The position numbers were made by a program, and so were the translations under genes. Shown here in pieces: positions 1-64,000 of a stretch of 64,000 nucleotides of DNA. The stretch covers positions 124,001 to 188,000 of the forward strand of contig CAJJAP010000005.1 of assembly GCA_905182185.1 (NCBI GenBank), given 5' to 3'. The notes under the pieces were generated by a model. That model did no database searches. It was not told the DNA's origin and saw only the letters and a list, made by a program, of their open reading frames with translations. This stretch comes from an uncultured Candidatus Poseidoniales archaeon. Lineage in GTDB: Archaea > Thermoplasmatota > Poseidoniia > Poseidoniales > Poseidoniaceae. Numbering within the stretch: the stretch's first letter is position 1; each line of letters starts with the position of its first letter.

Positions 1-1494
1 ATCCTCTGGATGTATTCCTGGTATTCCAGGGGGTAATTTCGATTGATTTAGATTAGATAATTCAATGAATTCATCAATCGCTTTTTGAGTAGATAATTCT
101 TCTATTAAATCGCTTGCCCACCAATCAATGCAATATCCTGCTGGAACTAAATTTTTGTTGTTTTCCATGAATTCGCCATAACCAAGAACCAATTCACCAT
201 TATCCCAAACCATCGAGACTTTATCGCTAATCGCTCGATATGAGTTTGCATCATCAACTCGTAAAAAGCGACCATCTTTCAAGACAATCCACGGCCCATC
301 TGTATCATCTGATGGCGTTATCGCACAGGCTTTACCCGGTCGTTCAATCTTCATCTGCGTCCCGATGGTGATGAAATCATCCATCGCTAGCATGCATGCG
401 GTGTTAACCGAAGCGGCTGCAAGACCAGATGGTCTTGCCCTGCCATATCTAAGGCGGAAACCGCCCGGTTGTAATGGAGCGCCAAATACTGGCCTTCCAG
501 CAATAATATCCCTCATGAATTTCGTAATCGGGACTACCTTTCTTGATTTGAATTTGTTAGCGGAGTCGCCATCATCGTCATCTTTGCCTCTACTAGCAAA
601 TTTAGAAATGAATTCCCATCCTGGAATGTTCATTCTTTCGGTATGCTTCTGTATTTTAGGAGCCTTCAGGCACATTCCTTCCCCAATGACAAGAAGAACA
701 CCGCCGCGGATTCGCGCTTCATCTATATTCCTAACACGGCCATAACCTGCACATTCAATACTTTCAGTAGATTCACCGTTAATCATTATCGGGCATGCTT
801 TGACAATTTCTTCAATTTCATTAGGAGTAGGGCGATATTGCAAGTTACCCCTGTATAATCCGAATTCTTCCTTTACACGTTCGACCTCTGGTTGTGTTGG
901 AATGTAATGTCCAACATTTAATTCGCGCCTGATCATATCTGCAATAAGCACTGCAAGTGCTTGGGCGGTACCGCCCGCCGCACGAATTGGACCTGCAAAG
1001 TGAACGGATACGAATTGTGAGCCATCAAGATTATTCAATAATCTAACCTCGGAAATACCTTCAAGCGGTGCAACTAGAACAGCCTCGGTAAGAATTGCTA
1101 AACCGACCCGCAGACCCACATCAATTGCAGTTTGTAGATCGTGCCCTTTCTCTCTAAATCCTCTCGCCACAGATTGGGCCATCATGATAGAAGTGGTTTC
1201 TCTGTCATGAACGGGGAGTAATTTTCGGATATCGTCAGCAACCTCGTAACCATCCAAGTATTCGATGAGTAATTTTTCAGTTCGCCCAGCAAGGTCTGCA
1301 GCCCTAGGAATTTCTACGAAATCGCGATGGTCCATTCCCAATGATCTTGCTGCTTCAGCGATGGCATATGCTTCATCAGCCCTCTCATCAAGCCAATTTT
1401 GGTATGATTCCATTTCATGTTCCAAACGTTCGACATCAATACCAAGAAGAGGATTATGCCCTCTTGACTTTGTATTAACCCCAACATCACCCAT
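1..1494 (-). CDS. polC: DNA polymerase II (PolD) large subunit DP2, N-terminal part, runs off the left edge
   Basis: Reading the minus strand from the ATG at 1494 gives 498 uninterrupted codons to the window edge; an in-frame TAG lies at 1512-1510, so the start is well bounded. The N-terminus has the DP2 pattern: a helical segment with ADEAYAIAEAARSLGMD, then VEIPRAADLAGRTEKL, then GISEVRLLNN and VHFAGPIRAAGGTAQALAVL, which is diagnostic for the family. DP2 is the catalytic subunit of the archaeal replicative polymerase PolD and works with the DP1 exonuclease subunit. Full-length DP2 is more than 1,100 residues, so over half the gene, including the catalytic double-psi barrels and any intein site, lies outside the window. 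The gene is divergent from pyrE, with about 115 bp between the starts. Confidence 0.93.
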   Translation of the reverse strand, partial: MGDVGVNTKSRGHNPLLGIDVERLEHEMESYQNWLDERADEAYAIAEAARSLGMDHRDFVEIPRAADLAGRTEKLLIEYLDGYEVADDIRKLLPVHDRETTSIMMAQSVARGFREKGHDLQTAIDVGLRVGLAILTEAVLVAPLEGISEVRLLNNLDGSQFVSVHFAGPIRAAGGTAQALAVLIADMIRRELNVGHYIPTQPEVERVKEEFGLYRGNLQYRPTPNEIEEIVKACPIMINGESTESIECAGYGRVRNIDEARIRGGVLLVIGEGMCLKAPKIQKHTERMNIPGWEFISKFASRGKDDDDGDSANKFKSRKVVPITKFMRDIIAGRPVFGAPLQPGGFRLRYGRARPSGLAAASVNTACMLAMDDFITIGTQMKIERPGKACAITPSDDTDGPWIVLKDGRFLRVDDANSYRAISDKVSMVWDNGELVLGYGEFMENNKNLVPAGYCIDWWASDLIEELSTQKAIDEFIELSNLNQSKLPPGIPGIHPED

Positions 1495-1610
1495 AGCAAT
1501 CCAAGCACACTAATAGCCGACCCTTTATGATAAAGTCGGTTCAATAATATCAATTTCACGAGACATATACCAAAGCAAACTTCATGTTCATTGGGTGAGA
1601 GGATTGGTCG

Positions 1611-2210
1611 ATGACGGTCCATCCTGCGCTTAGAGACCACCCCAGTTGGGCTAAACTTGTCGAATATGTTCGTCAATTAGCCTTCCTCGATGGTGGAAGC
1701 GATGATGCTTTTACCCTTGCTAGTGGCCGTACTTCTAGGTGGTTTTTTGATACAAAGCCTGTAATGATGCACCCAGAGTGTTCACATTTGCTTGGAGAAT
1801 TATTCAATGCTAGAATTGATGAAATTGGTGCTGATTTCGTGGGTGGCTTGGAATTGGGCGCAGTACCCCTAACTGCAATCGTCATTACCTCTTCAGATGC
1901 TGATTCTCCACGCCGAGGATTCATGGTAAGAAAGGAGGCGAAAGGAAGGGGTGGAAGAAAAACCAATAACCCACCTGGAATTGAAGGTTCATCGCTCGCT
2001 GGAGGCGGAAAAATAGTCATTCTTGAAGACGTTACTACAACTGGTGGTTCATCTATTAAAGCAGTACAAATGATTCATCAGGCAACTGATTGCGAAGTGG
2101 TTGCAGTCATCAGTATCGTCGATAGAGAGGAAGGGGCTGTAGAAGCATTTACAGCGGCCGGAATTCATTTTGAAAGCATCATGACACGAAGCGATGTCAC
2201 CGGCCAATAA
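1611..2210 (+). CDS. pyrE: Orotate phosphoribosyltransferase
   Basis: A 199-residue protein that transfers phosphoribose from PRPP to orotate, giving OMP in de novo pyrimidine synthesis. The PRPP-binding signature is clear at about residues 139-151 (VILEDVTTTGGSS), and the substrate segment FTLASGRTSRWFFDTKPV near residues 34-51 matches the OPRT FxLxSGRxSxxxxD pattern. Length is normal for a stand-alone OPRT. A basic glycine-rich loop after MVRKEAKGRGGRK fits the flexible catalytic loop. The gene is divergent from DP2 and 40 bp upstream of a methyltransferase gene. No other pyrimidine gene is adjacent. Confidence 0.93.
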   Translation: MTVHPALRDHPSWAKLVEYVRQLAFLDGGSDDAFTLASGRTSRWFFDTKPVMMHPECSHLLGELFNARIDEIGADFVGGLELGAVPLTAIVITSSDADSPRRGFMVRKEAKGRGGRKTNNPPGIEGSSLAGGGKIVILEDVTTTGGSSIKAVQMIHQATDCEVVAVISIVDREEGAVEAFTAAGIHFESIMTRSDVTGQ

Positions 2211-2250
2211 TCGCAACATTAGTAAATAATTAGGCAAGGAGGGGAAATCA

Positions 2251-3543
2251 TTGCATACAGTCCTTAGACCAGCAGAAGTTGAATCCTCAACTTTAACCGA
2301 ATCTGCACCAGACACAACTTCAGCGGAAAAAATTGTTTTTTATCATGCGGAACAAGGCAAACCTCTTGCAACACCTTGGCAAGTTGCATTAACTCGCTCA
2401 AAGATGATCGATGATTCAAGCCTAGGTAAAGGAATTATTCTCGATTGTGCCTGTGGTAGTGGTATTCAATTGGCCGCTCATGCCATTCATCTCCAAAGAG
2501 CCGCTCTCGGCATAGAATTAGAGCCTATGCGGGCGCTAGCAAGTGCGGTGAATTTACAAACAATAGCATTATCTTCGAGACAACAAAATAGTCTGAGAAT
2601 GGCTGCAACTAGAGTTCTTTGTGGCGATGGAAGAGATGGCAAAGGTGCATTAGAAACCTTGAAGGATGAGTTGAATCTGAAACAAATGCCAGAGATTTCA
2701 TTATTACATTTAGACCCTGCAAGGCCACGAAATAGCCGTAGCCACGGACTTGATGAAATGGCACCGCGCTTGGATGAAATCTTCACTGGTTGGGCACCTT
2801 ACCTTTCACAGGGAGCTCGTGGACCTTCTCTACTGCTTGACCTCTCGCCACGCCTTAGCCACCAACAAAGATTGCAAGTTGAGGAAATGGTTGATTCTGT
2901 TTGGCCGCAAATTGATAGAACCTGGATTTGGACATCGAGAGGTCGTGGCCGAGTGGACAGATTGGCACTGTGGCTCGGCTCTATTTCAATTCCGAATGTC
3001 GCTCGAAGATTTGTTAGAATCTCTCCTGATTTACAGGAAGAACCACTGATTATAGATGGCGGCGAAGCAATATTGGCCGGAGATGGATTGCCTGTCAAAT
3101 CAAGACGCCCACCGAGAAAAGGTGAGAGGGTCAGTCTGTTAGATGCAGCATTTGTAGAGAGCGGTTTAGCAGAGTTTTGGCTCGGAAAAGTGACAAAATC
3201 TGAGGCGATTCACTGGGGTGTGGTCGAGGGGAGAAGGCCACAGATTCATCACGACCATCCACTGCAATTGGAAGATAAAAATCACCTTTTGGTACAAGCC
3301 ACGGGCAAAATAGTAGCCCTCGCCCATACCAACCTAACATTGGATGATGTCGACTCTTTGGTCAAGATCGCTTTGGAGCATGATATTAAGAAATTGACTG
3401 TCCGCGTTTCACTCGAACCCGCGCTGCAACCGAAGGTGCAAGGGGCCATCGACCGGCAGTTGGCCAGAAGACATGGCAAGAGAACTGCGTTCGTCGTTCA
3501 ACAACCTGGTGATGAGATGCTTTTGCTGTGCATTGTAGAGTAA
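2251..3543 (+). CDS. THUMP-like class I SAM-dependent methyltransferase
   Basis: A 430-residue protein starting at TTG 2251; the Shine-Dalgarno-like aaggagggg at 2236-2244 decides the start. Motif I of class I methyltransferases is ILDCACGSGIQLAAHA at about residues 61-76, followed by an acidic IELEP that would bind the SAM ribose. The LLHLDPARPRNSRSHGLDEM stretch near residue 150 matches the DPAR...R...LDEM pattern of methyltransferases with a C-terminal THUMP-like domain. The last 80 residues would be that domain. The substrate is unknown; RNA is the likely target from the family. It could be co-transcribed with pyrE upstream. Confidence 0.7.
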   Translation: MHTVLRPAEVESSTLTESAPDTTSAEKIVFYHAEQGKPLATPWQVALTRSKMIDDSSLGKGIILDCACGSGIQLAAHAIHLQRAALGIELEPMRALASAVNLQTIALSSRQQNSLRMAATRVLCGDGRDGKGALETLKDELNLKQMPEISLLHLDPARPRNSRSHGLDEMAPRLDEIFTGWAPYLSQGARGPSLLLDLSPRLSHQQRLQVEEMVDSVWPQIDRTWIWTSRGRGRVDRLALWLGSISIPNVARRFVRISPDLQEEPLIIDGGEAILAGDGLPVKSRRPPRKGERVSLLDAAFVESGLAEFWLGKVTKSEAIHWGVVEGRRPQIHHDHPLQLEDKNHLLVQATGKIVALAHTNLTLDDVDSLVKIALEHDIKKLTVRVSLEPALQPKVQGAIDRQLARRHGKRTAFVVQQPGDEMLLLCIVE

Positions 3544-3702
3544 AAGAGAAACAAATACGCACGATTTCTATTTCATAGGTCGGCAACTGCGGCAAGGTTT
3601 TCGATTTCACATTATTTTGAGGAAGTTATGGGGATTGGAAGAGTCTACAAACGAATCAAAAAATTAAGCGCCTAAAAGACGGTGTTTTCAAGGCTCAGTG
3701 TC

Positions 3703-3770
3703 GCGGATAGTGTATCGCGGTTTTGATATAGGGGTGGTTGGTCGGAGGCCTGCTTAACACTATGTGTTGA
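3703..3770 (+). promoter_or_regulatory. Leader of the S13 operon with two inverted repeats
   Basis: The 247-bp gap 3544-3790 ahead of rps13 has no convincing gene. It holds an imperfect inverted repeat, gcggata...tatcgc, at about 3703-3719, an AT-rich ttttgatata at 3721-3730 that could be a TATA element, and a short hairpin at 3754-3770 (ttaacac, loop tat, gtgttga; seven pairs including one G-T). The hairpin ends about 10 nt before the gaggtga ribosome-binding sequence of rps13. A role in autoregulation of the operon is only inference. Confidence 0.3.
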
Positions 3771-3790
3771 GGACATTGAGGTGAACTGGA

Positions 3791-4258
3791 ATGGCACGAC
3801 CAAAGGATGCAGAACTAGGAGATGATTTTTCCTATATCTTGCGAATGGCAGATACAGACATGGATGGCCTCAAGCCACTAGCAACAGCATTGACATCCGT
3901 CAAGGGTGTTGGTAACCGCACCGCAGTTCAAATCTGCAGAACCACAGGGTTCGACCCAGCAAAGGCTGCTGGTTTCCTAACCTTGGAAGAACAAGAAACT
4001 CTTCGTTTAGCAATTGAAGGATATGCAGTGACTGTCCCTCTCTGGATGCTCAACCGCCAAAGAGACATCGAAACAGGTGATGAACTGCACCTGACTGGCC
4101 AAGCGGTCAAACTTACTCTAAAGGATGACATCAGTCGTCTTCGTACCATGAAGTGCTACCGTGGTGTTCGCCACGCTAGCGGAAACAAAGTTCGTGGACA
4201 ACGCGGTCGTTCAAATGGCCGTGGTGGACTAACTCTTGGAGTTAGCCGAAAGAAGTGA
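3791..4258 (+). CDS. rps13: 30S ribosomal protein S13
   Basis: A 155-residue archaeal-type S13 (uS13). The N-terminal helix-two-turn-helix region reads YILRMADTDMDGLKPLATAL with SVKGVGNRTAVQICR, and the basic C-terminal tail MKCYRGVRHASGNKVRGQRG is typical for contact with 16S rRNA and the S19 neighbour in the small-subunit head. It is the first gene of the S13-S4-S11-RpoD operon. The start follows gaggtgaactgga, a good SD. An acidic N-terminal extension (MARPKDAELGDD) precedes the conserved core. Confidence 0.97.
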   Translation: MARPKDAELGDDFSYILRMADTDMDGLKPLATALTSVKGVGNRTAVQICRTTGFDPAKAAGFLTLEEQETLRLAIEGYAVTVPLWMLNRQRDIETGDELHLTGQAVKLTLKDDISRLRTMKCYRGVRHASGNKVRGQRGRSNGRGGLTLGVSRKK

Positions 4259-4274
4259 TATGGAGGGATAAGTT

Positions 4275-4943
4275 ATGGGAGAGCCAAAATTCGCACGTCC
4301 AAAATTCGACACACCTTCCCACCCGTGGAAGAAAGCTCGTATTGAAGAAGAACATTCCATCCGTGATAACCACGGACTCAAGACCATGCGTGAGATTTGG
4401 AAGGCTAAGTCTCAACTTCGCCGCCATCGCCGCCAAGCAATGCGCTTGATCGGTACAGTCGATACCACCGAAGGTCACGGCATGAGAGAAATGAATGACC
4501 TTTTGGCTTCACTACATAACAAGGGACTAGTTGCAACAGGAGCAATTCTGGATGACGTCCTAACCCTTGGAACTGAAGATATCCTAAACCGACGTCTTCA
4601 AGCTCAAGTATACTACAAGGGTCTTGCAAGCACAATGAAGCAAGCACGTCAACTTGTAACCCATGGCCAGATTTGTATTGGCGACCAAAAAGTCACAATC
4701 CCTTCTTACCCTGTTTCTCGTGATGAAGAAGAATCTGTTCGCTACCACCCTGGCTCCTCACTCAACAACCCAGACCATCAAATCCGTAAGATGATCGAAG
4801 GACGCCGTGAATTGGCAGAGTATGCATCGGAAGAAGTTGACCCAGAGGCAACACAAGAATTTGCTACTGAAGTCGTTGAAGGGGCAAAAGCAGCACCTTC
4901 CGCAGAAGCAGAATCTTCCGCAAAAAAAACTGGCGGTGAATGA
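4275..4943 (+). CDS. rps4: 30S ribosomal protein S4
   Basis: A 222-residue archaeal/eukaryal-type S4 (uS4). The N-terminal segment KFDTPSHPWKKARIEEEH and the S4 RNA-binding domain (NRRLQAQVYYKGLASTMKQA followed by LVTHGQICIGDQKVTIPSY, about residues 99-140) are clear. The last 40 residues are an acidic, alanine-rich tail (EEVDPEATQEF...AESSAKKTGGE) beyond the usual core. The ATG follows a ggagg SD at 4262-4266. The stop codon overlaps the rps11 start (ATGA), which implies translational coupling. Confidence 0.97.
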   Translation: MGEPKFARPKFDTPSHPWKKARIEEEHSIRDNHGLKTMREIWKAKSQLRRHRRQAMRLIGTVDTTEGHGMREMNDLLASLHNKGLVATGAILDDVLTLGTEDILNRRLQAQVYYKGLASTMKQARQLVTHGQICIGDQKVTIPSYPVSRDEEESVRYHPGSSLNNPDHQIRKMIEGRRELAEYASEEVDPEATQEFATEVVEGAKAAPSAEAESSAKKTGGE

Positions 4944-5329
4944 TGATGACTCGTAAGGCAATTGTAAACATTTTCAGTTCATACAACAATATTCTAATGA
5001 CAGCAACCGATTTAACCGGTGCTGAAACAATTACCACCTGTACTGGTGGTCAAGTTGTCAAGTCTTCCAAGGACAGTGGTGGTCAATTTGCAGCAACTCG
5101 TGCTGCAGAGAAAATGGCTGATGCTTTGAAAGACAAGGAATTCACTCAACTAATCGTAAAGTACCGCGCACCTGGTGGCAATAAAGCCAACAACACAGGA
5201 CCTGGTGCACAAGCAGCAATCCGTGCGTTTACTCGTGCTGGAATGACAGTAGTAAGAATTGAAGATGTCACTCCAATCGCTCACGATGGTACAAAGGCAA
5301 AGGGCGGCCGTCGTGGTCGTCGTGTCTGA
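4940..5329 (+). CDS. rps11: 30S ribosomal protein S11
   Basis: A 129-residue uS11. It opens with the conserved IVNIFSSYNNILMTATDLTGAE region and ends with the basic TKAKGGRRGRRV tail that binds the 16S rRNA platform. Three consecutive ATG codons lie at 4940, 4943 and 4946, so the exact start is uncertain; the first overlaps the rps4 stop by 4 bp. The archaeal order S13-S4-S11-RpoD is kept. Confidence 0.97.
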   Translation: MMMTRKAIVNIFSSYNNILMTATDLTGAETITTCTGGQVVKSSKDSGGQFAATRAAEKMADALKDKEFTQLIVKYRAPGGNKANNTGPGAQAAIRAFTRAGMTVVRIEDVTPIAHDGTKAKGGRRGRRV

Positions 5330-5347
5330 TTAAAGAGGTGTACAAAG

Positions 5348-6283
5348 ATGAAAGCAGAAATCGTAAACGGCTGGCCACAAGGCAACTCTATTCGCATTCT
5401 ATTGACAGAAACATCAACTGCACAGGTCAATTCGATTCGTCGTGCATTGATTGCAGATGTCCCTAAGTTGGCAATTACTCGTGTTGATTTCGCACAAGGA
5501 ATTAACCAAGACAATGCAACTGGTGATGTTTATGAATCTGTTAACACTCTTCCAGATGAAGTAATTGCACACAGACTTGCAATGATCCCTATCCCAACAC
5601 ACCCTGAAGAAGGAATTGTATTCCCTGAAGATTGTGTAAATTGTAAGGACATGGTAGAGAAGGACAAGGGATGTCCTAGTTGCCAAATTCTATATTCTTT
5701 GAAAGTCCAAGGTAATCCTAAGGATTCTGATGATGAATTAAAATACGTTTATGCAAGTGACCTGAGTGTCATTTCAGACCCAATGTTCGGACTTAAGGAA
5801 GAACACCAACGTATTCCAATTACCTTACTTTCTAAAGGACAATACCTACAATTTTACGCATTCGCAACACTCGGTCGCGGCCGTGACCATGCAAAGTGGT
5901 CACCGGTAGCAGCAGTTGCTTTCCGCCCACAGATGAAAGCAATCTTGAACACGCCTAAGAAGGCGAAAGTATTGTTTGACTTAGATTTGAAAACTACCGA
6001 TGGACAACCAATCGATGCTAAGTTGTTTGGAAAGGACAAGACCGTCTCAGATATTAACATTGTATTTGATTTAGAGAAAGCAATTCATCAAGTTGGAGCT
6101 GGAACTGGTCGAGATTCTGACTTTGATGATGCGATCACTTTTGAAAAAGTTGAAGATGCATTCGTATTTACTTTTGAGACCGATGGAGCATTAACTCCGG
6201 TTCAAGCATTCAATGGAGCAATGCAGGAATTGAAAGGCCGCTTTGAGAATCTCTCAAATGATATTGAAAGAGCAATCGCTTAA
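5348..6283 (+). CDS. rpoD: DNA-directed RNA polymerase subunit D
   Basis: A 311-residue homologue of Rpb3/AC40 and bacterial alpha, the assembly-platform subunit that pairs with RpoL. The N-terminus RILLTETSTAQVNSIRRALI and HRLAMIPIPTHPEEG are hallmark segments. After the latter comes a four-cysteine loop CVNC...CPSC (CX2CX9CX2C, about residues 98-112) at the position of the Rpb3 zinc loop. The inserted third domain, which carries Fe-S cysteines in several archaea, has no cysteine here (residues about 190-250), so no cluster is expected there. The gene sits 18 bp after rps11. The usual archaeal L18e-L13-S9-RpoN continuation is absent; pantoate kinase follows. Confidence 0.95.
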   Translation: MKAEIVNGWPQGNSIRILLTETSTAQVNSIRRALIADVPKLAITRVDFAQGINQDNATGDVYESVNTLPDEVIAHRLAMIPIPTHPEEGIVFPEDCVNCKDMVEKDKGCPSCQILYSLKVQGNPKDSDDELKYVYASDLSVISDPMFGLKEEHQRIPITLLSKGQYLQFYAFATLGRGRDHAKWSPVAAVAFRPQMKAILNTPKKAKVLFDLDLKTTDGQPIDAKLFGKDKTVSDINIVFDLEKAIHQVGAGTGRDSDFDDAITFEKVEDAFVFTFETDGALTPVQAFNGAMQELKGRFENLSNDIERAIA

Positions 6284-6376
6284 TCATAATATCCGAAGAG
6301 AACTATACCACGCATCAACAATGATGCGAGTATTCATCAACATAGTTTAGTCTGCTATCTCTGTTGGGGCTGTAAT

Positions 6377-7396
6377 ATGGTTAGCAAGAGGTGCGGGGGT
6401 CATATTACTCTCTTGTTCTCAATTTGTAAAGATAGTAAACTTCCTCGTAACCAAGGCAGTCGTGGTGCCGGATTCAATGTCACAGATGGAGTGGAAGCCA
6501 CTGTTCGCCACCTGTGGACAAATAAGCCAGCATCAGCCATCAGATATTCTGCTGGCTCTACCCTTGACGATAAGATAGGCAACATCAAACAGGCCGATAT
6601 TAGAATTAACGTTACTTCAATGGATGGAACTGAACTAAAAAATGGGACTGCAATCTATCTTGAATTAATTGAAGGATTAAGGTATGCAAGATTACTGGAC
6701 AGGGCGGATGCATACGAAATAAACGTACAGTTGGAGTTACCTACTAGCCAAGGGTTTGGTATGTCAGCAGCTGGACTTGTCGCAGTTGCTTTGGCCTTTC
6801 ATCAATTAACTGAAAAAGGAAATATTGAGCAATATTACCGCTTGGCTCACCGAATTGAAAGAATTCATAGCGGAGGCCTAGGCGATGTTTTGGGGATTTA
6901 TGCAGGTGGAGTGGAATTGCGATTAAGCGCCGGGGCTCCTGTATCCCCGGGTAAGGCAGTGGGATTTCCTTGTAATCAAAAAATACTCTTAGCATGGATT
7001 CCGCAAGAATCTCGCCATACTAGCGAATATATTGATGATCCAATATGGCAACAAACAATTACATCGGCTGGTGAAGAAGCAGTAAATCTCTTACAGCAAG
7101 GTGATTGGAACCATGAGAAATGGCCACAGTTATTACAATGTTCAGAAAAGTTTTCCACTGCATCAGGAATGTTAGATGAGCCGGTTAGAAATGAATTTTT
7201 AAATAAGATACAACAAGATATTACTCGCTTAGGTCTCGATACAATCATGTCAACGAGATTGTGTATGCTTGGTGTTTCGTTGTGCGTTTTGCCAAAAGAA
7301 TTGTCCAAACCTCTAGCAATAGAACAATTAGAACAACTAGCGCAACAATTGAGAGAAAGAGGATTTGGTGTTAAAATCACTAATATTGAAAGTTAA
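6377..7396 (+). CDS. Pantoate kinase (archaeal CoA biosynthesis)
   Basis: A 339-residue GHMP-superfamily kinase. In archaea pantoate is phosphorylated to 4-phosphopantoate before joining beta-alanine. Signs of pantoate kinase rather than another GHMP kinase are the N-terminal GGHITLLFSI, the QGSRGAGFNVTDGVEATV segment, the phosphate loop PTSQGFGMSAAGLVAVALA at about residues 121-139, and GGLGDVLGIYAGGVELR with SAGAP after it. The partner phosphopantothenate synthetase is not in the window. Its 3' end overlaps the convergent CDIN1-like gene by 4 bp. Confidence 0.85.
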   Translation: MVSKRCGGHITLLFSICKDSKLPRNQGSRGAGFNVTDGVEATVRHLWTNKPASAIRYSAGSTLDDKIGNIKQADIRINVTSMDGTELKNGTAIYLELIEGLRYARLLDRADAYEINVQLELPTSQGFGMSAAGLVAVALAFHQLTEKGNIEQYYRLAHRIERIHSGGLGDVLGIYAGGVELRLSAGAPVSPGKAVGFPCNQKILLAWIPQESRHTSEYIDDPIWQQTITSAGEEAVNLLQQGDWNHEKWPQLLQCSEKFSTASGMLDEPVRNEFLNKIQQDITRLGLDTIMSTRLCMLGVSLCVLPKELSKPLAIEQLEQLAQQLRERGFGVKITNIES

Positions 7397-8505
7397 TCAT
7401 AGCCTTCTGGTGATAGGTCCGAAAGGTCTAGTGGACTCGCATCAAGTAATGTGCAACCCGGCATGCAAAGGTTTTCACTGAATCCGTGACGGTAGACAAC
7501 TGCTCCACTGCCCCACTCTTTGATGTAGCGTGACATTTGAGATGCCATCTTTTTTCGCTGAAACTTTACATCAGCGCCATAGAAATGTTTAGCATCGATC
7601 CAAGCGACTGGGTTGCCGTTGATTTCAACATGGTCGAGGAACAAGATATCCGGAGTGGCGACAGGTCTTCCGTGTTGGGCTGATTGTTCACGAACCATTT
7701 CTGGTTGGCGTCGGAGTTTTACTCCCTGTTGTTCAAACCAATCCGAGAGGATATCTTCAAACTTATCCGCTTTGACCTGTACTTCGGATTGGTCTACATT
7801 TGAGACTCTATCCGCCGCCTCAGCCTCTTCGAATTCCTTTCTTTCTCGTTCCGGCAATTTACTCGGTGAGCGTAAACTTTCCTTGATTTTAGATTTGGAC
7901 CACCTCAATTCTGCCAATACAATTCTAAAAATATTCATCGGAGGGAAATCAAAACGTTTTGAAAGGTCGACAACACTTATTCCTTCTTTGTATAGATTTG
8001 CTAGTGCCTTGCTACGAGATTGTAATCTTCCGTGCCCATAAACAGTTTTTTGCTGCAATAATGCAGAACGAAGTGATAATGCTTGGTCCAAACTCATATC
8101 ATGCTGCTTAACAATTTCAGCAAGTTCGTCCACCCTCTCATTGTCCAGCCAACCGAATTCACCCTTGCGGATAACCTCGCCAGCCATTGCTGCCTCTGCC
8201 TTTAGAGCAACGGGTAAGACCTTCCATTCGAATGAAAAGTGCTTTGGCTCCTCCATATCCTCTGGGAATGCGAGGGGTTTTGGGCTGGTTGTGAATCGAT
8301 TATTTGCTTGTGCGTTCATTTGCTTTATTTCAGCAACATTTTTACTCATTATGACGCTTTTTAGAGTAGTGCCATAGCGTTTCGGAGAAGTGCTGTTGCC
8401 GCGATTGGAATTATTATTTCTATTCCGTTCTGAGTTTGGCTTAGACTTAGCCGAGTCTCTACCGGTGTCTTCGCTCATAACTATGGCTTTACGCTCACAC
8501 TCCAT
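7393..8505 (-). CDS. CDIN1/C15orf41-like TPD-domain nuclease
   Basis: A 370-residue protein with an unstructured Ser/Asn-rich N-terminus (about 1-50), a helix-turn-helix-like segment near residues 165-200 (LYKEGISVVDLSKRFDFPP), and a C-terminal PD-(D/E)xK-type fold. The catalytic pattern is TPD at 284-286 with WIDAK at 302-306, then Q..RYIKEWGSGAVVYRHGF. This matches the human CDIN1 order TPDI, WIESK, FGPGLVIYWYGF. Archaeal relatives have been likened to Holliday-junction resolvases, so a DNA repair or recombination role is plausible but unproven. Both the HTH and nuclease parts are present, so this is a complete copy. The ATG at 8505 has ggggag five bases upstream; MSEDTG at 8478 is an alternative. 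Confidence 0.7.
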   Translation of the reverse strand: MECERKAIVMSEDTGRDSAKSKPNSERNRNNNSNRGNSTSPKRYGTTLKSVIMSKNVAEIKQMNAQANNRFTTSPKPLAFPEDMEEPKHFSFEWKVLPVALKAEAAMAGEVIRKGEFGWLDNERVDELAEIVKQHDMSLDQALSLRSALLQQKTVYGHGRLQSRSKALANLYKEGISVVDLSKRFDFPPMNIFRIVLAELRWSKSKIKESLRSPSKLPERERKEFEEAEAADRVSNVDQSEVQVKADKFEDILSDWFEQQGVKLRRQPEMVREQSAQHGRPVATPDILFLDHVEINGNPVAWIDAKHFYGADVKFQRKKMASQMSRYIKEWGSGAVVYRHGFSENLCMPGCTLLDASPLDLSDLSPEGYD

Positions 8506-8595
8506 GAAGACTCCCCAGTATTGCTACTAAAAGCAACAGAAAAGGGTAAATCACAGATAAGGCGGTTTGATAAGTTCACCGTCCTTGCAACAAGT

Positions 8596-11352
8596 ATGCG
8601 GTCTGTAACAATTTGTATTGCAATTGCCTTTTTGATGATATCTGTATCTCAATTATCAATGATTGGGAATGAGATTGATGGGCCTTTGACAGAGAGTAGC
8701 AAAGATACTACATTACAGCAATTACAAAACTCATTTTCTTCAGAAAATAACTCTTCACTGGGGTGGTTTGCCCAAGCCACCGGCCCTTATGAGGAATCAA
8801 TCACGGATTCAGTTAGTTTCGAAAATGGCACTACGGCAGTAGTTGGTTCATTCCAATCCTATATCGATTTCAGTTTTGATTTCCCCGGGCCTCAATCTAC
8901 TAATGGGCAAATAGATATTGATTTCTTCATAGCATGGCTTGATGAAAATGGCACATGGCTTGCAAGTATTGGAGGCGGTAGTCAAGGTTTTGATAAACTT
9001 AATTCTATTGAGAAACTCTCTTCGGGAGATATTATTGTATCTGGAACCTATTGCTATAACACGGTTGGAGATGAATGTAGTATGACTCTGGAAGGACTTT
9101 ACCCACTAAATAAATCAGAAAACGATGATGATGGTAATGTATTCCTTGCTCGTATGTCTGCTGCTGGAGTTTGGCTATGGGTCACTCAAATTGAATCTCC
9201 ACAAGAAGTATACGAGTTTTCTCTAGTTGTCACTCCACAAGACGAGATACATCTGGGTTCAATGTTTACTGGAATGGTTGAATTTGATGGAAAAATAGTT
9301 CCTGGTGGCAACCAACCCAGCCTATTGATTGCAATTTATGATGAACAGGGCCAAGAGATCGCATCTCTTGGCAGCATATCCCCCCAAGGAATTGGATTTG
9401 TCGGAGAACTTTGTACTGATGATGTGGGCAACACCTACGCAGTAGTAAATTACATTGAAGAAATAATGTTTGACCAAATAATGCTTAATGGAACTGGAGA
9501 TTCTGATATCGCTGTTGCCCGATACGATGCTACAGGATGGATTTGGGCAAATAGCGCGGGTGGTTCAGAAGAAGATGTTGTATGGGATTGTGATGGAACT
9601 AGTTCTGGCGTAATAATTGTGGGTGAATTTCTAGGTAATGCTAGCTTTGGTGATTTTTCTACTGAGTCAAGTCAATGGATTGATGGATATATTGCATCAT
9701 TGAGTTCGGATGGTGAATGGCAATCACTTCAGAAAGTTAGTGGTATTGGTAGTGATAAGGTTAATTCGGTATTAATAGACCAATTCGATGAAATTACAAT
9801 CGCTGGAATTACTTCAGGTGGCTTGACCTTTGGACAAGATATTCTTCAGGATTTAGACGGTATTACAGATGTTTATCATTACGATGTATATGTTGCACAT
9901 GCCGATGTAAACCTGAGTTGGCAATGGGCTATTATTGCTGGAGGACAGGGTACCGAGGAGGTTAGTTCGTTGAATTCAGGTCCTAACGGTTCGACACTGC
10001 TCACTATTCAATTGTTTGAAGATGGTCTATTCGGCGGCTATCAAGCAAATCCAGTAAACGTGGATATTGGGGTTTGGTTATATGAAACTGATTTGGATGG
10101 AGATGGGATTGTTGATGGTGCTGATAATTGCCCACGCGATAGTAATCCTTTGCAAGACAATTACGACCAAGACAATACTGGAGATTTATGCGATATAGAT
10201 GATGATAACGATGGTATTAGCGATGTTGCTGATGATTGCCCATATGGAATTACACAATGGCAAAGCAATCCTTCAACCGATCATGATGGCGATGGTTGTC
10301 AAGACTCCAGCGAAGATTATGATGATGATGAAGATGGTATTTTTGATAGCAATGACCTTTGCCCTTTGGGTCCAATCGGATGGGTTTCAAGCCCTGAAGA
10401 GGATGTTGAACAAGATGGTTGCGCGGACATGGATACAGATGAAGATGGGTTCGTTGACCAGATGGACAACTGTCCGATGGCATACAATCCACTTCAAACA
10501 GATTTAGATGATGACCAACTGGGAGATGCTTGTGATGATGATGAAGATGGAGATGGAATTCAAATTCCTCAAGATCTTTGCCCCCACGACCTTACTTTAT
10601 GGTCATCAGATTTACTGAATGACCATGATTCAGATGGCTGTCAAGACTCGGTTAATGATTTCAATGATGATGCAGATGCAGTATTGGATATCAATGACGA
10701 TTGCCCTATTGGGCATATTAATTGGGGAGATAATGCTAGTAATTTCGACCATGATGGTGATGGCTGTCATGACCAATTAGAGGATGATGATGACGATAAT
10801 GATGGGTTCGTTGATGATAATGACAATTGCCCTAATGGAATCATTGGAGTCTCACAAGCCGGTCAAGACGAAGATTTGGATGGTTGTATTGATTCTGTTG
10901 AAGATGAAGATGATGATGGAGATGGAGTTGTAGATTTGATTGACCAATGTCCTAGAACCCCTAAACTAACCATGGTTTCTGGTTCCGGTTGCAGCCAATA
11001 CCAATTAGATGACGACTTAGATGGTGTTGTTAACGCAGAGGATATTTGCCTAAACAGTAAACCGAGCGTTGCTGTTGATGAGCAAGGTTGTGAGAAATTG
11101 GTATCTGATCAGAATAAACCTAAATCAGTGGATGAGGAGTCACCATTCAATTTGACTAATTTCTTCTTTTTATCAGCCATTGTAATGGGAATTGTTGCAT
11201 TATATGTTTCCAACATGAAGCCGAAGATGAACAATGCAACAATAACACCGCCAGTCAATCCAATGGATTTCCAAGAATCTATGTCCGAAGTGAAAACATT
11301 GGAAACTGCAAGTCTTCAAGCACTACAAGCTGCAACTTCAGCAGAAGAATGA
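8596..11352 (+). CDS. Large secreted, membrane-anchored protein with thrombospondin type 3-like calcium repeats
   Basis: The N-terminus MRSVTICIAIAFLMISVSQLS is a signal peptide or anchor when the ATG at 8596 is used; a TTG at 8521 would add 25 charged residues. Residues up to about 500 look like a beta-rich domain with repeating GG..ED..W and ..YDATGWIWANSAGGS blocks, similar to SBBP-type beta-propeller repeats. Then come about eight calcium-binding repeats of the form DxDxDG(I/V)xDxxDxCP, very rich in Asp. A hydrophobic helix (FFFLSAIVMGIVALYVS) about 60 residues from the end anchors the C-terminus. It acts at the cell surface; its ligand is unknown. It is followed 1 bp later by the convergent leuS. 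Confidence 0.75.
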   Translation: MRSVTICIAIAFLMISVSQLSMIGNEIDGPLTESSKDTTLQQLQNSFSSENNSSLGWFAQATGPYEESITDSVSFENGTTAVVGSFQSYIDFSFDFPGPQSTNGQIDIDFFIAWLDENGTWLASIGGGSQGFDKLNSIEKLSSGDIIVSGTYCYNTVGDECSMTLEGLYPLNKSENDDDGNVFLARMSAAGVWLWVTQIESPQEVYEFSLVVTPQDEIHLGSMFTGMVEFDGKIVPGGNQPSLLIAIYDEQGQEIASLGSISPQGIGFVGELCTDDVGNTYAVVNYIEEIMFDQIMLNGTGDSDIAVARYDATGWIWANSAGGSEEDVVWDCDGTSSGVIIVGEFLGNASFGDFSTESSQWIDGYIASLSSDGEWQSLQKVSGIGSDKVNSVLIDQFDEITIAGITSGGLTFGQDILQDLDGITDVYHYDVYVAHADVNLSWQWAIIAGGQGTEEVSSLNSGPNGSTLLTIQLFEDGLFGGYQANPVNVDIGVWLYETDLDGDGIVDGADNCPRDSNPLQDNYDQDNTGDLCDIDDDNDGISDVADDCPYGITQWQSNPSTDHDGDGCQDSSEDYDDDEDGIFDSNDLCPLGPIGWVSSPEEDVEQDGCADMDTDEDGFVDQMDNCPMAYNPLQTDLDDDQLGDACDDDEDGDGIQIPQDLCPHDLTLWSSDLLNDHDSDGCQDSVNDFNDDADAVLDINDDCPIGHINWGDNASNFDHDGDGCHDQLEDDDDDNDGFVDDNDNCPNGIIGVSQAGQDEDLDGCIDSVEDEDDDGDGVVDLIDQCPRTPKLTMVSGSGCSQYQLDDDLDGVVNAEDICLNSKPSVAVDEQGCEKLVSDQNKPKSVDEESPFNLTNFFFLSAIVMGIVALYVSNMKPKMNNATITPPVNPMDFQESMSEVKTLETASLQALQAATSAEE

Positions 11353-11353
11353 T

Positions 11354-14176
11354 TCAATTGTAAACCACAGTTGGGCTAAGAGGCATTGCTGAAGCTGCGC
11401 GTTGAGTAGTGTCTTCTGTAGATTCTCCGCTGACGAAAACTATGCTTTCAAGGCCTAAATTAGTAGTAATAAATTCACTTCGCGATTGTAGAACTTCTAA
11501 TTCATTCAACTGACTCAAAATAACAGCCCGTGATTTGTCGTCCCACTTGAATAATTGTGGGAGCATTTTCTTGCCCCAAAAACCCATAATCTCGCCTTTT
11601 CTCTGACCTTGGCATATCTCCATTTGCGATAAGATTGGAATAAATGCTTTTGGACTTCCTCCAGCGATGACGAAATCTAATGCTGTTTTGGCCAATTCAC
11701 GTTTCCATTGAGGACTGATTACCACTATTGCTGTGCGCGCCCCACCATCCAAATGCCGCTCAGCGATAGTTTTGATTTTTCTAGCCGATTCTAAGAAAGA
11801 ACGCATGTATGCTTCTGCATCTAAAACAGATTGATCTTGCTTGCTTACATCTCCTGGGTGCTGATATTGAGAGGCGGATACTAATTCCGTATGGCCCAAT
11901 AATTGACCCCAATCTTCAGCCATATGCGGGGTCGAAATTGAAATCAAATGAGTCCATACTTCGAGTAATTCGCGGCCAACTATTGGATTCAATCCGCCTC
12001 GACGAATGTACCAATTGATATCTTTGGTAATTTCATAATGTGAAATTTCAACAGCACGACGTAAGTCGTATGCATCCATTGCCAGTTGGAATTCACAACT
12101 ACGCTGGCAGATTCTTGCTCGCAACCACTCGTCCATTGGCGATTCATCTCCATCCCATGAGAGAATCGTTTCAGGCATATTGCGTAGAGATTGCATAACT
12201 CTGTTATTTGATTCTAATGCGCTGTCAGACCAATCCATTCCAGCAGTTGGATTCGCCGCGAAGAGAATGAATAATCGAACAGTATCAGCACCGACTTTCT
12301 CAATCATGTCTTCTGGAGAAATTGTGTTGCCGTGTGATTTACTCATTTTAGCACTACGCTCTCCTAATTCCGAGTTACATTGCGGGCATGGAGAGCCCGC
12401 GTGATCAACTGATAACGTGATAGAGCATGTATTGCACCAAGGCGCCCCCATGTTTACCATTCCCTGGCATAACAACTCATTGAATGGTTCATCGATATCA
12501 TGAAGTCCTAAATCACGTAATGCTTTTGTCATAAAGCGAGCATAAATCAAATGCATTTGTGCATGCTCAATACCGCCACAATAGAAATCTACATTCATCC
12601 AGTGATTAGCAACAGCCTTTTCAAAACATTTCTCATCATTCAAGGCGTCGGTGAATCGTAAGTAATACCAAGAAGAATCCATGAATGTGTCCATGGTATC
12701 GGTTTCTCTTCTCGCATCTTTGCCACACTTAGGACAATCTGCAGTCAAGAATGATTCGGAGGTTTCCAATGGATTGCCATGTCCAAAGGTAACATCTCTC
12801 GGCAATTCAACCGGAAGGTCACATTCTGGAACAGGTACAGCACCGCAGTCAGTACAGTGAATTACTGGAATAGGAGTACCCCAATAGCGTTGACGGGAAA
12901 CCAACCAAGGTCTAATTTTCCATTGAACTAAACCTTCTCCCTTATCGTTTTCTTCAAGTTTGGAAATAACAGCTCTTTTTGCCTCTTCCCCATATAATCC
13001 ATCAAAACCGTCTAACCCCGAATTTGTCATCCAGCCTAATTCGGTTTTTGCGTTGTTTAATTCATCTTCACAATTTGCATTTTCTTGCATAACGAGAACT
13101 TGCTTAATTGCAATCTTGTATTGTTTAGCGAAAGCAAAATCACGTTCATCATGGGCTGGAACTGCCATAACTGCACCTGTACCATAGGTGGCGATGACGA
13201 AGTTCCCAACCCATATTGGAATTAATTCACCTGTAAGGGGGTGGATGGCATTTCTTCCCAATGGCACTCCTTTCTTGACCTTCAACATCTTTTCTCTATC
13301 AAAATCAGACATTGAGGCGACTTCATTTTTCAATTGCTTCCAACCTTCTTCGTATTGAGAGCCTTCAACTAGGATTTGTGAGAGAGGATGCTCGGGTGCA
13401 AGAGTCACAAATGTAACTCCGAATAATGTGTCAGGTCTTGTCGTGAACACTCTAATTTTTTCATCACTACCTTCGATAGCAAATTCAATTTCAGCACCTT
13501 CTGAACGACCCAACCAATCCTGCTGTAGAGATTTAACATTTGATGGGAATGAAATCGTTTCCAATCCATCTAGTAATTCCTGAGCGTATTTTGGAGTATC
13601 CAAGAACCATTGGCTCATGTCCTTCTGCCTCACATTGCTAGCACAGCGCCAACAGCGTCCATTTTTGACTTGCTCATTAGCCAATACGGTCTCACATGAA
13701 TCACACCAATTGACCGGTGCATATTTCTGGTAAGCCAATCCATTTTCTAAGAATTTGGTGAAAAACCATTGGTTCCATTTGTAATATCTTGGATCATGAC
13801 TCATTAGCATGCGTCGCCAATCATAAGAGAAACCCATTCGCTTAATTTGCTCGGTGATACTTTCCATATTTTTTTGAGTTATGTCGTGGGGATGTATTCC
13901 TTCTTTTATCGCTGCATTTTCAGCCGGCATACCGAATGAATCGAAACCGATTGGATATAGAACATCAAAGCCCATCATTCTCTTGTATCGGGCTATTGCA
14001 TCACCTATTGAATAATTCCTAACGTGACCCATGTGCATTTTACCAGAGGGATATGGGTACATTTCTAAACAGTAAAATGGAGGTTTTTGATTATCCAAAT
14101 CTGTTTCAAAAATATGGTTATCTGCCCACTTTTGCTGCCAAGCAACTTCATCACTTGGAGAAAATTCGTCGGACAT
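11354..14176 (-). CDS. leuS: Leucyl-tRNA synthetase, bacterial type
   Basis: About 940 residues. The HIGH-type motif is PYPSGKMHMGHVRNY and the KMSKS motif is exact (SAKMSKSHGNTISPEDMIE). The sequence near the start, CLEMYPYPSGKMHMGHVRN then YPIGFDSFGMPAENAA, is the bacterial/organellar LeuRS signature, not the archaeal-eukaryal one. Paired cysteines (CDSC...CWRC, CTDC, CPKC, CNTC...CPQC) form zinc-binding inserts, and a large CP1 editing domain (TRPDTLFGVTFVTLAPEHPL) is present. The start is chosen at MSDEFSPSDEVAWQQKW (14176), where bacterial LeuRS proteins begin; the frame is open to an ATG at 14221. The gene is divergent from a GHMP kinase. Confidence 0.93.
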   Translation of the reverse strand: MSDEFSPSDEVAWQQKWADNHIFETDLDNQKPPFYCLEMYPYPSGKMHMGHVRNYSIGDAIARYKRMMGFDVLYPIGFDSFGMPAENAAIKEGIHPHDITQKNMESITEQIKRMGFSYDWRRMLMSHDPRYYKWNQWFFTKFLENGLAYQKYAPVNWCDSCETVLANEQVKNGRCWRCASNVRQKDMSQWFLDTPKYAQELLDGLETISFPSNVKSLQQDWLGRSEGAEIEFAIEGSDEKIRVFTTRPDTLFGVTFVTLAPEHPLSQILVEGSQYEEGWKQLKNEVASMSDFDREKMLKVKKGVPLGRNAIHPLTGELIPIWVGNFVIATYGTGAVMAVPAHDERDFAFAKQYKIAIKQVLVMQENANCEDELNNAKTELGWMTNSGLDGFDGLYGEEAKRAVISKLEENDKGEGLVQWKIRPWLVSRQRYWGTPIPVIHCTDCGAVPVPECDLPVELPRDVTFGHGNPLETSESFLTADCPKCGKDARRETDTMDTFMDSSWYYLRFTDALNDEKCFEKAVANHWMNVDFYCGGIEHAQMHLIYARFMTKALRDLGLHDIDEPFNELLCQGMVNMGAPWCNTCSITLSVDHAGSPCPQCNSELGERSAKMSKSHGNTISPEDMIEKVGADTVRLFILFAANPTAGMDWSDSALESNNRVMQSLRNMPETILSWDGDESPMDEWLRARICQRSCEFQLAMDAYDLRRAVEISHYEITKDINWYIRRGGLNPIVGRELLEVWTHLISISTPHMAEDWGQLLGHTELVSASQYQHPGDVSKQDQSVLDAEAYMRSFLESARKIKTIAERHLDGGARTAIVVISPQWKRELAKTALDFVIAGGSPKAFIPILSQMEICQGQRKGEIMGFWGKKMLPQLFKWDDKSRAVILSQLNELEVLQSRSEFITTNLGLESIVFVSGESTEDTTQRAASAMPLSPTVVYN

Positions 14177-14268
14177 GAAAACACCCACCCCCATAGGGGG
14201 CGAGTCTGCGAGCGATACCACATTCTTGAATGCGACTCTTGATGAGGTGCATCCGATGTGCCTTATTC

Positions 14269-15147
14269 ATGGGTAGAGAAATCTCCGTACGCTGTCCGGT
14301 GAGGATAGATTTAGCAGGGGGCTGGAGTGATGTTCCAGCGTATTGTAATATCAAAAGTGGAGAAGTGGTCAACGTTGCAATAAATCACTATGTGACTGCA
14401 AAAAAGGTGATCGACCAAAATAGAAAAATGACTGTTCAGTATTCAACCGAAACGCCAATTGGTTCTGGCCTAGGGACTTCGGGGGCGATGAATGTAGCTT
14501 TGTTAGCCGCTATTGCTGGAGAGGGAAAGGAACTTGGAGAAATCGCTGAGTTAGCCTTTCAATTTGAATCTCTATTAGGAAATACTGGTGGGCGCCAAGA
14601 CCAATGGGCCAGTGCATTTGGCGGCATTAATCATTTGACATTTAGAGGCGATGCGGTGGAGATTAAACGACTGAATCCCTCCATACAATTTTGTACATGG
14701 CTGCAAACGCATCTGCTATTATTTGACACCAATATTCAACATCTTTCTGGACAGATACATGACAATATCTGGCAAAAATTTCACAACCATGAGCAACAGG
14801 TAATACAAGGATTGGACCTGATAAGAGATGCTGGTTTAGCGATGGCTTCTGCTATAGATGACGAAGATAGTTCGCAAGTTGTCAATTCGATTAGAATGGT
14901 GATGTTAGGGATTGATCTAATCGATAAAAAATTACATGACCCGTTTCGTGAGACTTTGAACCCTTTAGAAGAAATTGGTTCCGTGTTGGCTTGGAAAGCA
15001 ATGGGGGCTGGAGGCGGGGGGATTGTAGGGGTATTAGTCAAAGATAGCGAGCATGCAAAATCGTCACTAATTCAAGCGACCGAGTTGGCAGGATGGGAAC
15101 ATTTGCAATGGGAAATTGAATACACGGGAATTGATCAACAATCGTGA
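14269..15147 (+). CDS. GHMP sugar kinase, HddA/fucose-kinase-like
   Basis: About 292 residues from the ATG at 14269 (MGREISVRCPVRIDLAGGWSD); the frame is open upstream to 14230. RIDLAGGWSDVP is the sugar-binding start of D-glycero-D-manno-heptose 7-phosphate kinases and related fucokinases. The phosphate loop is PIGSGLGTSGAMNVALLAA at about residues 70-88, and motif 3 is KAMGAGGGGIVGVL. GGRQDQWASAFGG fits the same subfamily. The substrate is probably a sugar or sugar phosphate for activated nucleotide sugars; which one cannot be told from sequence. No heptose isomerase or nucleotidyltransferase is adjacent. Confidence 0.75.
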   Translation: MGREISVRCPVRIDLAGGWSDVPAYCNIKSGEVVNVAINHYVTAKKVIDQNRKMTVQYSTETPIGSGLGTSGAMNVALLAAIAGEGKELGEIAELAFQFESLLGNTGGRQDQWASAFGGINHLTFRGDAVEIKRLNPSIQFCTWLQTHLLLFDTNIQHLSGQIHDNIWQKFHNHEQQVIQGLDLIRDAGLAMASAIDDEDSSQVVNSIRMVMLGIDLIDKKLHDPFRETLNPLEEIGSVLAWKAMGAGGGGIVGVLVKDSEHAKSSLIQATELAGWEHLQWEIEYTGIDQQS

Positions 15148-15148
15148 A

Positions 15149-17785
15149 TCAGTTTTCCTTTGAAAAATCACCATTTGTTTCCAATAAGAAAATTGCTTCC
15201 CTGGTCAATTTGTATCTATTACGCATACCCATCTTTCTCTTTTCAACAAGTCCAAACTTCTGTAAAGTTCGTAAATGGTGTGAGACTAATTGTTGTGATT
15301 TGTCCAATCTATCGGCTAATTCAGATTGGGTTGGGAAGTCACCTAGAGTTCCGTCATTATCCAGTAGAGAGAGTATCTTACCTTGCAGACTATTTGGGTC
15401 TGGTGATAATGGTGGAACTGGCAAGATGTCATCGGTCATATGTGGCTGCAGTTGATTTGTTAAGGGATAGAAACGGACCAAGCGTCCATCCTTTCTACGC
15501 CAAATACTATCTTCGTTTTCTAGGATGCGAAGATGGTGAGTGATTTGTCCATTAGACATTTCCAAGGCGCCCATTAAAGCACGGAAGTGGCAACCAGGAT
15601 TTGCGGTTAAGTACCCCATAAGACGCCCTCGTTGGAATCTTCCATCCGTAGTCTCATGTGTTCTACCAATTAGTCCAAGGAACCATAATCCCGCAGCCGT
15701 TGATGGTATTCGTATTGATTCGGTATTGAGAGTAACCACTACTAGCATTGATAATAATGAAGCCGTTGAAGCGACGATGACAATTGTAGGTGCGATTGTA
15801 ATTACTTCTTCTTGAACTGCTGTTGCTATCGTTTTATCATCTTCAGCATCAGCAATTATGATCTGTTGTTCAGGGCTCTCACTTTCAACACTTGTAACTT
15901 GTATACTTGCAACGTTGAAATTCTGACATTCTGGCGCCACTGGTGCATTTTGGATTTGATAAGCACCACTCCAGCCTTGCTGAGGCATCCACCCACCTAC
16001 GCCGCGGCTGAGTAGAATCTGTCCTTCTTCATTGGAATTAAAAATCCAACAAGTTCCACTTTCGGTAATTACTCCACTCCAGAAACCTGTTAACACCCTC
16101 GCATCGAGTGTTTGTTGGGTTTCTGTGTTATCCACTGTAAAACTTTGTTGTGATTCAGAAAGAGGCCATGAAAAATCTATTTCGACCAAACTAATCGGGT
16201 CGGTTTGCAATTCTATTTTAAGAACATAATTTCCATCTGGAAGATCGTCTTGCATCATATCAATCATCGCAACATCATCAAGATTGATTGTATTAGTTTT
16301 ATCAAATCCTTCAGATTTTAGAAGTGTCAACCGTCCATCTCTATCATCACAAAGTGAACGGCGGCGGTGTACTTCCTGCCCTGAGTCATCATAAATCTTT
16401 GTTGAAATGGCACAAGGTCCGACCCACCTCATCTCTACTTCACTAATTTTTGGGAGAAGGTCAAGGGTGATGTCCAAATTGTTATTGGAGGAACTAATAT
16501 TAGTTACAATTTCTAGTTCTAGAGGAGAGGAACAATCAGTAGCACTCACTCTTTGATAAGTTATTTGATGAGAAGAAACTGCATAGTATTCTGGTATTTC
16601 CACCATTATGTTGTATATGCCAGAAGGCACTTCACAACCCTGTAAATCTGTAAAAGACCAATCTACTAATCCAAACACGAGTTGCTCGTTGCTGCTGAGT
16701 ACATTGTCAACTTCTATTTCGCTACAAGTTTTGGTCATCCTTGAATCAAAGACCACTCTGCCGCGGTCGTCTATTATCCACATTTCTGCCTTGCAGGTAT
16801 TTGTGAATGTCAGCACTCTTTCGCTTTCACCGATATTGGTTAGTAATAAAGACGATTCAAAAATCTCGCCTTCGGAGAAGACATTGTCATTGGATTGGAG
16901 AACAATATCGGTTTGTAAGCCATTAGCCATTTCTTCAATACCACCAATACCGCTTTGCGAAACATTGACAGTGAGGCTTTGATTGAGAGATTTACCGACA
17001 TTGAATATTTCAATATTCAAGTCACCACTTTCTGTTTGTGAAGCTGGAATTAAGATGCTGCCCAACAAAACCAGTTCCCCTGCAGTAAGATTGTTACGTG
17101 TGGAGAAGCATGGCAATTGAAGAGTTGTAATGTCGCCAATTTGTGAAATTAATTTACAAGTGGATTCACTTGGAAGAGTAACAGATTCTTTACTCGGATT
17201 ATACAATGAAACGCCGAGTATCAAATTTTGATCATCGAGTATTACCTGTTGGCGGTTACTGATAGTCAATACCAATTCTAATTGTTGTGGATTATCGATT
17301 GAAGTTTGAATTTCGACTTCTACTGAATCGCTCAAATCTGTAGTAGGGTGAACTGCTTTGAGTGTGTAAAATCCAGAAAGTGCATAATTCCCTGTCGAGT
17401 CCTTCAAATCCCAATTCAATCCACTGAATTGTTTTATCTCTCCGCTTTCAAAATCAAGACTTTGTGATTGGCCACGGCAAGAATTTGAACCATCGTAAAT
17501 CAACTGTTGATTTGAGTTAAGGACTTGAAGAATTACGTTGCATGAAGGGTCATTTGCGATGATTTGCGATGCCCCGTCATTAACGAGATCGGCGGAGAGC
17601 GAAATGATATCGCCTTGCTGATACCAGTCTTTAGCGCTGGCTTCATCAATTTGTATTTCGAGGTGTACTTGGCTGCCTTCTGAAGTAACAACTGTACTGA
17701 AAGCGGAGATAACCAGCAGCGCCAGCAGCAGCAAGACTTGCGGTTGCATCATCCTCCCCATAGGGGAGACAGTATCGCTCATCAC
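15149..17785 (-). CDS. Membrane-spanning regulator: extracellular BsuPI-like domains plus two cytoplasmic winged helices
   Basis: An 878-residue protein. The N-terminus (MMQPQVLLLLALLVISAFSTVVTS) is a signal peptide. Residues of about 40-650 are beta-sandwich repeats resembling intracellular proteinase inhibitor (BsuPI) domains, for example LTNIGESERVLTFTN and MWIIDDRGRVVFDSR, with paired cysteines. One hydrophobic helix (IVIVASTASLLSMLVVVTL) lies near 675-695. After it come two winged-helix modules: one around GCHFRALMGALEMSNGQITHHLRILE and one around TQSELADRLDKSQQLVSHHLRTLQKFGLV. The C-terminus would therefore bind DNA from the membrane, sensing something outside. Alternative ATGs lie at 17761 and 17752. 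Its start is 18 bp from the divergent hydrolase start. Confidence 0.72.
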   Translation of the reverse strand: MMSDTVSPMGRMMQPQVLLLLALLVISAFSTVVTSEGSQVHLEIQIDEASAKDWYQQGDIISLSADLVNDGASQIIANDPSCNVILQVLNSNQQLIYDGSNSCRGQSQSLDFESGEIKQFSGLNWDLKDSTGNYALSGFYTLKAVHPTTDLSDSVEVEIQTSIDNPQQLELVLTISNRQQVILDDQNLILGVSLYNPSKESVTLPSESTCKLISQIGDITTLQLPCFSTRNNLTAGELVLLGSILIPASQTESGDLNIEIFNVGKSLNQSLTVNVSQSGIGGIEEMANGLQTDIVLQSNDNVFSEGEIFESSLLLTNIGESERVLTFTNTCKAEMWIIDDRGRVVFDSRMTKTCSEIEVDNVLSSNEQLVFGLVDWSFTDLQGCEVPSGIYNIMVEIPEYYAVSSHQITYQRVSATDCSSPLELEIVTNISSSNNNLDITLDLLPKISEVEMRWVGPCAISTKIYDDSGQEVHRRRSLCDDRDGRLTLLKSEGFDKTNTINLDDVAMIDMMQDDLPDGNYVLKIELQTDPISLVEIDFSWPLSESQQSFTVDNTETQQTLDARVLTGFWSGVITESGTCWIFNSNEEGQILLSRGVGGWMPQQGWSGAYQIQNAPVAPECQNFNVASIQVTSVESESPEQQIIIADAEDDKTIATAVQEEVITIAPTIVIVASTASLLSMLVVVTLNTESIRIPSTAAGLWFLGLIGRTHETTDGRFQRGRLMGYLTANPGCHFRALMGALEMSNGQITHHLRILENEDSIWRRKDGRLVRFYPLTNQLQPHMTDDILPVPPLSPDPNSLQGKILSLLDNDGTLGDFPTQSELADRLDKSQQLVSHHLRTLQKFGLVEKRKMGMRNRYKLTREAIFLLETNGDFSKEN

Positions 17786-17803
17786 TTGAAAGGCCAGCGG
17801 TGC

Positions 17804-18586
17804 ATGGCATGTGTGAATCCGATGCTAAATAATTCACCAAAGGTAATCCTTGATACTGAGGAAATCACTGTACTGCAAGCACAATTGGGTGAATGGGACA
17901 ACCTAAATCATCTGCTGATATGCAAAAAAACCAAAGATGCTGTAATCATTGATCCATTTGATGGCAAATATTGGCATGATATATGCGCTGAAAATGGCTG
18001 GAGATTGGCTTCTGCTTGGCTAACACACAGTCATTGGGACCATACCAAAGGAGTTGAAGAAGCTCAACAAATCGGTGGTAAACATTTCGAGATTTACATT
18101 CATCAAAATGAAATGCAACGCGGCTGGCAAGGTCCGCATACCAATTTGTTGACCTGTGCTGAAATGAGTGCTGAGAAAGTAATGGTTGGTCAATTGAGTT
18201 TCATGGCACATTGTACACCAGGACATACGCCTGGGCATACCACTTTCATTGGCCATGGTCTTGTTTTATCAGGTGATTGTTTATTCCTTGGAAGATGTGG
18301 TCGCTGCGATTTATTCGGAGGGGATGCGACTAAACAAAGACAAACTTTACACTATTTGCGCGGTGTTCTTACAACTTTAAAGTCGAGTGATATCGTGTTA
18401 CCAGGCCATCAATATGCGTTAGAGGATGGAACATTACCCTCGATGATGGACGTTGGAGCCCTATTACTCTCAAACTCTGCGATATTGGCTATTGATGATG
18501 ACCAAGCATGGAACTCACTCGATTTCCTTGCCTTTGATGATAGCATGGCTGAGAAGGCTAAACGGCAAAGAGCAAGGAATCAATAA
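17804..18586 (+). CDS. Metallo-beta-lactamase-fold hydrolase, glyoxalase II-like
   Basis: About 260 residues. The metal-binding motif is THSHWDHTKG, followed by HCTPGHTPGHTTF, SGDCLF and LPGHQY, i.e. the full set of histidine and aspartate ligands for a two-metal MBL hydrolase. Order and spacing resemble hydroxyacylglutathione hydrolase (glyoxalase II) and related thioesterases, but the C-terminal glutathione-binding region is short, so the substrate is open. The start is uncertain: ATGs at 17738, 17804 and 17822. The first would overlap the divergent regulator, so 17804 is preferred. Its 3' end abuts the convergent surface-protein gene. Confidence 0.75.
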   Translation: MACVNPMLNNSPKVILDTEEITVLQAQLGEWDNLNHLLICKKTKDAVIIDPFDGKYWHDICAENGWRLASAWLTHSHWDHTKGVEEAQQIGGKHFEIYIHQNEMQRGWQGPHTNLLTCAEMSAEKVMVGQLSFMAHCTPGHTPGHTTFIGHGLVLSGDCLFLGRCGRCDLFGGDATKQRQTLHYLRGVLTTLKSSDIVLPGHQYALEDGTLPSMMDVGALLLSNSAILAIDDDQAWNSLDFLAFDDSMAEKAKRQRARNQ

Positions 18587-21500
18587 TCACAAATTATCCA
18601 GGTCTAGCATTGTTGGAACCGCAGCGTCTTGTTGTATTTGCTGGTTTGCTTCATGTTGCTTCCATTGCGGAACTGCGGCTTCTTGGGTTTGTGATGGTAG
18701 TGCTAATCCATTCCAACCCAATTCTCTCGCTTTGTCGAGTTCACCTTGGTTGACATAATGCTCTACCCAAGTTTGTCGGCGTCCTTCTTCTTCTGCGAAC
18801 GCATCATTGACTAATTTCTCTTCTGCCCTCGCACGCCCGAGTTTCTTCTTTCCGGCTGCCTTAGCGACTTGTGCGACAAATATCAAAGCCAATAGGAAGA
18901 CAATCACTCCACCCATCATCGTCAATAGCTCGCTATCCACTCCAAGTGCCGCCGTTTCATCTAAGTTATCGCTGTTAATGCTCGGATCTGTTTTTATTGT
19001 GCATTCTTGTCCGAACGATCCACTTGAAATCTCAGGGTCCCATGGACATGGGTCCTTTGAATTTTGAATGCCATCATTGTCGGAATCAGGACAACCCCAA
19101 TCCAAATCTAAGGCTGGGTTTCCAACAGATGTTCCTGCTTCTTTACGGCATCCATCCGGTTGCCATGCATCAATAATCGGTAGTGGTCCTGCTTCGCCAT
19201 CAGGATCGTACTTTGCTTCATCACCATATCCATCTCCATCAAAGTCATTCCATTGAGAAGGGTGAAGAGGGAAGGTGTCGGGTTGGTAGAAACTGGTTAG
19301 GTTGTCGCCCCACCCATCTCCGTCCATGTCTGACCATTGGTCGGAAATTTCGGGGAATGCATCTCCTCTTTGCTCCCTGATATTCAATAAAATCCCTGGA
19401 TAGTCAAGGTCTTCAATTGTAGTATTGGTATAGAAGTAATTGTCTCCATATCCATCTCCATCAGTATCCACCCATTGTTCTTGGTCTTCAGGGAATGCAT
19501 CATCGACATCAGCCCAACCATCAAAGTCGTAGTCAGGGCAACCGTCACGATTGTTTTCAAATGAGGCTCCTGCCTCATCTATACATTCATCTCCGGAAGG
19601 AACTCCTTGGTTGTCGCCATATCCATCACCATCGCTATCTGCCCATTGGAATGGGTCTTCTGGGAATGCATCTTCAGGGTCTGTGAATCCGTCCAAATCA
19701 GTATCTGGGCATCCTCTAGTGACCGGATTTGTGGAACTACCATCCTTTAATGGGCATACGTCTCCTTCAACACCATCGAGATTGTCTCCATAGCCATCAT
19801 TATCTGTATCTGCCCATTGAGTGGCATCATTGGAGAATTTATCTCCATTAAATCCGCCAGGGTTATCCCCATATCCATCACCATCGGTATCTTTCCATTG
19901 AGATGTATCATCTGGGAATGCATCTGGATTAGAGCCATTTGGATTATCTCCTCGTCCATCACCATCTCTATCAGACCACTGACTTGAATCATCAGGGAAT
20001 GGGTCGCCAGCATTGGAATAACCATCACCATCGCGGTCTGAACATCCAACACGATCTTCTGTTGATGTTCCAGCCTCATTGGGGCATTCGTCAGCATTAT
20101 TTCCAGATTCGTTAGAACCGTATCCGTCATTATCTTCATCACACCACTGTGTAGCGTCATTAGGGAATGCGTCAGCGCCATAACAATCAGTTCTAGCTGG
20201 CCAATTACCATCTGGGTCTGACCATCCGTCACCATCGCTATCCAAACACCCTAAGCGGTCAAATTCGGAATTACCCCAAATCGTAGGGCAACCATCAGGA
20301 CGATCGCTAAGTTCGTTATCCCCAACCCAATCTCCATCAGTATCCAACCACTGTGTTCTATCTAACGGGAAAGTGTCAGTAACATTTGCAACCGATACTA
20401 GGTCTCCTGGCCATTCACTTGGCCTAATACTCAACCAAGAAGTATTAACGAAATTATCGCCCCAACCATCACCGTCGGTATCGTTCCATTGGGTGGCATC
20501 ATCAGGGAATGAATCTCCGGTTTGATTGTACCTTATTTGGGCGCCCGTCAATGAATAATGAGTGCCTTGAATATTATTGTTGCCAATACCGTCTCCATCA
20601 GTGTCAATCCATTGTGTGCCATCGTTAGGGAAAGTGTCCGCACCATCGAAAATTGTCCAACCAGGGCCTTCATCAGAGTAGCCGTCGCCATCTGTATCTG
20701 GACAACCGTATCGGTCTTGTGTTGAATTGCCCCATATTGTAATACAAGCATCGGGTTGATTTGCAGGCGCTGGGTTGTCTCCGAAGCCATCATTATCTGT
20801 GTCATCCCATTGAGTGCCATCTACAGGGAATGCGTCTACTAAACCGTCTCCTTGGTCAGTGGTATTGTATCCATCATTATCTTCATCCAAATCTGCATAC
20901 CAGTAGTATAGGCCTTCGAAATTACGGCTTACAGCGGTAACGATGTGTACTCCATCGGGATGCCATGCTATTCCCCTGAAATCTCCGCAAGGATTCCCCT
21001 GCCATGAATTACAACCTTGTGAAGGTCTGAAGTCAAATGAATCGACGCTTAATCCGCTATCTGTTTTATAGACATAAGCAGTTGAGCCACTCGCTTGGTA
21101 ATAACCAAATCCGAAAACAACTTGACTTCCATCCGGTGAGAAATCAACAGAATAACAACTAGTTGTGTGTGTTTGTATCCATTGTTGTGTCCAACCACTT
21201 CCGACGCCTACTTTCATCAATTGAATCTTGGAACTACCAGAATCATAGCCAATACATAGGGCGATGTAGTTACCATCGGGGGACCATGCAATCCCATTAA
21301 CTGAAGCACTTGGTCCCGAGTTTGAGTAGGCCTGGGCGCCGGATGAAGTATTGACAATGAACCAATCGCCGTTACCACCCATTGCTATCATGCTTCCATC
21401 GGGGGAGAATGCTGCATCATAGAATCGATCTTCGCCGCTTGGATTATATGATGCCTCTTGTAATCCGCTTGAGATATTAATTATCTTCACTTGACCATTG

Positions 21501-22111
21501 GTTCCCTGGTTTCCAGAACGTCCTATTGTTACGGCTAATGTTTGGCTATCCGGTGAAAATTCAACATCGTTAACATAGTCACCACCGCCAACATCAACAC
21601 TAATTTCGCCATTGACGCTAGTGAAATTGTCAGCATACCAGATATTTATTGCATCATTACTTAATCCTGCAGCAACATAATTTCCATCCGGGGAATAAGC
21701 CACGCTTGTACCGGTATTGCTTGAGCCAAGACTGACCGATAGAGCATTGACGAATGTAGTTGAATTCCACTTCCTTACAAATGTACCATCTTCAACGGTA
21801 ACTAAAAATTCACCCGTTGGAGAATAATCGATATCGCGATAGTCGTTCTGCGAGGTTAACACATATTCGGTTTGGAAATTCGGATTCGGAGTGGTCCATC
21901 CATCTACAATGTCCGATTCTCCATCGCCATCTCGGTCTGGGCAGCCAGTTCTGTCGATAGATGATGTGCCACTGGCCCTAATACAATCGTCGACCGTATC
22001 GTCGGTCCCATCCATGTCGGTGTCATATGCGGAAGCATAAGGCAATAATGACATGCTGACCATTGTTACCATCAATAGTAGGGCGATTTTTTTGCTATTT
22101 GTAGAAGTCAC
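18587..22111 (-). CDS. Giant cell-surface protein: WD40-like propeller plus calcium-binding repeats
   Basis: An 1174-residue protein with a GTG start at 22111. A signal peptide (ALLLMVTMVSMSLLPYASA) is followed by one calcium repeat (DTDMDGTDDTVDDC), a WD40/YVTN-like beta-propeller at about 75-410 (repeats such as YSPTGEFLVTVEDG, YSPDGNYVAAGLS, FSPDSQTLAVTIG, WSPDGNYIALC), then about 18 Asp-rich repeats of the form DTDGDGYGDN...DAFPxDxTQW. A helix (MMGGVIVFLLALIFVAQVA) at about 1060-1080 anchors it, and a cytoplasmic tail of about 90 residues rich in charged residues follows. The repeat DNA keeps other frames open, giving several spurious ORFs. It probably binds calcium and partners at the cell surface. 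Confidence 0.78.
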   Translation of the reverse strand: MTSTNSKKIALLLMVTMVSMSLLPYASAYDTDMDGTDDTVDDCIRASGTSSIDRTGCPDRDGDGESDIVDGWTTPNPNFQTEYVLTSQNDYRDIDYSPTGEFLVTVEDGTFVRKWNSTTFVNALSVSLGSSNTGTSVAYSPDGNYVAAGLSNDAINIWYADNFTSVNGEISVDVGGGDYVNDVEFSPDSQTLAVTIGRSGNQGTNGQVKIINISSGLQEASYNPSGEDRFYDAAFSPDGSMIAMGGNGDWFIVNTSSGAQAYSNSGPSASVNGIAWSPDGNYIALCIGYDSGSSKIQLMKVGVGSGWTQQWIQTHTTSCYSVDFSPDGSQVVFGFGYYQASGSTAYVYKTDSGLSVDSFDFRPSQGCNSWQGNPCGDFRGIAWHPDGVHIVTAVSRNFEGLYYWYADLDEDNDGYNTTDQGDGLVDAFPVDGTQWDDTDNDGFGDNPAPANQPDACITIWGNSTQDRYGCPDTDGDGYSDEGPGWTIFDGADTFPNDGTQWIDTDGDGIGNNNIQGTHYSLTGAQIRYNQTGDSFPDDATQWNDTDGDGWGDNFVNTSWLSIRPSEWPGDLVSVANVTDTFPLDRTQWLDTDGDWVGDNELSDRPDGCPTIWGNSEFDRLGCLDSDGDGWSDPDGNWPARTDCYGADAFPNDATQWCDEDNDGYGSNESGNNADECPNEAGTSTEDRVGCSDRDGDGYSNAGDPFPDDSSQWSDRDGDGRGDNPNGSNPDAFPDDTSQWKDTDGDGYGDNPGGFNGDKFSNDATQWADTDNDGYGDNLDGVEGDVCPLKDGSSTNPVTRGCPDTDLDGFTDPEDAFPEDPFQWADSDGDGYGDNQGVPSGDECIDEAGASFENNRDGCPDYDFDGWADVDDAFPEDQEQWVDTDGDGYGDNYFYTNTTIEDLDYPGILLNIREQRGDAFPEISDQWSDMDGDGWGDNLTSFYQPDTFPLHPSQWNDFDGDGYGDEAKYDPDGEAGPLPIIDAWQPDGCRKEAGTSVGNPALDLDWGCPDSDNDGIQNSKDPCPWDPEISSGSFGQECTIKTDPSINSDNLDETAALGVDSELLTMMGGVIVFLLALIFVAQVAKAAGKKKLGRARAEEKLVNDAFAEEEGRRQTWVEHYVNQGELDKARELGWNGLALPSQTQEAAVPQWKQHEANQQIQQDAAVPTMLDLDNL

Positions 22112-22215
22112 GGTACTGGCCTCAGCATTGGTATAATGCGGTCATAAAAGGCTTTGCGGTGAAATTGCTCACTAATGTTTCATGCGAAATGAGGTGAAAT
22201 AAATCAAACAAGCGA

Positions 22216-23800
22216 ATGGTTCATGGCCAAATTACCCAACCGCAACATATGAGCGGTGGCTTGCCGAAGGTCAATATTGCAGTCGCAGACCGCGTATTGC
22301 TCCATCTTCTTCAACAAGACCATCAAGCGGATAGATACGTTGTTTCCTATGCTTTGACACGCCCTGGAATCGCTGATGCATGTGCGCAGCACCCCCCAAA
22401 TGTTAGCCGTTCGATGAGAGACCTCCTAAAAAATGAGTATGTTACCGAACATACCCGTAGTATCCGTGGCGATGATAGGCGGCAAAAAACATGGCAATTA
22501 ACTAATTTAGGACGTGTTTTCGCAAAAAACAGAAAGGATGAATTAGGCTTAACCAAAGTATTGGTAAGAGATGTTGAAGGAGATTTACTTGAAGTGGAAG
22601 CAAAACAAGCACCAACAAGGATTTCTGCTGATATCTCCATACTACAAGTTTTGCTTCATGCTCAACACGAGGGGATTCTAACTTTCGGAGATATCCGTTT
22701 TGGCAAAATTAGTCAAGGCGACTCCGATGACGTGCCAAAACCAGGCAGACTTACGCCCCTTGTAGGTGCACATGCAACATATCACACCGAGCCTCCAGTC
22801 ACTCGACCTGTCCATGGCAGAAAGGATGAGGTCGCCGAATTGGATAGTTGGCACTCGCAAAGAAAACCTTGCGCAGTAGTACATGGAATTGCAGGAATTG
22901 GAAAATCAACCTTAGTTGCACATTGGTTACAGAAGAGAATGGATACCGATCCAAATATCTCTGTTTGCTGGTATCCATGCCAAAGATGGGATACAGCACT
23001 TGGTTTGGCGACAAGCCTCCTCCATAGATTCGGAATCGATGAATCACACGACCCCTACAATCTGATAGAGACGTTACCGCTAACTCCAGGTGCAAAAATG
23101 GATGTTGACACATGGAGGCGGAGATTGTTGACATATCTAACCGATGCTAATACCATCAGAGAGCGCTTTAATAGTGAAAAAGGTGGCCCTCCTCCGTATT
23201 GGTTAATTGTAATTGATGACATTCATCACATCATTGATGAAGCAAGAGATCTGTTAGGGGCTTTGATTCAAATTTCTAAGAACACTCCATTGAAATTATT
23301 ATTTATTAGCAGAACTTCTCTCGACATCTATGATAGAAGAGACGTTCATACAAGAGATGTCGTGACGAGAACTTGCATTGAGTGGATTGAGCCTAGAAGA
23401 AACTGGCAATTGGTTGGATGATTTGGCTAATAAATCATCACTTGAAGTCGGTGAAATACATGCCGCCACAGGCGGGCATCCTCTCGCATTGGAACTACTG
23501 GAACTTTATGGAAATCCCACTCACAGCGATTGGTTAAGATTCTTGGATGAAGAGATTATTACTCACTTGCCCGATGGCGAAAGAGAATTATTACTGACCC
23601 TTGCTGTTGCCAAAAAACCTGTCGCTTGGGCCAAATTAGCAAAGGCCGTTGGATGGGAAGGTGTTCCACCTGAGAACCTGATATCTCATGGATTGTTGTT
23701 GGAATTAGAAGAGGGGATGTGGCTTCATGAAGCAATGCGAGAACGCTTATTGAGAGATGTCGGAACTGCTCAGAATGAGCGCAAAAAACAATTGGATTGA
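22216..23800 (+). CDS. Winged-helix STAND-type ATPase, split by a frameshift near 23370
   Basis: The first 401 codons hold an N-terminal winged helix (about 20-95: HLLQQDHQADRYVVSYALTRPGIADA, then ..NVSRSMRDLLKNEYV) and a NTPase domain with Walker A VVHGIAGIGKSTLV at about 220-233, Walker B YWLIVIDDIHHI and sensor segment LLFISRTS. The frame then stops at 23421, while the next frame continues with LSGLSLEETGNWLDDL and ATGGHPLALELLEL, the expected helical GxP module, to 23800. The combined length is 1585 nt, i.e. one extra base; removing one A in gagaac at about 23370 restores TRLALSGLSLEE. The intact protein would be about 527 residues. Its role, regulation or defence signalling, is unknown. 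Confidence 0.65.
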
Positions 23801-23803
23801 TGA

Positions 23804-24148
23804 TTAAAAATCATTGGCCGACATGTGTTCATCGATCCATTGCAATAGTTTTGGTTTTGGTAACGCGCCAGCCTTGTTAGAAATCAATTTACCATCATGA
23901 TAGAGATACAATGCAGGTATTCCTCGAACTCCAAGTTTTCCAGCAGTCATTGTATTTGCATCAGTGTCAACCTTTGCGATGAGTATTTCTCTTTCTTTAG
24001 CAACATCAGCAAGAATTGGTGCTATTGCCTTACAAGGACCACACCAAGCTGCCCAAAAATCAACCAGTACCCAACCGCCCTCGTTGATTGTTTCATCATA
24101 TGTTCCATCTGTTACTGCTCTAACCTCACCCATTGGCTCACCTATCAA
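23804..24148 (-). CDS. trxA: Thioredoxin
   Basis: A 114-residue thioredoxin with the active site FWAAWCGPCKAIAP at about residues 30-43 and the cis-proline loop VRGIPALYLYHDGK. It reduces protein disulfides in the cytoplasm. The ATG at 24148 may be bypassed for 24133 (MGEVRAV), since the conserved fold begins after it. It is convergent with the STAND ATPase (3 bp apart) and divergent from rpe. Confidence 0.93.
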   Translation of the reverse strand: MIGEPMGEVRAVTDGTYDETINEGGWVLVDFWAAWCGPCKAIAPILADVAKEREILIAKVDTDANTMTAGKLGVRGIPALYLYHDGKLISNKAGALPKPKLLQWIDEHMSANDF

Positions 24149-24272
24149 TATCTCAATGGGTGAGTTTTATGAGTCTTTGCACGACAAATTTAGCATAATT
24201 TCGCAAAATGCTGAAAAATTCTCGCGGCAGCCTAATGAGAAGTCGCCGCTTGGCTCGCTTTGAGGGACAATA

Positions 24273-24944
24273 TTGATTATCGCACCCAGTGTTTTGACGT
24301 CCGACTTAAGTGATTTAGCAAACGCATGCCAAAAGGCAGTAGATGCAGGTCTCGATTGGCTTCATTTGGATGTCATGGATGGGAACTTTGTGCCAAATCT
24401 AACCTTTGGCCCGCCTGTAATTAAGGCATTGAGAAAGGCACTTGGAGATGGTCCAGTGTTTGATGCCCACCTAATGATTACAAATGCTGAACAATCATTC
24501 CAACAATATATTGATGCGGGATGTAACCACATTTCAGTCCATGTTGAAGCTGTAACTCACCTTCACCGCTTAGTCACCGCTATTAGAGAGGCTGGAGCGA
24601 GTGTCGGCGTTGTACTAAATCCTGCAACTCCGATAGATGCGGCCCTTGAGGTCCTTTCTGAAATCGATTTGATATTGATAATGAGCGTTAATCCTGGCTT
24701 TGGTGGTCAATCTTTTATCCCATCAGTCGAAAAGAAAATCCGCAGGTTAAACGCCGCAATACAAGAACAAGTTTCTGCGGGAGGTCGCCCAGTTCAGATT
24801 CAAGTTGATGGTGGAGTAAAAGCACACAACATTGCAATGTTAAGAGATTGGGGTGTGAGCAATTGTGTTGTAGGTTCAGGTTTATTCAATGATTCACGTG
24901 CCCTAGTAGACAATCTTGCTATTATTCACAAAGCACTAGAGTGA
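24273..24944 (+). CDS. rpe: Ribulose-phosphate 3-epimerase
   Basis: A 223-residue TIM-barrel enzyme that interconverts ribulose 5-phosphate and xylulose 5-phosphate. Diagnostic segments are MIIAPSVLTSDLSDLA, LHLDVMDGNFVPNLTFGP, FDAHLMI, ISVHVEA, MSVNPGFGGQSF and VDGGV, covering the metal ligands (His, Asp, His, Asp) and the phosphate loop. The start is TTG at 24273, immediately before IIAPSVL; no ATG fits. It is 15 bp upstream of a glycosyltransferase and may be co-transcribed with it. Confidence 0.94.
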   Translation: MIIAPSVLTSDLSDLANACQKAVDAGLDWLHLDVMDGNFVPNLTFGPPVIKALRKALGDGPVFDAHLMITNAEQSFQQYIDAGCNHISVHVEAVTHLHRLVTAIREAGASVGVVLNPATPIDAALEVLSEIDLILIMSVNPGFGGQSFIPSVEKKIRRLNAAIQEQVSAGGRPVQIQVDGGVKAHNIAMLRDWGVSNCVVGSGLFNDSRALVDNLAIIHKALE

Positions 24945-24959
24945 GAAGGAGTTTTTGAA

Positions 24960-26054
24960 ATGCGCATTTTGATTGCGTCAACCCTTTACCCGATTCCAAC
25001 AAATGTTGCAAGGGGTACTTTTGTTGCAGATCATGTTGATGCATTGAAAAAATCGGGGCATGAAGTAAGAGTATTGAATCCACTTCCGCGAATGTTGAGA
25101 TATTACGAAACTGGCCGTTCAACATTAACTGGAGTAGCCAAGGCACCTACATCTTATGAGCATGGAGAGGATAAAATATTCTCTCCAAGATACTGGGCTT
25201 TTCCAGAAAGCCCCTATCCAGAATTTACAATTTCAAGCATTAAGCGACGCCGCAAAGGCATCGAGGAATGGTTGGATGATTGGCGCCCAGAAGTAATAAT
25301 TTCTCACACATTATGGCCCAGTGCATTCTTAGCAACCCACCTTGCAAAGAGATGGAATGTCCCTTGCGTAGGTGTTGTTCATGGCTATGATTTTGATGTA
25401 GCCCTTTCACATAAAAATACTAAAAAATCGCTACAACAAATATTGAAAAAAATAGATCATCTCGTCTTAGTGTCTAATCGTTTGAAGGATATTGCCATCT
25501 CCAATAATTTCGCCGAAGAAAATTGTAGTGTCATCCCATGCCATGTTTCAGTAGAAAATGAATGGCTCAAAGATATCAAGAATTGGCGAGGTAGATGGCG
25601 TAAAGACAAACTGGAAATACTATTCCCTGGCGATGCTAGACGTCCAGAAAAAAACCATTACTTAGCATTAAAAACCGGTGAAGAATTAGAACGAAGAGGT
25701 TGGGTTGTAGGAGTCACAACCCTGAATCAACAACCGCGCAGTATCGTGTGGGATAGAATGCTTGTAGCATCGGTTACTCTGATAACTTCCAAGAGAGAAT
25801 CTGGACCATTGGTGGCGCGGGAATCAATCGCCTGTGGTACTCCTGTTGTTGCTGTTGATGTCGGTGATTTGAGCGAATGGCTTCCCAGTAAATTCATCTC
25901 TCAAGAATATGATGAGTTGCAGTTGGCCGATGCGGTTGAGAATGCCATCGCTGCGGACTGGAAAAAAGATAAAATCGAATTACCCGAGCGCTTTAGCATC
26001 AAGCATTGTCAAGACTCTTGGGATTCACTTTTGAATAGATTAGTGAAGCAATGA
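24960..26054 (+). CDS. GT4-family glycosyltransferase
   Basis: A 364-residue GT-B protein. The N-terminal acceptor domain starts MRILIASTLYPIPTNVARGTFVADHVDALKKSG..V.VL; the C-terminal donor domain has LEILFPGDARRPEKNHYLAL and the E-x7-E region ITSKRESGPLVARESIACGTPVVAVDVGDLSEWL. It probably transfers a sugar during surface-glycan assembly and opens the polysaccharide locus. An SD gaaggag lies before the ATG. Its last 56 bp overlap the convergent flippase gene. Confidence 0.85.
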   Translation: MRILIASTLYPIPTNVARGTFVADHVDALKKSGHEVRVLNPLPRMLRYYETGRSTLTGVAKAPTSYEHGEDKIFSPRYWAFPESPYPEFTISSIKRRRKGIEEWLDDWRPEVIISHTLWPSAFLATHLAKRWNVPCVGVVHGYDFDVALSHKNTKKSLQQILKKIDHLVLVSNRLKDIAISNNFAEENCSVIPCHVSVENEWLKDIKNWRGRWRKDKLEILFPGDARRPEKNHYLALKTGEELERRGWVVGVTTLNQQPRSIVWDRMLVASVTLITSKRESGPLVARESIACGTPVVAVDVGDLSEWLPSKFISQEYDELQLADAVENAIAADWKKDKIELPERFSIKHCQDSWDSLLNRLVKQ

Positions 26055-27480
26055 AGTAGATTGCAGGTAGTGAAACGCCGATAATAAAGTCCCGATTCCA
26101 TAGTGAATAACTTGCGATTGCTACCGATGAGATCAATAGAATCCAAGCGCTCATATTGCCCTTGACAAGAGACCAAGAGCAACTCAAATGAATGGAAAGT
26201 ATTAGCAAGAAAAATGAAGTAATCGATGAAGCGAACGCTGCGGAAGCAATCGCTTGTGTTATGCCTATTTCAGAGAAATGTGAAATTAGGACCCATCCAA
26301 CTAGACTACCGAAAACCACTACCAGTGACACGAATAAGGTGAATTTCCAAGGTTTTTTCCCAGCCTTTAATGCCGTGTAAAAAGGAGTGGACAATAACGT
26401 CATTGACCACCCAAATAAGAGTATGAAGAAGATGTCGACTGCCGACGCACCTAGACTTCCATCGGTATATTGTAACGGGAATGCAATCGGCAAAAGCAAC
26501 CATACGATGATAGCGCCGCAATAAAATCCAATCGGCATAAGGTTGAAACAAAAATGCATTGACTTGACCATTTCAGATTTGAATGCTGAGTCATCGTCAC
26601 GGACATTACCGAGTACCGGCAATAATGCTGAACGCATCGCTTGGGGGACAACTAATCCGGCCAGCCATGCCAATTGTGCTACGTGGAATAATGCAGCGGC
26701 ATCAATACCCATGTATCCGGCTAAAATGAACTTTTCAATTCTGATCACATATGGCAATATTCCTAATGTTATTGCGAATGGCATTGCTGAAAAAAACAGT
26801 TGTTTGGGGCTTGTCCATGACTCTCCTAAATCACTCCAATTCCATATCTCTTTAGATAGCCAAAGCGGTTTAGATAATTTTGCTAATTGTATTAATGAGA
26901 ATATCCATGAAATAAAAGCCCCAGATAAAAATGCAACTGCGAAATACTCAACATTATCATATCCTTTAATGAATAAAAAGCAGTACAGTGCCGTGGTTAT
27001 CGCACGCTCGATTACTTTAGTAACGCCTTCAATACGCGCTTCTCCAATAGCCCTTAGTGCACTTCTAGGCGCATATGATGCAATATGAACAATAGCGATA
27101 ATGGATGTTAGAACCAATAGTGGAATTTCATTTTGCCAAGATGGAATGAGTTGTGGTGTTAGTAAAAGAGTTAGTAAAAAGAATGGAATGGCGATTTTTA
27201 GTTGCATTCCGTATACTCGCCAAACAGCGGGCCATACTAGATGAGGCGCTTTTACCCCATCTCTTGCCAATAATGTTGGAAGCCCTAAATCGATTATTAA
27301 GAAAGTAGTGGCAAATAAATCAAGCAGAATAATGAATAAACCATAATCACTTGATAGCAATGAACGAGTCAGAATGACTTGACCGACTAGTGCTAAAAAC
27401 ACAGCAAATAGGTCTGCACCAGCAAGCCAAGTAGAATCTCGTTTCATCTCGGGTAGACGGAATCCACCCGGTTGTGACAT
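25999..27480 (-). CDS. Polysaccharide flippase (Wzx/MATE-like, MVF superfamily)
   Basis: About 490 residues with 12 or more hydrophobic helices, beginning MSQPGGFRLPEMKRDSTWLAGADLFAVFLALVGQVILTR. The pattern of paired helices with a conserved YGLFIILLDLFATTFLIIDLGLPTLLAR segment resembles Wzx-type flippases and oligosaccharide exporters that flip lipid-linked glycans across the membrane. The frame is open upstream to 27639, but that would overlap bolA; ATGs at 27480 and 27513 are both possible. The tail-to-tail overlap with the GT4 gene is 56 bp. Confidence 0.78.
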   Translation of the reverse strand: MSQPGGFRLPEMKRDSTWLAGADLFAVFLALVGQVILTRSLLSSDYGLFIILLDLFATTFLIIDLGLPTLLARDGVKAPHLVWPAVWRVYGMQLKIAIPFFLLTLLLTPQLIPSWQNEIPLLVLTSIIAIVHIASYAPRSALRAIGEARIEGVTKVIERAITTALYCFLFIKGYDNVEYFAVAFLSGAFISWIFSLIQLAKLSKPLWLSKEIWNWSDLGESWTSPKQLFFSAMPFAITLGILPYVIRIEKFILAGYMGIDAAALFHVAQLAWLAGLVVPQAMRSALLPVLGNVRDDDSAFKSEMVKSMHFCFNLMPIGFYCGAIIVWLLLPIAFPLQYTDGSLGASAVDIFFILLFGWSMTLLSTPFYTALKAGKKPWKFTLFVSLVVVFGSLVGWVLISHFSEIGITQAIASAAFASSITSFFLLILSIHLSCSWSLVKGNMSAWILLISSVAIASYSLWNRDFIIGVSLPAIYFIASLIYSKVNPKSLDNA

Positions 27481-27571
27481 GCTTATCGCAACGACTGGTG
27501 AGTTTTCAAGCATCGTATTGGATAGCACAGGTTCAAAGCCATTTGGCGCGAGGCGATGATGAGGCGAGACA

Positions 27572-27892
27572 ATGGTTACAGTTGATTGGTTAGCACAAGA
27601 AGTCCTTGTAGCAGTCCCAGATGCAGATGTTGAAGTCATCGATTTACACGGCTCAGGAGACCATTTTCATGTTCGCATTATTGCTGCAGAATTTGAGGGT
27701 ATGCGCCCACTACAACGCCAAAAGCAAGTTTTAGCGCACATGAAGCAACATATTCCTCACCCAGTTCATGCACTTGATTTGAAGTGTATGACTCCAGCAC
27801 AAGCAGAAACTGCTGGTGATACAGCGTTTGACCCTCATGGCGGTGGACAAGGAATCCACATTCGCCGAATAAAGAAATTAAACAAGGAGTGA
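27572..27892 (+). CDS. bolA: BolA-family protein
   Basis: A 106-residue protein. The BolA core reads VIDLHGSGDHFHVRIIAAEFEGMRPLQRQKQVLAHMKQHI, then HALDLKCMTPAQA, including the conserved histidine after GSGD that can bind an Fe-S cluster with a CGFS glutaredoxin. A C-terminal tail GGGQGIHIRRIKKL is extra. The stop overlaps the SD of the glutaredoxin gene just downstream, so the two are an operon and probably one Fe-S trafficking module. BolA is uncommon in archaea. Confidence 0.86.
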   Translation: MVTVDWLAQEVLVAVPDADVEVIDLHGSGDHFHVRIIAAEFEGMRPLQRQKQVLAHMKQHIPHPVHALDLKCMTPAQAETAGDTAFDPHGGGQGIHIRRIKKLNKE

Positions 27893-27897
27893 TAAAT

Positions 27898-28218
27898 ATG
27901 CAATGGACCAATGAGGAAATACAAGCAATAGTTGACGAACACGCTTTGGTGTTGTTCATGAAAGGCGACCCTAATGAACCACAGTGTGGGTTTTCAAGTA
28001 GAGCTGCACAGGTTTTGCAGACTTTTGGTGAACCATTCGCTGCAGTAAACATTCTCAGCGACCCTAGAGCAATTCCCTCGGTTTGTGCTTGGTCTGATTT
28101 CCCTACAATGCCGCAAGTGTTTGTTCAAGGCGAATTGGTCGGAGGATCTGACATCGTTTTGGAAATGCTCGAAGATGGCTCTCTAAAGGAAATGTTTGAT
28201 GCAGGACGCAAGGCTTGA
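27898..28218 (+). CDS. Monothiol CGFS glutaredoxin (Grx4/Grx5 type)
   Basis: A 106-residue protein starting at ATG 27898 (aaggag SD eight bases upstream; a GTG at 27889 is alternative). The core LVLFMKGDPNEPQCGFSSRAAQVL carries the CGFS active site; FPTMPQVFVQGELVGGSDIV is the cis-proline and glutathione-binding GG-D segment. Such proteins hold a bridging [2Fe-2S] cluster with glutathione and BolA. Being 5 bp after bolA makes a functional pair very likely. Glutathione or a substitute thiol in this organism is not shown. Confidence 0.9.
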   Translation: MQWTNEEIQAIVDEHALVLFMKGDPNEPQCGFSSRAAQVLQTFGEPFAAVNILSDPRAIPSVCAWSDFPTMPQVFVQGELVGGSDIVLEMLEDGSLKEMFDAGRKA

Positions 28219-28254
28219 ACAGGCGTTTTATACACCCGTATTGTCGGTGGTTTT

Positions 28255-29484
28255 ATGGGAGACGATTCACGACGCCTTGTGAGCGATGGTGGCGAGTCTA
28301 TCGTCGATTTCGATAACAAGGCCTTCAAGCCTATTCCTCAATCTGGAATTGACCTTGCCGTCTCAGCGATGAGCACAGGTGTAATGTACCGCTACCAACC
28401 GAAACAAAATGAGCAATCTCTCACTGCAAAGTTAGAACGTAGTTTCTCCCAATACATGGGAGTAAAACATACAGTTGGGACCAATTCCTGTGGCTCTGCA
28501 ATGTATATCGCACTCAATGTGGTTGGTGTCCAACCTGGTGATAAAATCCTTACCAATGCCTTCACTTTTCATGCAGTTCCATCCGTGATTCATCATGCGC
28601 ATGCAGTTCCAGTTTTGGTTGAAAGCAATCGTGAATGGGCCATGGATGCTGAAGACCTTGACAAAAAAGCAAGTGAAAGCGGAGCAAAGGTGCTGTTGAT
28701 GTCCTACATGAGAGGTCACGTTCCAGATATGGATGCGGTCATGGAAGTTGTCAACAAGCATAATCTCATTCTTATCGAGGATTGTGCTCACGCCTATGCT
28801 ACATTATGGAACGGTCAAATGCTCGGAACCTTTGGTGAAATAGCATGTTTCTCGACCCAATCTTCGAAAGGATTGAGTGCTGGTGAAGGTGGACTTTACA
28901 TTACAAGTAATGATGAATTTGCTGCAAAGGCTGTTCTTTATGCTGGTTCATATGAGCGCTTGTGGGCCAAACATTTCGACCTTGACCCCGAGATAATGAA
29001 TCGTTTACAAAATCAAATCCCTGGCTATTCAATGCGCATGCAAGAAGTTACTGCGGCTATGTTAACCCCTCAAATCGAACGCTTAGAAAAAATCAAGAAA
29101 ACCCATACTGAGAACTGGAACTTACTTCACAGCCTCATCGATAACCATCCTAATATCGAAATTCCAATGCCATTGCCGCAAGTTGAAAGTTTCTGTGATA
29201 CCATGCAATTCCACTTGAACGGACTTTCTAGAGAGAAGGCAGACCAATTCATTGATCTGATGAAGGTCGAAGGCATCCCAATGCAAATATTCGGAGCCAA
29301 GCGCAACGCTCGCGATTACCGTCAATGGGAATATATCGAAGCGCACAAGCAAGAATTGGGTGAAACTATTGCCAACATTGAATTTGCTTGCGACTTGTCG
29401 CTTCAACCTCATTTAACAAAGGAAAACATGCATACAATCGCACAAGTGTTCCATGATGTGTTGGCCTACATCAATGCTCAGTGA
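28255..29484 (+). CDS. DegT/DnrJ/EryC1/StrS-family PLP aminotransferase
   Basis: A 409-residue fold-type I enzyme. VGTNSCGSAMYIALNVVGVQPGDKILTNAFTFHA is the cofactor-binding opening, LIEDCAHAYAT carries the PLP-pyridine aspartate, and STQSSKGLSAGEGG carries the Schiff-base lysine. The family aminates keto-sugar nucleotides (or dehydrates in a few cases). The neighbouring WecC and glycosyltransferases suggest an amino sugar for a surface glycan. It starts 36 bp after the glutaredoxin gene. Confidence 0.85.
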   Translation: MGDDSRRLVSDGGESIVDFDNKAFKPIPQSGIDLAVSAMSTGVMYRYQPKQNEQSLTAKLERSFSQYMGVKHTVGTNSCGSAMYIALNVVGVQPGDKILTNAFTFHAVPSVIHHAHAVPVLVESNREWAMDAEDLDKKASESGAKVLLMSYMRGHVPDMDAVMEVVNKHNLILIEDCAHAYATLWNGQMLGTFGEIACFSTQSSKGLSAGEGGLYITSNDEFAAKAVLYAGSYERLWAKHFDLDPEIMNRLQNQIPGYSMRMQEVTAAMLTPQIERLEKIKKTHTENWNLLHSLIDNHPNIEIPMPLPQVESFCDTMQFHLNGLSREKADQFIDLMKVEGIPMQIFGAKRNARDYRQWEYIEAHKQELGETIANIEFACDLSLQPHLTKENMHTIAQVFHDVLAYINAQ

Positions 29485-29485
29485 T

Positions 29486-30792
29486 TCACACTGGGCGGCC
29501 AACTGCATATGCCTTCCAGCCCTTGGAAGTCAGTTCATCTAAGTTCAGCACTCTGCGTCCATCATAGATGAGTGGGGTGCGCATTTGTTTTAGAAGCGCA
29601 GACCAATCGAGGTCAAGACATACTTTGTGAGCGGTAACAAGAACGGCCATATCGTAGCCTTTTGCGTCTGATATATCGGAAATCACTTCGATGCCTTCGG
29701 GGAACATTGTATCTTCTAAATGCGGGTCCCATGCACCAACAGAGATTCCTTTCGCCATCAAAGTCTCCGCCAAAGGCTCAGCGGGTGTTTCTCTTGGGTC
29801 GCCTACTTCTGCTTTGTATGACCAGCCGAGTAAGAGTACTTTGGCATCACTAGCAGGAACATCTGCATTCCACATCAAGTCGCTTAAGACACCAGCAACA
29901 TGGCTTGGCATCGAGCGGTTAACGGCTCGTGCTGCGGTAATCAATCCTGCAGGGACTCCGACATCAGCAGCTCGTTGAATCAGGTAATATGGGTCAACTG
30001 GAATACAGTGCCCTCCAACTCCAACACCAGGTGTATATCGATGGAAATTCCATTTGGTCGCTGCTGCTGATAATACATCTTCAACATCGACATCTAAGGC
30101 AGGGAAAATACGAGCAAGTTCGTTGACTAGGGCGATGTTGAGATCACGTTGAACGTTTTCGATAACTTTAGCAGCCTCAGCAACTTCGAGTTTGCCGACA
30201 TAGCGGACATCTTCAGTTGTTAATTTCGAATACAACTGAACGAGTCGTTCTCCGATTTCGGGATTTTCACAACCGATGACACGTGCGACTTGACGAACGC
30301 CGTGTGCAGGGTCGCCGGGATTGAATCGTTCAGGACAATAGGCAATCTCTAAATCTTCACCGATGACAAGTCCCAATTCTTCGATGATTGGATGCCAAGT
30401 TTGTGCAGTTACGCCCGGATAAACTGTTGATTCAAGAACGACTATCGTGCCAGAGCCTTTTGGAATCGCTTCAAAGACATCTCGACCAGCTCCAGCAACA
30501 TAGGAAAGATCGGGTTTGAGGTCATGGGTAATTGGTGTAGGAACGGTTACCAAAATAAAATCGCAGTGCGGTACTGCTTCTGCTGCAGAGTTGTAATGTG
30601 CCAATTAGGCGTACCTGGTGCTGGCATAATATCATCAACATCAGGGTCTCCTGTTGGATTTTTTCCTGCCCTGACCATGTCGACTGTGCGTTGAGACACA
30701 TCTACACCCCAGACTTCAAATCCGGCATCAAGAAAACCGATAGCCGTGGGTAAACCAACGTAACCCAATCCAATGATGCCGACCTTCTGCAT
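29486..30792 (-). CDS. wecC: UDP-N-acetyl-hexosamine (WecC-type) dehydrogenase, one frameshift
   Basis: The N-terminal NAD domain starts at ATG 30792 (MQKVGIIGLGYVGLPTAIGFLDAGF) and the frame breaks between about 30605 and 30575; the next frame continues SAAEAVPHCDFILVTVPTP to the end. The total length is one base short of a multiple of three. Motifs: GLGYVGLP dinucleotide site, STVYPGVT, YCPERFNPGD, and the catalytic cysteine in GVGVGGHCIPVDPYYL. It oxidises C6 of a UDP-HexNAc to the uronic acid using two NAD+. With WecB in the same locus it would give UDP-ManNAcA. The restored length of about 435 residues is normal. Confidence 0.85.
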
Positions 30793-30915
30793 GGTAAATG
30801 GCTTGAGGCGGGGGTTTTCAAGATAGTGGTGGGGATGGCGTTTGTGAGTCAAATACGGCAGATTAATTGCGATACCATCGCCGCCTTTATGTGCGCCGGC
30901 AAAATACCGCCTAAT

Positions 30916-31771
30916 ATGGAATCCGAACAAGGGATGGAACCACTTACTCCGTTATGGGGCAAGCGTCCGATAGTTCTGCTGCCTTTCATTGTCTTGAGAG
31001 ATGTGGTTCAAGCAAGGCATTTACTACGCTTATTGGTAAAACGCGACCTCACGGCCGATACAGAAGAGCCCACCTCGGCTATGCATGGTCTGTATTGGAA
31101 CCATTTTGCTAGCAATTGTGTATACTTTTTTGTTCACCATATTATTAGGTTCTACGATAGATCTCTACTCTGTTAAAATCATCATCGGGATTATCGGTTG
31201 GCAGCTTTTTGCTCGGTCAATTACCACTTCGACCCGTTCAATCAGCAGTTCTATTAATTTATTTCAATTTGCGAGAATACCCAAAACAGTCTTCGCCACA
31301 AGTAGCGTTACTGACCAACTATGTTCTCGCATAATTTCACTCACTTGTCTTATTCCATTTTTCTTCATCTATGACCTACCAATCTCCACTAGTCTAATTC
31401 TCGTACCATTCTGGCTCTTTGTGATTTGTTTCACTGGTTGGGGGATTGGATTGATGTTAGCCCCGATAGCCTGCAAGGTTCCAGACGTAATTAATTTGGT
31501 AAATTTCTTGGTCAGAGCAGGTTTTTTCCTATCTCCTGTAATGTGGACCTATGATATGTTCAGACGGTTTGGTGATGGGTGGCATTCCGTGGTTGCTCAC
31601 ATGAACCCAACGGTAGTCCCTATTACTGAAATGCGTGATGCGATTCTTGGAGAGAGTTCCAACATTCCCAACTATGGATACATGATGTGCTTCAGTGTAG
31701 CGATATTGGGATTCTTACTTGGTTCGATCATTTTTGAGCGAAAGGCACACAGTGCGGTGGTGAATGTATGA
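30916..31771 (+). pseudogene. ABC-2 type polysaccharide export permease (Wzm/TagG-like), two frameshifts
   Basis: Frame one from ATG 30916 reads ...ARHLLRLLVKRDLTA; adding one C at GGCC (about 31058) gives RYRRAHLGYAWSVLEP; adding one T at CCATTTTGC (about 31106) gives FLLAIVYTFLFTILLG and the frame runs to 31771. Both lost bases are in homopolymers. The restored 285-residue protein has six hydrophobic helices and the typical R-D-L-x-x-RY-R-x-S/A-x-LG-x-x-W-x-x-L-x-P motif of Wzm permeases. Its stop overlaps the ATPase start (ATGA). Listed as pseudogene because the frame is broken here; sequencing error is likelier. Confidence 0.72.
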
Positions 31772-33352
31772 CTACAGCAATGGAAATCGTCAATCTTTCT
31801 CTTGAATATCCGATGCCACGGAAATATCGAAAAGAAAAAATATTGCCTTCTGGTGTTAGAAACATAACATCTCAATGTTGAGAAAGGGGAAGTCCTAGGC
31901 ATAATCGGGAGAAATGGTTCAGGCAAAAGTACACTTCTCAAACTCATGGCAGGAGTTTTTCCCCCAGATTCCGGAACAATCTCGATTCGGGGAAGCGTTT
32001 CGTTCTTGCCGGGGTCGGTGTAGGCTTTCACAAGGATCTCACTGGTAGAGAAAATGCATATTTGTATGGTGCCTTGATGGGCAGGAGACAAACTGAAATT
32101 GATCGACTTATCGATGAAATTCAAGACTTTGCAGAATTGGCTCACCATTTTGACCGTCCGTTGCGAACGTATTCATCAGGTATGAAGTCGAGGCTTGGAA
32201 TCTCTGTTGCCACAGCATTTAAGCCAGATTTCTTGTTAATCGATGAAGTACTTGGCGTAGGGGATGCTTGCGTTTAGGGAGAAAAGTCAATCAAAGGTTA
32301 AAGAATTAATCAAAGATTCTGGATCAGTCGTGATTGTTTCTCATTCGATGGGTTTACTCAAGTCAATCTGTACAAAATTATTAGTTTTAGAAAATGGAGA
32401 GATTGAACATTACGGAGATGTTGAATCTGGAATGAAAAAGTATGCCAAACTCATGAAGGCCCCTCATCCTGAACCAAGAACAAAATCTAAATTGCAAGTT
32501 GTATCCGATAAACCATCCTTCAAAAAATGTATCGAAGACAGTATCCATTTATGGAAAAGTGCCCCGAAATCCCCGCGTTCTCAACTTATATCAAAATTGA
32601 GGAAAAAAATCCCAATCAAACGATTTATGGATACATTTATTCCGGTAAAATCCCTAAACCTAGGAACATTTAGCCGAATTACAGAAGTTGATTTTTCAAT
32701 TCTTCCTGACCAATTTGTCATTAAACCTCAGAGTGGTGCATCAAATAATGGTGTTTTTGTTTTACAAAGAAATACTGATGGCACATATTTTGATAGTATG
32801 AGAAGAAAAACATATACAGAGATTGAGATTGTGGATGCTTATCTCGATGAATTCAAACGTTTCAATCGATACTCTCCAATCTACATCGAAGAGCGTTTTA
32901 ACTCTGCCAATCCGAAATATTCGGTTCCTTTGGATTACAAGGGATATTGTTTCGGGGGTAAAGTTGCACTGGTTATGCAACGAGATGTGAGTCAGGGCCG
33001 AGAGTACTCGAAGTGGAAGTTTGCATATTATACTCCCGACTGGAAGCCCCTTGGAGAGGTACGTATGGGTATTAATTACAGTGATGAATTAGAAGCTCCA
33101 AAAGAAGGAAGGGAAATTGTAGAAAAAATGGAGTATTTGGCATCGAAGTTACCATTCAAATTTTGTTCTATGGACATGTATAATACCGATCGAGGCGTTG
33201 CATTCGGTGAATGCACGATTCATCCAGGTGCGTACAAAAGTTTCTCAAAGGAATGGGATTTACTTCTCGGAGAATTATATTTGCAAGAGGAGGATTTTTC
33301 GGATGAACATATACTTGCTTTCTTAGATGAACACAAAAGTATCTTCGACTAA
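31768..33352 (+). pseudogene. Wzt-like ABC ATPase fused to a TupA-like ATP-grasp domain, three frameshifts in the ATPase part
   Basis: The ATPase half reads across three single-base indels (about 31880 extra T; 31995 missing T; 32270 extra T) to give Walker A GIIGRNGSGKSTLLKLMAG, signature YSSGMKSRLGISVA, Walker B FLLIDEVLGVGDAAFREK and the H-loop VIVSHS. From 32264 a single open frame continues from the ATPase into about 290 residues of an ATP-grasp domain: DQFVIKPQSGASNNGVFVL, PIYIEERF, DYKGYCFGGKVALV, FKFCSMDMYN and GVAFGECTIHPGA. This resembles TupA of teichuronopeptide synthesis. The normal Wzt C-terminal sugar-binding domain is absent. The net length, 1585 nt, fits one surplus base. Confidence 0.75.
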
Positions 33353-33355
33353 TAT

Positions 33356-35869
33356 TTATTTTAATAAATTATGATACACACCATCAAGGGTACCTGCGAC
33401 TATATTCCAGTCCCTGTGTTCACAAACCCACTCCCTGGCCTTAATTCCTAATTGATGTCTTAATTCCGAATCTTCAATTAATTTTGACAGATTTAATGCT
33501 AAATCATCTACATCTCCTTTTTCAAACAAAATACCTGTTTCTTGGTGAATAACGATCTCCCCCAATGCTGCAACATTCGACGATATAACGGCTTTCTGCA
33601 TGGCCATTGCCTCGAATGGTTTGAGCGGAGATACCATTTCTGTTACAGGCAAGGGAAGACGAGGGAAGGGAGCAATATCCACAATTGAATAATAATCTTC
33701 CACTTCTTCATGAGGGACTCTTCCGGTAAAAATTACATCATCATCCAAATCCAATTCACTACACAATGCCTGTAATTTTTCCATATATGCACCGTCACCA
33801 ACGATCATTAGTTTGAAAGGCGTTGTAATTTCTTTCTTAATCAATGGCAATGATTCGAGCAGAAGATCTAGTCCTTCATACGAAACAAGGCTTCCAATGT
33901 ATCCAAGAACGACTGCATCACGATTGATACCTAATTTCTCCTTTAAGATGAGATTTGGTGGGATTGGAATGAATCGTTTCGAATGCACGCCGTTAGGCAA
34001 GAAACCAACTTCATTTATCGCGGGGGAGCGTCTTTTCAATTCATCGGCTAATGCATGTGTAATTGCAAACACATAACTGGCATTCGAAGAAGACCTTACT
34101 TCCAAATTAGACATCATTTGAAAATATTCTGAGCCATGGAATTCGGGTTGTCGTGAGATACGAGTAATCTCCCATAATCCGCGTACTTCATAAATCGAAG
34201 GAATATTGAAGTGCTTTGCAACCGCATTTGCTACTAAACCGTTGAGATGATTTGAGGCTGCGTGAATAATTGAGGGGCGTAATTCGAGAACTAATTTTAC
34301 TAAATCTTCGGCATAGGCCTGTAAATATGCTGCTATGTTTATTTGCCCGTACCCCTTCTCTAATTCAATCAATCGATGATAGGGGATTTCATCAACAACT
34401 TGTAATTTACCTGTTGGTAAATCGTTCATTCCTTTCCGGTCATGGGGATAACCTCGTCGGGTCACAACTTGAACATCCCAGCCCACTTTTTTTACTCCCC
34501 GCATTAAACCGTGGGCTCTTGTTGCGTAGCCTCCGGAATTGTAAGGTAGACTGTTGTGGAGAAGATAGAGAACTCGACGAGGAATTGGTTGGAAGTCGGT
34601 TGTTTGAATCTTTAAAGATACCTTGAGCCCATGTTCTTTCAAATCTAATAAATCATTATAACCTCGAATCTTTGATACGATTCGAACGGATTTTGGATTA
34701 CCATATGTCTCTAGTATCTCAATCGCTTGAGTTATGTTTCCGAGATTGATATAGGCGTTTGAAACATGGATTGAGACCGTGTCAGAATATGTAGAAGCTG
34801 CCTCTAGAATTAATTCACCCCATTTTATGACTAAAGATGTGAGTGGCCTGTCGGCACTATCTTTGTGAATTCGAAGGGCATAACTGTAATTGTATCGTGC
34901 AATTCCTAAGTCCTCATCCATAGATTCGTAGAGCGTTTCCATGTATTCGCTGAGCATTGGCCAATCTGTGCCAAATTGGTCGTACTTGGGCTTTAGTTTT
35001 CCTTCAAGCAACATTTCTTTATGCAGTTCAGTTAAGTCATTCACCCATTCTGCTGTCTTTTCATCATGCTTGAATTTGGGATGGTGAAGGAGTTTGAGTG
35101 CATCGATGTAATCGCCTTTGCGCCTCAAAAAGACGACCATGGAACGCATTCCCCTGTGATCTGGCATGACAGTAAAAAAATTCTTTCCGAACCTTATGCC
35201 ATGCTCATAATCGATATCACCAAGCGCTCTGAGAGATGCCACGAAGAAATCTGAATTTGTTCGTTTTGAATAATCTCCCCTCAGCAAATATTCTTGCAGT
35301 CCTTGAAGAAGTTCTGAAACCGGACCAATCCCTTCAGAAAAAATGAGATCTTGTATTCTATCCCTAAGTTGATTCAATGTTCTATCACCCGTGTCAGCAA
35401 ATTCGATGAGGCCAAAATCATCATCGAAAGATGTCTCAAACTGAGTATAATCAATATTCTCAAAAATAGAATCATCAAAAGAATATATGAGGTTGGTCGC
35501 AAGTTCTTCCTCAATGCCCTCATCAATTCCTAGAAATTGGTTCAGCGTTTTATTTTTGTAAAATTCAATCGATTCCATTGCTCGTGGATCTTTCATTAGT
35601 TCTGGAAACTCTGTAACCATCGCTGCATATTTTGATGAATTTAGGCTACAAAGCGCTCGCAGATATGCTAAACGTATATCATTTCCAATCCCTGGAAATT
35701 TTTGAAAAATCTGAATCGAGGCAACAATATCGGAATGCACTCCTCTAGAATCTAAGTCTAATTCTAAAAAAGCCTTCTTCAGGTTTGTAGGTTTGTCAAA
35801 ATGAACAACCGCCAGTCGCACAACTGGGTTTGGGTTTCTACCTAACCTCCGTTTTGATAGAAAGTTCAT
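33356..35869 (-). CDS. Glycosyltransferase (GT4) with a long helical-repeat N-terminus
   Basis: An 837-residue protein. Residues of about 1-430 are all-helical and repeat-like (for example AFLELDLDSRGVHSDIVASIQIFQ, LRALGDIDYEHGIRFGK, VSNAYINLGNITQAIEILETYG), suggesting TPR-like protein contacts. The C-terminal 400 residues are a GT-B enzyme: VLYLLHNSLPYNSGGYATRAHGLMRG, IIHAASNHLNG, LGYIGSLVSYEGLDLLLESL, and the donor site IAPFPRLPLPVTEMVSPLKPFEAMAMQKAVISSNVAAL. It lies convergent with the ABC-ATP-grasp gene, 3 bp apart, and 9 bp downstream of wecB in the same direction. Confidence 0.82.
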   Translation of the reverse strand: MNFLSKRRLGRNPNPVVRLAVVHFDKPTNLKKAFLELDLDSRGVHSDIVASIQIFQKFPGIGNDIRLAYLRALCSLNSSKYAAMVTEFPELMKDPRAMESIEFYKNKTLNQFLGIDEGIEEELATNLIYSFDDSIFENIDYTQFETSFDDDFGLIEFADTGDRTLNQLRDRIQDLIFSEGIGPVSELLQGLQEYLLRGDYSKRTNSDFFVASLRALGDIDYEHGIRFGKNFFTVMPDHRGMRSMVVFLRRKGDYIDALKLLHHPKFKHDEKTAEWVNDLTELHKEMLLEGKLKPKYDQFGTDWPMLSEYMETLYESMDEDLGIARYNYSYALRIHKDSADRPLTSLVIKWGELILEAASTYSDTVSIHVSNAYINLGNITQAIEILETYGNPKSVRIVSKIRGYNDLLDLKEHGLKVSLKIQTTDFQPIPRRVLYLLHNSLPYNSGGYATRAHGLMRGVKKVGWDVQVVTRRGYPHDRKGMNDLPTGKLQVVDEIPYHRLIELEKGYGQINIAAYLQAYAEDLVKLVLELRPSIIHAASNHLNGLVANAVAKHFNIPSIYEVRGLWEITRISRQPEFHGSEYFQMMSNLEVRSSSNASYVFAITHALADELKRRSPAINEVGFLPNGVHSKRFIPIPPNLILKEKLGINRDAVVLGYIGSLVSYEGLDLLLESLPLIKKEITTPFKLMIVGDGAYMEKLQALCSELDLDDDVIFTGRVPHEEVEDYYSIVDIAPFPRLPLPVTEMVSPLKPFEAMAMQKAVISSNVAALGEIVIHQETGILFEKGDVDDLALNLSKLIEDSELRHQLGIKAREWVCEHRDWNIVAGTLDGVYHNLLK

Positions 35870-35878
35870 CTAATCACC

Positions 35879-36970
35879 CTAGAGTAAAAATTCAAGCAAT
35901 GATTGAACGCAACGTTCTGCAGTTTTACCGTCCCATAAATCAATGGTAATTTTCTTTCGCCGAGGCCCATCAATCACTCTTTTAATTTCTCGATGAAGGT
36001 TTTTAGGTTCACCCAAAACGTTTGTTCCTTCTGTAATGGTGATTGGACGCTCTGTATTCGGGCGTAATGTAATACAAGGAACTCCAAGCCATGTAGTCTC
36101 TTCTTGAATGCCACCGCTGTCGGTAACAACCATTCGGCTTTCATAGATGCATTTCATGAAATCAATGTACCCAAGGGGTTTGGTGATGTGAATGGATGGG
36201 TTTTGCTCAAGATTCTCGAATTCCCCCAGTGCTTCGATCCTTGCCTTTGTGCGGGGATGGATTGGCCAGATAATATCAAAACTTTTCGACATTGTTCTAA
36301 TTTCATCAAGCAAGATTGAAAGTTGCGAGGAATCGTCAACATTGCTCGGTCGGTGAAGAGTAATCACCACATGTTGGTCATGTTGAAGTTGAAGTGTTGC
36401 GAGGAACTTTGAATCGCGAACTTGATCAAGCATCGCAGTGAGGGTATCAATCATGATATTACCTACTCGAACGATCTTGTGTTTGGGTACTCCGGATGAC
36501 AATAAATGTTCATCCCCATCAGGAGATGGCGTCCAAAGAAGATTTGCTATGCTGTCGGTCAAGATACGGTTAATCTCTTCAGGCATGGTTCTGTCTCCGC
36601 TTCTCAGACCTGCTTCAAGATGAATTAGGGGGACTCCAAGCTTTACCGTTGCTAATGCGCATGCTACGGTACTGTTGATGTCGCCAATGACAACGGTGGC
36701 AGGTCGCTTTTTTAGTAATAATAATTCGTATTTCTCGAGAATTTTTGCAGTTTGGGCACCATGTGTACCACTTCCAACTTCAAGAGAATAATCCGGCTCG
36801 CCCATGCCGAATTGTTGCATAAAAACACCTGCCATTTCATGGTCGTAATGCTGTCCTGTATCGACGAGTATTGGTTCGAAATCTGGATGCTCTCGGAGCG
36901 CTCTCAGAAGTGGCGCAGCCTTCATTTGATTTGGTCGAGCGCCAACTACGATATGAATCATATGAGGCAT
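35879..36970 (-). CDS. wecB: UDP-N-acetylglucosamine 2-epimerase (non-hydrolysing)
   Basis: About 363 residues from the ATG at 36970 (MPHMIHIVVGARPNQMKAAPLLRAL); the frame is open to 37042. Key segments are VDTGQHYDHEMAG, VIGDINSTVACALA, HLEAGLRSGDRTMPEEINR, VITLHRPSNVD and TDSGGIQEETTWLGVPCITLRPNTERP, i.e. the catalytic Asp, Glu and His set of WecB. It converts UDP-GlcNAc to UDP-ManNAc, the WecC substrate. It forms a minus-strand pair with the TPR-GT4 gene, and is divergent from the QueC-like gene at 37055. Confidence 0.94.
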   Translation of the reverse strand: MPHMIHIVVGARPNQMKAAPLLRALREHPDFEPILVDTGQHYDHEMAGVFMQQFGMGEPDYSLEVGSGTHGAQTAKILEKYELLLLKKRPATVVIGDINSTVACALATVKLGVPLIHLEAGLRSGDRTMPEEINRILTDSIANLLWTPSPDGDEHLLSSGVPKHKIVRVGNIMIDTLTAMLDQVRDSKFLATLQLQHDQHVVITLHRPSNVDDSSQLSILLDEIRTMSKSFDIIWPIHPRTKARIEALGEFENLEQNPSIHITKPLGYIDFMKCIYESRMVVTDSGGIQEETTWLGVPCITLRPNTERPITITEGTNVLGEPKNLHREIKRVIDGPRRKKITIDLWDGKTAERCVQSLLEFLL

Positions 36971-37054
36971 GATTAATCCTAAATGCCATAGCATATGATG
37001 TTTACAGAGAAATAAAGGCTTAATCACTATATCCAAGAACAAAATGGCGTTGCT

Positions 37055-38350
37055 ATGAGGGTGGATGTGGTTGGAATACGCAGCACCCTGTATTGGACCT
37101 TTACTTTTGATGAAAATGATGGCAAATACACCGATAAGATCTCAATGATTGGCACGAAGTTCTCGAATGAACTGCCCAAAGGAATCACAATTGAACAAGT
37201 TCACCCCGATCATCTTGCTCTTATTGCTTTGTTAGTGTGCCACCCCTTTGTTGAGGATTCAGTCACTATCCCTTGGAATGTGAGTACTCGATTTGCTGAA
37301 TCCTGCGCCAAGATTTCAAAATATAATGTTGTTTTTGATGAGACCGGTTATAAATCATACATTCCATCACCGAATGCTCGGCCAGCACTTGCTTTTTCAG
37401 GTGGAGCAGACTCAACTGCGAGCCTCCTTGTGATGCCAGAAAATACCTTGTCCGTATTCATGGACCGGCCGTTGAAAAAAAAAGTTTCTATGTATAACAA
37501 ATCTGCGGCTTACGCAACCATCAAACATGCCAAGAAGTGTGGATTTGAAGTCCATGCCCTCGAGTGTGATGTCGAGTATGTTCGACAACCTCTTGGATTT
37601 CCAACTGACCTTGTTCCTTCGATTCCAATTATTGCACTTGCATCCAGTCATAACATTGATTCCATTGCGTTTGGAACAGTCATGGAATCCGCATATCGAA
37701 TTGGACATGAGAAGGCGAGGAACTATGCATCATCTCACCACTATCGGTTTTGGGGGCGAATGTTCCTAGCCGCTGGTTTGCCGCTCTATTTACCAGTTTC
37801 AGGTGTGAGCGAGGTTGGTACAAGTACCATCGTGTTAAATTCCTCTTTTCACCCATTTACCAGATCATGTATTCGAGGAGAGTGGCCCGAAGCGTGTGAA
37901 AATTGTTGGAAATGCTTTCGGAAAAATATGCTTGAAGCGAGAATAAAAGGAACGAAAATTGATGATGCGTATTTACTTCAAGGACTAGGCATTCCTGAAG
38001 TTCAAAAGAAAATGCAATCATTCCCTGTAAGTCATGAAAATGTACTGGCTTGGGCACTCGGAAAAAGCACTGGAAACACTTCACAAATAGTTTTACAACG
38101 CTTAGAAGGAAACCAGCGTAACCTCGAATTTCTTGAAACATTTTTCCCTGACGCATTTGAGTTGATGCCTGAACAGCATCGCTTGACAACAAAATCAAAG
38201 TTGGAACAATTTTTGATGCCAATGGAAGAACGTTTCTGGCCTGAAATCACTTCATACACCATGACGCCGTGGTTAGAATCGGATGCGGCAATTCAGGCAA
38301 AGAACAGATTTGACACATTCATGTCGACCCAATATCCAGCAAATCCATGA
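37055..38350 (+). CDS. QueC-like PP-loop ATPase, glycan-locus paralogue A
   Basis: A 431-residue protein of unknown function. The PP-loop AFSGGADSTASLLV places SGGADS at 115-120. A four-cysteine motif follows at C272, C281, C284, C287 (SCIRGEWPEACENCWKCF), spaced CX8CX2CX2C, the same arrangement as the zinc site of QueC (SCY.G...CG.C..C). Between them are GFPTD and DSIAFGT, shared with the paralogue at 39713. QueC makes an amide and then a nitrile from a carboxylate with ATP and ammonia. The 110-residue N-terminus and the 140-residue C-terminus are extra to QueC. Its context, beside wecB, suggests sugar carboxylate modification. The 3' end overlaps the next gene by 32 bp. Confidence 0.7.
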   Translation: MRVDVVGIRSTLYWTFTFDENDGKYTDKISMIGTKFSNELPKGITIEQVHPDHLALIALLVCHPFVEDSVTIPWNVSTRFAESCAKISKYNVVFDETGYKSYIPSPNARPALAFSGGADSTASLLVMPENTLSVFMDRPLKKKVSMYNKSAAYATIKHAKKCGFEVHALECDVEYVRQPLGFPTDLVPSIPIIALASSHNIDSIAFGTVMESAYRIGHEKARNYASSHHYRFWGRMFLAAGLPLYLPVSGVSEVGTSTIVLNSSFHPFTRSCIRGEWPEACENCWKCFRKNMLEARIKGTKIDDAYLLQGLGIPEVQKKMQSFPVSHENVLAWALGKSTGNTSQIVLQRLEGNQRNLEFLETFFPDAFELMPEQHRLTTKSKLEQFLMPMEERFWPEITSYTMTPWLESDAAIQAKNRFDTFMSTQYPANP

Positions 38351-39642
38351 TTGAATGAACGCCGTTCTCACTCGGTATTGGAATCGCAGTCATCTTGAGA
38401 AGTTCAGTGATTTTGTCCTCAATACTTTCCCCTCCTGGCAGATATACCGTTCCCCAGCCTTCCTTTTCAGATTCTTTACATCGAGCAACTTGATCGTCCA
38501 TTCCTGTCTCTATATTCGGAATAAACAAAGTCGGCACCCCAAACATTCGCATTTCTTGATACGAATTGTAACCCCCAGCTTGCACTGCGGCATCAAACCC
38601 ATGAGCATACAGAGCATTGGGGTAATCACGAATCACTCGTAGTCTATCATGAGTAAACATGAGACGTTCACCAAGCATAGATTCGCCTAGAACGACGTGA
38701 ATATCTGGATAAGCATAGAGCGCTTCAAGAACTTGTTTGAGAATATTCTCGATAGAATTTATACGGCCTGCTCCGAGTTGAACATAGACCACTTTACCAT
38801 TCTCAGGAATCGAAAGGCGCGAACGAGCAAAGGAACGGTCCCATGCATCATTAGGTTCGATGGCTATAACAGGTGCAACGACATGAGTGGTCACCCTCTG
38901 ATTGAACCCCTTCCTCCTCGCTGGGAACAATAACTCCATCAAAGAAAGAAAAGCTATCTACTGGCACGCTTTTACTCTTTTTTATTGATCCGCGACGCAT
39001 CCACCATTTCTTCATATGGGGTTGTGAAGCAATTGCATTGAGCATTCCTCTGTAAGGAAAGGCACCATCAAACATAAACCATTTTGGACGGTGCATATCA
39101 AACACCATATGGAGCATGTCCTCGACGAGACCATTCCACTGTGAAGCACTCATATTGGCATGCTTATATCTGCCTGCAAGGTGATAAGTTGGAAATTGTT
39201 CATTGTACAGAATATGAAGAGTTGGCATCGGAGTAAAGAAAACAATTTCCAATGAAGGATCTTCTTTGCGTAATGCCCTTGCCAACGCATACATGCGAGT
39301 GAAATGTCCAAAACCGACTCCATTCGTTGGAAACAATACAATGCAGTGATTCCGTTCAGGCTCGTCGACCTCCTCTATCGCATTCTCAGAGAGTATTGGG
39401 CGGCGACCAATCCGTTGTAATCCTAGTTTTAAAGTGAGAACTGGGAACGAAATTGGCAGAATCAATAATCTCCAAGGCCTTCGTACCACTGAAGTGAGAT
39501 GAACTCCTAACTGAAAAGATACAGTGGAACGTAAACGTTTCACCTCCCGTTCTTTTCGCTTAAGTTGAATCTTTAATCGTTCATTATTTGAGATGGAAGA
39601 TTCTTTTGAAGAAAGAATGGCTTCATCTTCACTCTCCCCCAT
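38319..39642 (-). CDS. MurG/GT28-like glycosyltransferase, one frameshift
   Basis: The N-terminal fragment (start 39642) has a charged coiled-coil stretch (NNERLKIQLKRKEREVKRLR), then HCIVLFPTNGVGFGHFTRMYALARALRK, the glycine-rich acceptor site of GT28/UDP-glycosyltransferases. The frame breaks at a GGGG run at about 38909. Removing one G gives EEEGFNQRVTTHVV and continues into VVYVQLGAGRI...NALYAHGFDAAVQAGGYNSYQEMRMFGVPTLFIPN, a donor-binding C-terminal domain. The combined length is one base over a multiple of three; the restored protein is about 440 residues. It sits between the two QueC-like genes. Confidence 0.75.
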
Positions 39643-39712
39643 GCTAAAGGGTCATAACCTCACCTTCTTGATATTTCGGAATGATTAAACAATTTCTTAT
39701 GCATTGTAATGA

Positions 39713-41149
39713 TTAATCAGGGGCAAAGAGATTCACTGATTCAAGCAGATAAGGTTGGTCCATCATAGAAAGATACTTCATCGTATTTGTTTTAATAATT
39801 TCACGTAATTGTTCTGAAATAAGTTTTAAGCCAGGTTCGTATATTTGAACCCACCAAGAAAGGTCTTCTTTGAGATAAGGTGCGAGATGTTCGACAAGAT
39901 GTTCGAACTCTTGCACCTGTATTGCCCAAAGCGCATGTTGTGCAGAGCGAAGAGGTCTTTTCATGAGAAACGTTTGAATTTCCCGGCTCGTAGGGTCTAC
40001 CGGTCGGCCTAATGGCCCATTTTTATGAAAACATTTCCAACATCTACCGCATCCTTGGCCATTTTTTCCGCGCAAACAGGAATTGATTGATTCATTGAGT
40101 GAACTCTGTTCGCAAATACGTAGAGCGCCAGCCTCGCTAATATGATTTATTGGAAGTTCCAATTTGAGTCCTGCGTGTGCAAACCGGTTTGACCAATATA
40201 TCCAATGATTTGATAGAGAAAAGTCCCTATATTCCAATCCTTTATTTAACCAGGTATTATCAATCGGTGTACCAAATGCAATGTGGCCGATATCTAAATG
40301 ATCTGCGAGAAGTATTAGGTGAGATCCTGCGGCGTAATCCGTAGAAAATCCTATCGGTTTCTGGTGATGCGTGCGAATTAATTCATGATTTGATGGCACC
40401 GTAAGTATTGAACGTTTCTTGATATCATTCCACACTTGAAATAATTGATGCTGGTTTTCATGGTTTATCATTGAATAAAAAGAACGTTCATGGTATGCCA
40501 ACAAAGTCTCTTCGGGCATCAATAATGCTGCTGCTGAAGAATCTGCCCCTCCTGAATAGGATAGAGAAATTTCTTTCCCATCGGGTCTCTTTTCAGTTTT
40601 AATAGATTTTACCTGTGATAAAAACGGACGGAGTAAGGTTTCCATCACCAATTCTAAAAGACTTGGGTGGGTGTGTTTGATATCATAGTTTTCTGGCATA
40701 TCCCAGTACGTCCACCCCCATGGATGGCGCAACCAAACACGCGTATCTTCTTGGTACCAATTTGACAGTAAATCAGTCTCATTCCATGACGATTGTGCAA
40801 AAGAGACAGGTTCCGGTTCCCTGGAAGTTAAATCCTCAAGATACTTTCCTGTAGCTGTTTTGAAAGCGTTCTTTTCAATAGCTCGTACCTTGTAGCCATT
40901 AGTGTCTAATTCAGGCCATTTTTCCGCCAAACTAATTACACGACCCCATTTAGATTCATTCCAGTAGCTGCGGATAATAATACTTCGAGAAAGTTGGTTG
41001 TTAAATGGGCAATTAATTTCATTCAAAGCGTATTTCCTAGCTGCCTCCCATTTCCCTTTATTGTATAATCTACGAATACGTAAAAGTCGAATTTTTGCTG
41101 CTATTGAACTAAATCTTTTAGCCCAACCAATATTCAAATAACCGGGCAT
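39713..41149 (-). CDS. QueC-like PP-loop ATPase, glycan-locus paralogue B
   Basis: A 478-residue protein related to the 37055 gene. SLSYSGGADSSAAALL puts SGGADS at 199-204; C358, C367, C370, C373 (SCLRGKNGQGCGRCWKCFHKN) have the identical CX8CX2CX2C spacing. Shared blocks are KPIGFSTD, IGHIAFGTPID and ISEAG. Its N-terminal 150 residues are helical and TPR-like (LYNKGKWEAARKYALNE), unlike paralogue A, and recall the N-terminus of the TPR-GT4 at 33356. The function is unknown; a metal-dependent ATP pyrophosphatase acting on a sugar or lipid carboxylate is inferred. It is on the same strand as the MurG-like gene, 70 bp upstream. Confidence 0.7.
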   Translation of the reverse strand: MPGYLNIGWAKRFSSIAAKIRLLRIRRLYNKGKWEAARKYALNEINCPFNNQLSRSIIIRSYWNESKWGRVISLAEKWPELDTNGYKVRAIEKNAFKTATGKYLEDLTSREPEPVSFAQSSWNETDLLSNWYQEDTRVWLRHPWGWTYWDMPENYDIKHTHPSLLELVMETLLRPFLSQVKSIKTEKRPDGKEISLSYSGGADSSAAALLMPEETLLAYHERSFYSMINHENQHQLFQVWNDIKKRSILTVPSNHELIRTHHQKPIGFSTDYAAGSHLILLADHLDIGHIAFGTPIDNTWLNKGLEYRDFSLSNHWIYWSNRFAHAGLKLELPINHISEAGALRICEQSSLNESINSCLRGKNGQGCGRCWKCFHKNGPLGRPVDPTSREIQTFLMKRPLRSAQHALWAIQVQEFEHLVEHLAPYLKEDLSWWVQIYEPGLKLISEQLREIIKTNTMKYLSMMDQPYLLESVNLFAPD

Positions 41150-41223
41150 AATTTATCGACTTGTTATTTCTATATATTGATTTTTAATACCCGATGCCAA
41201 GATTCCCCTTCATGGGAGGAGGC

Positions 41224-42184
41224 ATGCCTCAACTACTCATCACCGGGGGTGCTGGATTTATCGGAAGCAATTTCGCTAAAACTTCCATCAACCGAGGATG
41301 GAAAGTTAGGATTTTAGATAATCTTTCAACAGGATTACAAAGTATTGCTGATGAATTAGAATTGAATGGTGCTGAAATCATAATCGGCGATATTCGGGAT
41401 GAATTATTACTCGATCAGGCCATTGAAGGGTGTGATGCTGTAGCCCATTTAGCAGCTCAAGTATCCGTTCCACTTTCTGTTTCTAATCCCGAAGAAACAA
41501 TGAGTATCAATGTTGATGGTACATCGAAAGTTATCGCAGCATGTCTCAAACACGGTGTTAAACGACTGGTAATAGCTTCAAGCGCTGCTGTTTATGGCGA
41601 AGCGGAAAGTCTTCCTCTCAAGGAAGAGGATGCTGGCCAAGTTCTCTCGCCCTATGCCGAATCAAAATGGGAAAATGAAACACAAATTTTGATGCTAGAA
41701 AAAACGGTCTTCATGCAACCGCATTGCGCTTTTTCAATGTCTATGGCGTGGTCAAAGACCCGATGGCGCATATGCTGCAGTAATCCCCAAAGTTTGCAGA
41801 TATGATGGCGCAGGGGATTGTCCCTCAACTCAATGGTGATGGGTTGCATACGCGTGACTTTGTTCATGTGCATGATGTGTGTGCAGGCCATTTATTCATT
41901 GATTGAAGGTGATTGGAAAGCAGATACAATTTCATGTCTACAATGTAGCAACTCAAACAAAAATTACTCTGCTAGAATTGGTGGAAGCGATCAATACTTC
42001 TCTAAGTTCATTCTTACCCGATTATATTCACATTTCTCCCGCACATGGGCCCGAACGGGTAGGAGATATTCGCCATTCTATGGCCAGTATTGAACGGATT
42101 CAAAGCACCCTGGATTGGAGTCCTAAAGTTGGTTTTGAAGAAGGTATCAAAGGCTTATTACAAGAACGATTGAATCTAAACTAA
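41224..42184 (+). pseudogene. NAD-dependent sugar-nucleotide epimerase/dehydratase, about five frameshifts
   Basis: Intact up to about 41700: MPQLLITGGAGFIGSNFAKTS (Rossmann GxxGxxG), IGDIRD, VAHLAAQVSVPLS, SSAAVYGE and YAESK (catalytic Tyr/Lys). It then needs single-base edits at about 41704 (A6 to A7, giving NGLHATALRFFNVYG), 41747, 41800, 41905 and 41930, after which GHLF...LIEGDWKADT and FHVYNVATQTKITLLELVEAI follow to 42184. The net length agrees with these edits. The order is that of GalE/WbpP-type 4-epimerases. The density of errors in 250 bp is the highest in the window. Confidence 0.7.
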
Positions 42185-42196
42185 GGTTGTATTATT

Positions 42197-43303
42197 ATGC
42201 AGATATATTGGTTCACTGGGCGTTCCTTGAACGACCTATGTTCCACAACTCAAATTGCACTTGCTACTGGTTTGAATCAACGTGGATACCCTGTAACATT
42301 CATCAATGCTGATTCACCTGATAGCCATGCAGCACACCCTTGGAAACATCAACCAATGTCTGCAAAGGCACCACGAGGTCTTCAATCGCGGACTCTCGCC
42401 AAAAAAATGCGTTCATGGTTATTAGAAAATGAAATTGGTTCAGACTCAGTTGCTTTACTCGATTGGAGAATTGCTAAGTATCTGATTCCAATACTTCAAC
42501 AACGAAAAATAAAATGGATAATAATTGATAGAGGCCCTCCTGCTGATAAGGGAATCCTTTCATTGTTACAATGGCCATCTTGGAAGCGAAGTTGGAAATA
42601 TGTGAAAACAAATCCCTCAGGTCATGGGTGTGTTGTTTCGGAAGAACACCGCAACTTTGTGCATAAGAAAACGGGTGTTTCGCTTTCATCTATCACCGTT
42701 TTACCTGCTGGAGTGGATTTGGATAGATTCAAAACCAATGATGGCTTTCAAAAATTAACACTTGTTTATCATGGAAAATTAGACCGTAACCGCGGTGTTT
42801 TGTTATTACCAACGTTAATAAAAATGGCAAAGGATACTGGAATCGATTTATGTTTGAAAATGATTGGAGATGGTGATGCGTTTGATAGTTTGGAATTTAT
42901 GGCTCAACAGTATGATGATTTGGAGATTCATCACTCATTAGCCCAAGATGAGTTGGCTCAACTACTCTCGCAATGTCATATTGGTTTGTTACCAATGCCC
43001 GAGTCAAAAGTTTGGACATTAGCAAGTCCCTTGAAACGAAGCGAATATGCTGCATCCGGATTGGCAATCCTTGGGATAGATCACAGCGGTCATCGCTTAG
43101 AGGATGGCGAAGTTGAATGGATGAAGTTGCTTAGCCAGGAACAATTTTTGTCAGAGGGTGTCAATTGGTTGAAGATGCTTGCAGATGATAATTCAAAACT
43201 TGAACAATTAAATCTTGAAGCAAGAAGATACGCTGAAGAACATATGTCTTGGAGTCATTCCATAGATGCCCTTGAAAATATTCTCAAATCTGTTTCTCGA
43301 TAA
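42197..43303 (+). CDS. GT4-family glycosyltransferase
   Basis: A 368-residue GT-B protein. MQIYWFTGRSLNDLCSTTQIALATGLNQRG opens the acceptor domain; the donor domain begins LTLVYHGKLDRNRGVLLLPTLIKMA and holds CHIGLLPMPESKVWTLASPLKRSEYAASGLAILGI, the usual E-rich donor site. It is 12 bp after the epimerase and would be co-transcribed. It overlaps the convergent GT4 by 20 bp. Confidence 0.83.
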   Translation: MQIYWFTGRSLNDLCSTTQIALATGLNQRGYPVTFINADSPDSHAAHPWKHQPMSAKAPRGLQSRTLAKKMRSWLLENEIGSDSVALLDWRIAKYLIPILQQRKIKWIIIDRGPPADKGILSLLQWPSWKRSWKYVKTNPSGHGCVVSEEHRNFVHKKTGVSLSSITVLPAGVDLDRFKTNDGFQKLTLVYHGKLDRNRGVLLLPTLIKMAKDTGIDLCLKMIGDGDAFDSLEFMAQQYDDLEIHHSLAQDELAQLLSQCHIGLLPMPESKVWTLASPLKRSEYAASGLAILGIDHSGHRLEDGEVEWMKLLSQEQFLSEGVNWLKMLADDNSKLEQLNLEARRYAEEHMSWSHSIDALENILKSVSR

Positions 43304-44300
43304 GTTGCTCATATATTTGCAACCATTTTTGCTGGACATTTTCAATTTCATATTCAACTAATTGCTGTGAATAATCAATATTTGAAGAATTAGATTTTAT
43401 TGTTTCAAGGATATTATCAACCCACTGTTGTTTGTTTTCAAGTGATGCCTTGCCAATATTATCTGGCAATTGTGCAAGTTCACTATTAGCAATAACCGCT
43501 AAACCACAGGCCATCGCTTCTAAAATCACCAGCGGTTGTCCTTCCCATTTACTAGGTACTAGTAAGATGTTTGAGTTATGTAGATTGTCACTTTTTTCCT
43601 GTTCACTAATCCACCCCATTGCATTAATCCAATCTTCTTCACTATTGTCAATCCCACTCATTGAAAGAGTAATTTTTGGATTTACTTTTCTGGCCATTGT
43701 TGCAACCTCAATTGCGAAAGCATGACCTTTTACTGGGTCTTTTCTACCGAGCAACAATAGTTTTCCCTCAATTCTCTCAATTGTAGAATCCATCTTGAGG
43801 TTTGGATTGACTGGATTAGAAATAACTTCAACATCACCGATCATCGGCTCCAATATTGCTTTCCATTCATCGCTTAATACAACTGTTTGCACTTTTTGTT
43901 GCGATAGAAATGATTTCATCTTCTTTGCTCTCTTTGCCCTCGGAGAATTCGCTCCACTGGGGTCGAGCCAAGTATTGAATTTGCCACTATGAATATGGAT
44001 GACTGTCGCTATATTGGCTTGCCTTGCTTTGAGGGCAAAGCGCTTTTTCCGATACCAAGACCAGTCAGCTGCAGTATGAATGTGAACAACATCTGGCTTG
44101 CTATCTGGGTTAGAAATGATTTGAGATAAATCCTTTATCGCTTTCCTATAAGCCTTCCATTTGCTAATTACAGAACCGGTATTATGGCTAGACAATAATG
44201 ATGCTTCAAAACCAGTTGGAGGGTTGTTTGATAAATCCAACATGACATTTTTCATGCCACCATTAGACTCACACGGGCCAATATGTAGTACCCGTCTCAT
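43284..44300 (-). CDS. GT4-family glycosyltransferase
   Basis: About 338 residues from MRRVLHIGPCESNGGMKNVMLDLS (ATG 44300; the frame is open to 44393). The acceptor domain has DVVHIHTAADWSWYRKKRF; the donor domain has KLLLLGRKDPVKGHAFAIEVATMA and NILLVPSKWEGQPLVILEAMACGLAVIANSELAQLPDN, the classical GT4 EX7E region. It is divergent from the GT2 gene at 44406. Confidence 0.87.
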   Translation of the reverse strand: MRRVLHIGPCESNGGMKNVMLDLSNNPPTGFEASLLSSHNTGSVISKWKAYRKAIKDLSQIISNPDSKPDVVHIHTAADWSWYRKKRFALKARQANIATVIHIHSGKFNTWLDPSGANSPRAKRAKKMKSFLSQQKVQTVVLSDEWKAILEPMIGDVEVISNPVNPNLKMDSTIERIEGKLLLLGRKDPVKGHAFAIEVATMARKVNPKITLSMSGIDNSEEDWINAMGWISEQEKSDNLHNSNILLVPSKWEGQPLVILEAMACGLAVIANSELAQLPDNIGKASLENKQQWVDNILETIKSNSSNIDYSQQLVEYEIENVQQKWLQIYEQLIEKQI

Positions 44301-44405
44301 ATTGTGAGGCAATCTGTCTTGCAATCTAAAGATGTAAGGAGATTTGGTGTTTTTTGCTATGTTTTTAGGCAAGGACTCAAAGCACAATTGCATTTCAAGG
44401 TAAGC

Positions 44406-45626
44406 ATGGTGCTGGCTCCAATGTTGATTGAAGCAAGCCTATGGCTCGCTGCAACAATGCCTTTTGCCCGTCATTGGTTGGCGATGAGGAATTGGGATAA
44501 AATTGAACTTCAATATCCTGAAAATCCGAAAATAGAATCGGATAAGTGTGTAATTTTGCTGCCAGTTTGGAATGAATCTTTGATTATTGAAAAGAAGTTA
44601 AGCAATCTATCAAAACAATTTGCAGGGCCATATCACCTCATCATAATCGATTCAAATTCAACAGATAACACTGTATCTCTTTGCAATCAATGGATTGATA
44701 ATAATTCAAATGCCTTTTCTTCTTTTCAATTGATTGAGATGCCAGTAAGATTGGGAAAAACTACTGCAGTAGCAGCGGCGATTGATGAAATCCAAGCAGA
44801 AAACAATTTCGAATATATTTGCATGACCGATGCTGATGCAACTTTATCGCCTAAAGCCATCAATAGATTGCTTGGATGGTTTAGTGATGGGACAATTGGT
44901 GCGGTGGGCGCACTACCAAGAAGAATCGGTTCTAGGAGCGAAGAAACAACACACAGGAAAACATTCGATGCATTGCGGGTGGCAGAATCAAAAGCAGATA
45001 GTACTCCATTCCTAGAAGGATCTTGCATGATTTGGCGCACTGAACTTGTATCTTCATCGGATTTGAATACCAGGGCGAATGCTGATGATGCACAAATCGC
45101 TACTGCGGTTCGCCTTCAAGGATTACGCAGCATCGTTGATGAAAATGTTTGGTTTGAGGATATGGCCCCACCGACCCTAAAGGGGCAAAGGCGTCAGAAA
45201 ATTCGCAGAGGTCAAGGATTACAAAGACTTCTCCTCAGCAAACGTTCTAGGTTTTTTGATAAAAAATTAGGAGTTTTTTCAACAATCCTCAGAAGGGAAG
45301 CATATTTCCACATAGCATCTCCACTGTTGTATGGTGGTTTTGTGGTTGCAGCGGCTACTCGTTGGGTTACTATTGCGATTGCGGGATATCCAACAGGATC
45401 ATTATCGACCATACACAACGTCTTTACAGTTTTAGAATTGATTAGTATAATAGCTTGGATGAATGGCCGCTTTGGATTAAAAATACCATATCTCTCACCA
45501 TTTGATACTGTTTATTCAGGTAGCGAGATATTACTATTATCCCTGGTCAAATCATCACGAGGACAATCACTGCACATGTGGCAACAACATAGTGATGTTA
45601 GAGAACTCCTAGGAAAGAAAGATTAG
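44406..45626 (+). CDS. Membrane GT2-family glycosyltransferase
   Basis: About 406 residues from MVLAPMLIEASLWLAATMPFARHW (ATG 44406 with aaggt upstream; the frame is open to 44304). The GT-A core has VILLPVWNESLIIEKKL, LIIIDSNSTDNT, RLGKTTAVAAAIDEI, CMTDADATLSPKAI (DxD) and PFLEGSCMIWR. A Q..R.RR-like segment (QRRQKIRRGQGLQRLLL) precedes C-terminal membrane helices. Members of this class extend polymers or add sugars to lipid carriers at the membrane. It is the last recognised gene of the polysaccharide locus. Confidence 0.84.
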   Translation: MVLAPMLIEASLWLAATMPFARHWLAMRNWDKIELQYPENPKIESDKCVILLPVWNESLIIEKKLSNLSKQFAGPYHLIIIDSNSTDNTVSLCNQWIDNNSNAFSSFQLIEMPVRLGKTTAVAAAIDEIQAENNFEYICMTDADATLSPKAINRLLGWFSDGTIGAVGALPRRIGSRSEETTHRKTFDALRVAESKADSTPFLEGSCMIWRTELVSSSDLNTRANADDAQIATAVRLQGLRSIVDENVWFEDMAPPTLKGQRRQKIRRGQGLQRLLLSKRSRFFDKKLGVFSTILRREAYFHIASPLLYGGFVVAAATRWVTIAIAGYPTGSLSTIHNVFTVLELISIIAWMNGRFGLKIPYLSPFDTVYSGSEILLLSLVKSSRGQSLHMWQQHSDVRELLGKKD

Positions 45627-45644
45627 TTGATTTGATTAGTAATC

Positions 45645-45658
45645 ATTCGATATCGAAT
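45645..45658. repeat. 14-bp perfect palindrome ATTCGATATCGAAT
   Basis: A perfect dyad 18 bp after the GT2 stop. It could be an operator, the stem of a short terminator for the plus-strand gene, or chance. No second copy was noticed in the window. Confidence 0.3.
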
Positions 45659-45685
45659 TGCTCTCGCTGATTGTAATGATTTGAA

Positions 45686-45732
45686 TTAAAAATAAAAAAA
45701 GCCCCCCCTATGACCGCAGCCATAGGAGAGGC
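45686..45732 (-). terminator. Strong hairpin-plus-T-tract terminator of the pilin gene
   Basis: On the minus strand a 12-bp stem (GCCTCTCCTATG pairing with CATAGGGGGGGC, two G-T pairs) encloses an 8-nt loop and is followed by T7-A-T5. It lies 60 bp downstream of the pilin stop. This is the shape of an intrinsic terminator; in archaea the T-tract alone would usually be enough. Confidence 0.75.
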
Positions 45733-45792
45733 GAATTACGAATTTCCGCAGGAATCCGTTTATTTGAATTGATGTTTAGTCAGTAACTGACT

Positions 45793-46290
45793 TCACTCTG
45801 CAATTGCAGTTGACTCATCTAGGGTCTTTCCTTCACGAGTATCTGTGATGGTTACCTTGATGACACATGAACCGCTTGTACATAGATCTTGTCCGCTTTC
45901 AACGATTGTTACACCGTCACCGACAGACCAGAATTGGTCGCCAGTGTTTCCGAACTCTACTAGGTCGCAGTTTCCGCTTGCGTCTCCGTTAGAGCAGGTT
46001 ACAGGTGCGCCGTTGTCGACAGAGATCTTGACTGAGACAGATGCCCAGTTCAAGTCGCCACCTTGGCTCATTGTAATTCGAACTAAATCATCGTCAGTTC
46101 CATCAGTCACGGATCCAGTAGCATCTTCGCCACCAAAGGCGTATAGTGCTAGGTTTCCGTCGGTGTTTCCTTCTGCTAGGCTTGCAGCCCAGACATACAG
46201 TACACCAGCAAGTACCACAGTGATTGCGACCATTAGAATGGTAGCAATGACGGGGCTTACAGCTTCATCATTTCGGTTTTCGTTTTGCAT
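45793..46290 (-). CDS. Archaeal type IV pilin-like protein
   Basis: A 165-residue protein starting at ATG 46290 (MQNENRNDEAVSPVIATILM). The class III signal peptide plus the hydrophobic stretch VSPVIATILMVAITVVLAGVLYVWA is the archaeal pilin (PilA/DUF1628-type) signature, with cleavage expected just before the hydrophobic run. The rest is a beta-rich head with four or more cysteines (CSNGDASGNCDL, DLCTSGSC), likely disulfide-linked outside the cell. The gene has its own TATA box and a strong terminator, so it should be highly expressed. The track frame is open further upstream, but the signal peptide fixes the start. No pilus assembly ATPase is nearby. Confidence 0.85.
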   Translation of the reverse strand: MQNENRNDEAVSPVIATILMVAITVVLAGVLYVWAASLAEGNTDGNLALYAFGGEDATGSVTDGTDDDLVRITMSQGGDLNWASVSVKISVDNGAPVTCSNGDASGNCDLVEFGNTGDQFWSVGDGVTIVESGQDLCTSGSCVIKVTITDTREGKTLDESTAIAE

Positions 46291-46340
46291 ATTTTTGTCC
46301 TCAGTACCCGTTGCCGGGAGTATCCTTTCCACCTTTATCA

Positions 46341-46350
46341 TCATATATAG
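46341..46350 (-). promoter_or_regulatory. TATA box of the pilin gene
   Basis: On the minus strand CTATATATGA lies about 50 bp upstream of the pilin ATG. Transcription would begin about 25 bp downstream, leaving a short leader. The match to the archaeal TATA element is close; no further upstream BRE was judged. Confidence 0.5.
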
Positions 46351-46486
46351 TCGCGCCCCAGTCTTAATTCTAACAAAACGCCATAACATACTGTTTTCGG
46401 GGTTTTTGCCAAATGTTATTTTTTATGATTTGCTGCGCCATTCTAATTAGAGCATACTATTTGTAAAGAAAAGTACCATATTTCTA

Positions 46487-46725
46487 TTAATTAGTATATA
46501 TAATCCTTCGCGAATATTACCGATTCGAGGAGGTTGATTGAAAATATTACAATTATGTAGATCGTATTTACAAGGAAAATATAGCCAATAGGCCGGGTTA
46601 TCAGAATAGAAGTGAACAGGGTGAGAATTTAAAACGCGGAGGGGATGGGATGCACTCAACGAGAACTTCAACAGCCCTGTTCATGAATACCCACAGCATC
46701 GCGGTTTATATTCGTTTTTGAGTAA
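46487..46725 (+). other. Noncoding gap with possible small RNA
   Basis: The 500-bp stretch 46291-46790 between pilin and DUF3147 genes has no convincing protein gene. On the plus strand a TATA-like tatatata at 46495-46502 is followed about 25 bp later by gaggagg (46527-46533), then a 9-bp perfect inverted repeat, tgaacaggg at 46613-46621 and ccctgttca at 46675-46683, and a T5 run at 46714-46719. GATGC at 46649-46653 inside the loop could pair with GCATC at 46696-46700, which would make a pseudoknot. A structured RNA is possible, not demonstrated. Confidence 0.25.
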
Positions 46726-46790
46726 AAAAACTAAAGAAAATGATTGTTTGAGTGAATCTGATACAAAATATTAGGTAGGGAATGTTATTT

Positions 46791-47177
46791 TTAGGAAGTT
46801 TGGGTTGCAATCCACCCCATTCGCTCGATGACTCTAATAAAAATCAAATAAGCGATGACTGTAGCCAATACTCCAACTCCAAGACTTGGATAAAAGTCCC
46901 ATCCATTACGCAATAAATAAGATAATAGCAAGAAGCATATGAGTGATGGAATTATCAATAATAATACTCCATCAGCAAAAATCGCAATGTCTTGGCCAGA
47001 CTTACCATCATTATGCATCCAAACAATTGCCAGAATTGACACGATTGGAATACTTGCAAAAAGAGAGGCTAGGAATAAACTACGATTTGAAGTTTCACTT
47101 ACCAATACAATAATTGCAACCGTCAAGGTAATTTTAGCTAAATATGCCATAGCCGCCATTATCAAGCCTAGAGCCAT
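46791..47177 (-). CDS. DUF3147-family small membrane protein
   Basis: A 128-residue protein starting MALGLIMAAMAYLAKITLTV (ATG 47177, placed after the map stop). Four hydrophobic helices and the segment LVSETSNRSLFLASLFASIPIVSILAIVWMHND fit the DUF3147 pattern (SEL..R.S..GALLASLPL.S.LAM.W), a bacterial and archaeal family of unknown role. It ends the seven-gene minus-strand run. Confidence 0.65.
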   Translation of the reverse strand: MALGLIMAAMAYLAKITLTVAIIVLVSETSNRSLFLASLFASIPIVSILAIVWMHNDGKSGQDIAIFADGVLLLIIPSLICFLLLSYLLRNGWDFYPSLGVGVLATVIAYLIFIRVIERMGWIATQTS

Positions 47178-47214
47178 CAAGTTTAGATAATCTCTCCCGT
47201 TAATGGAGAGAGTA

Positions 47215-48228
47215 TCACTCAACAGTGAGTATTTCTGGGCCGCCATCAGTAATATGTACTGTATGTTCAAACTGGGCGATTGTTCCCCCATCCATGCATC
47301 TAAGAGCATGGTATGTTTCTATAAATCGTATTGAGATCAATTTCTTGACTAAAGCATTCCACTTACTCTGACGACTTTCTTCATCCGCTTCTGGGAATGG
47401 CTTTTTCAGCATAGGATAGGCCCAGCGTTCTGCGAATGGTAATGTTCCATAACGTTCTTCCAAATTACGCGCCATTTGCGCACCTAGAGGCTTTAATTGT
47501 CCCTTTGCTCTTGCCTTTCTAGAAGTAGTATTACCTGTTACCCTGTATATATTTGAGGACTCGCGCCCCCCAATATTCTCTATCATCCCTGTTTTACCGG
47601 TAGTATTGAAGGGTTCAACTGCATATACGGAACCCGCTTCAACCTCTCCCTTGAACCCCCTATTATCAGGGCCACAAGCATATGATGGAATTGAAACACC
47701 AGCATGTAATTCCCACGGTTTCAATTGATGCCCGCATAAATTACGTATTGGTTGGAAACCAGCATCAAGTGAAGGTTGTGCAGCCGCTGCACCGACCTTC
47801 CACCAAGGAGTTCCTGGGTGCATTACTTCAATTGCAGCATCTCGCGCCTCTTTTGCAGCTTTGATCTGTTCGGTATGATTATTGCCATTACCTATTTCAA
47901 AAGATAGAGCATTATCGCCAATATGGCCTTTGATATGGACTCCATAATCAAGTTTAACAAGATCTCCTTTTTCAAGAACCATGCTACCTTCCCATTCCTC
48001 AACCTCTTCGATTAAATGATTTGTAGTGAAGTGGGCGGCTAGGTCATTGGTAGCAATTGTTCCAGGGAAAGCCGGCTTTCCACCGTGGCGATGAATGAAT
48101 CTTTCAGCACTTTCAATTATCTCATGAAAGGTTTTTCCAGGTTCAAGTTCTAGCTTCATTGCTTCCAATGTCCGGCGGGCAACATGGCCAGCATCGCGCC
48201 AATATTTCAATTCACTTTCGTCAACCAT
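47215..48228 (-). CDS. map: Methionine aminopeptidase, type II
   Basis: A 337-residue enzyme that removes initiator methionine. The metal ligands are seen in KLDYGVHIKGHIGDNALSF (two Asp), NLCGHQLKPWELHAG (His), VYAVEPFNTTG (Glu) and GGTIAQFEHTVHI (Glu). The insert between the last ligands and the overall length fit archaeal type II. Its start overlaps the Sua5 gene by 22 bp, so the two are probably co-translated. Confidence 0.93.
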   Translation of the reverse strand: MVDESELKYWRDAGHVARRTLEAMKLELEPGKTFHEIIESAERFIHRHGGKPAFPGTIATNDLAAHFTTNHLIEEVEEWEGSMVLEKGDLVKLDYGVHIKGHIGDNALSFEIGNGNNHTEQIKAAKEARDAAIEVMHPGTPWWKVGAAAAQPSLDAGFQPIRNLCGHQLKPWELHAGVSIPSYACGPDNRGFKGEVEAGSVYAVEPFNTTGKTGMIENIGGRESSNIYRVTGNTTSRKARAKGQLKPLGAQMARNLEERYGTLPFAERWAYPMLKKPFPEADEESRQSKWNALVKKLISIRFIETYHALRCMDGGTIAQFEHTVHITDGGPEILTVE

Positions 48229-48842
48229 AACATCACGTCTTCGCGAGGTATTACCCCCTCTCTCATAATAGTTACCAAAAACTCATTACTTTGACTTTCG
48301 TCTCTGATAAACTGAATGATGGTACTAGGTACTTCCCCCCCACACATTCCTGAAAGAATTGCTTGATCTGGCAATCCGAGCCTCAGCCCTGCGCTTTTAC
48401 TATCTTTTTCTGGTAATTCTCCACTTGGATTTGCACTTGTTGCGGTTATCGCACCGACCATTTTTACGAGTTTTATGGCCAATGGGTGCGCCAATATTCT
48501 TATCGCAATATTTTCACCGCCTATTCTTTGGTCGAATTTTTTTAACGCCGGCAATACTACTGTAATAGAGCCTTGAGCGAAAGAAGACAGAAGTTTTTCT
48601 GCTAATTCTGGAAATTCAACAAATTGTTTTGCCTGCTCAATAGAAGCAACTCCCAAACTAACAGGCATATGCTCTGGTCTTTGTTTCAATGCAAAAAGTG
48701 AATCTAAACCTTGTTGAGTTGGCAGTGAAGCCAGTCCTGGTTGAGTAGATGTTGGATATGCAACAACTCCTCCAGCGTCAAGTATCTCAATAATTGAAGA
48801 TGGAATCAGGTTCCTCACCTCCAGTATTATGCATGGGCCCAT
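48207..48842 (-). CDS. Sua5/YrdC threonylcarbamoyl-AMP synthase-family protein
   Basis: A 211-residue YrdC-fold protein: GGVVAYPTSTQPGLASLP, LFALKQRPEHMPVSLGV, GSITVVLPA, IAIRILAHPLAIKLVKMVG and ATSANPSGELP. It should make threonylcarbamoyl-AMP for the t6A tRNA modification, the step before KEOPS. The usual YPTDTVYGLGC motif is altered to YPTSTQPGLAS, so activity is probable rather than certain. No C-terminal Sua5 domain is present. The first ATG overlaps the upstream small gene by 16 bp. Confidence 0.85.
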   Translation of the reverse strand: MGPCIILEVRNLIPSSIIEILDAGGVVAYPTSTQPGLASLPTQQGLDSLFALKQRPEHMPVSLGVASIEQAKQFVEFPELAEKLLSSFAQGSITVVLPALKKFDQRIGGENIAIRILAHPLAIKLVKMVGAITATSANPSGELPEKDSKSAGLRLGLPDQAILSGMCGGEVPSTIIQFIRDESQSNEFLVTIMREGVIPREDVMLWLTKVN

Positions 48843-49099
48843 TGTTCAACGTGTTGTTGAGCAACTTCCGCAGCTACGCTCTTATTTTCTGTTTTTACCA
48901 ATAACTTCCCACTCGGGTATAATGTTAATTCGCAAGGTCCAGAAAAAGTCCAACATAAACGATTACGAATTCCAACTTGGTATCCACAAGATTCGATTGC
49001 AGCACCGACCTTTTCCAAATTAACAGACTTGATTCCTTCGGGTACTATCTGATATGCAGCCCTATTGCCGCATAATTCCATGACATATCCATCGCCCAT
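48827..49099 (-). CDS. Small conserved-looking protein of unknown function
   Basis: A 90-residue protein starting MGDGYVMELCGNRAAYQ. The ATG is preceded by gaggtga six bases upstream. A beta-hairpin-like segment CELTLYPSGKLLVKTENKSVAA in the C-terminal half recalls a TBP-type repeat, but only faintly. It is translationally coupled to Sua5 (16-bp overlap) and follows the proline-rich gene by 9 bp, so it is a real gene of the run. I do not recognise the family. Confidence 0.6.
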   Translation of the reverse strand: MGDGYVMELCGNRAAYQIVPEGIKSVNLEKVGAAIESCGYQVGIRNRLCWTFSGPCELTLYPSGKLLVKTENKSVAAEVAQQHVEQWAHA

Positions 49100-49108
49100 T
49101 TTCTCACC

Positions 49109-50258
49109 TCACAAATCACTAGGTCTGGCAGGAGGGGCTGATGGTGGAGTGGAAGGTGGGCCTGATGGAGGACCTGAGGGGGCGCTGCTAGGTGGGCCCG
49201 CCGGAGGACCTGATGGAGGACCCGAGGGGGCTGCTAGGTGGACCTGATGGAGGACCTGATGGAGGACCCGAGGGGGCTTTGCTAGGTGGAGAGGACGGAG
49301 GACCTGATGGAGCAGCGCTAGGTGGAGAGGACTGAGGACCTGATGGAGCAGCGCTAGGTGGGCCTGACGGCGGACCGGAAGGGGGCGCTGGCGCTGAAGA
49401 GGGAGCAGGCGCAGGTGTCGAAGGAACCGCTGGTGGTCCGGTAGGAGCAGGTGTCGAAGGAACCGCTGGTGGTCCAGCAGGAGCAGAAGGAACTAGGCTC
49501 GGCGCAACCTCAGGTTCTGCAGCGGCAATAGTAGTTGCTGCAACAGATAACAAGTCAACCGGGGCGCTCGCAACCACAGTTGCGGTGGCTTCGTTGCTTT
49601 CCCATGAAGGAGTCCTCACTTCATTTGCAGGTTGTTTTAGGGCTATGGAAAGTGGATCGGAAACTGGTTCTACAGTGTCAGATGTTTGCCATGGAGGGGT
49701 ACGAGGAGAATCTTCTGGCTCGGATTCAATCTCTGCTGCTGCACCGACATTAATTTTAGTCGCTCCACCTTCTGCGTTTTCGCCGTGATAGGTGGTGAGT
49801 ACAATAGAACTGGAATCAATGATTTCTTTCTCTTCAGTATTTCCGAAATCACCTAGATGTTCTGTAAATGCTCCAGTGAATAAATTACTGCCAATCGCAT
49901 TGCCTAATTTTCGTCCTGCTTGTTCAAGATAAGTGAAATCTGCTTCATATGGTCCAAGAGAAATCTTTTTGCCATTACCAGACGTTGTGAAAGTCCATTG
50001 CCCATTATCTAATGGAAACTCAAATGTAAACGAGCGTGAAACTCCAGGCCCTAGTGAAGTAATTCCTTCTTTTGGAGATACTTTTTGGCCATCACTAGTT
50101 GTAATATTGATATTCAATCCACCCATTGGAATTGCTGCTTCATTTGTTAAATTGACTATTACCAAAAGAACATCTTCGTCATCGTCATCAATTTCCATTT
50201 TCACATCGGTAAGTCTCGCTTCTAGAGAAGCGGCTCGCTGGCTATGTTGGTCACTCAT
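49109..50258 (-). CDS. Proline/alanine-rich repeat protein with an N-terminal beta domain, one frameshift
   Basis: Start at MSDQHSQRAASLEARL (ATG 50258 with ggtga SD). Residues of about 1-110 form a beta-sandwich-like domain (LLVIVNLTNEAAIPMGGLNINI). Residues 150-380 are proline-rich, with PSAPSGPP, PAVPSTPAP and APAPP repeats. The frame ends early at 49188 because of one extra C in a C5 run at 49226-49230; without it the repeats go on to a TGA at 49109, just before the next gene's SD. The restored length is 382 residues. No membrane helix is seen; the role is unknown. Confidence 0.6.
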
Positions 50259-50324
50259 ATCTCTCACCTTGAAGACCACTAAAGTAGGCAGTACTTCAAG
50301 GGCTTGCCGAATTAGTTTGCTTAT

Positions 50325-50945
50325 TCAATGAAGTTTCAAGCGTGTTTCAGAAGGCAAAGACCAATCTACAGCAGCAACTGTGTGGTTCTTGATGTCGATT
50401 GAAGTCCTATATTCTGCGTTCTTGGATTGGGCTCTTATCAGGTCTCTAAATCCAAACCATAATGCTCCAATTAATGGGAGGATGTAGATCAGTTTTGAAA
50501 AGGCTCTCGGACCCCAATGGTGGTCATCGAGGGCTGAGCCATTATCGTGAACTATTGCGATTCTCAGACTTCTTTGAGCGAGAGAACGGCCCATCGTTTT
50601 CCCTGTATATTTAAAATATAGATAATTGGCTGAAATGAAGAGAAACCAATTCACGAAATAGAAGGCGGCTGATTTACCACCTTCCAGTACCAACGAGTAT
50701 GAAGAGATTCCCTGACTAAAATTAAAACCGCTCAGCACTTCTAAAATAAGGGAAATAAAAATGATATCAAATACATATGCAACCGCTCGTTTCCAAGCAG
50801 GAGCTATCAACATTCCATCTGGCGCATTTGCAATAATAGACTGAGCCAAAGTCCCATGCCCTTGATGGATGCTAACTGCTTCTTCGGCCATACCCCTCGC
50901 CAATGTGTATCCTTTGTCAAGTCTATGCACAAAATAGTATGTCAA
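50325..50945 (-). CDS. RDD-family membrane protein
   Basis: A 206-residue protein with three hydrophobic helices. The RDD domain reads WKRAVAYVFDIIFISLIL, then YFKYTGKTMGRSLAQRSLRI, carrying the Arg-Asp-Asp-type pattern of the family (R..A...D). It overlaps the helicase stop by 4 bp. RDD proteins are implicated in ion or small-molecule transport, but the substrate is unknown. Confidence 0.75.
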   Translation of the reverse strand: MTYYFVHRLDKGYTLARGMAEEAVSIHQGHGTLAQSIIANAPDGMLIAPAWKRAVAYVFDIIFISLILEVLSGFNFSQGISSYSLVLEGGKSAAFYFVNWFLFISANYLYFKYTGKTMGRSLAQRSLRIAIVHDNGSALDDHHWGPRAFSKLIYILPLIGALWFGFRDLIRAQSKNAEYRTSIDIKNHTVAAVDWSLPSETRLKLH

Positions 50946-52957
50946 CTATGAGTGATATGCCATGCGAATAGATTGTGCTCTTCAGCCCAATCGAGGTATG
51001 AGCGCCATGTCCCATCGTGGCGCAAAGTGGTAGGATTGCCCAATACAATCAAACCTCTTCTCGCCCTTGTAATCGCTACATTAAGGCGCCTTTTATCACT
51101 TAAAAAGCCTATTTCTCCCCTTTCATTAGCACGAACTGCACTAAATATAATAATCTCTTTTTCACGGCCTTGATAACCATCTACACTTTTAATTTCAAGT
51201 CCATTATATGGCTCACCATCTTCGAATCCACCAGCCTGATAAAACAAGTCCGTAAGAAGTCTAACTTGACCATTATATGGCGAGATTACGCCGATATCTT
51301 GGGTAGTAATATCTCCTGCAGCCAAGAGGTCATTAACGATTGATACGACTTTGGCAGCCTCATCAATATTTGATTTACTCTTTCCTTCCTCATCTTCCAC
51401 TTCAAACCCTTCTATTGGAACAAAGGCAACGGGTTTGTCCCAATCGGGCCATAGGAATCCTGCAGCAGGTGGCCTTTCTGCAGGCGTGCAGCCATCTTCC
51501 AGTTTATTGTCATAGAATCTTGCACTTGGAAATTCTCGAATGGTAGGATGCATCCTGTATTGTGTAGTCAGCATATGGGTCGGCATTCCACATTTGATCA
51601 ACCTGTCAAATAACGACCTACCCAAACCCCCTCTCTCCGCCTCTCTGCTGATTACGGTTGGTGGTAATTGTTTGTGGTCACCGACTAAAATGAGTTGCCT
51701 ACAACCTCTGGTGATAGGAACTAGAGCGCTGGGTTCACTGGCTTGAGTCGCTTCATCCATCAAAATAACCGGGAATCTTCTATTGCCTAATAATTTATGA
51801 CCAGAGCCAATTGTTGTTGTACAGATGACTTCTGCGCCATCCAATACTCCATCTATCATAGTTCTTTCAAGACGGCGTATTTCTTTGTAATTGTTATTGA
51901 CTTCCTTATGCGCTAAACCCTTATCTTTGCCTCTCAAACCACTTAGACCACGTTTGACTGCTTCGTTTTCTTTACGAATAAATTCTATTTCTTCCTGAGC
52001 CGGATGATTTTTTAAAATTGCATCGAGTGTTGCTTCTCTCAAACCCTCTCTTACTTTCACTGGCCGACCAATACGAATCGCATTAACGCCATTATCAAGT
52101 AATCCTTCAAGTAAATTATCTACTGCAACATTGGATTCAGCGGTTGCTAAAATAGGACCTCTTCCCATCTTTACAAGAGTGCGTAATAGTTGCACTGCTG
52201 TATGGGTTTTGCCAGTTCCAGGTGGCCCTTGAATCAAAGTTAATCTTTTGCCTATTGCCGACTCAACTGCATTTCTTTGTGATTCGTTTAGTGGTAGTTG
52301 TGATATGCCGAGAGGTCCATATTGTTTCTGGCCATGGATTTCAGGAGGACTTTGTGATGAGGTTGCTATATCATGAACTGAACCGAGTAATAAATCTCGT
52401 AAAGGAGTCCCAGTGCTATCTTCAGTTGAATGAAATGACATCAAACCCTCAAGCATTCTATCGTGTGCAACGCGATTAGCTCCTCTATCCAATCGCCAAT
52501 TTCCTTTACGTAAATCACTAGGCCTTTCTGCAACAACGACTCTAATCCGAGTAGGACCTCTGTCCAATACAACTCCTTCGAGGATTTTTTCACCCCACGG
52601 CCTAGTTCTACTGATCAAGACAATGTCTCCGTTGCCGAATCGGTGTTGTGGCATTCTCCCGCCATTTCTGGATTCAAATGTAATGATATATTCACCAAAA
52701 AAGCGTCCTTGCGGTCTTCCGGTTAAATCGAATAATGTTAATCCCGCAGCCACTAATCGCTGCTTTGTCCATTTCTTCCAACGCTCTTCTACCATTGCTG
52801 TTTCATCATCTAGTTCTTGTTTTATCAATTTACTAAATAGTGAAAAATGATCCTGGCCCCTTTGCCAAATCAATGGTACTTCGGAATCTGCCCTTGATGC
52901 ACTGCTCGAAGATGGTGTAGAACTGTTCATCCGCCGCACCCGCCCCCGTTCCGCCAT
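50942..52957 (-). CDS. SF1 helicase of the Upf1/IGHMBP2 class
   Basis: A 671-residue protein. An N-terminal beta-rich region is followed by Q-motif-like LNESQRNAVESAIGKRLTLIQGPPGTGKTHTAVQLL (Walker A), VICTTTIGSG (motif Ib), VILMDEATQASEPSALVPI (Walker B), LVGDHKQLPPTVIS, LTTQYRMHP, DIGVISPYNGQVRLL, VDGYQGREKEIIIFSAVRAN and RRLNVAITRARRGLIVLGNP. These are all SF1B motifs in order. A nucleic-acid role (RNA or DNA 5'-3' helicase) is safe; the exact partner is not. It is the first gene of the seven-gene run. Confidence 0.9.
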   Translation of the reverse strand: MAERGRVRRMNSSTPSSSSASRADSEVPLIWQRGQDHFSLFSKLIKQELDDETAMVEERWKKWTKQRLVAAGLTLFDLTGRPQGRFFGEYIITFESRNGGRMPQHRFGNGDIVLISRTRPWGEKILEGVVLDRGPTRIRVVVAERPSDLRKGNWRLDRGANRVAHDRMLEGLMSFHSTEDSTGTPLRDLLLGSVHDIATSSQSPPEIHGQKQYGPLGISQLPLNESQRNAVESAIGKRLTLIQGPPGTGKTHTAVQLLRTLVKMGRGPILATAESNVAVDNLLEGLLDNGVNAIRIGRPVKVREGLREATLDAILKNHPAQEEIEFIRKENEAVKRGLSGLRGKDKGLAHKEVNNNYKEIRRLERTMIDGVLDGAEVICTTTIGSGHKLLGNRRFPVILMDEATQASEPSALVPITRGCRQLILVGDHKQLPPTVISREAERGGLGRSLFDRLIKCGMPTHMLTTQYRMHPTIREFPSARFYDNKLEDGCTPAERPPAAGFLWPDWDKPVAFVPIEGFEVEDEEGKSKSNIDEAAKVVSIVNDLLAAGDITTQDIGVISPYNGQVRLLTDLFYQAGGFEDGEPYNGLEIKSVDGYQGREKEIIIFSAVRANERGEIGFLSDKRRLNVAITRARRGLIVLGNPTTLRHDGTWRSYLDWAEEHNLFAWHITHS

Positions 52958-53071
52958 ATTTACTGCGGCGCATTATACCTCATCATAATATGCCTCTTTT
53001 TTGATGTTTTTCAAAATCATCACACCCTATGTCTTAAACGGGAACTGAGAAGCCGAAGATTGGGGAGTAGT

Positions 53072-54304
53072 ATGTTCGGGAGGCGCGACAAGTCTGGCAG
53101 CGATGCCGATAATGCTTGCACATACTGCGAATTCATCAATCAAGAAAATGCTGAATCGTGTTCTCAATGCTACTATGTTTTTGCTGCGAGTGCGAGAGAC
53201 CAGCCAACCGCCGCCCCTTCGACCAGTGGTAACGAATTGATGTCCCTATTACTTTCAGAAGACTTAGAAATACCTGATGAAGATGATTATGCGGTTGAAG
53301 CGGTATTGACACTTGAAGATGAAGAGGTTGAAATCGGTCAATATGAAACCGTTGATGAAGAAGATTCATTTGAATTCATTGGCGGTGCCGGTGCCGGTCC
53401 AACACTTGCTCAAACTGTTGATTATGTCAAACCAGAAGAGGTTCAACTGCAAGTTAGCGATGCTCCAGCAACACCTTCTAATTTTGAACTGGATGAATAT
53501 GACCCGTTACAAGATGTTCCTGAACCTGTTCATTCCGGATTGGGCAATCTATACTCTCCGATGGTAAAGGTAGAAACCGATGAGGACTTATTGGGTTCTG
53601 TTGGTCCTAATGCATCAGTCGCAATGACGCCTGATATTCCTGATCTGCCGGATATTTTGCCAAATAAAGGCGGCCTTGCTTCGGCCATGCACCAGCCTCT
53701 ACCTATCAGTGAACCAATCCCGACGCCTTTGCCAATTGCAACTGCGAATCCAATTCCAACCCCTGTTTCAAATGCAATACCTGCTCCGAGTTTACCTTTT
53801 GCAATCGGCGCAACCGTACCAGCACCAATCCCAACTACCACTCCTACTCCAACCCCAGCACCAATCCCAACTACCACTCCTGCTCCAACTCCAGCACCAA
53901 TTACGACTCCAACACCAACTGTTCAAGTGGCAACTCCTACACTACCGGTTGAAGAAGAAAAGCCACAACAAGTTGTTGAACACGCTACTGAAAAGCCAGC
54001 ACCTACTCCTTCAACGGATGGAAGAATTTGGCCATGGCCTGCTAAGGATGCATGGAATGCATCCCAAGTATACAAGGAAGTTGTTTCCGCTCTTGAGCAA
54101 GTCAAATCTGGAAACCTCAAAGATGCTGCCGAAACCCTTGATAAATTAGGGCCCCATCTCTCTGAAAATCTTGACATGTTGCTGCATATTGGCATAATTA
54201 TGACTTATTTAGGGCGCACTGAGCACCTACAATGGACACTTGGAATGGCGCAAAGAATCTATCCAGGCAATGAGCATGTTTCATCAGCCCTATCCCGTCT
54301 GTGA
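53072..54304 (+). CDS. Zinc-ribbon protein with Pro/Thr-rich linker and C-terminal helical repeats
   Basis: About 410 residues from ATG 53072 (ggggag SD). A rubredoxin-like zinc ribbon CTYCEFINQENAESCSQC lies at about residues 17-34, an acidic region follows, then a long PTPAPIPTTTP linker at about 235-325, and a C-terminal domain (WPWPAKDAWNASQVYKEVVSALEQV, then DMLLHIGIIMTYLGRTEHLQWTLGMAQRIYP) that looks TPR-like. No membrane helix is seen. The role is unknown. It is 15 bp upstream of a GNAT gene and probably in an operon with it. Confidence 0.6.
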   Translation: MFGRRDKSGSDADNACTYCEFINQENAESCSQCYYVFAASARDQPTAAPSTSGNELMSLLLSEDLEIPDEDDYAVEAVLTLEDEEVEIGQYETVDEEDSFEFIGGAGAGPTLAQTVDYVKPEEVQLQVSDAPATPSNFELDEYDPLQDVPEPVHSGLGNLYSPMVKVETDEDLLGSVGPNASVAMTPDIPDLPDILPNKGGLASAMHQPLPISEPIPTPLPIATANPIPTPVSNAIPAPSLPFAIGATVPAPIPTTTPTPTPAPIPTTTPAPTPAPITTPTPTVQVATPTLPVEEEKPQQVVEHATEKPAPTPSTDGRIWPWPAKDAWNASQVYKEVVSALEQVKSGNLKDAAETLDKLGPHLSENLDMLLHIGIIMTYLGRTEHLQWTLGMAQRIYPGNEHVSSALSRL

Positions 54305-54319
54305 AGTTGAGGGAGAGGT

Positions 54320-54886
54320 ATGACGACGACGCCACAACTGTCAATCTCGGACCAATATAGTCTGCGCCCAGCCAATAAAGCCATCCTCTCAAGCGTGATT
54401 GAAGCGTTTAACGAAGACCCTGATTCCGCATTGGCGGCCTTGCCATGGATAGATATGAGCAAGGATATCAATCACCAATTATCCGACATGCTTTTTGATA
54501 TTGAAACTGCCTCGGATGAAGATAGACTACATTTTTGGTCTATTCACGATAGTAGCGGAACTTTTGCCGGTATGGTTGGAGTTGGTGATGAATTACAATT
54601 CGCTAATTCCCACTATAATTTGGGATACTGGGTAAAACCTTCTTTCCGAAATAAAGGGATAGCAATACGTAGTGTGGATTCAATTTTATCCTGGTTGGAA
54701 AACAGAGGGGGCAACTTTCGAATTGAAGTTGCAGTTCACCCACACAATGAGGCAGGGCTAGCAACCGCTGAGAAAATTTGTTCAAATTGGAAAGGTGAAA
54801 CCCTTGAAGAATTTGTTGGAGTTGAATTATTTGGACGGACCATTCCTCACAAAGTGTATTTGATTGATTTACCTCGAAATGGGTGA
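54320..54886 (+). CDS. GNAT-family acetyltransferase (RimJ/RimL-like)
   Basis: A 188-residue protein. The acetyl-CoA motif region is NLGYWVKPSFRNKGIAIRSVDSILSWL (R-x-x-G-x-A-like loop), followed by FRIEVAVHPHNEAGLATAEKI, the NxxS/A-type pattern of the RimJ/RimL branch, which acetylates N-termini or amino sugars. The ATG follows gggagagg. A deacetylase gene starts 8 bp downstream. The substrate is unknown. Confidence 0.78.
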   Translation: MTTTPQLSISDQYSLRPANKAILSSVIEAFNEDPDSALAALPWIDMSKDINHQLSDMLFDIETASDEDRLHFWSIHDSSGTFAGMVGVGDELQFANSHYNLGYWVKPSFRNKGIAIRSVDSILSWLENRGGNFRIEVAVHPHNEAGLATAEKICSNWKGETLEEFVGVELFGRTIPHKVYLIDLPRNG

Positions 54887-54893
54887 ATTAATA

Positions 54894-55679
54894 ATGTCCG
54901 GCTCTACTTGGATCAGTATTGATTTTGATGACCTTAGGCATCTGCCAAAGCATTCAGGTCACCCAACACGTTCCAAAAAGCCTCATCAAACTTCAGCCAA
55001 TAAAGAGTTATCCGGAGACTTTCAAAGAGGCATGGTCGCTCTTGAAAAGTGGTTAAACTCAAATGACTATCCAGTGACTTTTTTTATCATAGCTGATTTA
55101 TTTGAAAACCCTACTTTCACAACTTGGTTACAAGCAATTATCTCACAGTTTTCCCAACGAATAACAATTGGTAATCATGGCTTAACACATCGCAGTTGGT
55201 CTGCTTGGCCTGAAGATATTGTAGGGTTTGAACAAGCATTAATTGATTCAAATAATATTTTACAGCAATACTGTGGAGCAAATCTGCGCCCATGGTTTCG
55301 CGCTCCTGCGGGGTATGTTGCGTCGTGGATGGCGCCGATATTAGCAAAAAATGGATTTGAAGTGGATTCGTCGGTCAATCCGAGTTGGTTGCTAAAAAGA
55401 AAGACTGGCAAAGATAAATCGTGGTCAAAAGTAATCGCCTCTATGAAACAAAATGGAATCCGCGAAATTGCTTGGAAAACAAAATGGTCGTTGCCAATAA
55501 ATGGACCCGCTCTACATATTCCAATCTTGAAAATAATTGCTAAGCGAGAATGGATAAATTCTCCAGTTGTAGATTGTTTGGATGATTGTTTGAAATCTGA
55601 TAAACAGATAACTGCACTGTATTGGCATCTATTAGACCATTCAAGAAATGAAGCAACTTGGTCTCCACCTTTGCAATAA
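54894..55679 (+). CDS. Polysaccharide deacetylase-like protein (NodB fold)
   Basis: About 261 residues from ATG 54894. Motifs follow the NodB order: WISIDFDDL (first metal/acid region), TFFIIADLFE, ITIGNHGLTHRSWSAW (H-x3-H-type metal site, here NHGLTH) and RPWFRAPAGYVASW. The protein should remove acetyl groups from amino sugars of a glycan or cleave similar C-N bonds. No signal peptide is seen, so it may act in the cytoplasm. The C-terminal strand HIPILKIIAKREWINS resembles sugar deacetylases of surface-glycan pathways. Confidence 0.72.
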   Translation: MSGSTWISIDFDDLRHLPKHSGHPTRSKKPHQTSANKELSGDFQRGMVALEKWLNSNDYPVTFFIIADLFENPTFTTWLQAIISQFSQRITIGNHGLTHRSWSAWPEDIVGFEQALIDSNNILQQYCGANLRPWFRAPAGYVASWMAPILAKNGFEVDSSVNPSWLLKRKTGKDKSWSKVIASMKQNGIREIAWKTKWSLPINGPALHIPILKIIAKREWINSPVVDCLDDCLKSDKQITALYWHLLDHSRNEATWSPPLQ

Positions 55680-55691
55680 TTATAGCATTTA

Positions 55692-56168
55692 TCAGCGATC
55701 TCGCATCATCATTGTTACCGATTTACTTTGGTGATTAAGAACTCCTATTTCTGTAAAATTAAATCGCTGATGAAATCTCATCGAACCTGGGTTTGGTGGA
55801 TTTAGACTAACTTCCGCGGCTATTGGGTAATTGTAATATTTGGCATAGGAAATTACTTGTTGATAAAGAAGTGAACCGATTGATTGGTTTCTGTGATCTT
55901 CTGAAACTGCAATCCGGTCTACATAGAGAAAGTCTTGATAGCGTTGATTGAACCAAGCATAATTGAGACTCGCATATTCAGTTCTTGGTAGAAAGCATAA
56001 CACAAAACCAACCAATTGTTCACCATCAAAAGCACCAATCGTCAATTCAGCAATACGTAGTAATTCGACTATTTCTTGCTGCGAAACTTTACCAGTTCCA
56101 GGCAGGCCTTGTTGATTGATTTCCCAAATAGATGGGATATCTTGGCTGCGAAGTTCACCAAATTGCAT
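55692..56168 (-). CDS. GNAT-family acetyltransferase
   Basis: A 158-residue protein with the motif DFLYVDRIAVSEDHRNQSIGSLLYQQVISYAK, i.e. the beta4-alpha3 acetyl-CoA loop, slightly altered (RNQSIG for RxxGxG). It starts MQFGELRSQDIPSIWEINQ. Resemblance is to small-molecule acetyltransferases of the RimI-like class with a C-terminal MRFHQRFNFTEIG strand. The substrate is unknown. It is convergent with the deacetylase gene. Confidence 0.78.
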   Translation of the reverse strand: MQFGELRSQDIPSIWEINQQGLPGTGKVSQQEIVELLRIAELTIGAFDGEQLVGFVLCFLPRTEYASLNYAWFNQRYQDFLYVDRIAVSEDHRNQSIGSLLYQQVISYAKYYNYPIAAEVSLNPPNPGSMRFHQRFNFTEIGVLNHQSKSVTMMMRDR

Positions 56169-56228
56169 GGTTACTGCTCAATGACTTCAGTTGATAAGTT
56201 TATTTTCAACCGAACAGAAGAAGTAAGA

Positions 56229-56405
56229 TTAGGATTTGATTTCAATCCATTCTTCAATTTCTTTAGTCGCTAGAATTAGCGTAGGAGCCCAAAGACCTAC
56301 GAATATTCCCAACATTTCATCACTACCGATGAAGTAAAGATACAGAGATCCTACAACCGATAACATACTCGCTATTAATCCAAATTTTGCTAATTGTCCA
56401 CTCAT
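56229..56405 (-). CDS. 58-residue membrane protein
   Basis: Not in long-ORF lists because of its size. It starts MSGQLAKFGLIASMLSVVGS (ATG 56405; GGTGGA about six bases upstream) and ends ...TKEIEEWIEIKS. Two hydrophobic helices (LIASMLSVVGSLYLYFI and EMLGIFVGLWAPTLILA) with a short loop make a hairpin-type membrane protein; its charged C-terminus is probably cytoplasmic. It is 60 bp upstream of the GNAT gene on the same strand. The family is not recognised. Confidence 0.6.
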   Translation of the reverse strand: MSGQLAKFGLIASMLSVVGSLYLYFIGSDEMLGIFVGLWAPTLILATKEIEEWIEIKS

Positions 56406-56589
56406 ATTTTTTCCACCTTACCCAAATGAAATACAATCTCACACTTAAACTACTGTTTATTGCAAAGGATTATTTTTTCATTCATTAAGTGAATTAATTT
56501 TTATTTCTGAATCGTCTGTGAAGCCTTTCCTAGTGAACGATGTTTTTAGCATCTTTAGCCTATTTATTCAGATTATACAGCATGTAATC

Positions 56590-57330
56590 TCAGTTGCGAA
56601 GATTGGACATTCCCCCATCCAAATTCAGTATCTGTCCAGTAAGGTTGTCCGGCGCATCACACAATAACCATTCAACAGTTGACGCTATTTCATCCGGTTG
56701 ATTTATCCTTTTTAATGGAATCATACCAACCGCCGCTTCCCTGATTACATCGGATTTGAGGATGTTTTCAGCCAATCGAGTTTCGGTCAAACCTGGCGCT
56801 ACTGCATTAACGCGTATGTTGCGTTGACTGTATGTTGCTGCTGCGGAACGAACCATTGATTCAATTCCACCTTTTGCAGCAGCAATCGCTTCATGATTGA
56901 CAAGACCGAGACTTGCTGCAACGCTGGAGATGAACACTAAACGCCCTCCACCTGAACGAAGCATCGCCTTACAGGCAGTTGAAAGTGTTAAGAAAGCAGT
57001 TGAGAGGTTTGTGTGAATTACTTCGTTAAAGGCATCAATTTTGACCGCATGAGGAGGGCGTATCAGTAATGAACCAACCAAATGTGCGACTCCTGCGATA
57101 GATCCATTTCCACGCGCTTGGGTAGCATCTACTGCCGCAGACACTGCCGAGGGATCCAAAGCATCACCCTGGATGATTTCTGCACCCAATTCTTGAATCT
57201 CGGAACATCTAGCAATATCTCTAGCCAAAACTGTGACGTTATGTTGTTCTTTTAGCAGTCGCTTGGCAAGCAAAATGGCAATATCGCTACTTCCACCGAC
57301 GATGAGGTATGAGGCTGGCATGAAGAGCAA
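56590..57330 (-). CDS. Short-chain dehydrogenase/reductase, catalytic Tyr replaced
   Basis: A 246-residue Rossmann protein: SYLIVGGSSDIAILLAKRLL binds NAD(P), and LVFISSVAASLGLVNHEAIAAAKGGIESMV holds the active-site Ser and Lys. At the Tyr position of YxxxK it has Ile (IAAAK). The C-terminal RVNAVAPGLTETRLAENIL and ILNLDGGMSNLRN are typical of FabG-like SDRs. The replaced Tyr suggests a binding or altered-activity member. The start at 57330 follows no clear SD. Confidence 0.82.
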   Translation of the reverse strand: MLFMPASYLIVGGSSDIAILLAKRLLKEQHNVTVLARDIARCSEIQELGAEIIQGDALDPSAVSAAVDATQARGNGSIAGVAHLVGSLLIRPPHAVKIDAFNEVIHTNLSTAFLTLSTACKAMLRSGGGRLVFISSVAASLGLVNHEAIAAAKGGIESMVRSAAATYSQRNIRVNAVAPGLTETRLAENILKSDVIREAAVGMIPLKRINQPDEIASTVEWLLCDAPDNLTGQILNLDGGMSNLRN

Positions 57331-57455
57331 TTCATTGCTTTAGCATTTATACCTCTGTTTACGGATGCAGCATTATTATTTTAGTTGCTAAAAAAGACTC
57401 TCAAAAGGCGTTGAAATAAACAGATGTTCAAAAGCAGACCCACAATTTTGGGAGC

Positions 57456-58244
57456 ATGAAGTACTCTCTATCTGCGGCAACTATTGTCTTTCTTTTGGTT
57501 CTCAGTGCAGCAACTGGAGCCGTACTAATGTCTTTTAATCCATTAGGTTCATCTTCTGCTGAACTGTTTTCTATTGAAGCCCCTGTTGTTTACGGAATTA
57601 ACGATTATACTCTCGTTGAAATTGATGAAGGCGATAACGATGAAGAAGAGTCCATTACCGAACGGCTCTACGAATTCTTGTTTGAAGCCAACTACGCAGG
57701 AGATGTTGTGACATGGGATTTCGGCGATGGAAATTCTGGAACTGGAGTTACTATCTCACATTCTTTTGCACAACCTGGCTATTATATGGTGACTGCAACA
57801 TCAACTTCGGTTGATTCCATTGAAGTTGCTACCATCGAAATTACAGTGGAAAGAAAAGCTACAGTAGAGTCAGATAACATGGAGTGTACCTGTGCACCTA
57901 CTGCAAAATCAACTATTATTGACCTAATTCCTTCAGCGGGCACAATTTCCTATGAAGGCGTAGTGACTTTAGAGCATGATGGAAGCAGTGAGTCATGCTC
58001 TCAGCGTAATCCGTTACAAGAATGTCATGTTCGTGTTATTCTCGAACGTACCGTCGATGGTTCAGTGATTGGGCAAGAGGTACTTTACGACGATAATTTT
58101 CGGATGAATGAACTCAACGTGCCTTTTGAGTTGTTGAGTATTGATGTTGAAATTGGTGAAGGGCTACAATTACGCCTTGAGACCGATCAATTACGAGATT
58201 GGCATAAACCAACCACAATGTGGAGCATGACTGCGCCACTTTGA
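57456..58244 (+). CDS. Secreted or membrane-anchored PKD-domain protein
   Basis: A 262-residue protein. The N-terminus MKYSLSAATIVFLLVLSAATGAVLM is a signal peptide or anchor. A PKD domain at about 85-130 has VVTWDFGDGNSGTG and SHSFAQPGYYMVTATSTS, the WDFGDG hallmark. The second half has paired cysteines (ECTCAP, CSQRNPLQEC) and beta strands. It probably mediates surface interactions. It is 120 bp upstream of the GS-HQR gene. Confidence 0.75.
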   Translation: MKYSLSAATIVFLLVLSAATGAVLMSFNPLGSSSAELFSIEAPVVYGINDYTLVEIDEGDNDEEESITERLYEFLFEANYAGDVVTWDFGDGNSGTGVTISHSFAQPGYYMVTATSTSVDSIEVATIEITVERKATVESDNMECTCAPTAKSTIIDLIPSAGTISYEGVVTLEHDGSSESCSQRNPLQECHVRVILERTVDGSVIGQEVLYDDNFRMNELNVPFELLSIDVEIGEGLQLRLETDQLRDWHKPTTMWSMTAPL

Positions 58245-58364
58245 TGATTTTTTTCTTCACACAGTATATCAACTATATTCCTGAGAAACTGTACCGAATA
58301 ACTACTTTGAAAGTATCTTTTTTGATACTACATTCTTCATAGGATGACGATAGGGGGCAAAGGT

Positions 58365-59315
58365 ATGAAGCAGATTGATGAGCAAGCAGGGGCATGGACA
58401 AAAGCCTTTGAATCTGGAAAATTCGTCCGTAAATCAAGTGAATTTCGCGACAGTATTGAAGTCGATGGAACTTTTGATGTTGAAAGCGATCGCTATCACC
58501 TATACATATCTCATGCTTGCCCATGGGCGCACAGAACTCTCATCACAAGAGCCATACTGGGACTTGAAAAACATATTACTGTCGATGTGGTTGACTGGCG
58601 TATGAATCCGAATGGTTCCTGGTCATTCAATCCCGATGAGGAAGGTGCAACCGCTGATACCATCAACGGTGAAGATAGTCTTGAAGGCATCTACAACCGA
58701 GCCTTTGATGGTTGGAGTGCTAGTGGTAATATCGGAACTGTTCCTGTCTTGTGGGATAAGAAACACGAGACCATCGTCAACAACGAAAGTAGTGAAATAA
58801 TTCGAATGCTCGACACACTGGCTCAGTCAGGTTTAGGTAATGGTGCAACATTATGCCCAGCACAACTAAAACAAGATATTGAAGCCATGATAGATGCAAA
58901 CTATGAAGCTGTCAACAACGGTGTATACAAGTCTGGTTTCGCTCGAACTCAATCTGCATATGATGAAGCGGTCACAGCCTTATTCGCCCGACTTGATGAG
59001 TTAGAGGCTCATCTAGAAGGTCGTGAATGGCTAGTAGGTGATGGCAAAGGACAACTTACAGAAGCGGATATTTGTCTGTTCCCGACCTTAGTTCGCTTTG
59101 ATTTGGTTTATGTTGTTCACTTCAAGTGTAACCTTAGACGAATCATTGATTATCCTAATTTACAGGCATTTGTTGAACGAATGCTCAACCAACCTGGTGT
59201 CCGTGAAACCTGTCATTGGCATCACATGAAGGCGCATTATTTCTGGTCTCATCAAAGTATCAATACCTTCAGAATCATTCCACTCGGGCCCCTTGAAGGG
59301 GCGCACACAAAGTGA
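58365..59315 (+). CDS. Glutathionyl-hydroquinone reductase (xi-class GST, YqjG/ECM4-like)
   Basis: About 316 residues from ATG 58365 (MKQIDEQAGAWTKAFESGKF). The active site is YHLYISHACPWAHRTLITRAI, with the single catalytic Cys of xi-class enzymes; VDWRMNPNGSWSF and GTVPVLWDKKHETIVNNESSEIIRML are characteristic. The C-terminal all-helical domain contains LTEADICLFPTLVRFDLVYVVHFKCN. It reduces glutathionyl-hydroquinones to hydroquinones. Such enzymes need glutathione, which few archaea make. The gene looks bacterial; acquisition by transfer is inferred. Confidence 0.9.
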   Translation: MKQIDEQAGAWTKAFESGKFVRKSSEFRDSIEVDGTFDVESDRYHLYISHACPWAHRTLITRAILGLEKHITVDVVDWRMNPNGSWSFNPDEEGATADTINGEDSLEGIYNRAFDGWSASGNIGTVPVLWDKKHETIVNNESSEIIRMLDTLAQSGLGNGATLCPAQLKQDIEAMIDANYEAVNNGVYKSGFARTQSAYDEAVTALFARLDELEAHLEGREWLVGDGKGQLTEADICLFPTLVRFDLVYVVHFKCNLRRIIDYPNLQAFVERMLNQPGVRETCHWHHMKAHYFWSHQSINTFRIIPLGPLEGAHTK

Positions 59316-59410
59316 ACATTAGCAACAATTAGCAGTATACAATAGGCCTATATCTCTCACGAAGGGTTCAATCGTCTGCGCCTTTACCCAAACAAATAGG
59401 AGGAGGGTTT

Positions 59411-60478
59411 GTGAGACTAAGACATATCGACCGGATTCGTGCTATTGCAATACTCTGCATGGTTCAAGTGCATACTGCTGCAATCATTCCTCCCGCTGGA
59501 ATTTCCATTGATCATCCACTGGCATTTGTCTCGGCAGCAATTGGCGGAATGGCTGCCCCACTGTTTGTAACAATCTCTGGATGGGCAATGTATACAAGTG
59601 CAAAGAGGAGGAGTGAATCTGAAAATAATGATTTTTCATCTTGGATGCGCTGGGTTGTTCCTCGATTCACTATTCTAGTGCTATGTCAATTATTTGTTAA
59701 CTCTGCACTATTGCTGGAAAGAGGAGGGCGCTTCGAATGGATGACTCCAGGAGTGCTAACATTGCTAGCATTGGCAACTCTTCTAGGGCCAGTTTTAATC
59801 TTCCTAAAGAAGGGGCAGAGAGTCCTTCTACTACTATTGTTGATAATTTCGCCACTGATTATTGGAGATCTAAGTGGTTTAGGATTTAGTTGGATAGAAA
59901 GGGTGTCTTCTCAAGGATTTGAACAATGGATTGCTCGCCTTTTACTAAACGGAACTTACCCTGCATTACCTTGGTTAGCATTCATAGTTCTCGGCACTCT
60001 AATTGAAGATTATAGAGAAGACGCTTCGACTAAAAAAATAGTTCAATTCGGTTTAGTGCTGATTGGGATGAGTATGGTATTTTCATTTTACAACGAGATA
60101 CCTTGGGCATTAACAAAGGGTAATGCAGTTCTAACATTTTTCCCCGCTAATAGTCCATTCATATTTACTTCAGTTATTCTTGTAATAATTTTATTCAAAC
60201 TATTACAAGGAGATGAGATGTCGGGTGGAGAACCGTTGGGTGGAACAAGATTATCATGGCTGGAGCCTGCCGGAAGATTGTCGTTAACGATATACGTCAT
60301 GCACTTTGTAATACTGGGATTTATAGCATTTGAAATGCAAAATCAACCGCGTTCTGGAGTCTATCTTACCTTTTTATTTACTATCGTTCACACTTCTATT
60401 TGGATACCTTTGGCAATTTTACATGAGAAATATATCTCCGAAATCTCCTTTGAGGGTTTGTTGAGAAAGTTCAATTGA
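59411..60478 (+). CDS. Membrane acyltransferase (HGSNAT/DUF1624-like)
   Basis: A 355-residue protein, GTG start 59411 with aggaggag upstream. About ten hydrophobic helices. The N-terminus RLRHIDRIRAIAILCMVQVHTAA and ISGWAMYTSAKRR match the R-x-x-x-x-D-x-x-R-G/A pattern of heparan-alpha-glucosaminide N-acetyltransferase-like and acyltransferase-3 proteins, where the His in helix 1 is catalytic. They move acetyl groups across the membrane onto amino sugars. A role in modifying the surface glycan is possible. It is convergent with the repeat lipoprotein. Confidence 0.68.
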   Translation: MRLRHIDRIRAIAILCMVQVHTAAIIPPAGISIDHPLAFVSAAIGGMAAPLFVTISGWAMYTSAKRRSESENNDFSSWMRWVVPRFTILVLCQLFVNSALLLERGGRFEWMTPGVLTLLALATLLGPVLIFLKKGQRVLLLLLLIISPLIIGDLSGLGFSWIERVSSQGFEQWIARLLLNGTYPALPWLAFIVLGTLIEDYREDASTKKIVQFGLVLIGMSMVFSFYNEIPWALTKGNAVLTFFPANSPFIFTSVILVIILFKLLQGDEMSGGEPLGGTRLSWLEPAGRLSLTIYVMHFVILGFIAFEMQNQPRSGVYLTFLFTIVHTSIWIPLAILHEKYISEISFEGLLRKFN

Positions 60479-60504
60479 TCTCAAGAGGATTTTCGATCCG
60501 ATTA

Positions 60505-60548
60505 GAATCGTTGCTCAGTCATACGTGATGCTGTGCTCAATATCCATC
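60505..60548 (-). repeat. 44-bp repeat, copy 1 (3' end of lipoprotein gene)
   Basis: On the minus strand it encodes the end MDIEHSITYD, the TGA and 10 bp beyond. It aligns without gaps to 63081-63124, including the part beyond the stop. Confidence 0.6.
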
Positions 60549-61870
60549 GCCCACAGTTCGTGGCCGCTGCTTCCATCATTCGCACTGAAGTAGAGCGTAT
60601 CACCGACGAGTATCTCCATGTATTGTCCGGGGTTACTGCTGCTAGTTCCGCTGTTGATATCAGCCACCCGCCAAGTTGAGGCGTTTGAGGTATCATGAGC
60701 CCACAGTTCGTGGCCGCTGCTTGCATCAGTCGCACTGAAGTAGAGCGTATCACCGACGAAGTATCTCCATGTATTGTCCGGGGTAACTGCTACCACCCCC
60801 GCTGCGGATATCAGCCACCCGCCAAGTTGAGGCGTTTGAGGTATCATGAGCCCACAGTTCGTCGCCGCTGCTTCCATCATACGCACTGAAGTAGAGCGTA
60901 TCACCGACGAGTATCTGCATGTATTCTCCGGGGTTACTGTTGCTAGTTCCGCTGTTGATATCAGCCACCCGCCAAGTTGAGGCGTTTGAGGTATCATGAG
61001 CCCACAGTTCGTCGCCGCTGCTTCCATCATCGCACTGAAGTAGAGCGTATCACCGACTGAGTATCTCCATGTATTTCCGGGGTTACTGTCTGCCAGTTCC
61101 GCTGTTGATATCAGCCACCCGCCAAGTTGAGGCGTTTGAGGTATCATGAGCCCACAGTTCTCTGCCGCTGCTTCCATCATTCGCACTGAAGTAGAGCGTA
61201 TCACCGACTAAGTATCTCCATGTATAGTCCGGGGTAACTGCTGCCAGTCCCGCTGTTGATATCAGCCACCCGCCAAGTTGAGGCGTTTGAGGTATCATGA
61301 GCCCACAGTTCTGTGCCGCTGCTTCCATCATTCGCACTGAAGTAGAGCGTATCACCGACGAGTATCTCCATGTATTGTCCGGGGCTACTGCTGCCAGCCC
61401 GCTGTTGATATCAGCCACCCGCCAAGTTGAGGAGTTTGAGGTATCATGAGCCCACAGTTCGTGCCGCTGCTTCCATCATTCGCACTGAAGTAGAGCGTAT
61501 CACCGACGAGTATCTCCATGTAATATCCGGGGTTACTGCTGCCAGTTCCGCTGTTGATATCAGCCACCCGCCAAGTTGAGGCGTTTGAGGTATCATGAGC
61601 CCACAGTTCGTCGCCGCTGCTTCCATCATTCGCACTGAAGTAGAGCGTATCACCGACGAGTATCTCCATGTATTGTCCGGGGTAACTGCTGCCAGCTTCC
61701 GCTGTTGATATCAGCCACCCGCCAAGTTGAGGCGTTTGAGGTATCATGAGCCCACAGTTCGTCGCCGCTGCTTCCATCATACGCACTGAAGTAGAGCGTA
61801 TCACCGACGAGTATCTCCATGTAATTTCCGGGGTTACTGCTGCCAGCCCCGCTGCTGATATCAGCCACCT
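60540..61870 (-). repeat. Nine tandem 150-bp repeats (50-residue ELWxxD units)
   Basis: The marker gtatcatgagcc recurs at about 60689, 60841, 60991, 61141, 61292, 61441, 61590 and 61741, spacing 149-152 bp. Deviations from 150 mark the frame-breaking indels. Units are nearly identical, so homogenisation or assembly collapse is likely. Alternative frames of the unit also lack stops, giving spurious ORFs. Confidence 0.85.
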
Positions 61871-62039
61871 GCCAAATCACATATTTGCTACAATAGGTTG
61901 TAGTGTAGTCTACTTCGCCAGATTCAAGAACACCGTTTTGAGCAGTTCCTCCACCATCTCCATTGTCAAGACCTTGCATCATAACTCGGCCACCTGCAGT
62001 GCATCCTAATGATGCAGCAGGAGAAGAAATACTGGTCAA

Positions 62040-62700
62040 CATGGTATTCGGTGAAGCGCTTCCGTTCGTTCCATCAGCGCCGTCAGCACCATCGTTTCCG
62101 TCTTGGCCATCAGCGCCATCAGCGCCATCGGTTCCGTCGTTTCCATCAGCACCATCGGTTCCGTCAACGCCATCAGTTCCATTTGTACCGTCAGCACCAG
62201 GGTTACCAGGAGCACCGTCTTGGCCATCAGCACCATCTTGGCCATCGGTTCCATTTGTACCGTTAGCACCATCGTTTCCGTCAGCGCCAGGATTACCAGG
62301 AGCACCGTCTTGGCCATCAGTTCCATTTGTACCGTCAGCACCAGGGTTACCAGGAGCACCATCTTGGCCATCGGTTCCATTTGTACCGTCAGCACCGTCG
62401 TTTCCATCAGCACCATCTTGGCCTGCTGGACCAGCGACTCCGTTACAAATATCCACAGTTACAATAACTTCAGTGACATCAAGAACTCCATCTCCGTTAT
62501 TATCTGCACCAATCTCGAAGGAATTTCCTCCAGTTGTGCAAGTAGTACTTGATAAAACACGGATTAAGGTGGAAACTCCATTGGCGCCGTCAGCACCATC
62601 GTTACCATCAGTTCCGTCAGCACCATCAGTGCCATTTGTTCCGTCAGCACCATCGTTACCATCAGCGCCATCAACTCCGTTTGTTCCCGAAGGACCATCA
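62040..62700 (-). repeat. Collagen-like Gly-x-x coding repeats
   Basis: Low-complexity DNA with 9-bp and 18-bp repeats (gtcagcacc, gttccatttgt) encoding triplets such as GAD, GND, GTN, GTD, GQD and GAP. The block at about 62060-62430 is longer than the one at about 62575-62715; a DUF7151-like segment separates them. Confidence 0.8.
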
Positions 62701-63080
62701 GCGCCATCTTGTCCTGCAGGACCTGAAACTTCGATTACATCCCATCCACTACTTGTGCAGACTTGGAATTCTGAATCGGCGTCAACGTAGTACAGTCGGC
62801 CGTCTGTTGCTGAATCACAAGTAGGTAAATCAGCTGCAGTTGAAGCAAAATGAACTTGCCAATCATCAAGAGTTTCTACTGGAGTTTCATCTTCGACTGG
62901 GTCATCGCTCACCGAAACATCCGGCGAGGGAAACAGTCGTCATCATCAAGGCAAAAAGAACAGCGTGTGCTTTGTTCATACTGTGATGTAGTAACAGGCA
63001 GTTGATGAATACTGGGGTAATCTCTGCTTTTGCCATATTACAACTATTTTGTGGATAGAGGTGCTTTCTTCAGTTGCTTG

Positions 63081-63124
63081 GAATCATTGCTCAATCATAC
63101 GTGATAATAAACTCATTATCCATC
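63081..63124 (-). repeat. 44-bp repeat, copy 2 (after the PI-PLC-like gene)
   Basis: It would encode MDNEFIITYD and TGA, then the same trailing sequence as copy 1. It lies 18 bp past the stop of the PI-PLC-like gene. A one-base shift would join that gene to it (frame ...GNNNLTCVLMDNEFIITYD), so this may be its true C-terminus. Confidence 0.55.
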
Positions 63125-63142
63125 AACACGCAGGTGAGATTG

Positions 63143-64000
63143 TTATTGCCAATCTTCAAGTTCATTGATCGCTTTAGCCGCTGCTACAACATCGCCGTCT
63201 TCCCACCAGTCGACCGCGATAAATGTTGGTCGTTTGCCATGTTGTTGCCAACACTCCTTTGCCCGCTCAATAAGGAAATCAACATCGTTTGCTTCATCTC
63301 CACGCGAAGGGTCAGATAATCCTGCAGGGCCTCTTAACCAATTGTTCATATGATAGACTTCTTGTTCAATATCGCCGCGTAAGACATCACAATTCATATC
63401 CTCAGTATTTTGTTCAGCGAAATTAGTTGTCCAACTATGTGTTAGGAAATCATGAACCCAAGGATGTGAATCATCTCCGCCCTGCTCCCAAAAGATGACC
63501 AAGGTGGTGTTTTGCTCAATCAATTCCTGCAATGTTGGCCAAGGGCTATTCGCTTGGTGAATGAAAGTTTTCTCGTATAATTGTGATAGTTCAAACACCG
63601 CTTTAAGATGTTCAACTTGAACATAATTTTCAACCAAAAGAGTGACGACATCGCGAGGATTCTGTTCCATTTTATCGCGTAAGTTGGTTAGCCAATTTAC
63701 TGAATCAACATTACCATAGGTGCAAGGGCTGAATCCTCGGTCATCGTCTCCATGACATAACCGAACTGTTTCAACGCGTTCGTCACCGAGGCTCTCGTAA
63801 TGTGTGTCTATCATGAAAGCCCTCATTCCAGCATTCCATTGCGCATCAAGTCCAGTTTGATGGTTACTGGCAGGATAATAAATTCCATCTTGGTGGGTTG
63901 AAAAGGCGTTATGTGTTTCTGGAAATGTCACATTATCATAAGTTCGTAAGCAGAGAATCAGCAAACCATTACAGGGCTCAGAGGGAAGTTCTGGCTCTGG
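63143..64000 (-). CDS. PI-PLC X-domain-like phosphodiesterase, N-terminus beyond the window
   Basis: 286 codons open to the right edge; the upstream part is PEPELPSEPCNG, a linker that might follow a lipoprotein signal. The catalytic domain has VTFPETHNAFST, LDAQWNAGMRAFMIDTHYE and RLCHGDDDRGFSPC, giving the two active-site His residues (ETHNA and LCHG) of the PI-PLC X fold, with DVVTLLVENYV after them. It likely cleaves phosphodiester bonds in phospholipids or glycolipids at the surface. The C-terminus may extend past 63143 through a frameshift (see copy 2 of the 44-bp repeat). Confidence 0.72.
   Translation of the reverse strand, partial: PEPELPSEPCNGLLILCLRTYDNVTFPETHNAFSTHQDGIYYPASNHQTGLDAQWNAGMRAFMIDTHYESLGDERVETVRLCHGDDDRGFSPCTYGNVDSVNWLTNLRDKMEQNPRDVVTLLVENYVQVEHLKAVFELSQLYEKTFIHQANSPWPTLQELIEQNTTLVIFWEQGGDDSHPWVHDFLTHSWTTNFAEQNTEDMNCDVLRGDIEQEVYHMNNWLRGPAGLSDPSRGDEANDVDFLIERAKECWQQHGKRPTFIAVDWWEDGDVVAAAKAINELEDWQ

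Follow-up and report, generated by a model that had tools for sequence, protein, structure and literature searches.

Two genes of the 64,000-nucleotide stretch of DNA analysed here (the window), P0001 and P0002, belong to DUF6395 (PF19932), a family of QueC-like PP-loop enzymes whose members are encoded mainly within surface-glycan loci. With little more than even confidence, we take the best overall explanation to be that the pair uses ATP and a QueC-type fold to amidate the C6 carboxylate of a HexNAc-uronate, and that a GT-B glycosyltransferase adds or extends that residue. Within this explanation, a sugar acid group is the most likely target of the pair and an amide probably the product. 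No paper was found under either family name in the library searched; the analysis assigns DUF6395 to a fold and to a position in a pathway, with a likely reaction class and a near-constant partner.

A pair of DUF6395 paralogues in a surface-glycan island

Both open reading frames reported in a first-pass annotation of this DNA are present, encoding 431 amino acids on the forward strand and 478 on the reverse, each about twice the length of QueC. At the residue level, both proteins carry the SGGADS loop and CX8CX2CX2C motif that had been described, the cysteines lying in the context SC(I/L)RG...CxxCWKCF. BLASTP found 75 identical positions of 258 (29%, E 1e-33), and the proteins score 136.2 bits (P0001) and 74.5 bits (P0002) against DUF6395, above the Pfam gathering score of 25 bits. 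By sequence comparison, this similarity is far above chance and the two are true paralogues, as the annotation had proposed. The pair and its neighbours in the window are:

37055-38350 (+), P0001, DUF6395 clade A, QueC-like PP-loop enzyme, 431 aa (PF19932 1.5e-39; tree)
37397-37414 (+), PP-loop SGGADS of P0001, residues 115-120
37868-37915 (+), presumed zinc site CX8CX2CX2C of P0001 (C272, C281, C284, C287), four cysteines aligned to those of QueC
39713-41149 (-), P0002, DUF6395 clade B, QueC-like PP-loop enzyme with TPR-like N-terminus, 478 aa (PF19932 1.4e-20)
40538-40555 (-), PP-loop SGGADS of P0002, residues 199-204
40031-40078 (-), presumed zinc site CX8CX2CX2C of P0002 (C358, C367, C370, C373)
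38319-39642 (-), GT-B glycosyltransferase, cluster c1, partner common to both (tblastn 69% to a relative's intact protein, two frames)
35879-37042 (-), WecB, non-hydrolysing UDP-GlcNAc 2-epimerase (TIGR00236 8.3e-88, 295 bits, cut-off 210)
41194-42166 (+), SDR nucleotide-sugar enzyme, head to head with P0002, frameshift near 41700
29486-30930 (-), nucleotide-sugar dehydrogenase (WecC-like), two frames, break near 30590
33356-35869 (-), GT4 glycosyltransferase, 837 aa, N-terminal extension
31085-33352 (+), island genes for an ABC-2 permease, an ABC ATPase (in pieces) and a TupA-like ATP-grasp
42197-45626 (.), three more island glycosyltransferases (GT4, GT4, GT2)

The pair flanks a glycosyltransferase, as had been noted, but what lies between is a single gene that a frameshift near 38886 has divided into two ORFs (38851-39642 and 38319-38942). 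WecB, recognized earlier beside the pair and scoring above the model cut-off, lies head to head with P0001. Since the window copy of the SDR gene is split, its clade was judged from relatives' copies. The ABC ATPase is probably frameshifted near 32268, and a DegT aminotransferase gene also lies nearby.

DUF6395 is QueC-like yet distinct from QueC

Across 40 aligned homologues, the serine and aspartate of the PP-loop and the four cysteines of the presumed zinc site match those of QueC in every row, with the loop varying to SAGTDS in 5 of the 40. When the set is widened to 50 proteins, of which ten belong to clade C or to long branches, serine and aspartate of the loop are each kept in 49/50 and the four cysteines in 50/50; the 40- and 41-row alignments hold a single clade C row (L113). 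The aligned cores share an invariant ATP loop and about 20 other invariant residues.

Mutation has identified Y35, R99, Y131 and Y189 as essential in E. coli QueC (PMC13329287); Y189 is taken here as the tyrosine of SCY. Under two MAFFT settings, none of the 40 homologues keeps the essential residue at any aligned position: those aligned with Y35, R99 and Y189 differ in 40/40, and the YPDC site is gapped in 40/40, which makes the placing of that QueC region uncertain. The substrate of DUF6395 should therefore differ from that of QueC, and homology alone cannot transfer QueC chemistry. Against PF06508 (QueC) the two proteins score 12.5 and 13.6 bits, below the 22-bit gathering score. The QueC arrangement first proposed for the pair stands for the core fold and cysteine spacing, and we class DUF6395 as QueC-like yet outside QueC proper. 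A role in queuosine or archaeosine synthesis was rejected, as PF06508 matches lie elsewhere in 141 of the 145 genomes of a phylum sample, 140 of them above the cut-off. In the incomplete genome of the window itself, the sole PF06508 match is weak (1.4e-4).

Structure prediction gave a PP-loop fold, consistent with the HUP/PP-loop assignment made at first. AlphaFold2 modelled P0001 with pLDDT 95.9 and pTM 0.93; the model of the P0002 core has pLDDT 88.2. When the P0002 core model was searched against the PDB, QueC (3bl5) ranked first (E 1.5e-5, TM 0.61-0.64) and Cap9 second (E 4.9e-5), and the sulfur-inserting relatives LarE and NcsA were also among the matches. The full-length P0001 model was best matched by TilS, an enzyme with lysine as nucleophile, and QueC was absent from the 50 matches listed. 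Profile-profile comparison aligned DUF6395 with QueC over 160 columns (E 9.5e-6, probability 82.7), and sequence searches of the PDB were unproductive with P0001 and, with profile A2, returned only loop-region or chance matches. A QueC-type core fold is strongly supported.

DUF6395 genes accompany surface-glycan genes across genomes

A surface-glycan setting was found in 73 of 79 DUF6395 loci; the homologues thus lie mainly inside glycan loci, as the annotation anticipated, and a glycan role for the family is strongly supported. The 79 loci derive from 152, reduced to 86 by containment. Six were dropped by hand, namely L001 (a QueC search match), L074 (only a sub-cut-off match) and L122, L123, L131 and L049 (overlaps or near-repeats of other loci), and L005 (Nonomuraea) was lost because the ORF caller picked an overlapping frame. 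Near-identical loci of different genomes were retained (for example L043/L081, L037/L087 and L100/L105), and neighbour counts rest on greedy ORF calling and BLAST clusters made in this analysis. The Nonomuraea homologue had no evident glycan genes around it, and phage records gave no match at E up to 1e-3.

The GT-B partner occurs in 24 of 32 genomes with DUF6395 versus 1 of 45 without (Fisher 4e-12), where the 45 were hand-picked from the searched set and the c1 profile (A4), being derived from genes beside DUF6395, is biased towards detecting c1 near DUF6395. WecB and the ATP-grasp gene, raised earlier as possible invariable companions, were both rejected as constant partners: WecB is beside only 10 of 39 clade A genes, and ATP-grasp cluster c35 occurs in only 3 loci. 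Some DUF6395 members are fused to a LicD domain and others to a GT2 domain; DUF6395 follows GT2 in clade C and precedes it in Glycomyces.

Neighbouring genes also indicate which sugars may be involved. Among 36 defined upstream neighbours of clade A (P0001-type) genes, 10 are WecB and 16 SDR, so that one or other epimerase adjoins in 26/36; the SDR epimerases are mostly TviC/WbpP-like. A-side and B-side SDRs fall in separate clades of the SDR tree (15/16 and 21/21, respectively). TviC is the best fit for 6 of the 7 A-side SDRs scanned, and GalE for the B-side SDRs, which therefore do not point to a uronate for clade B. Because different kinds of epimerase adjoin P0001- and P0002-type genes, the pair probably treats two different sugars.

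Of the 39 clade A genes, 20 have a nucleotide-sugar dehydrogenase gene within 10 kb. Such a gene shares a cluster with DUF6395 in 4/4 Bacillota, for whose enzymes UDP-ManNAc dehydrogenase models were next best, below their cut-offs. Genome-wide, it is only mildly enriched (23 of 32 DUF6395 genomes versus 13 of 45 others; within one family, 20/29 versus 8/20, p 0.08). Alkalithermobacter has a three-gene set of dehydrogenase, GT-B and DUF6395. In Priestia, a gene of the GXM/IRX15 glucuronoxylan methyltransferase family follows DUF6395 (PF21729 1.2e-45), which we take as a hint to a uronic acid; it is context only, a neighbour in this one locus and not a DUF6395 homologue.

An AsnB-like gene is present in five fetched loci, four of them with clade A (one such gene was Pfam-scanned and three NCBIfam-scanned). 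AsnB is another amide-forming family, and the gene would be redundant if AsnB and DUF6395 made the same amide.

A candidate pair of uronate-amidating enzymes

A sugar carboxylate had been suspected as the substrate, and the adjoining HexNAc and uronate pathway genes support this. P0001 and P0002, we infer, would bind zinc and adenylate their substrate, probably converting ATP to AMP and PPi and so activating the C6 carboxylate of an N-acetyl-hexosaminuronic acid. That sugar would be ManNAcA where WecB adjoins, and of GalNAcA/GlcNAcA type where a TviC/WbpP-like epimerase adjoins. In the order of steps that we infer, the activated uronate would then react with ammonia or a small amine to give an amide, and the adjoining GT-B transferase would add or extend the amidated residue in the surface glycan; in this window, P0001 and P0002 share one transferase gene. 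An amide would not be the novelty in surface polymers that was first suggested, as uronamides are already described there (PMC6025236, PMC7468200). An ordinary uronamide is the simplest product.

It is unlikely that the pair instead joins the uronate carboxylate to a larger amine, such as an amino acid, amino sugar or protein N-terminus, in the manner of Cap9. The lead of TilS, with its lysine nucleophile, in the full-length P0001 search is consistent with this, and the GT2 and LicD fusions suggest action on a polymer. Cap9, the second-best match of the P0002 core, is reported to form such amides on proteins (PMC13279940, PMC13329287). However, no amine-supplying gene was noticed in the recurrent neighbour clusters, and the TupA-like ATP-grasp cluster is confined to 3 loci.

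We consider more unlikely the conversion of N-acetyl to acetamidino groups, the job of WbpG and PseA, through an independent PP-loop branch. The superfamily, the tetracysteine site, the N-acetylated sugar context and the nearby WecB and DegT aminotransferase genes would all fit. Against this, neither P0001 nor P0002 matches the WbuX/WbpG model (TIGR03573) at E up to 1, the partial matches in 11 of 99 relatives include 0 above the cut-off, the published cysteine motif of the WbpG/PseA family differs (PMC10607449), and the 50 PDB matches listed for the P0002 core include none named as such an amidotransferase. The WbpG-like sulfur or amidine transfer that the first-pass annotation had kept as an alternative is weakened accordingly.

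There is a slimmer chance that P0001- and P0002-type enzymes, both with a GT-B partner but with different kinds of epimerase, place different carboxyl-derived groups on one surface glycan, one of them new to surface polymers (a nitrile, or an amide formed with an unusual amine); enzymes acting on sugar carboxyls would then have a new class, founded by DUF6395. It is quite improbable that the pair acts on a non-carboxylate, such as a nucleotide or lipid-linked intermediate, or serves as accessory subunits of the GT-B enzyme: the close pairing with the GT-B gene and the GalE-like B-side SDRs, not clearly uronate enzymes, are compatible with this, but the invariance of the ATP loop and some 20 further residues argues for catalysis.

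Least probable is a nitrile (which QueC makes in two ATP turns), thiocarboxylate or thioamide: the core fold, the cysteine spacing and an AsnB-like gene (five loci) that could make the amide and leave a second step to DUF6395 are compatible with a nitrile, and the LarE and NcsA matches with a thio product, but we found no specific support for the nitrile or thioamide envisaged earlier, and because the QueC essential residues are replaced or gapped in 40/40, the second, nitrile-forming turn should not be carried over. The four cysteines at QueC spacing are also unlike the three-cysteine [4Fe-4S] site described for LarE (PMC13329287).

Nucleoside synthesis and anti-phage defence already use the QueC scaffold; uronate amidation by DUF6395, if true, would be a further use, and possibly a non-AsnB route to uronamide-type sugars. 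The pair gives experiments on the surface glycans of Marine Group II archaea a starting point, and the Alkalithermobacter three-gene set is a compact test case.

Comparison with known systems

With QueC (PF06508), DUF6395 shares a Rossmann-like PP-loop core, SGGxDS and CX8CX2CX2C in an SCxRG context; it differs in its extra N- and C-terminal parts, in keeping the essential residues in 0/40 homologues and in having glycan genes nearby. Cap9 and QatC, QueC-family anti-phage proteins, also have the QueC core, whereas the context of DUF6395 is glycan genes. A PADLOC search with P0001 and P0002 gave 0 families at E up to 1, and an anti-phage QatC identity was rejected for lack of a match to this collection, which presumably contains a QatC model. 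In QatC, the substrate site is reported to be remodelled and both termini extended (PMC13279940, PMC13329287), and P0001 too has extra parts at both ends.

WbpG, PseA and LpNASAT (TIGR03573) likewise combine a PP-loop with a tetracysteine site in a surface-sugar setting; WbpG and PseA have HisH/HisF-type ammonia partners. The cysteine motif published for N-acetyl sugar amidotransferases is CXXCXn[GN]XCXXC, in contrast to CX8CX2CX2C in DUF6395 (PMC10607449).

The uronamide synthases WbpS and WbqG are AsnB-type, whereas P0001 and P0002 have no glutaminase or Asn_synthase Pfam match at E up to 1. HexNAc-uronamide has been tied to a WbpO-WbpP-WbpS or WbpO-WbpS set in Pseudomonas and Helicobacter (PMC6025236). 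By analogy, DUF6395 would make a uronamide too, and would occupy the corresponding position next to a HexNAc dehydrogenase and an epimerase of WbpP type (PMC6025236, PMC7468200).

Two DUF6395 proteins with a QueC-like core

The first-pass annotation had described two paralogous QueC-like PP-loop enzymes in this island. Both open reading frames are present, SGGADS and CX8CX2CX2C motifs are found in each product (P0001 and P0002), and the paralogy is borne out by 29% identity (E 1e-33).

Genes of the window island
37055-38350 (+): P0001, 431 aa, DUF6395 clade A
39713-41149 (-): P0002, 478 aa, DUF6395 clade B
38319-39642 (-): GT-B glycosyltransferase (cluster c1) common to P0001 and P0002, frameshift-split
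29486-30930: WecC-like dehydrogenase, frameshift-split
31768-32452: ABC ATPase, likely frameshift-split
41194-42166: SDR gene, frameshift-split

Pfam places both proteins in the uncharacterised family DUF6395; their matches to the Pfam model of QueC, a tRNA-base enzyme, fall below its cut-off. For the two proteins, no NCBIfam model scored above cut-off and PADLOC gave no match at E up to 1; a literature search found no paper naming DUF6395 or PF19932. P0002-type proteins have an N-terminal TPR-like module (first 115 residues; window 39713-41149) that weakly resembles the TPR regions of glycosyltransferases encoded in these islands.

The full-length AlphaFold2 model of P0001 (pLDDT 95.9, pTM 0.93) had PP-loop enzymes as its leading Foldseek matches (TilS, LarE and TrmU), with no E-value of 0.001 or below; QueC was absent among the 50 matches listed. 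Modelled alone (pLDDT 88.2), the P0002 core (residues 188-390) best matched B. subtilis QueC (3bl5, E 1.5e-5, TM 0.61-0.64), followed by Cap9, a QueC-family anti-phage protein (9nto, 4.9e-5). Profile-profile comparison of 41 DUF6395 with 16 archaeal QueC proteins aligned 160 columns containing both motifs (E 9.5e-6, probability 82.7). The model and profile matches together make the PP-loop fold that the annotation had assumed well supported, with QueC as the nearest solved core.

Distribution of the family

DUF6395 matched 33 of 389 genomes in the phylum sample, 32 of them above cut-off. One of 398 genomes in the Alkalithermobacter phylum sample exceeded the cut-off, with a second marginal, and 2 of 396 exceeded it in a Glycomyces-centred sample, each count including the centre genome, picked for its gene. 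A Priestia plasmid homologue is 36% identical across 98% of P0001, and others occur in Oceanirhabdus, Halobacillus, Alkalithermobacter, Glycomyces and a deltaproteobacterium. Two viral contigs of ~220 kb each (L151, L152) carry a divergent DUF6395 gene; in L151, the contig inspected, SDR sugar genes adjoin it.

A tree of 94 DUF6395 domains, built by a quick method that leaves some deep forks unsettled, contains clades A, B and C and a few long-branch members. Clade A holds P0001 and the named bacterial strains listed above; clade B holds P0002. Loci L089, L140 and L145, labelled Opitutia or Gammaproteobacteria, have Marine Group II-like gene orders and close protein relatives, and their contigs are probably misbinned.

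Surface-glycan setting

Eleven glycan gene clusters were looked for in 79 loci: 73 contain at least one of them, and two or more are present in 67. We consider it highly probable that this QueC-fold family works in surface glycans. The six loci without such clusters are L004, L112, L065, L068, L069 and L072. Sugar genes are nevertheless annotated in one of these misses (Priestia, L004), and a GT2 domain is fused to DUF6395 in another (Glycomyces, L112). Outside this count, inspection by eye found no evident glycan genes near the Nonomuraea gene (L005:14968-16179), which adjoins what we take, also by eye, to be M55 peptidase-like and FAD amine oxidase-like genes.

In four scanned clade C proteins (892 to 1208 aa), DUF6395 sits on the C-terminal side of GT2 domains; the clade has ten proteins of at least 892 aa (L066 and L131, on one contig, counted once). 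DUF6395 is N-terminal to GT2 in Glycomyces and fused to LicD in one clade B-like protein. Four tandem DUF6395 genes in an actinomycete (L213, G1156, ~6700-11700) are flanked by ABC ATPase and GT2-like genes, the latter identified by eye and BLAST. The Priestia plasmid gene is surrounded by two GT-B partner copies, a dehydrogenase and a GXM-family gene (L153:1-1155, 2043-3134, 3131-4453; L004:2657-3265), which spore coat genes adjoin. DUF6270 (PF19786) proteins occur near DUF6395 in archaea and Glycomyces (L139:3471-4181, L112:5465-6205).

A GT-B partner and a recurrent pair

Cluster c1 is a GT-B protein. Its profile matches glycosyltransferase structures, including UDP-dependent ones (best 5.9e-5), and one bacterial member has sub-cut-off matches to the MurG (2.7e-14) and PseG (1e-7) models. 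A c1 gene is found no more than 10 kb from 33/39 clade A, 26/38 clade B and 14/18 clade C genes, or 24/26, 21/23 and 12/13 where at least 1.5 kb of sequence is available on each side. Across genomes, c1 was found in 24 of 32 with DUF6395 versus 1 of 45 without (Fisher 4e-12); in the eight DUF6395 genomes where it was missed, the DUF6395 genes found sit ~1.2 kb or less from a contig end.

The pairing seen in the window proved real and recurrent, yet not obligate. Six of the loci counted, among them the window, have A, c1 and B in this order and WecB next to A (L035, L043, L045, L047, L079, L081; the sequences of L043 and L081 hardly differ, and L049, a near-identical locus, was left out), and L048 has A and B in a different order. 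B accompanies C in eight loci (L051, L052, L057, L066, L120, L121, L128, L132). Two clades coexist in 15/79 loci; most have a single DUF6395 gene in the available stretch, many on short contigs. The bacteria seen usually have a lone clade A gene.

Frameshifts split three and probably four genes in the window island; both DUF6395 genes are open. Since the GT-B, dehydrogenase and SDR genes are affected, the pathway may be broken in this genome, or these may be assembly errors.

Candidate sugar and reaction

The upstream neighbour of clade A genes, where there is one, is WecB in 10/36 cases and an SDR in 16/36. A-side and B-side SDRs form separate clades (15/16 and 21/21; exception L098). Six of seven A-side SDRs scanned were TviC-best (E 4e-80 to 2e-95, below the TviC cut-off of 760 bits), with WbpP and WbgU among the best PDB matches of the two compared with that database; the seventh, from L098, fits GalE. 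All four B-side SDRs scanned were GalE-best, below cut-off. In 4/4 Bacillota the DUF6395 cluster includes a nucleotide-sugar dehydrogenase that passes the TIGR03026 cut-off. Its next-best models are UDP-ManNAc dehydrogenases, below cut-offs, and the Alkalithermobacter enzyme matches Cap5O and HexNAc-uronate dehydrogenase structures. Genome-wide the link is weaker (23/32 DUF6395 genomes versus 13/45 without; within one family, 20/29 versus 8/20, p 0.08).

An excerpt of PMC6025236 links WbpO, WbpP and WbpS, an AsnB-type uronamide synthase, to HexNAc-uronamide in P. aeruginosa and H. pullorum. By position, DUF6395 holds the place of WbpS within a similar gene set, and we infer that it may take over that role. 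Amide formation on a HexNAc-uronate is the best single reading, at barely better than an even chance. The absence of QueC from the matches listed for the P0001 model counts against it. So does an AsnB-like gene, itself a possible amide maker, in five loci (L087, L088, L089, L093, L138), which would therefore leave another step or another substrate to DUF6395. These AsnB-like proteins have an unusual SSGYDS loop, and the three scanned are weakly like eps_aminotran_1.

The nitrile or thioamide product put forward in the first-pass annotation drew no specific support, and we regard a nitrile or thio product as very improbable. An excerpt of Libby et al. (PMC13329287) reports an in vivo requirement for Y35, R99, Y131 and Y189 in E. 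coli QueC. When 16 QueC and 40 DUF6395 cores were aligned in two ways, the Y35, R99 and Y189 positions (Y189 being equated with the Tyr of SCY) hold different residues in 40/40 DUF6395 cores, the YPDC positions are a gap, and the lysine of the QueC TKAE motif is glutamate in 40/40. Ser and Asp of the PP-loop, like the four cysteines, align with those of QueC in 40/40; five have a SAGTDS loop. DUF6395 has its own conserved residues, including R138, E174, R177, G181, F182, G207, E253, S271, R274, K286, F288 and K290 (P0001 numbering), invariant across 41 rows and kept in 47 to 50 of 50 in a wider set. Relative to QueC, DUF6395 has retained the ATP half and rebuilt the substrate half. Sections 7 and 8 of Gao et al. 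(PMC13279940) describe similar remodelling in the anti-phage protein QatC.
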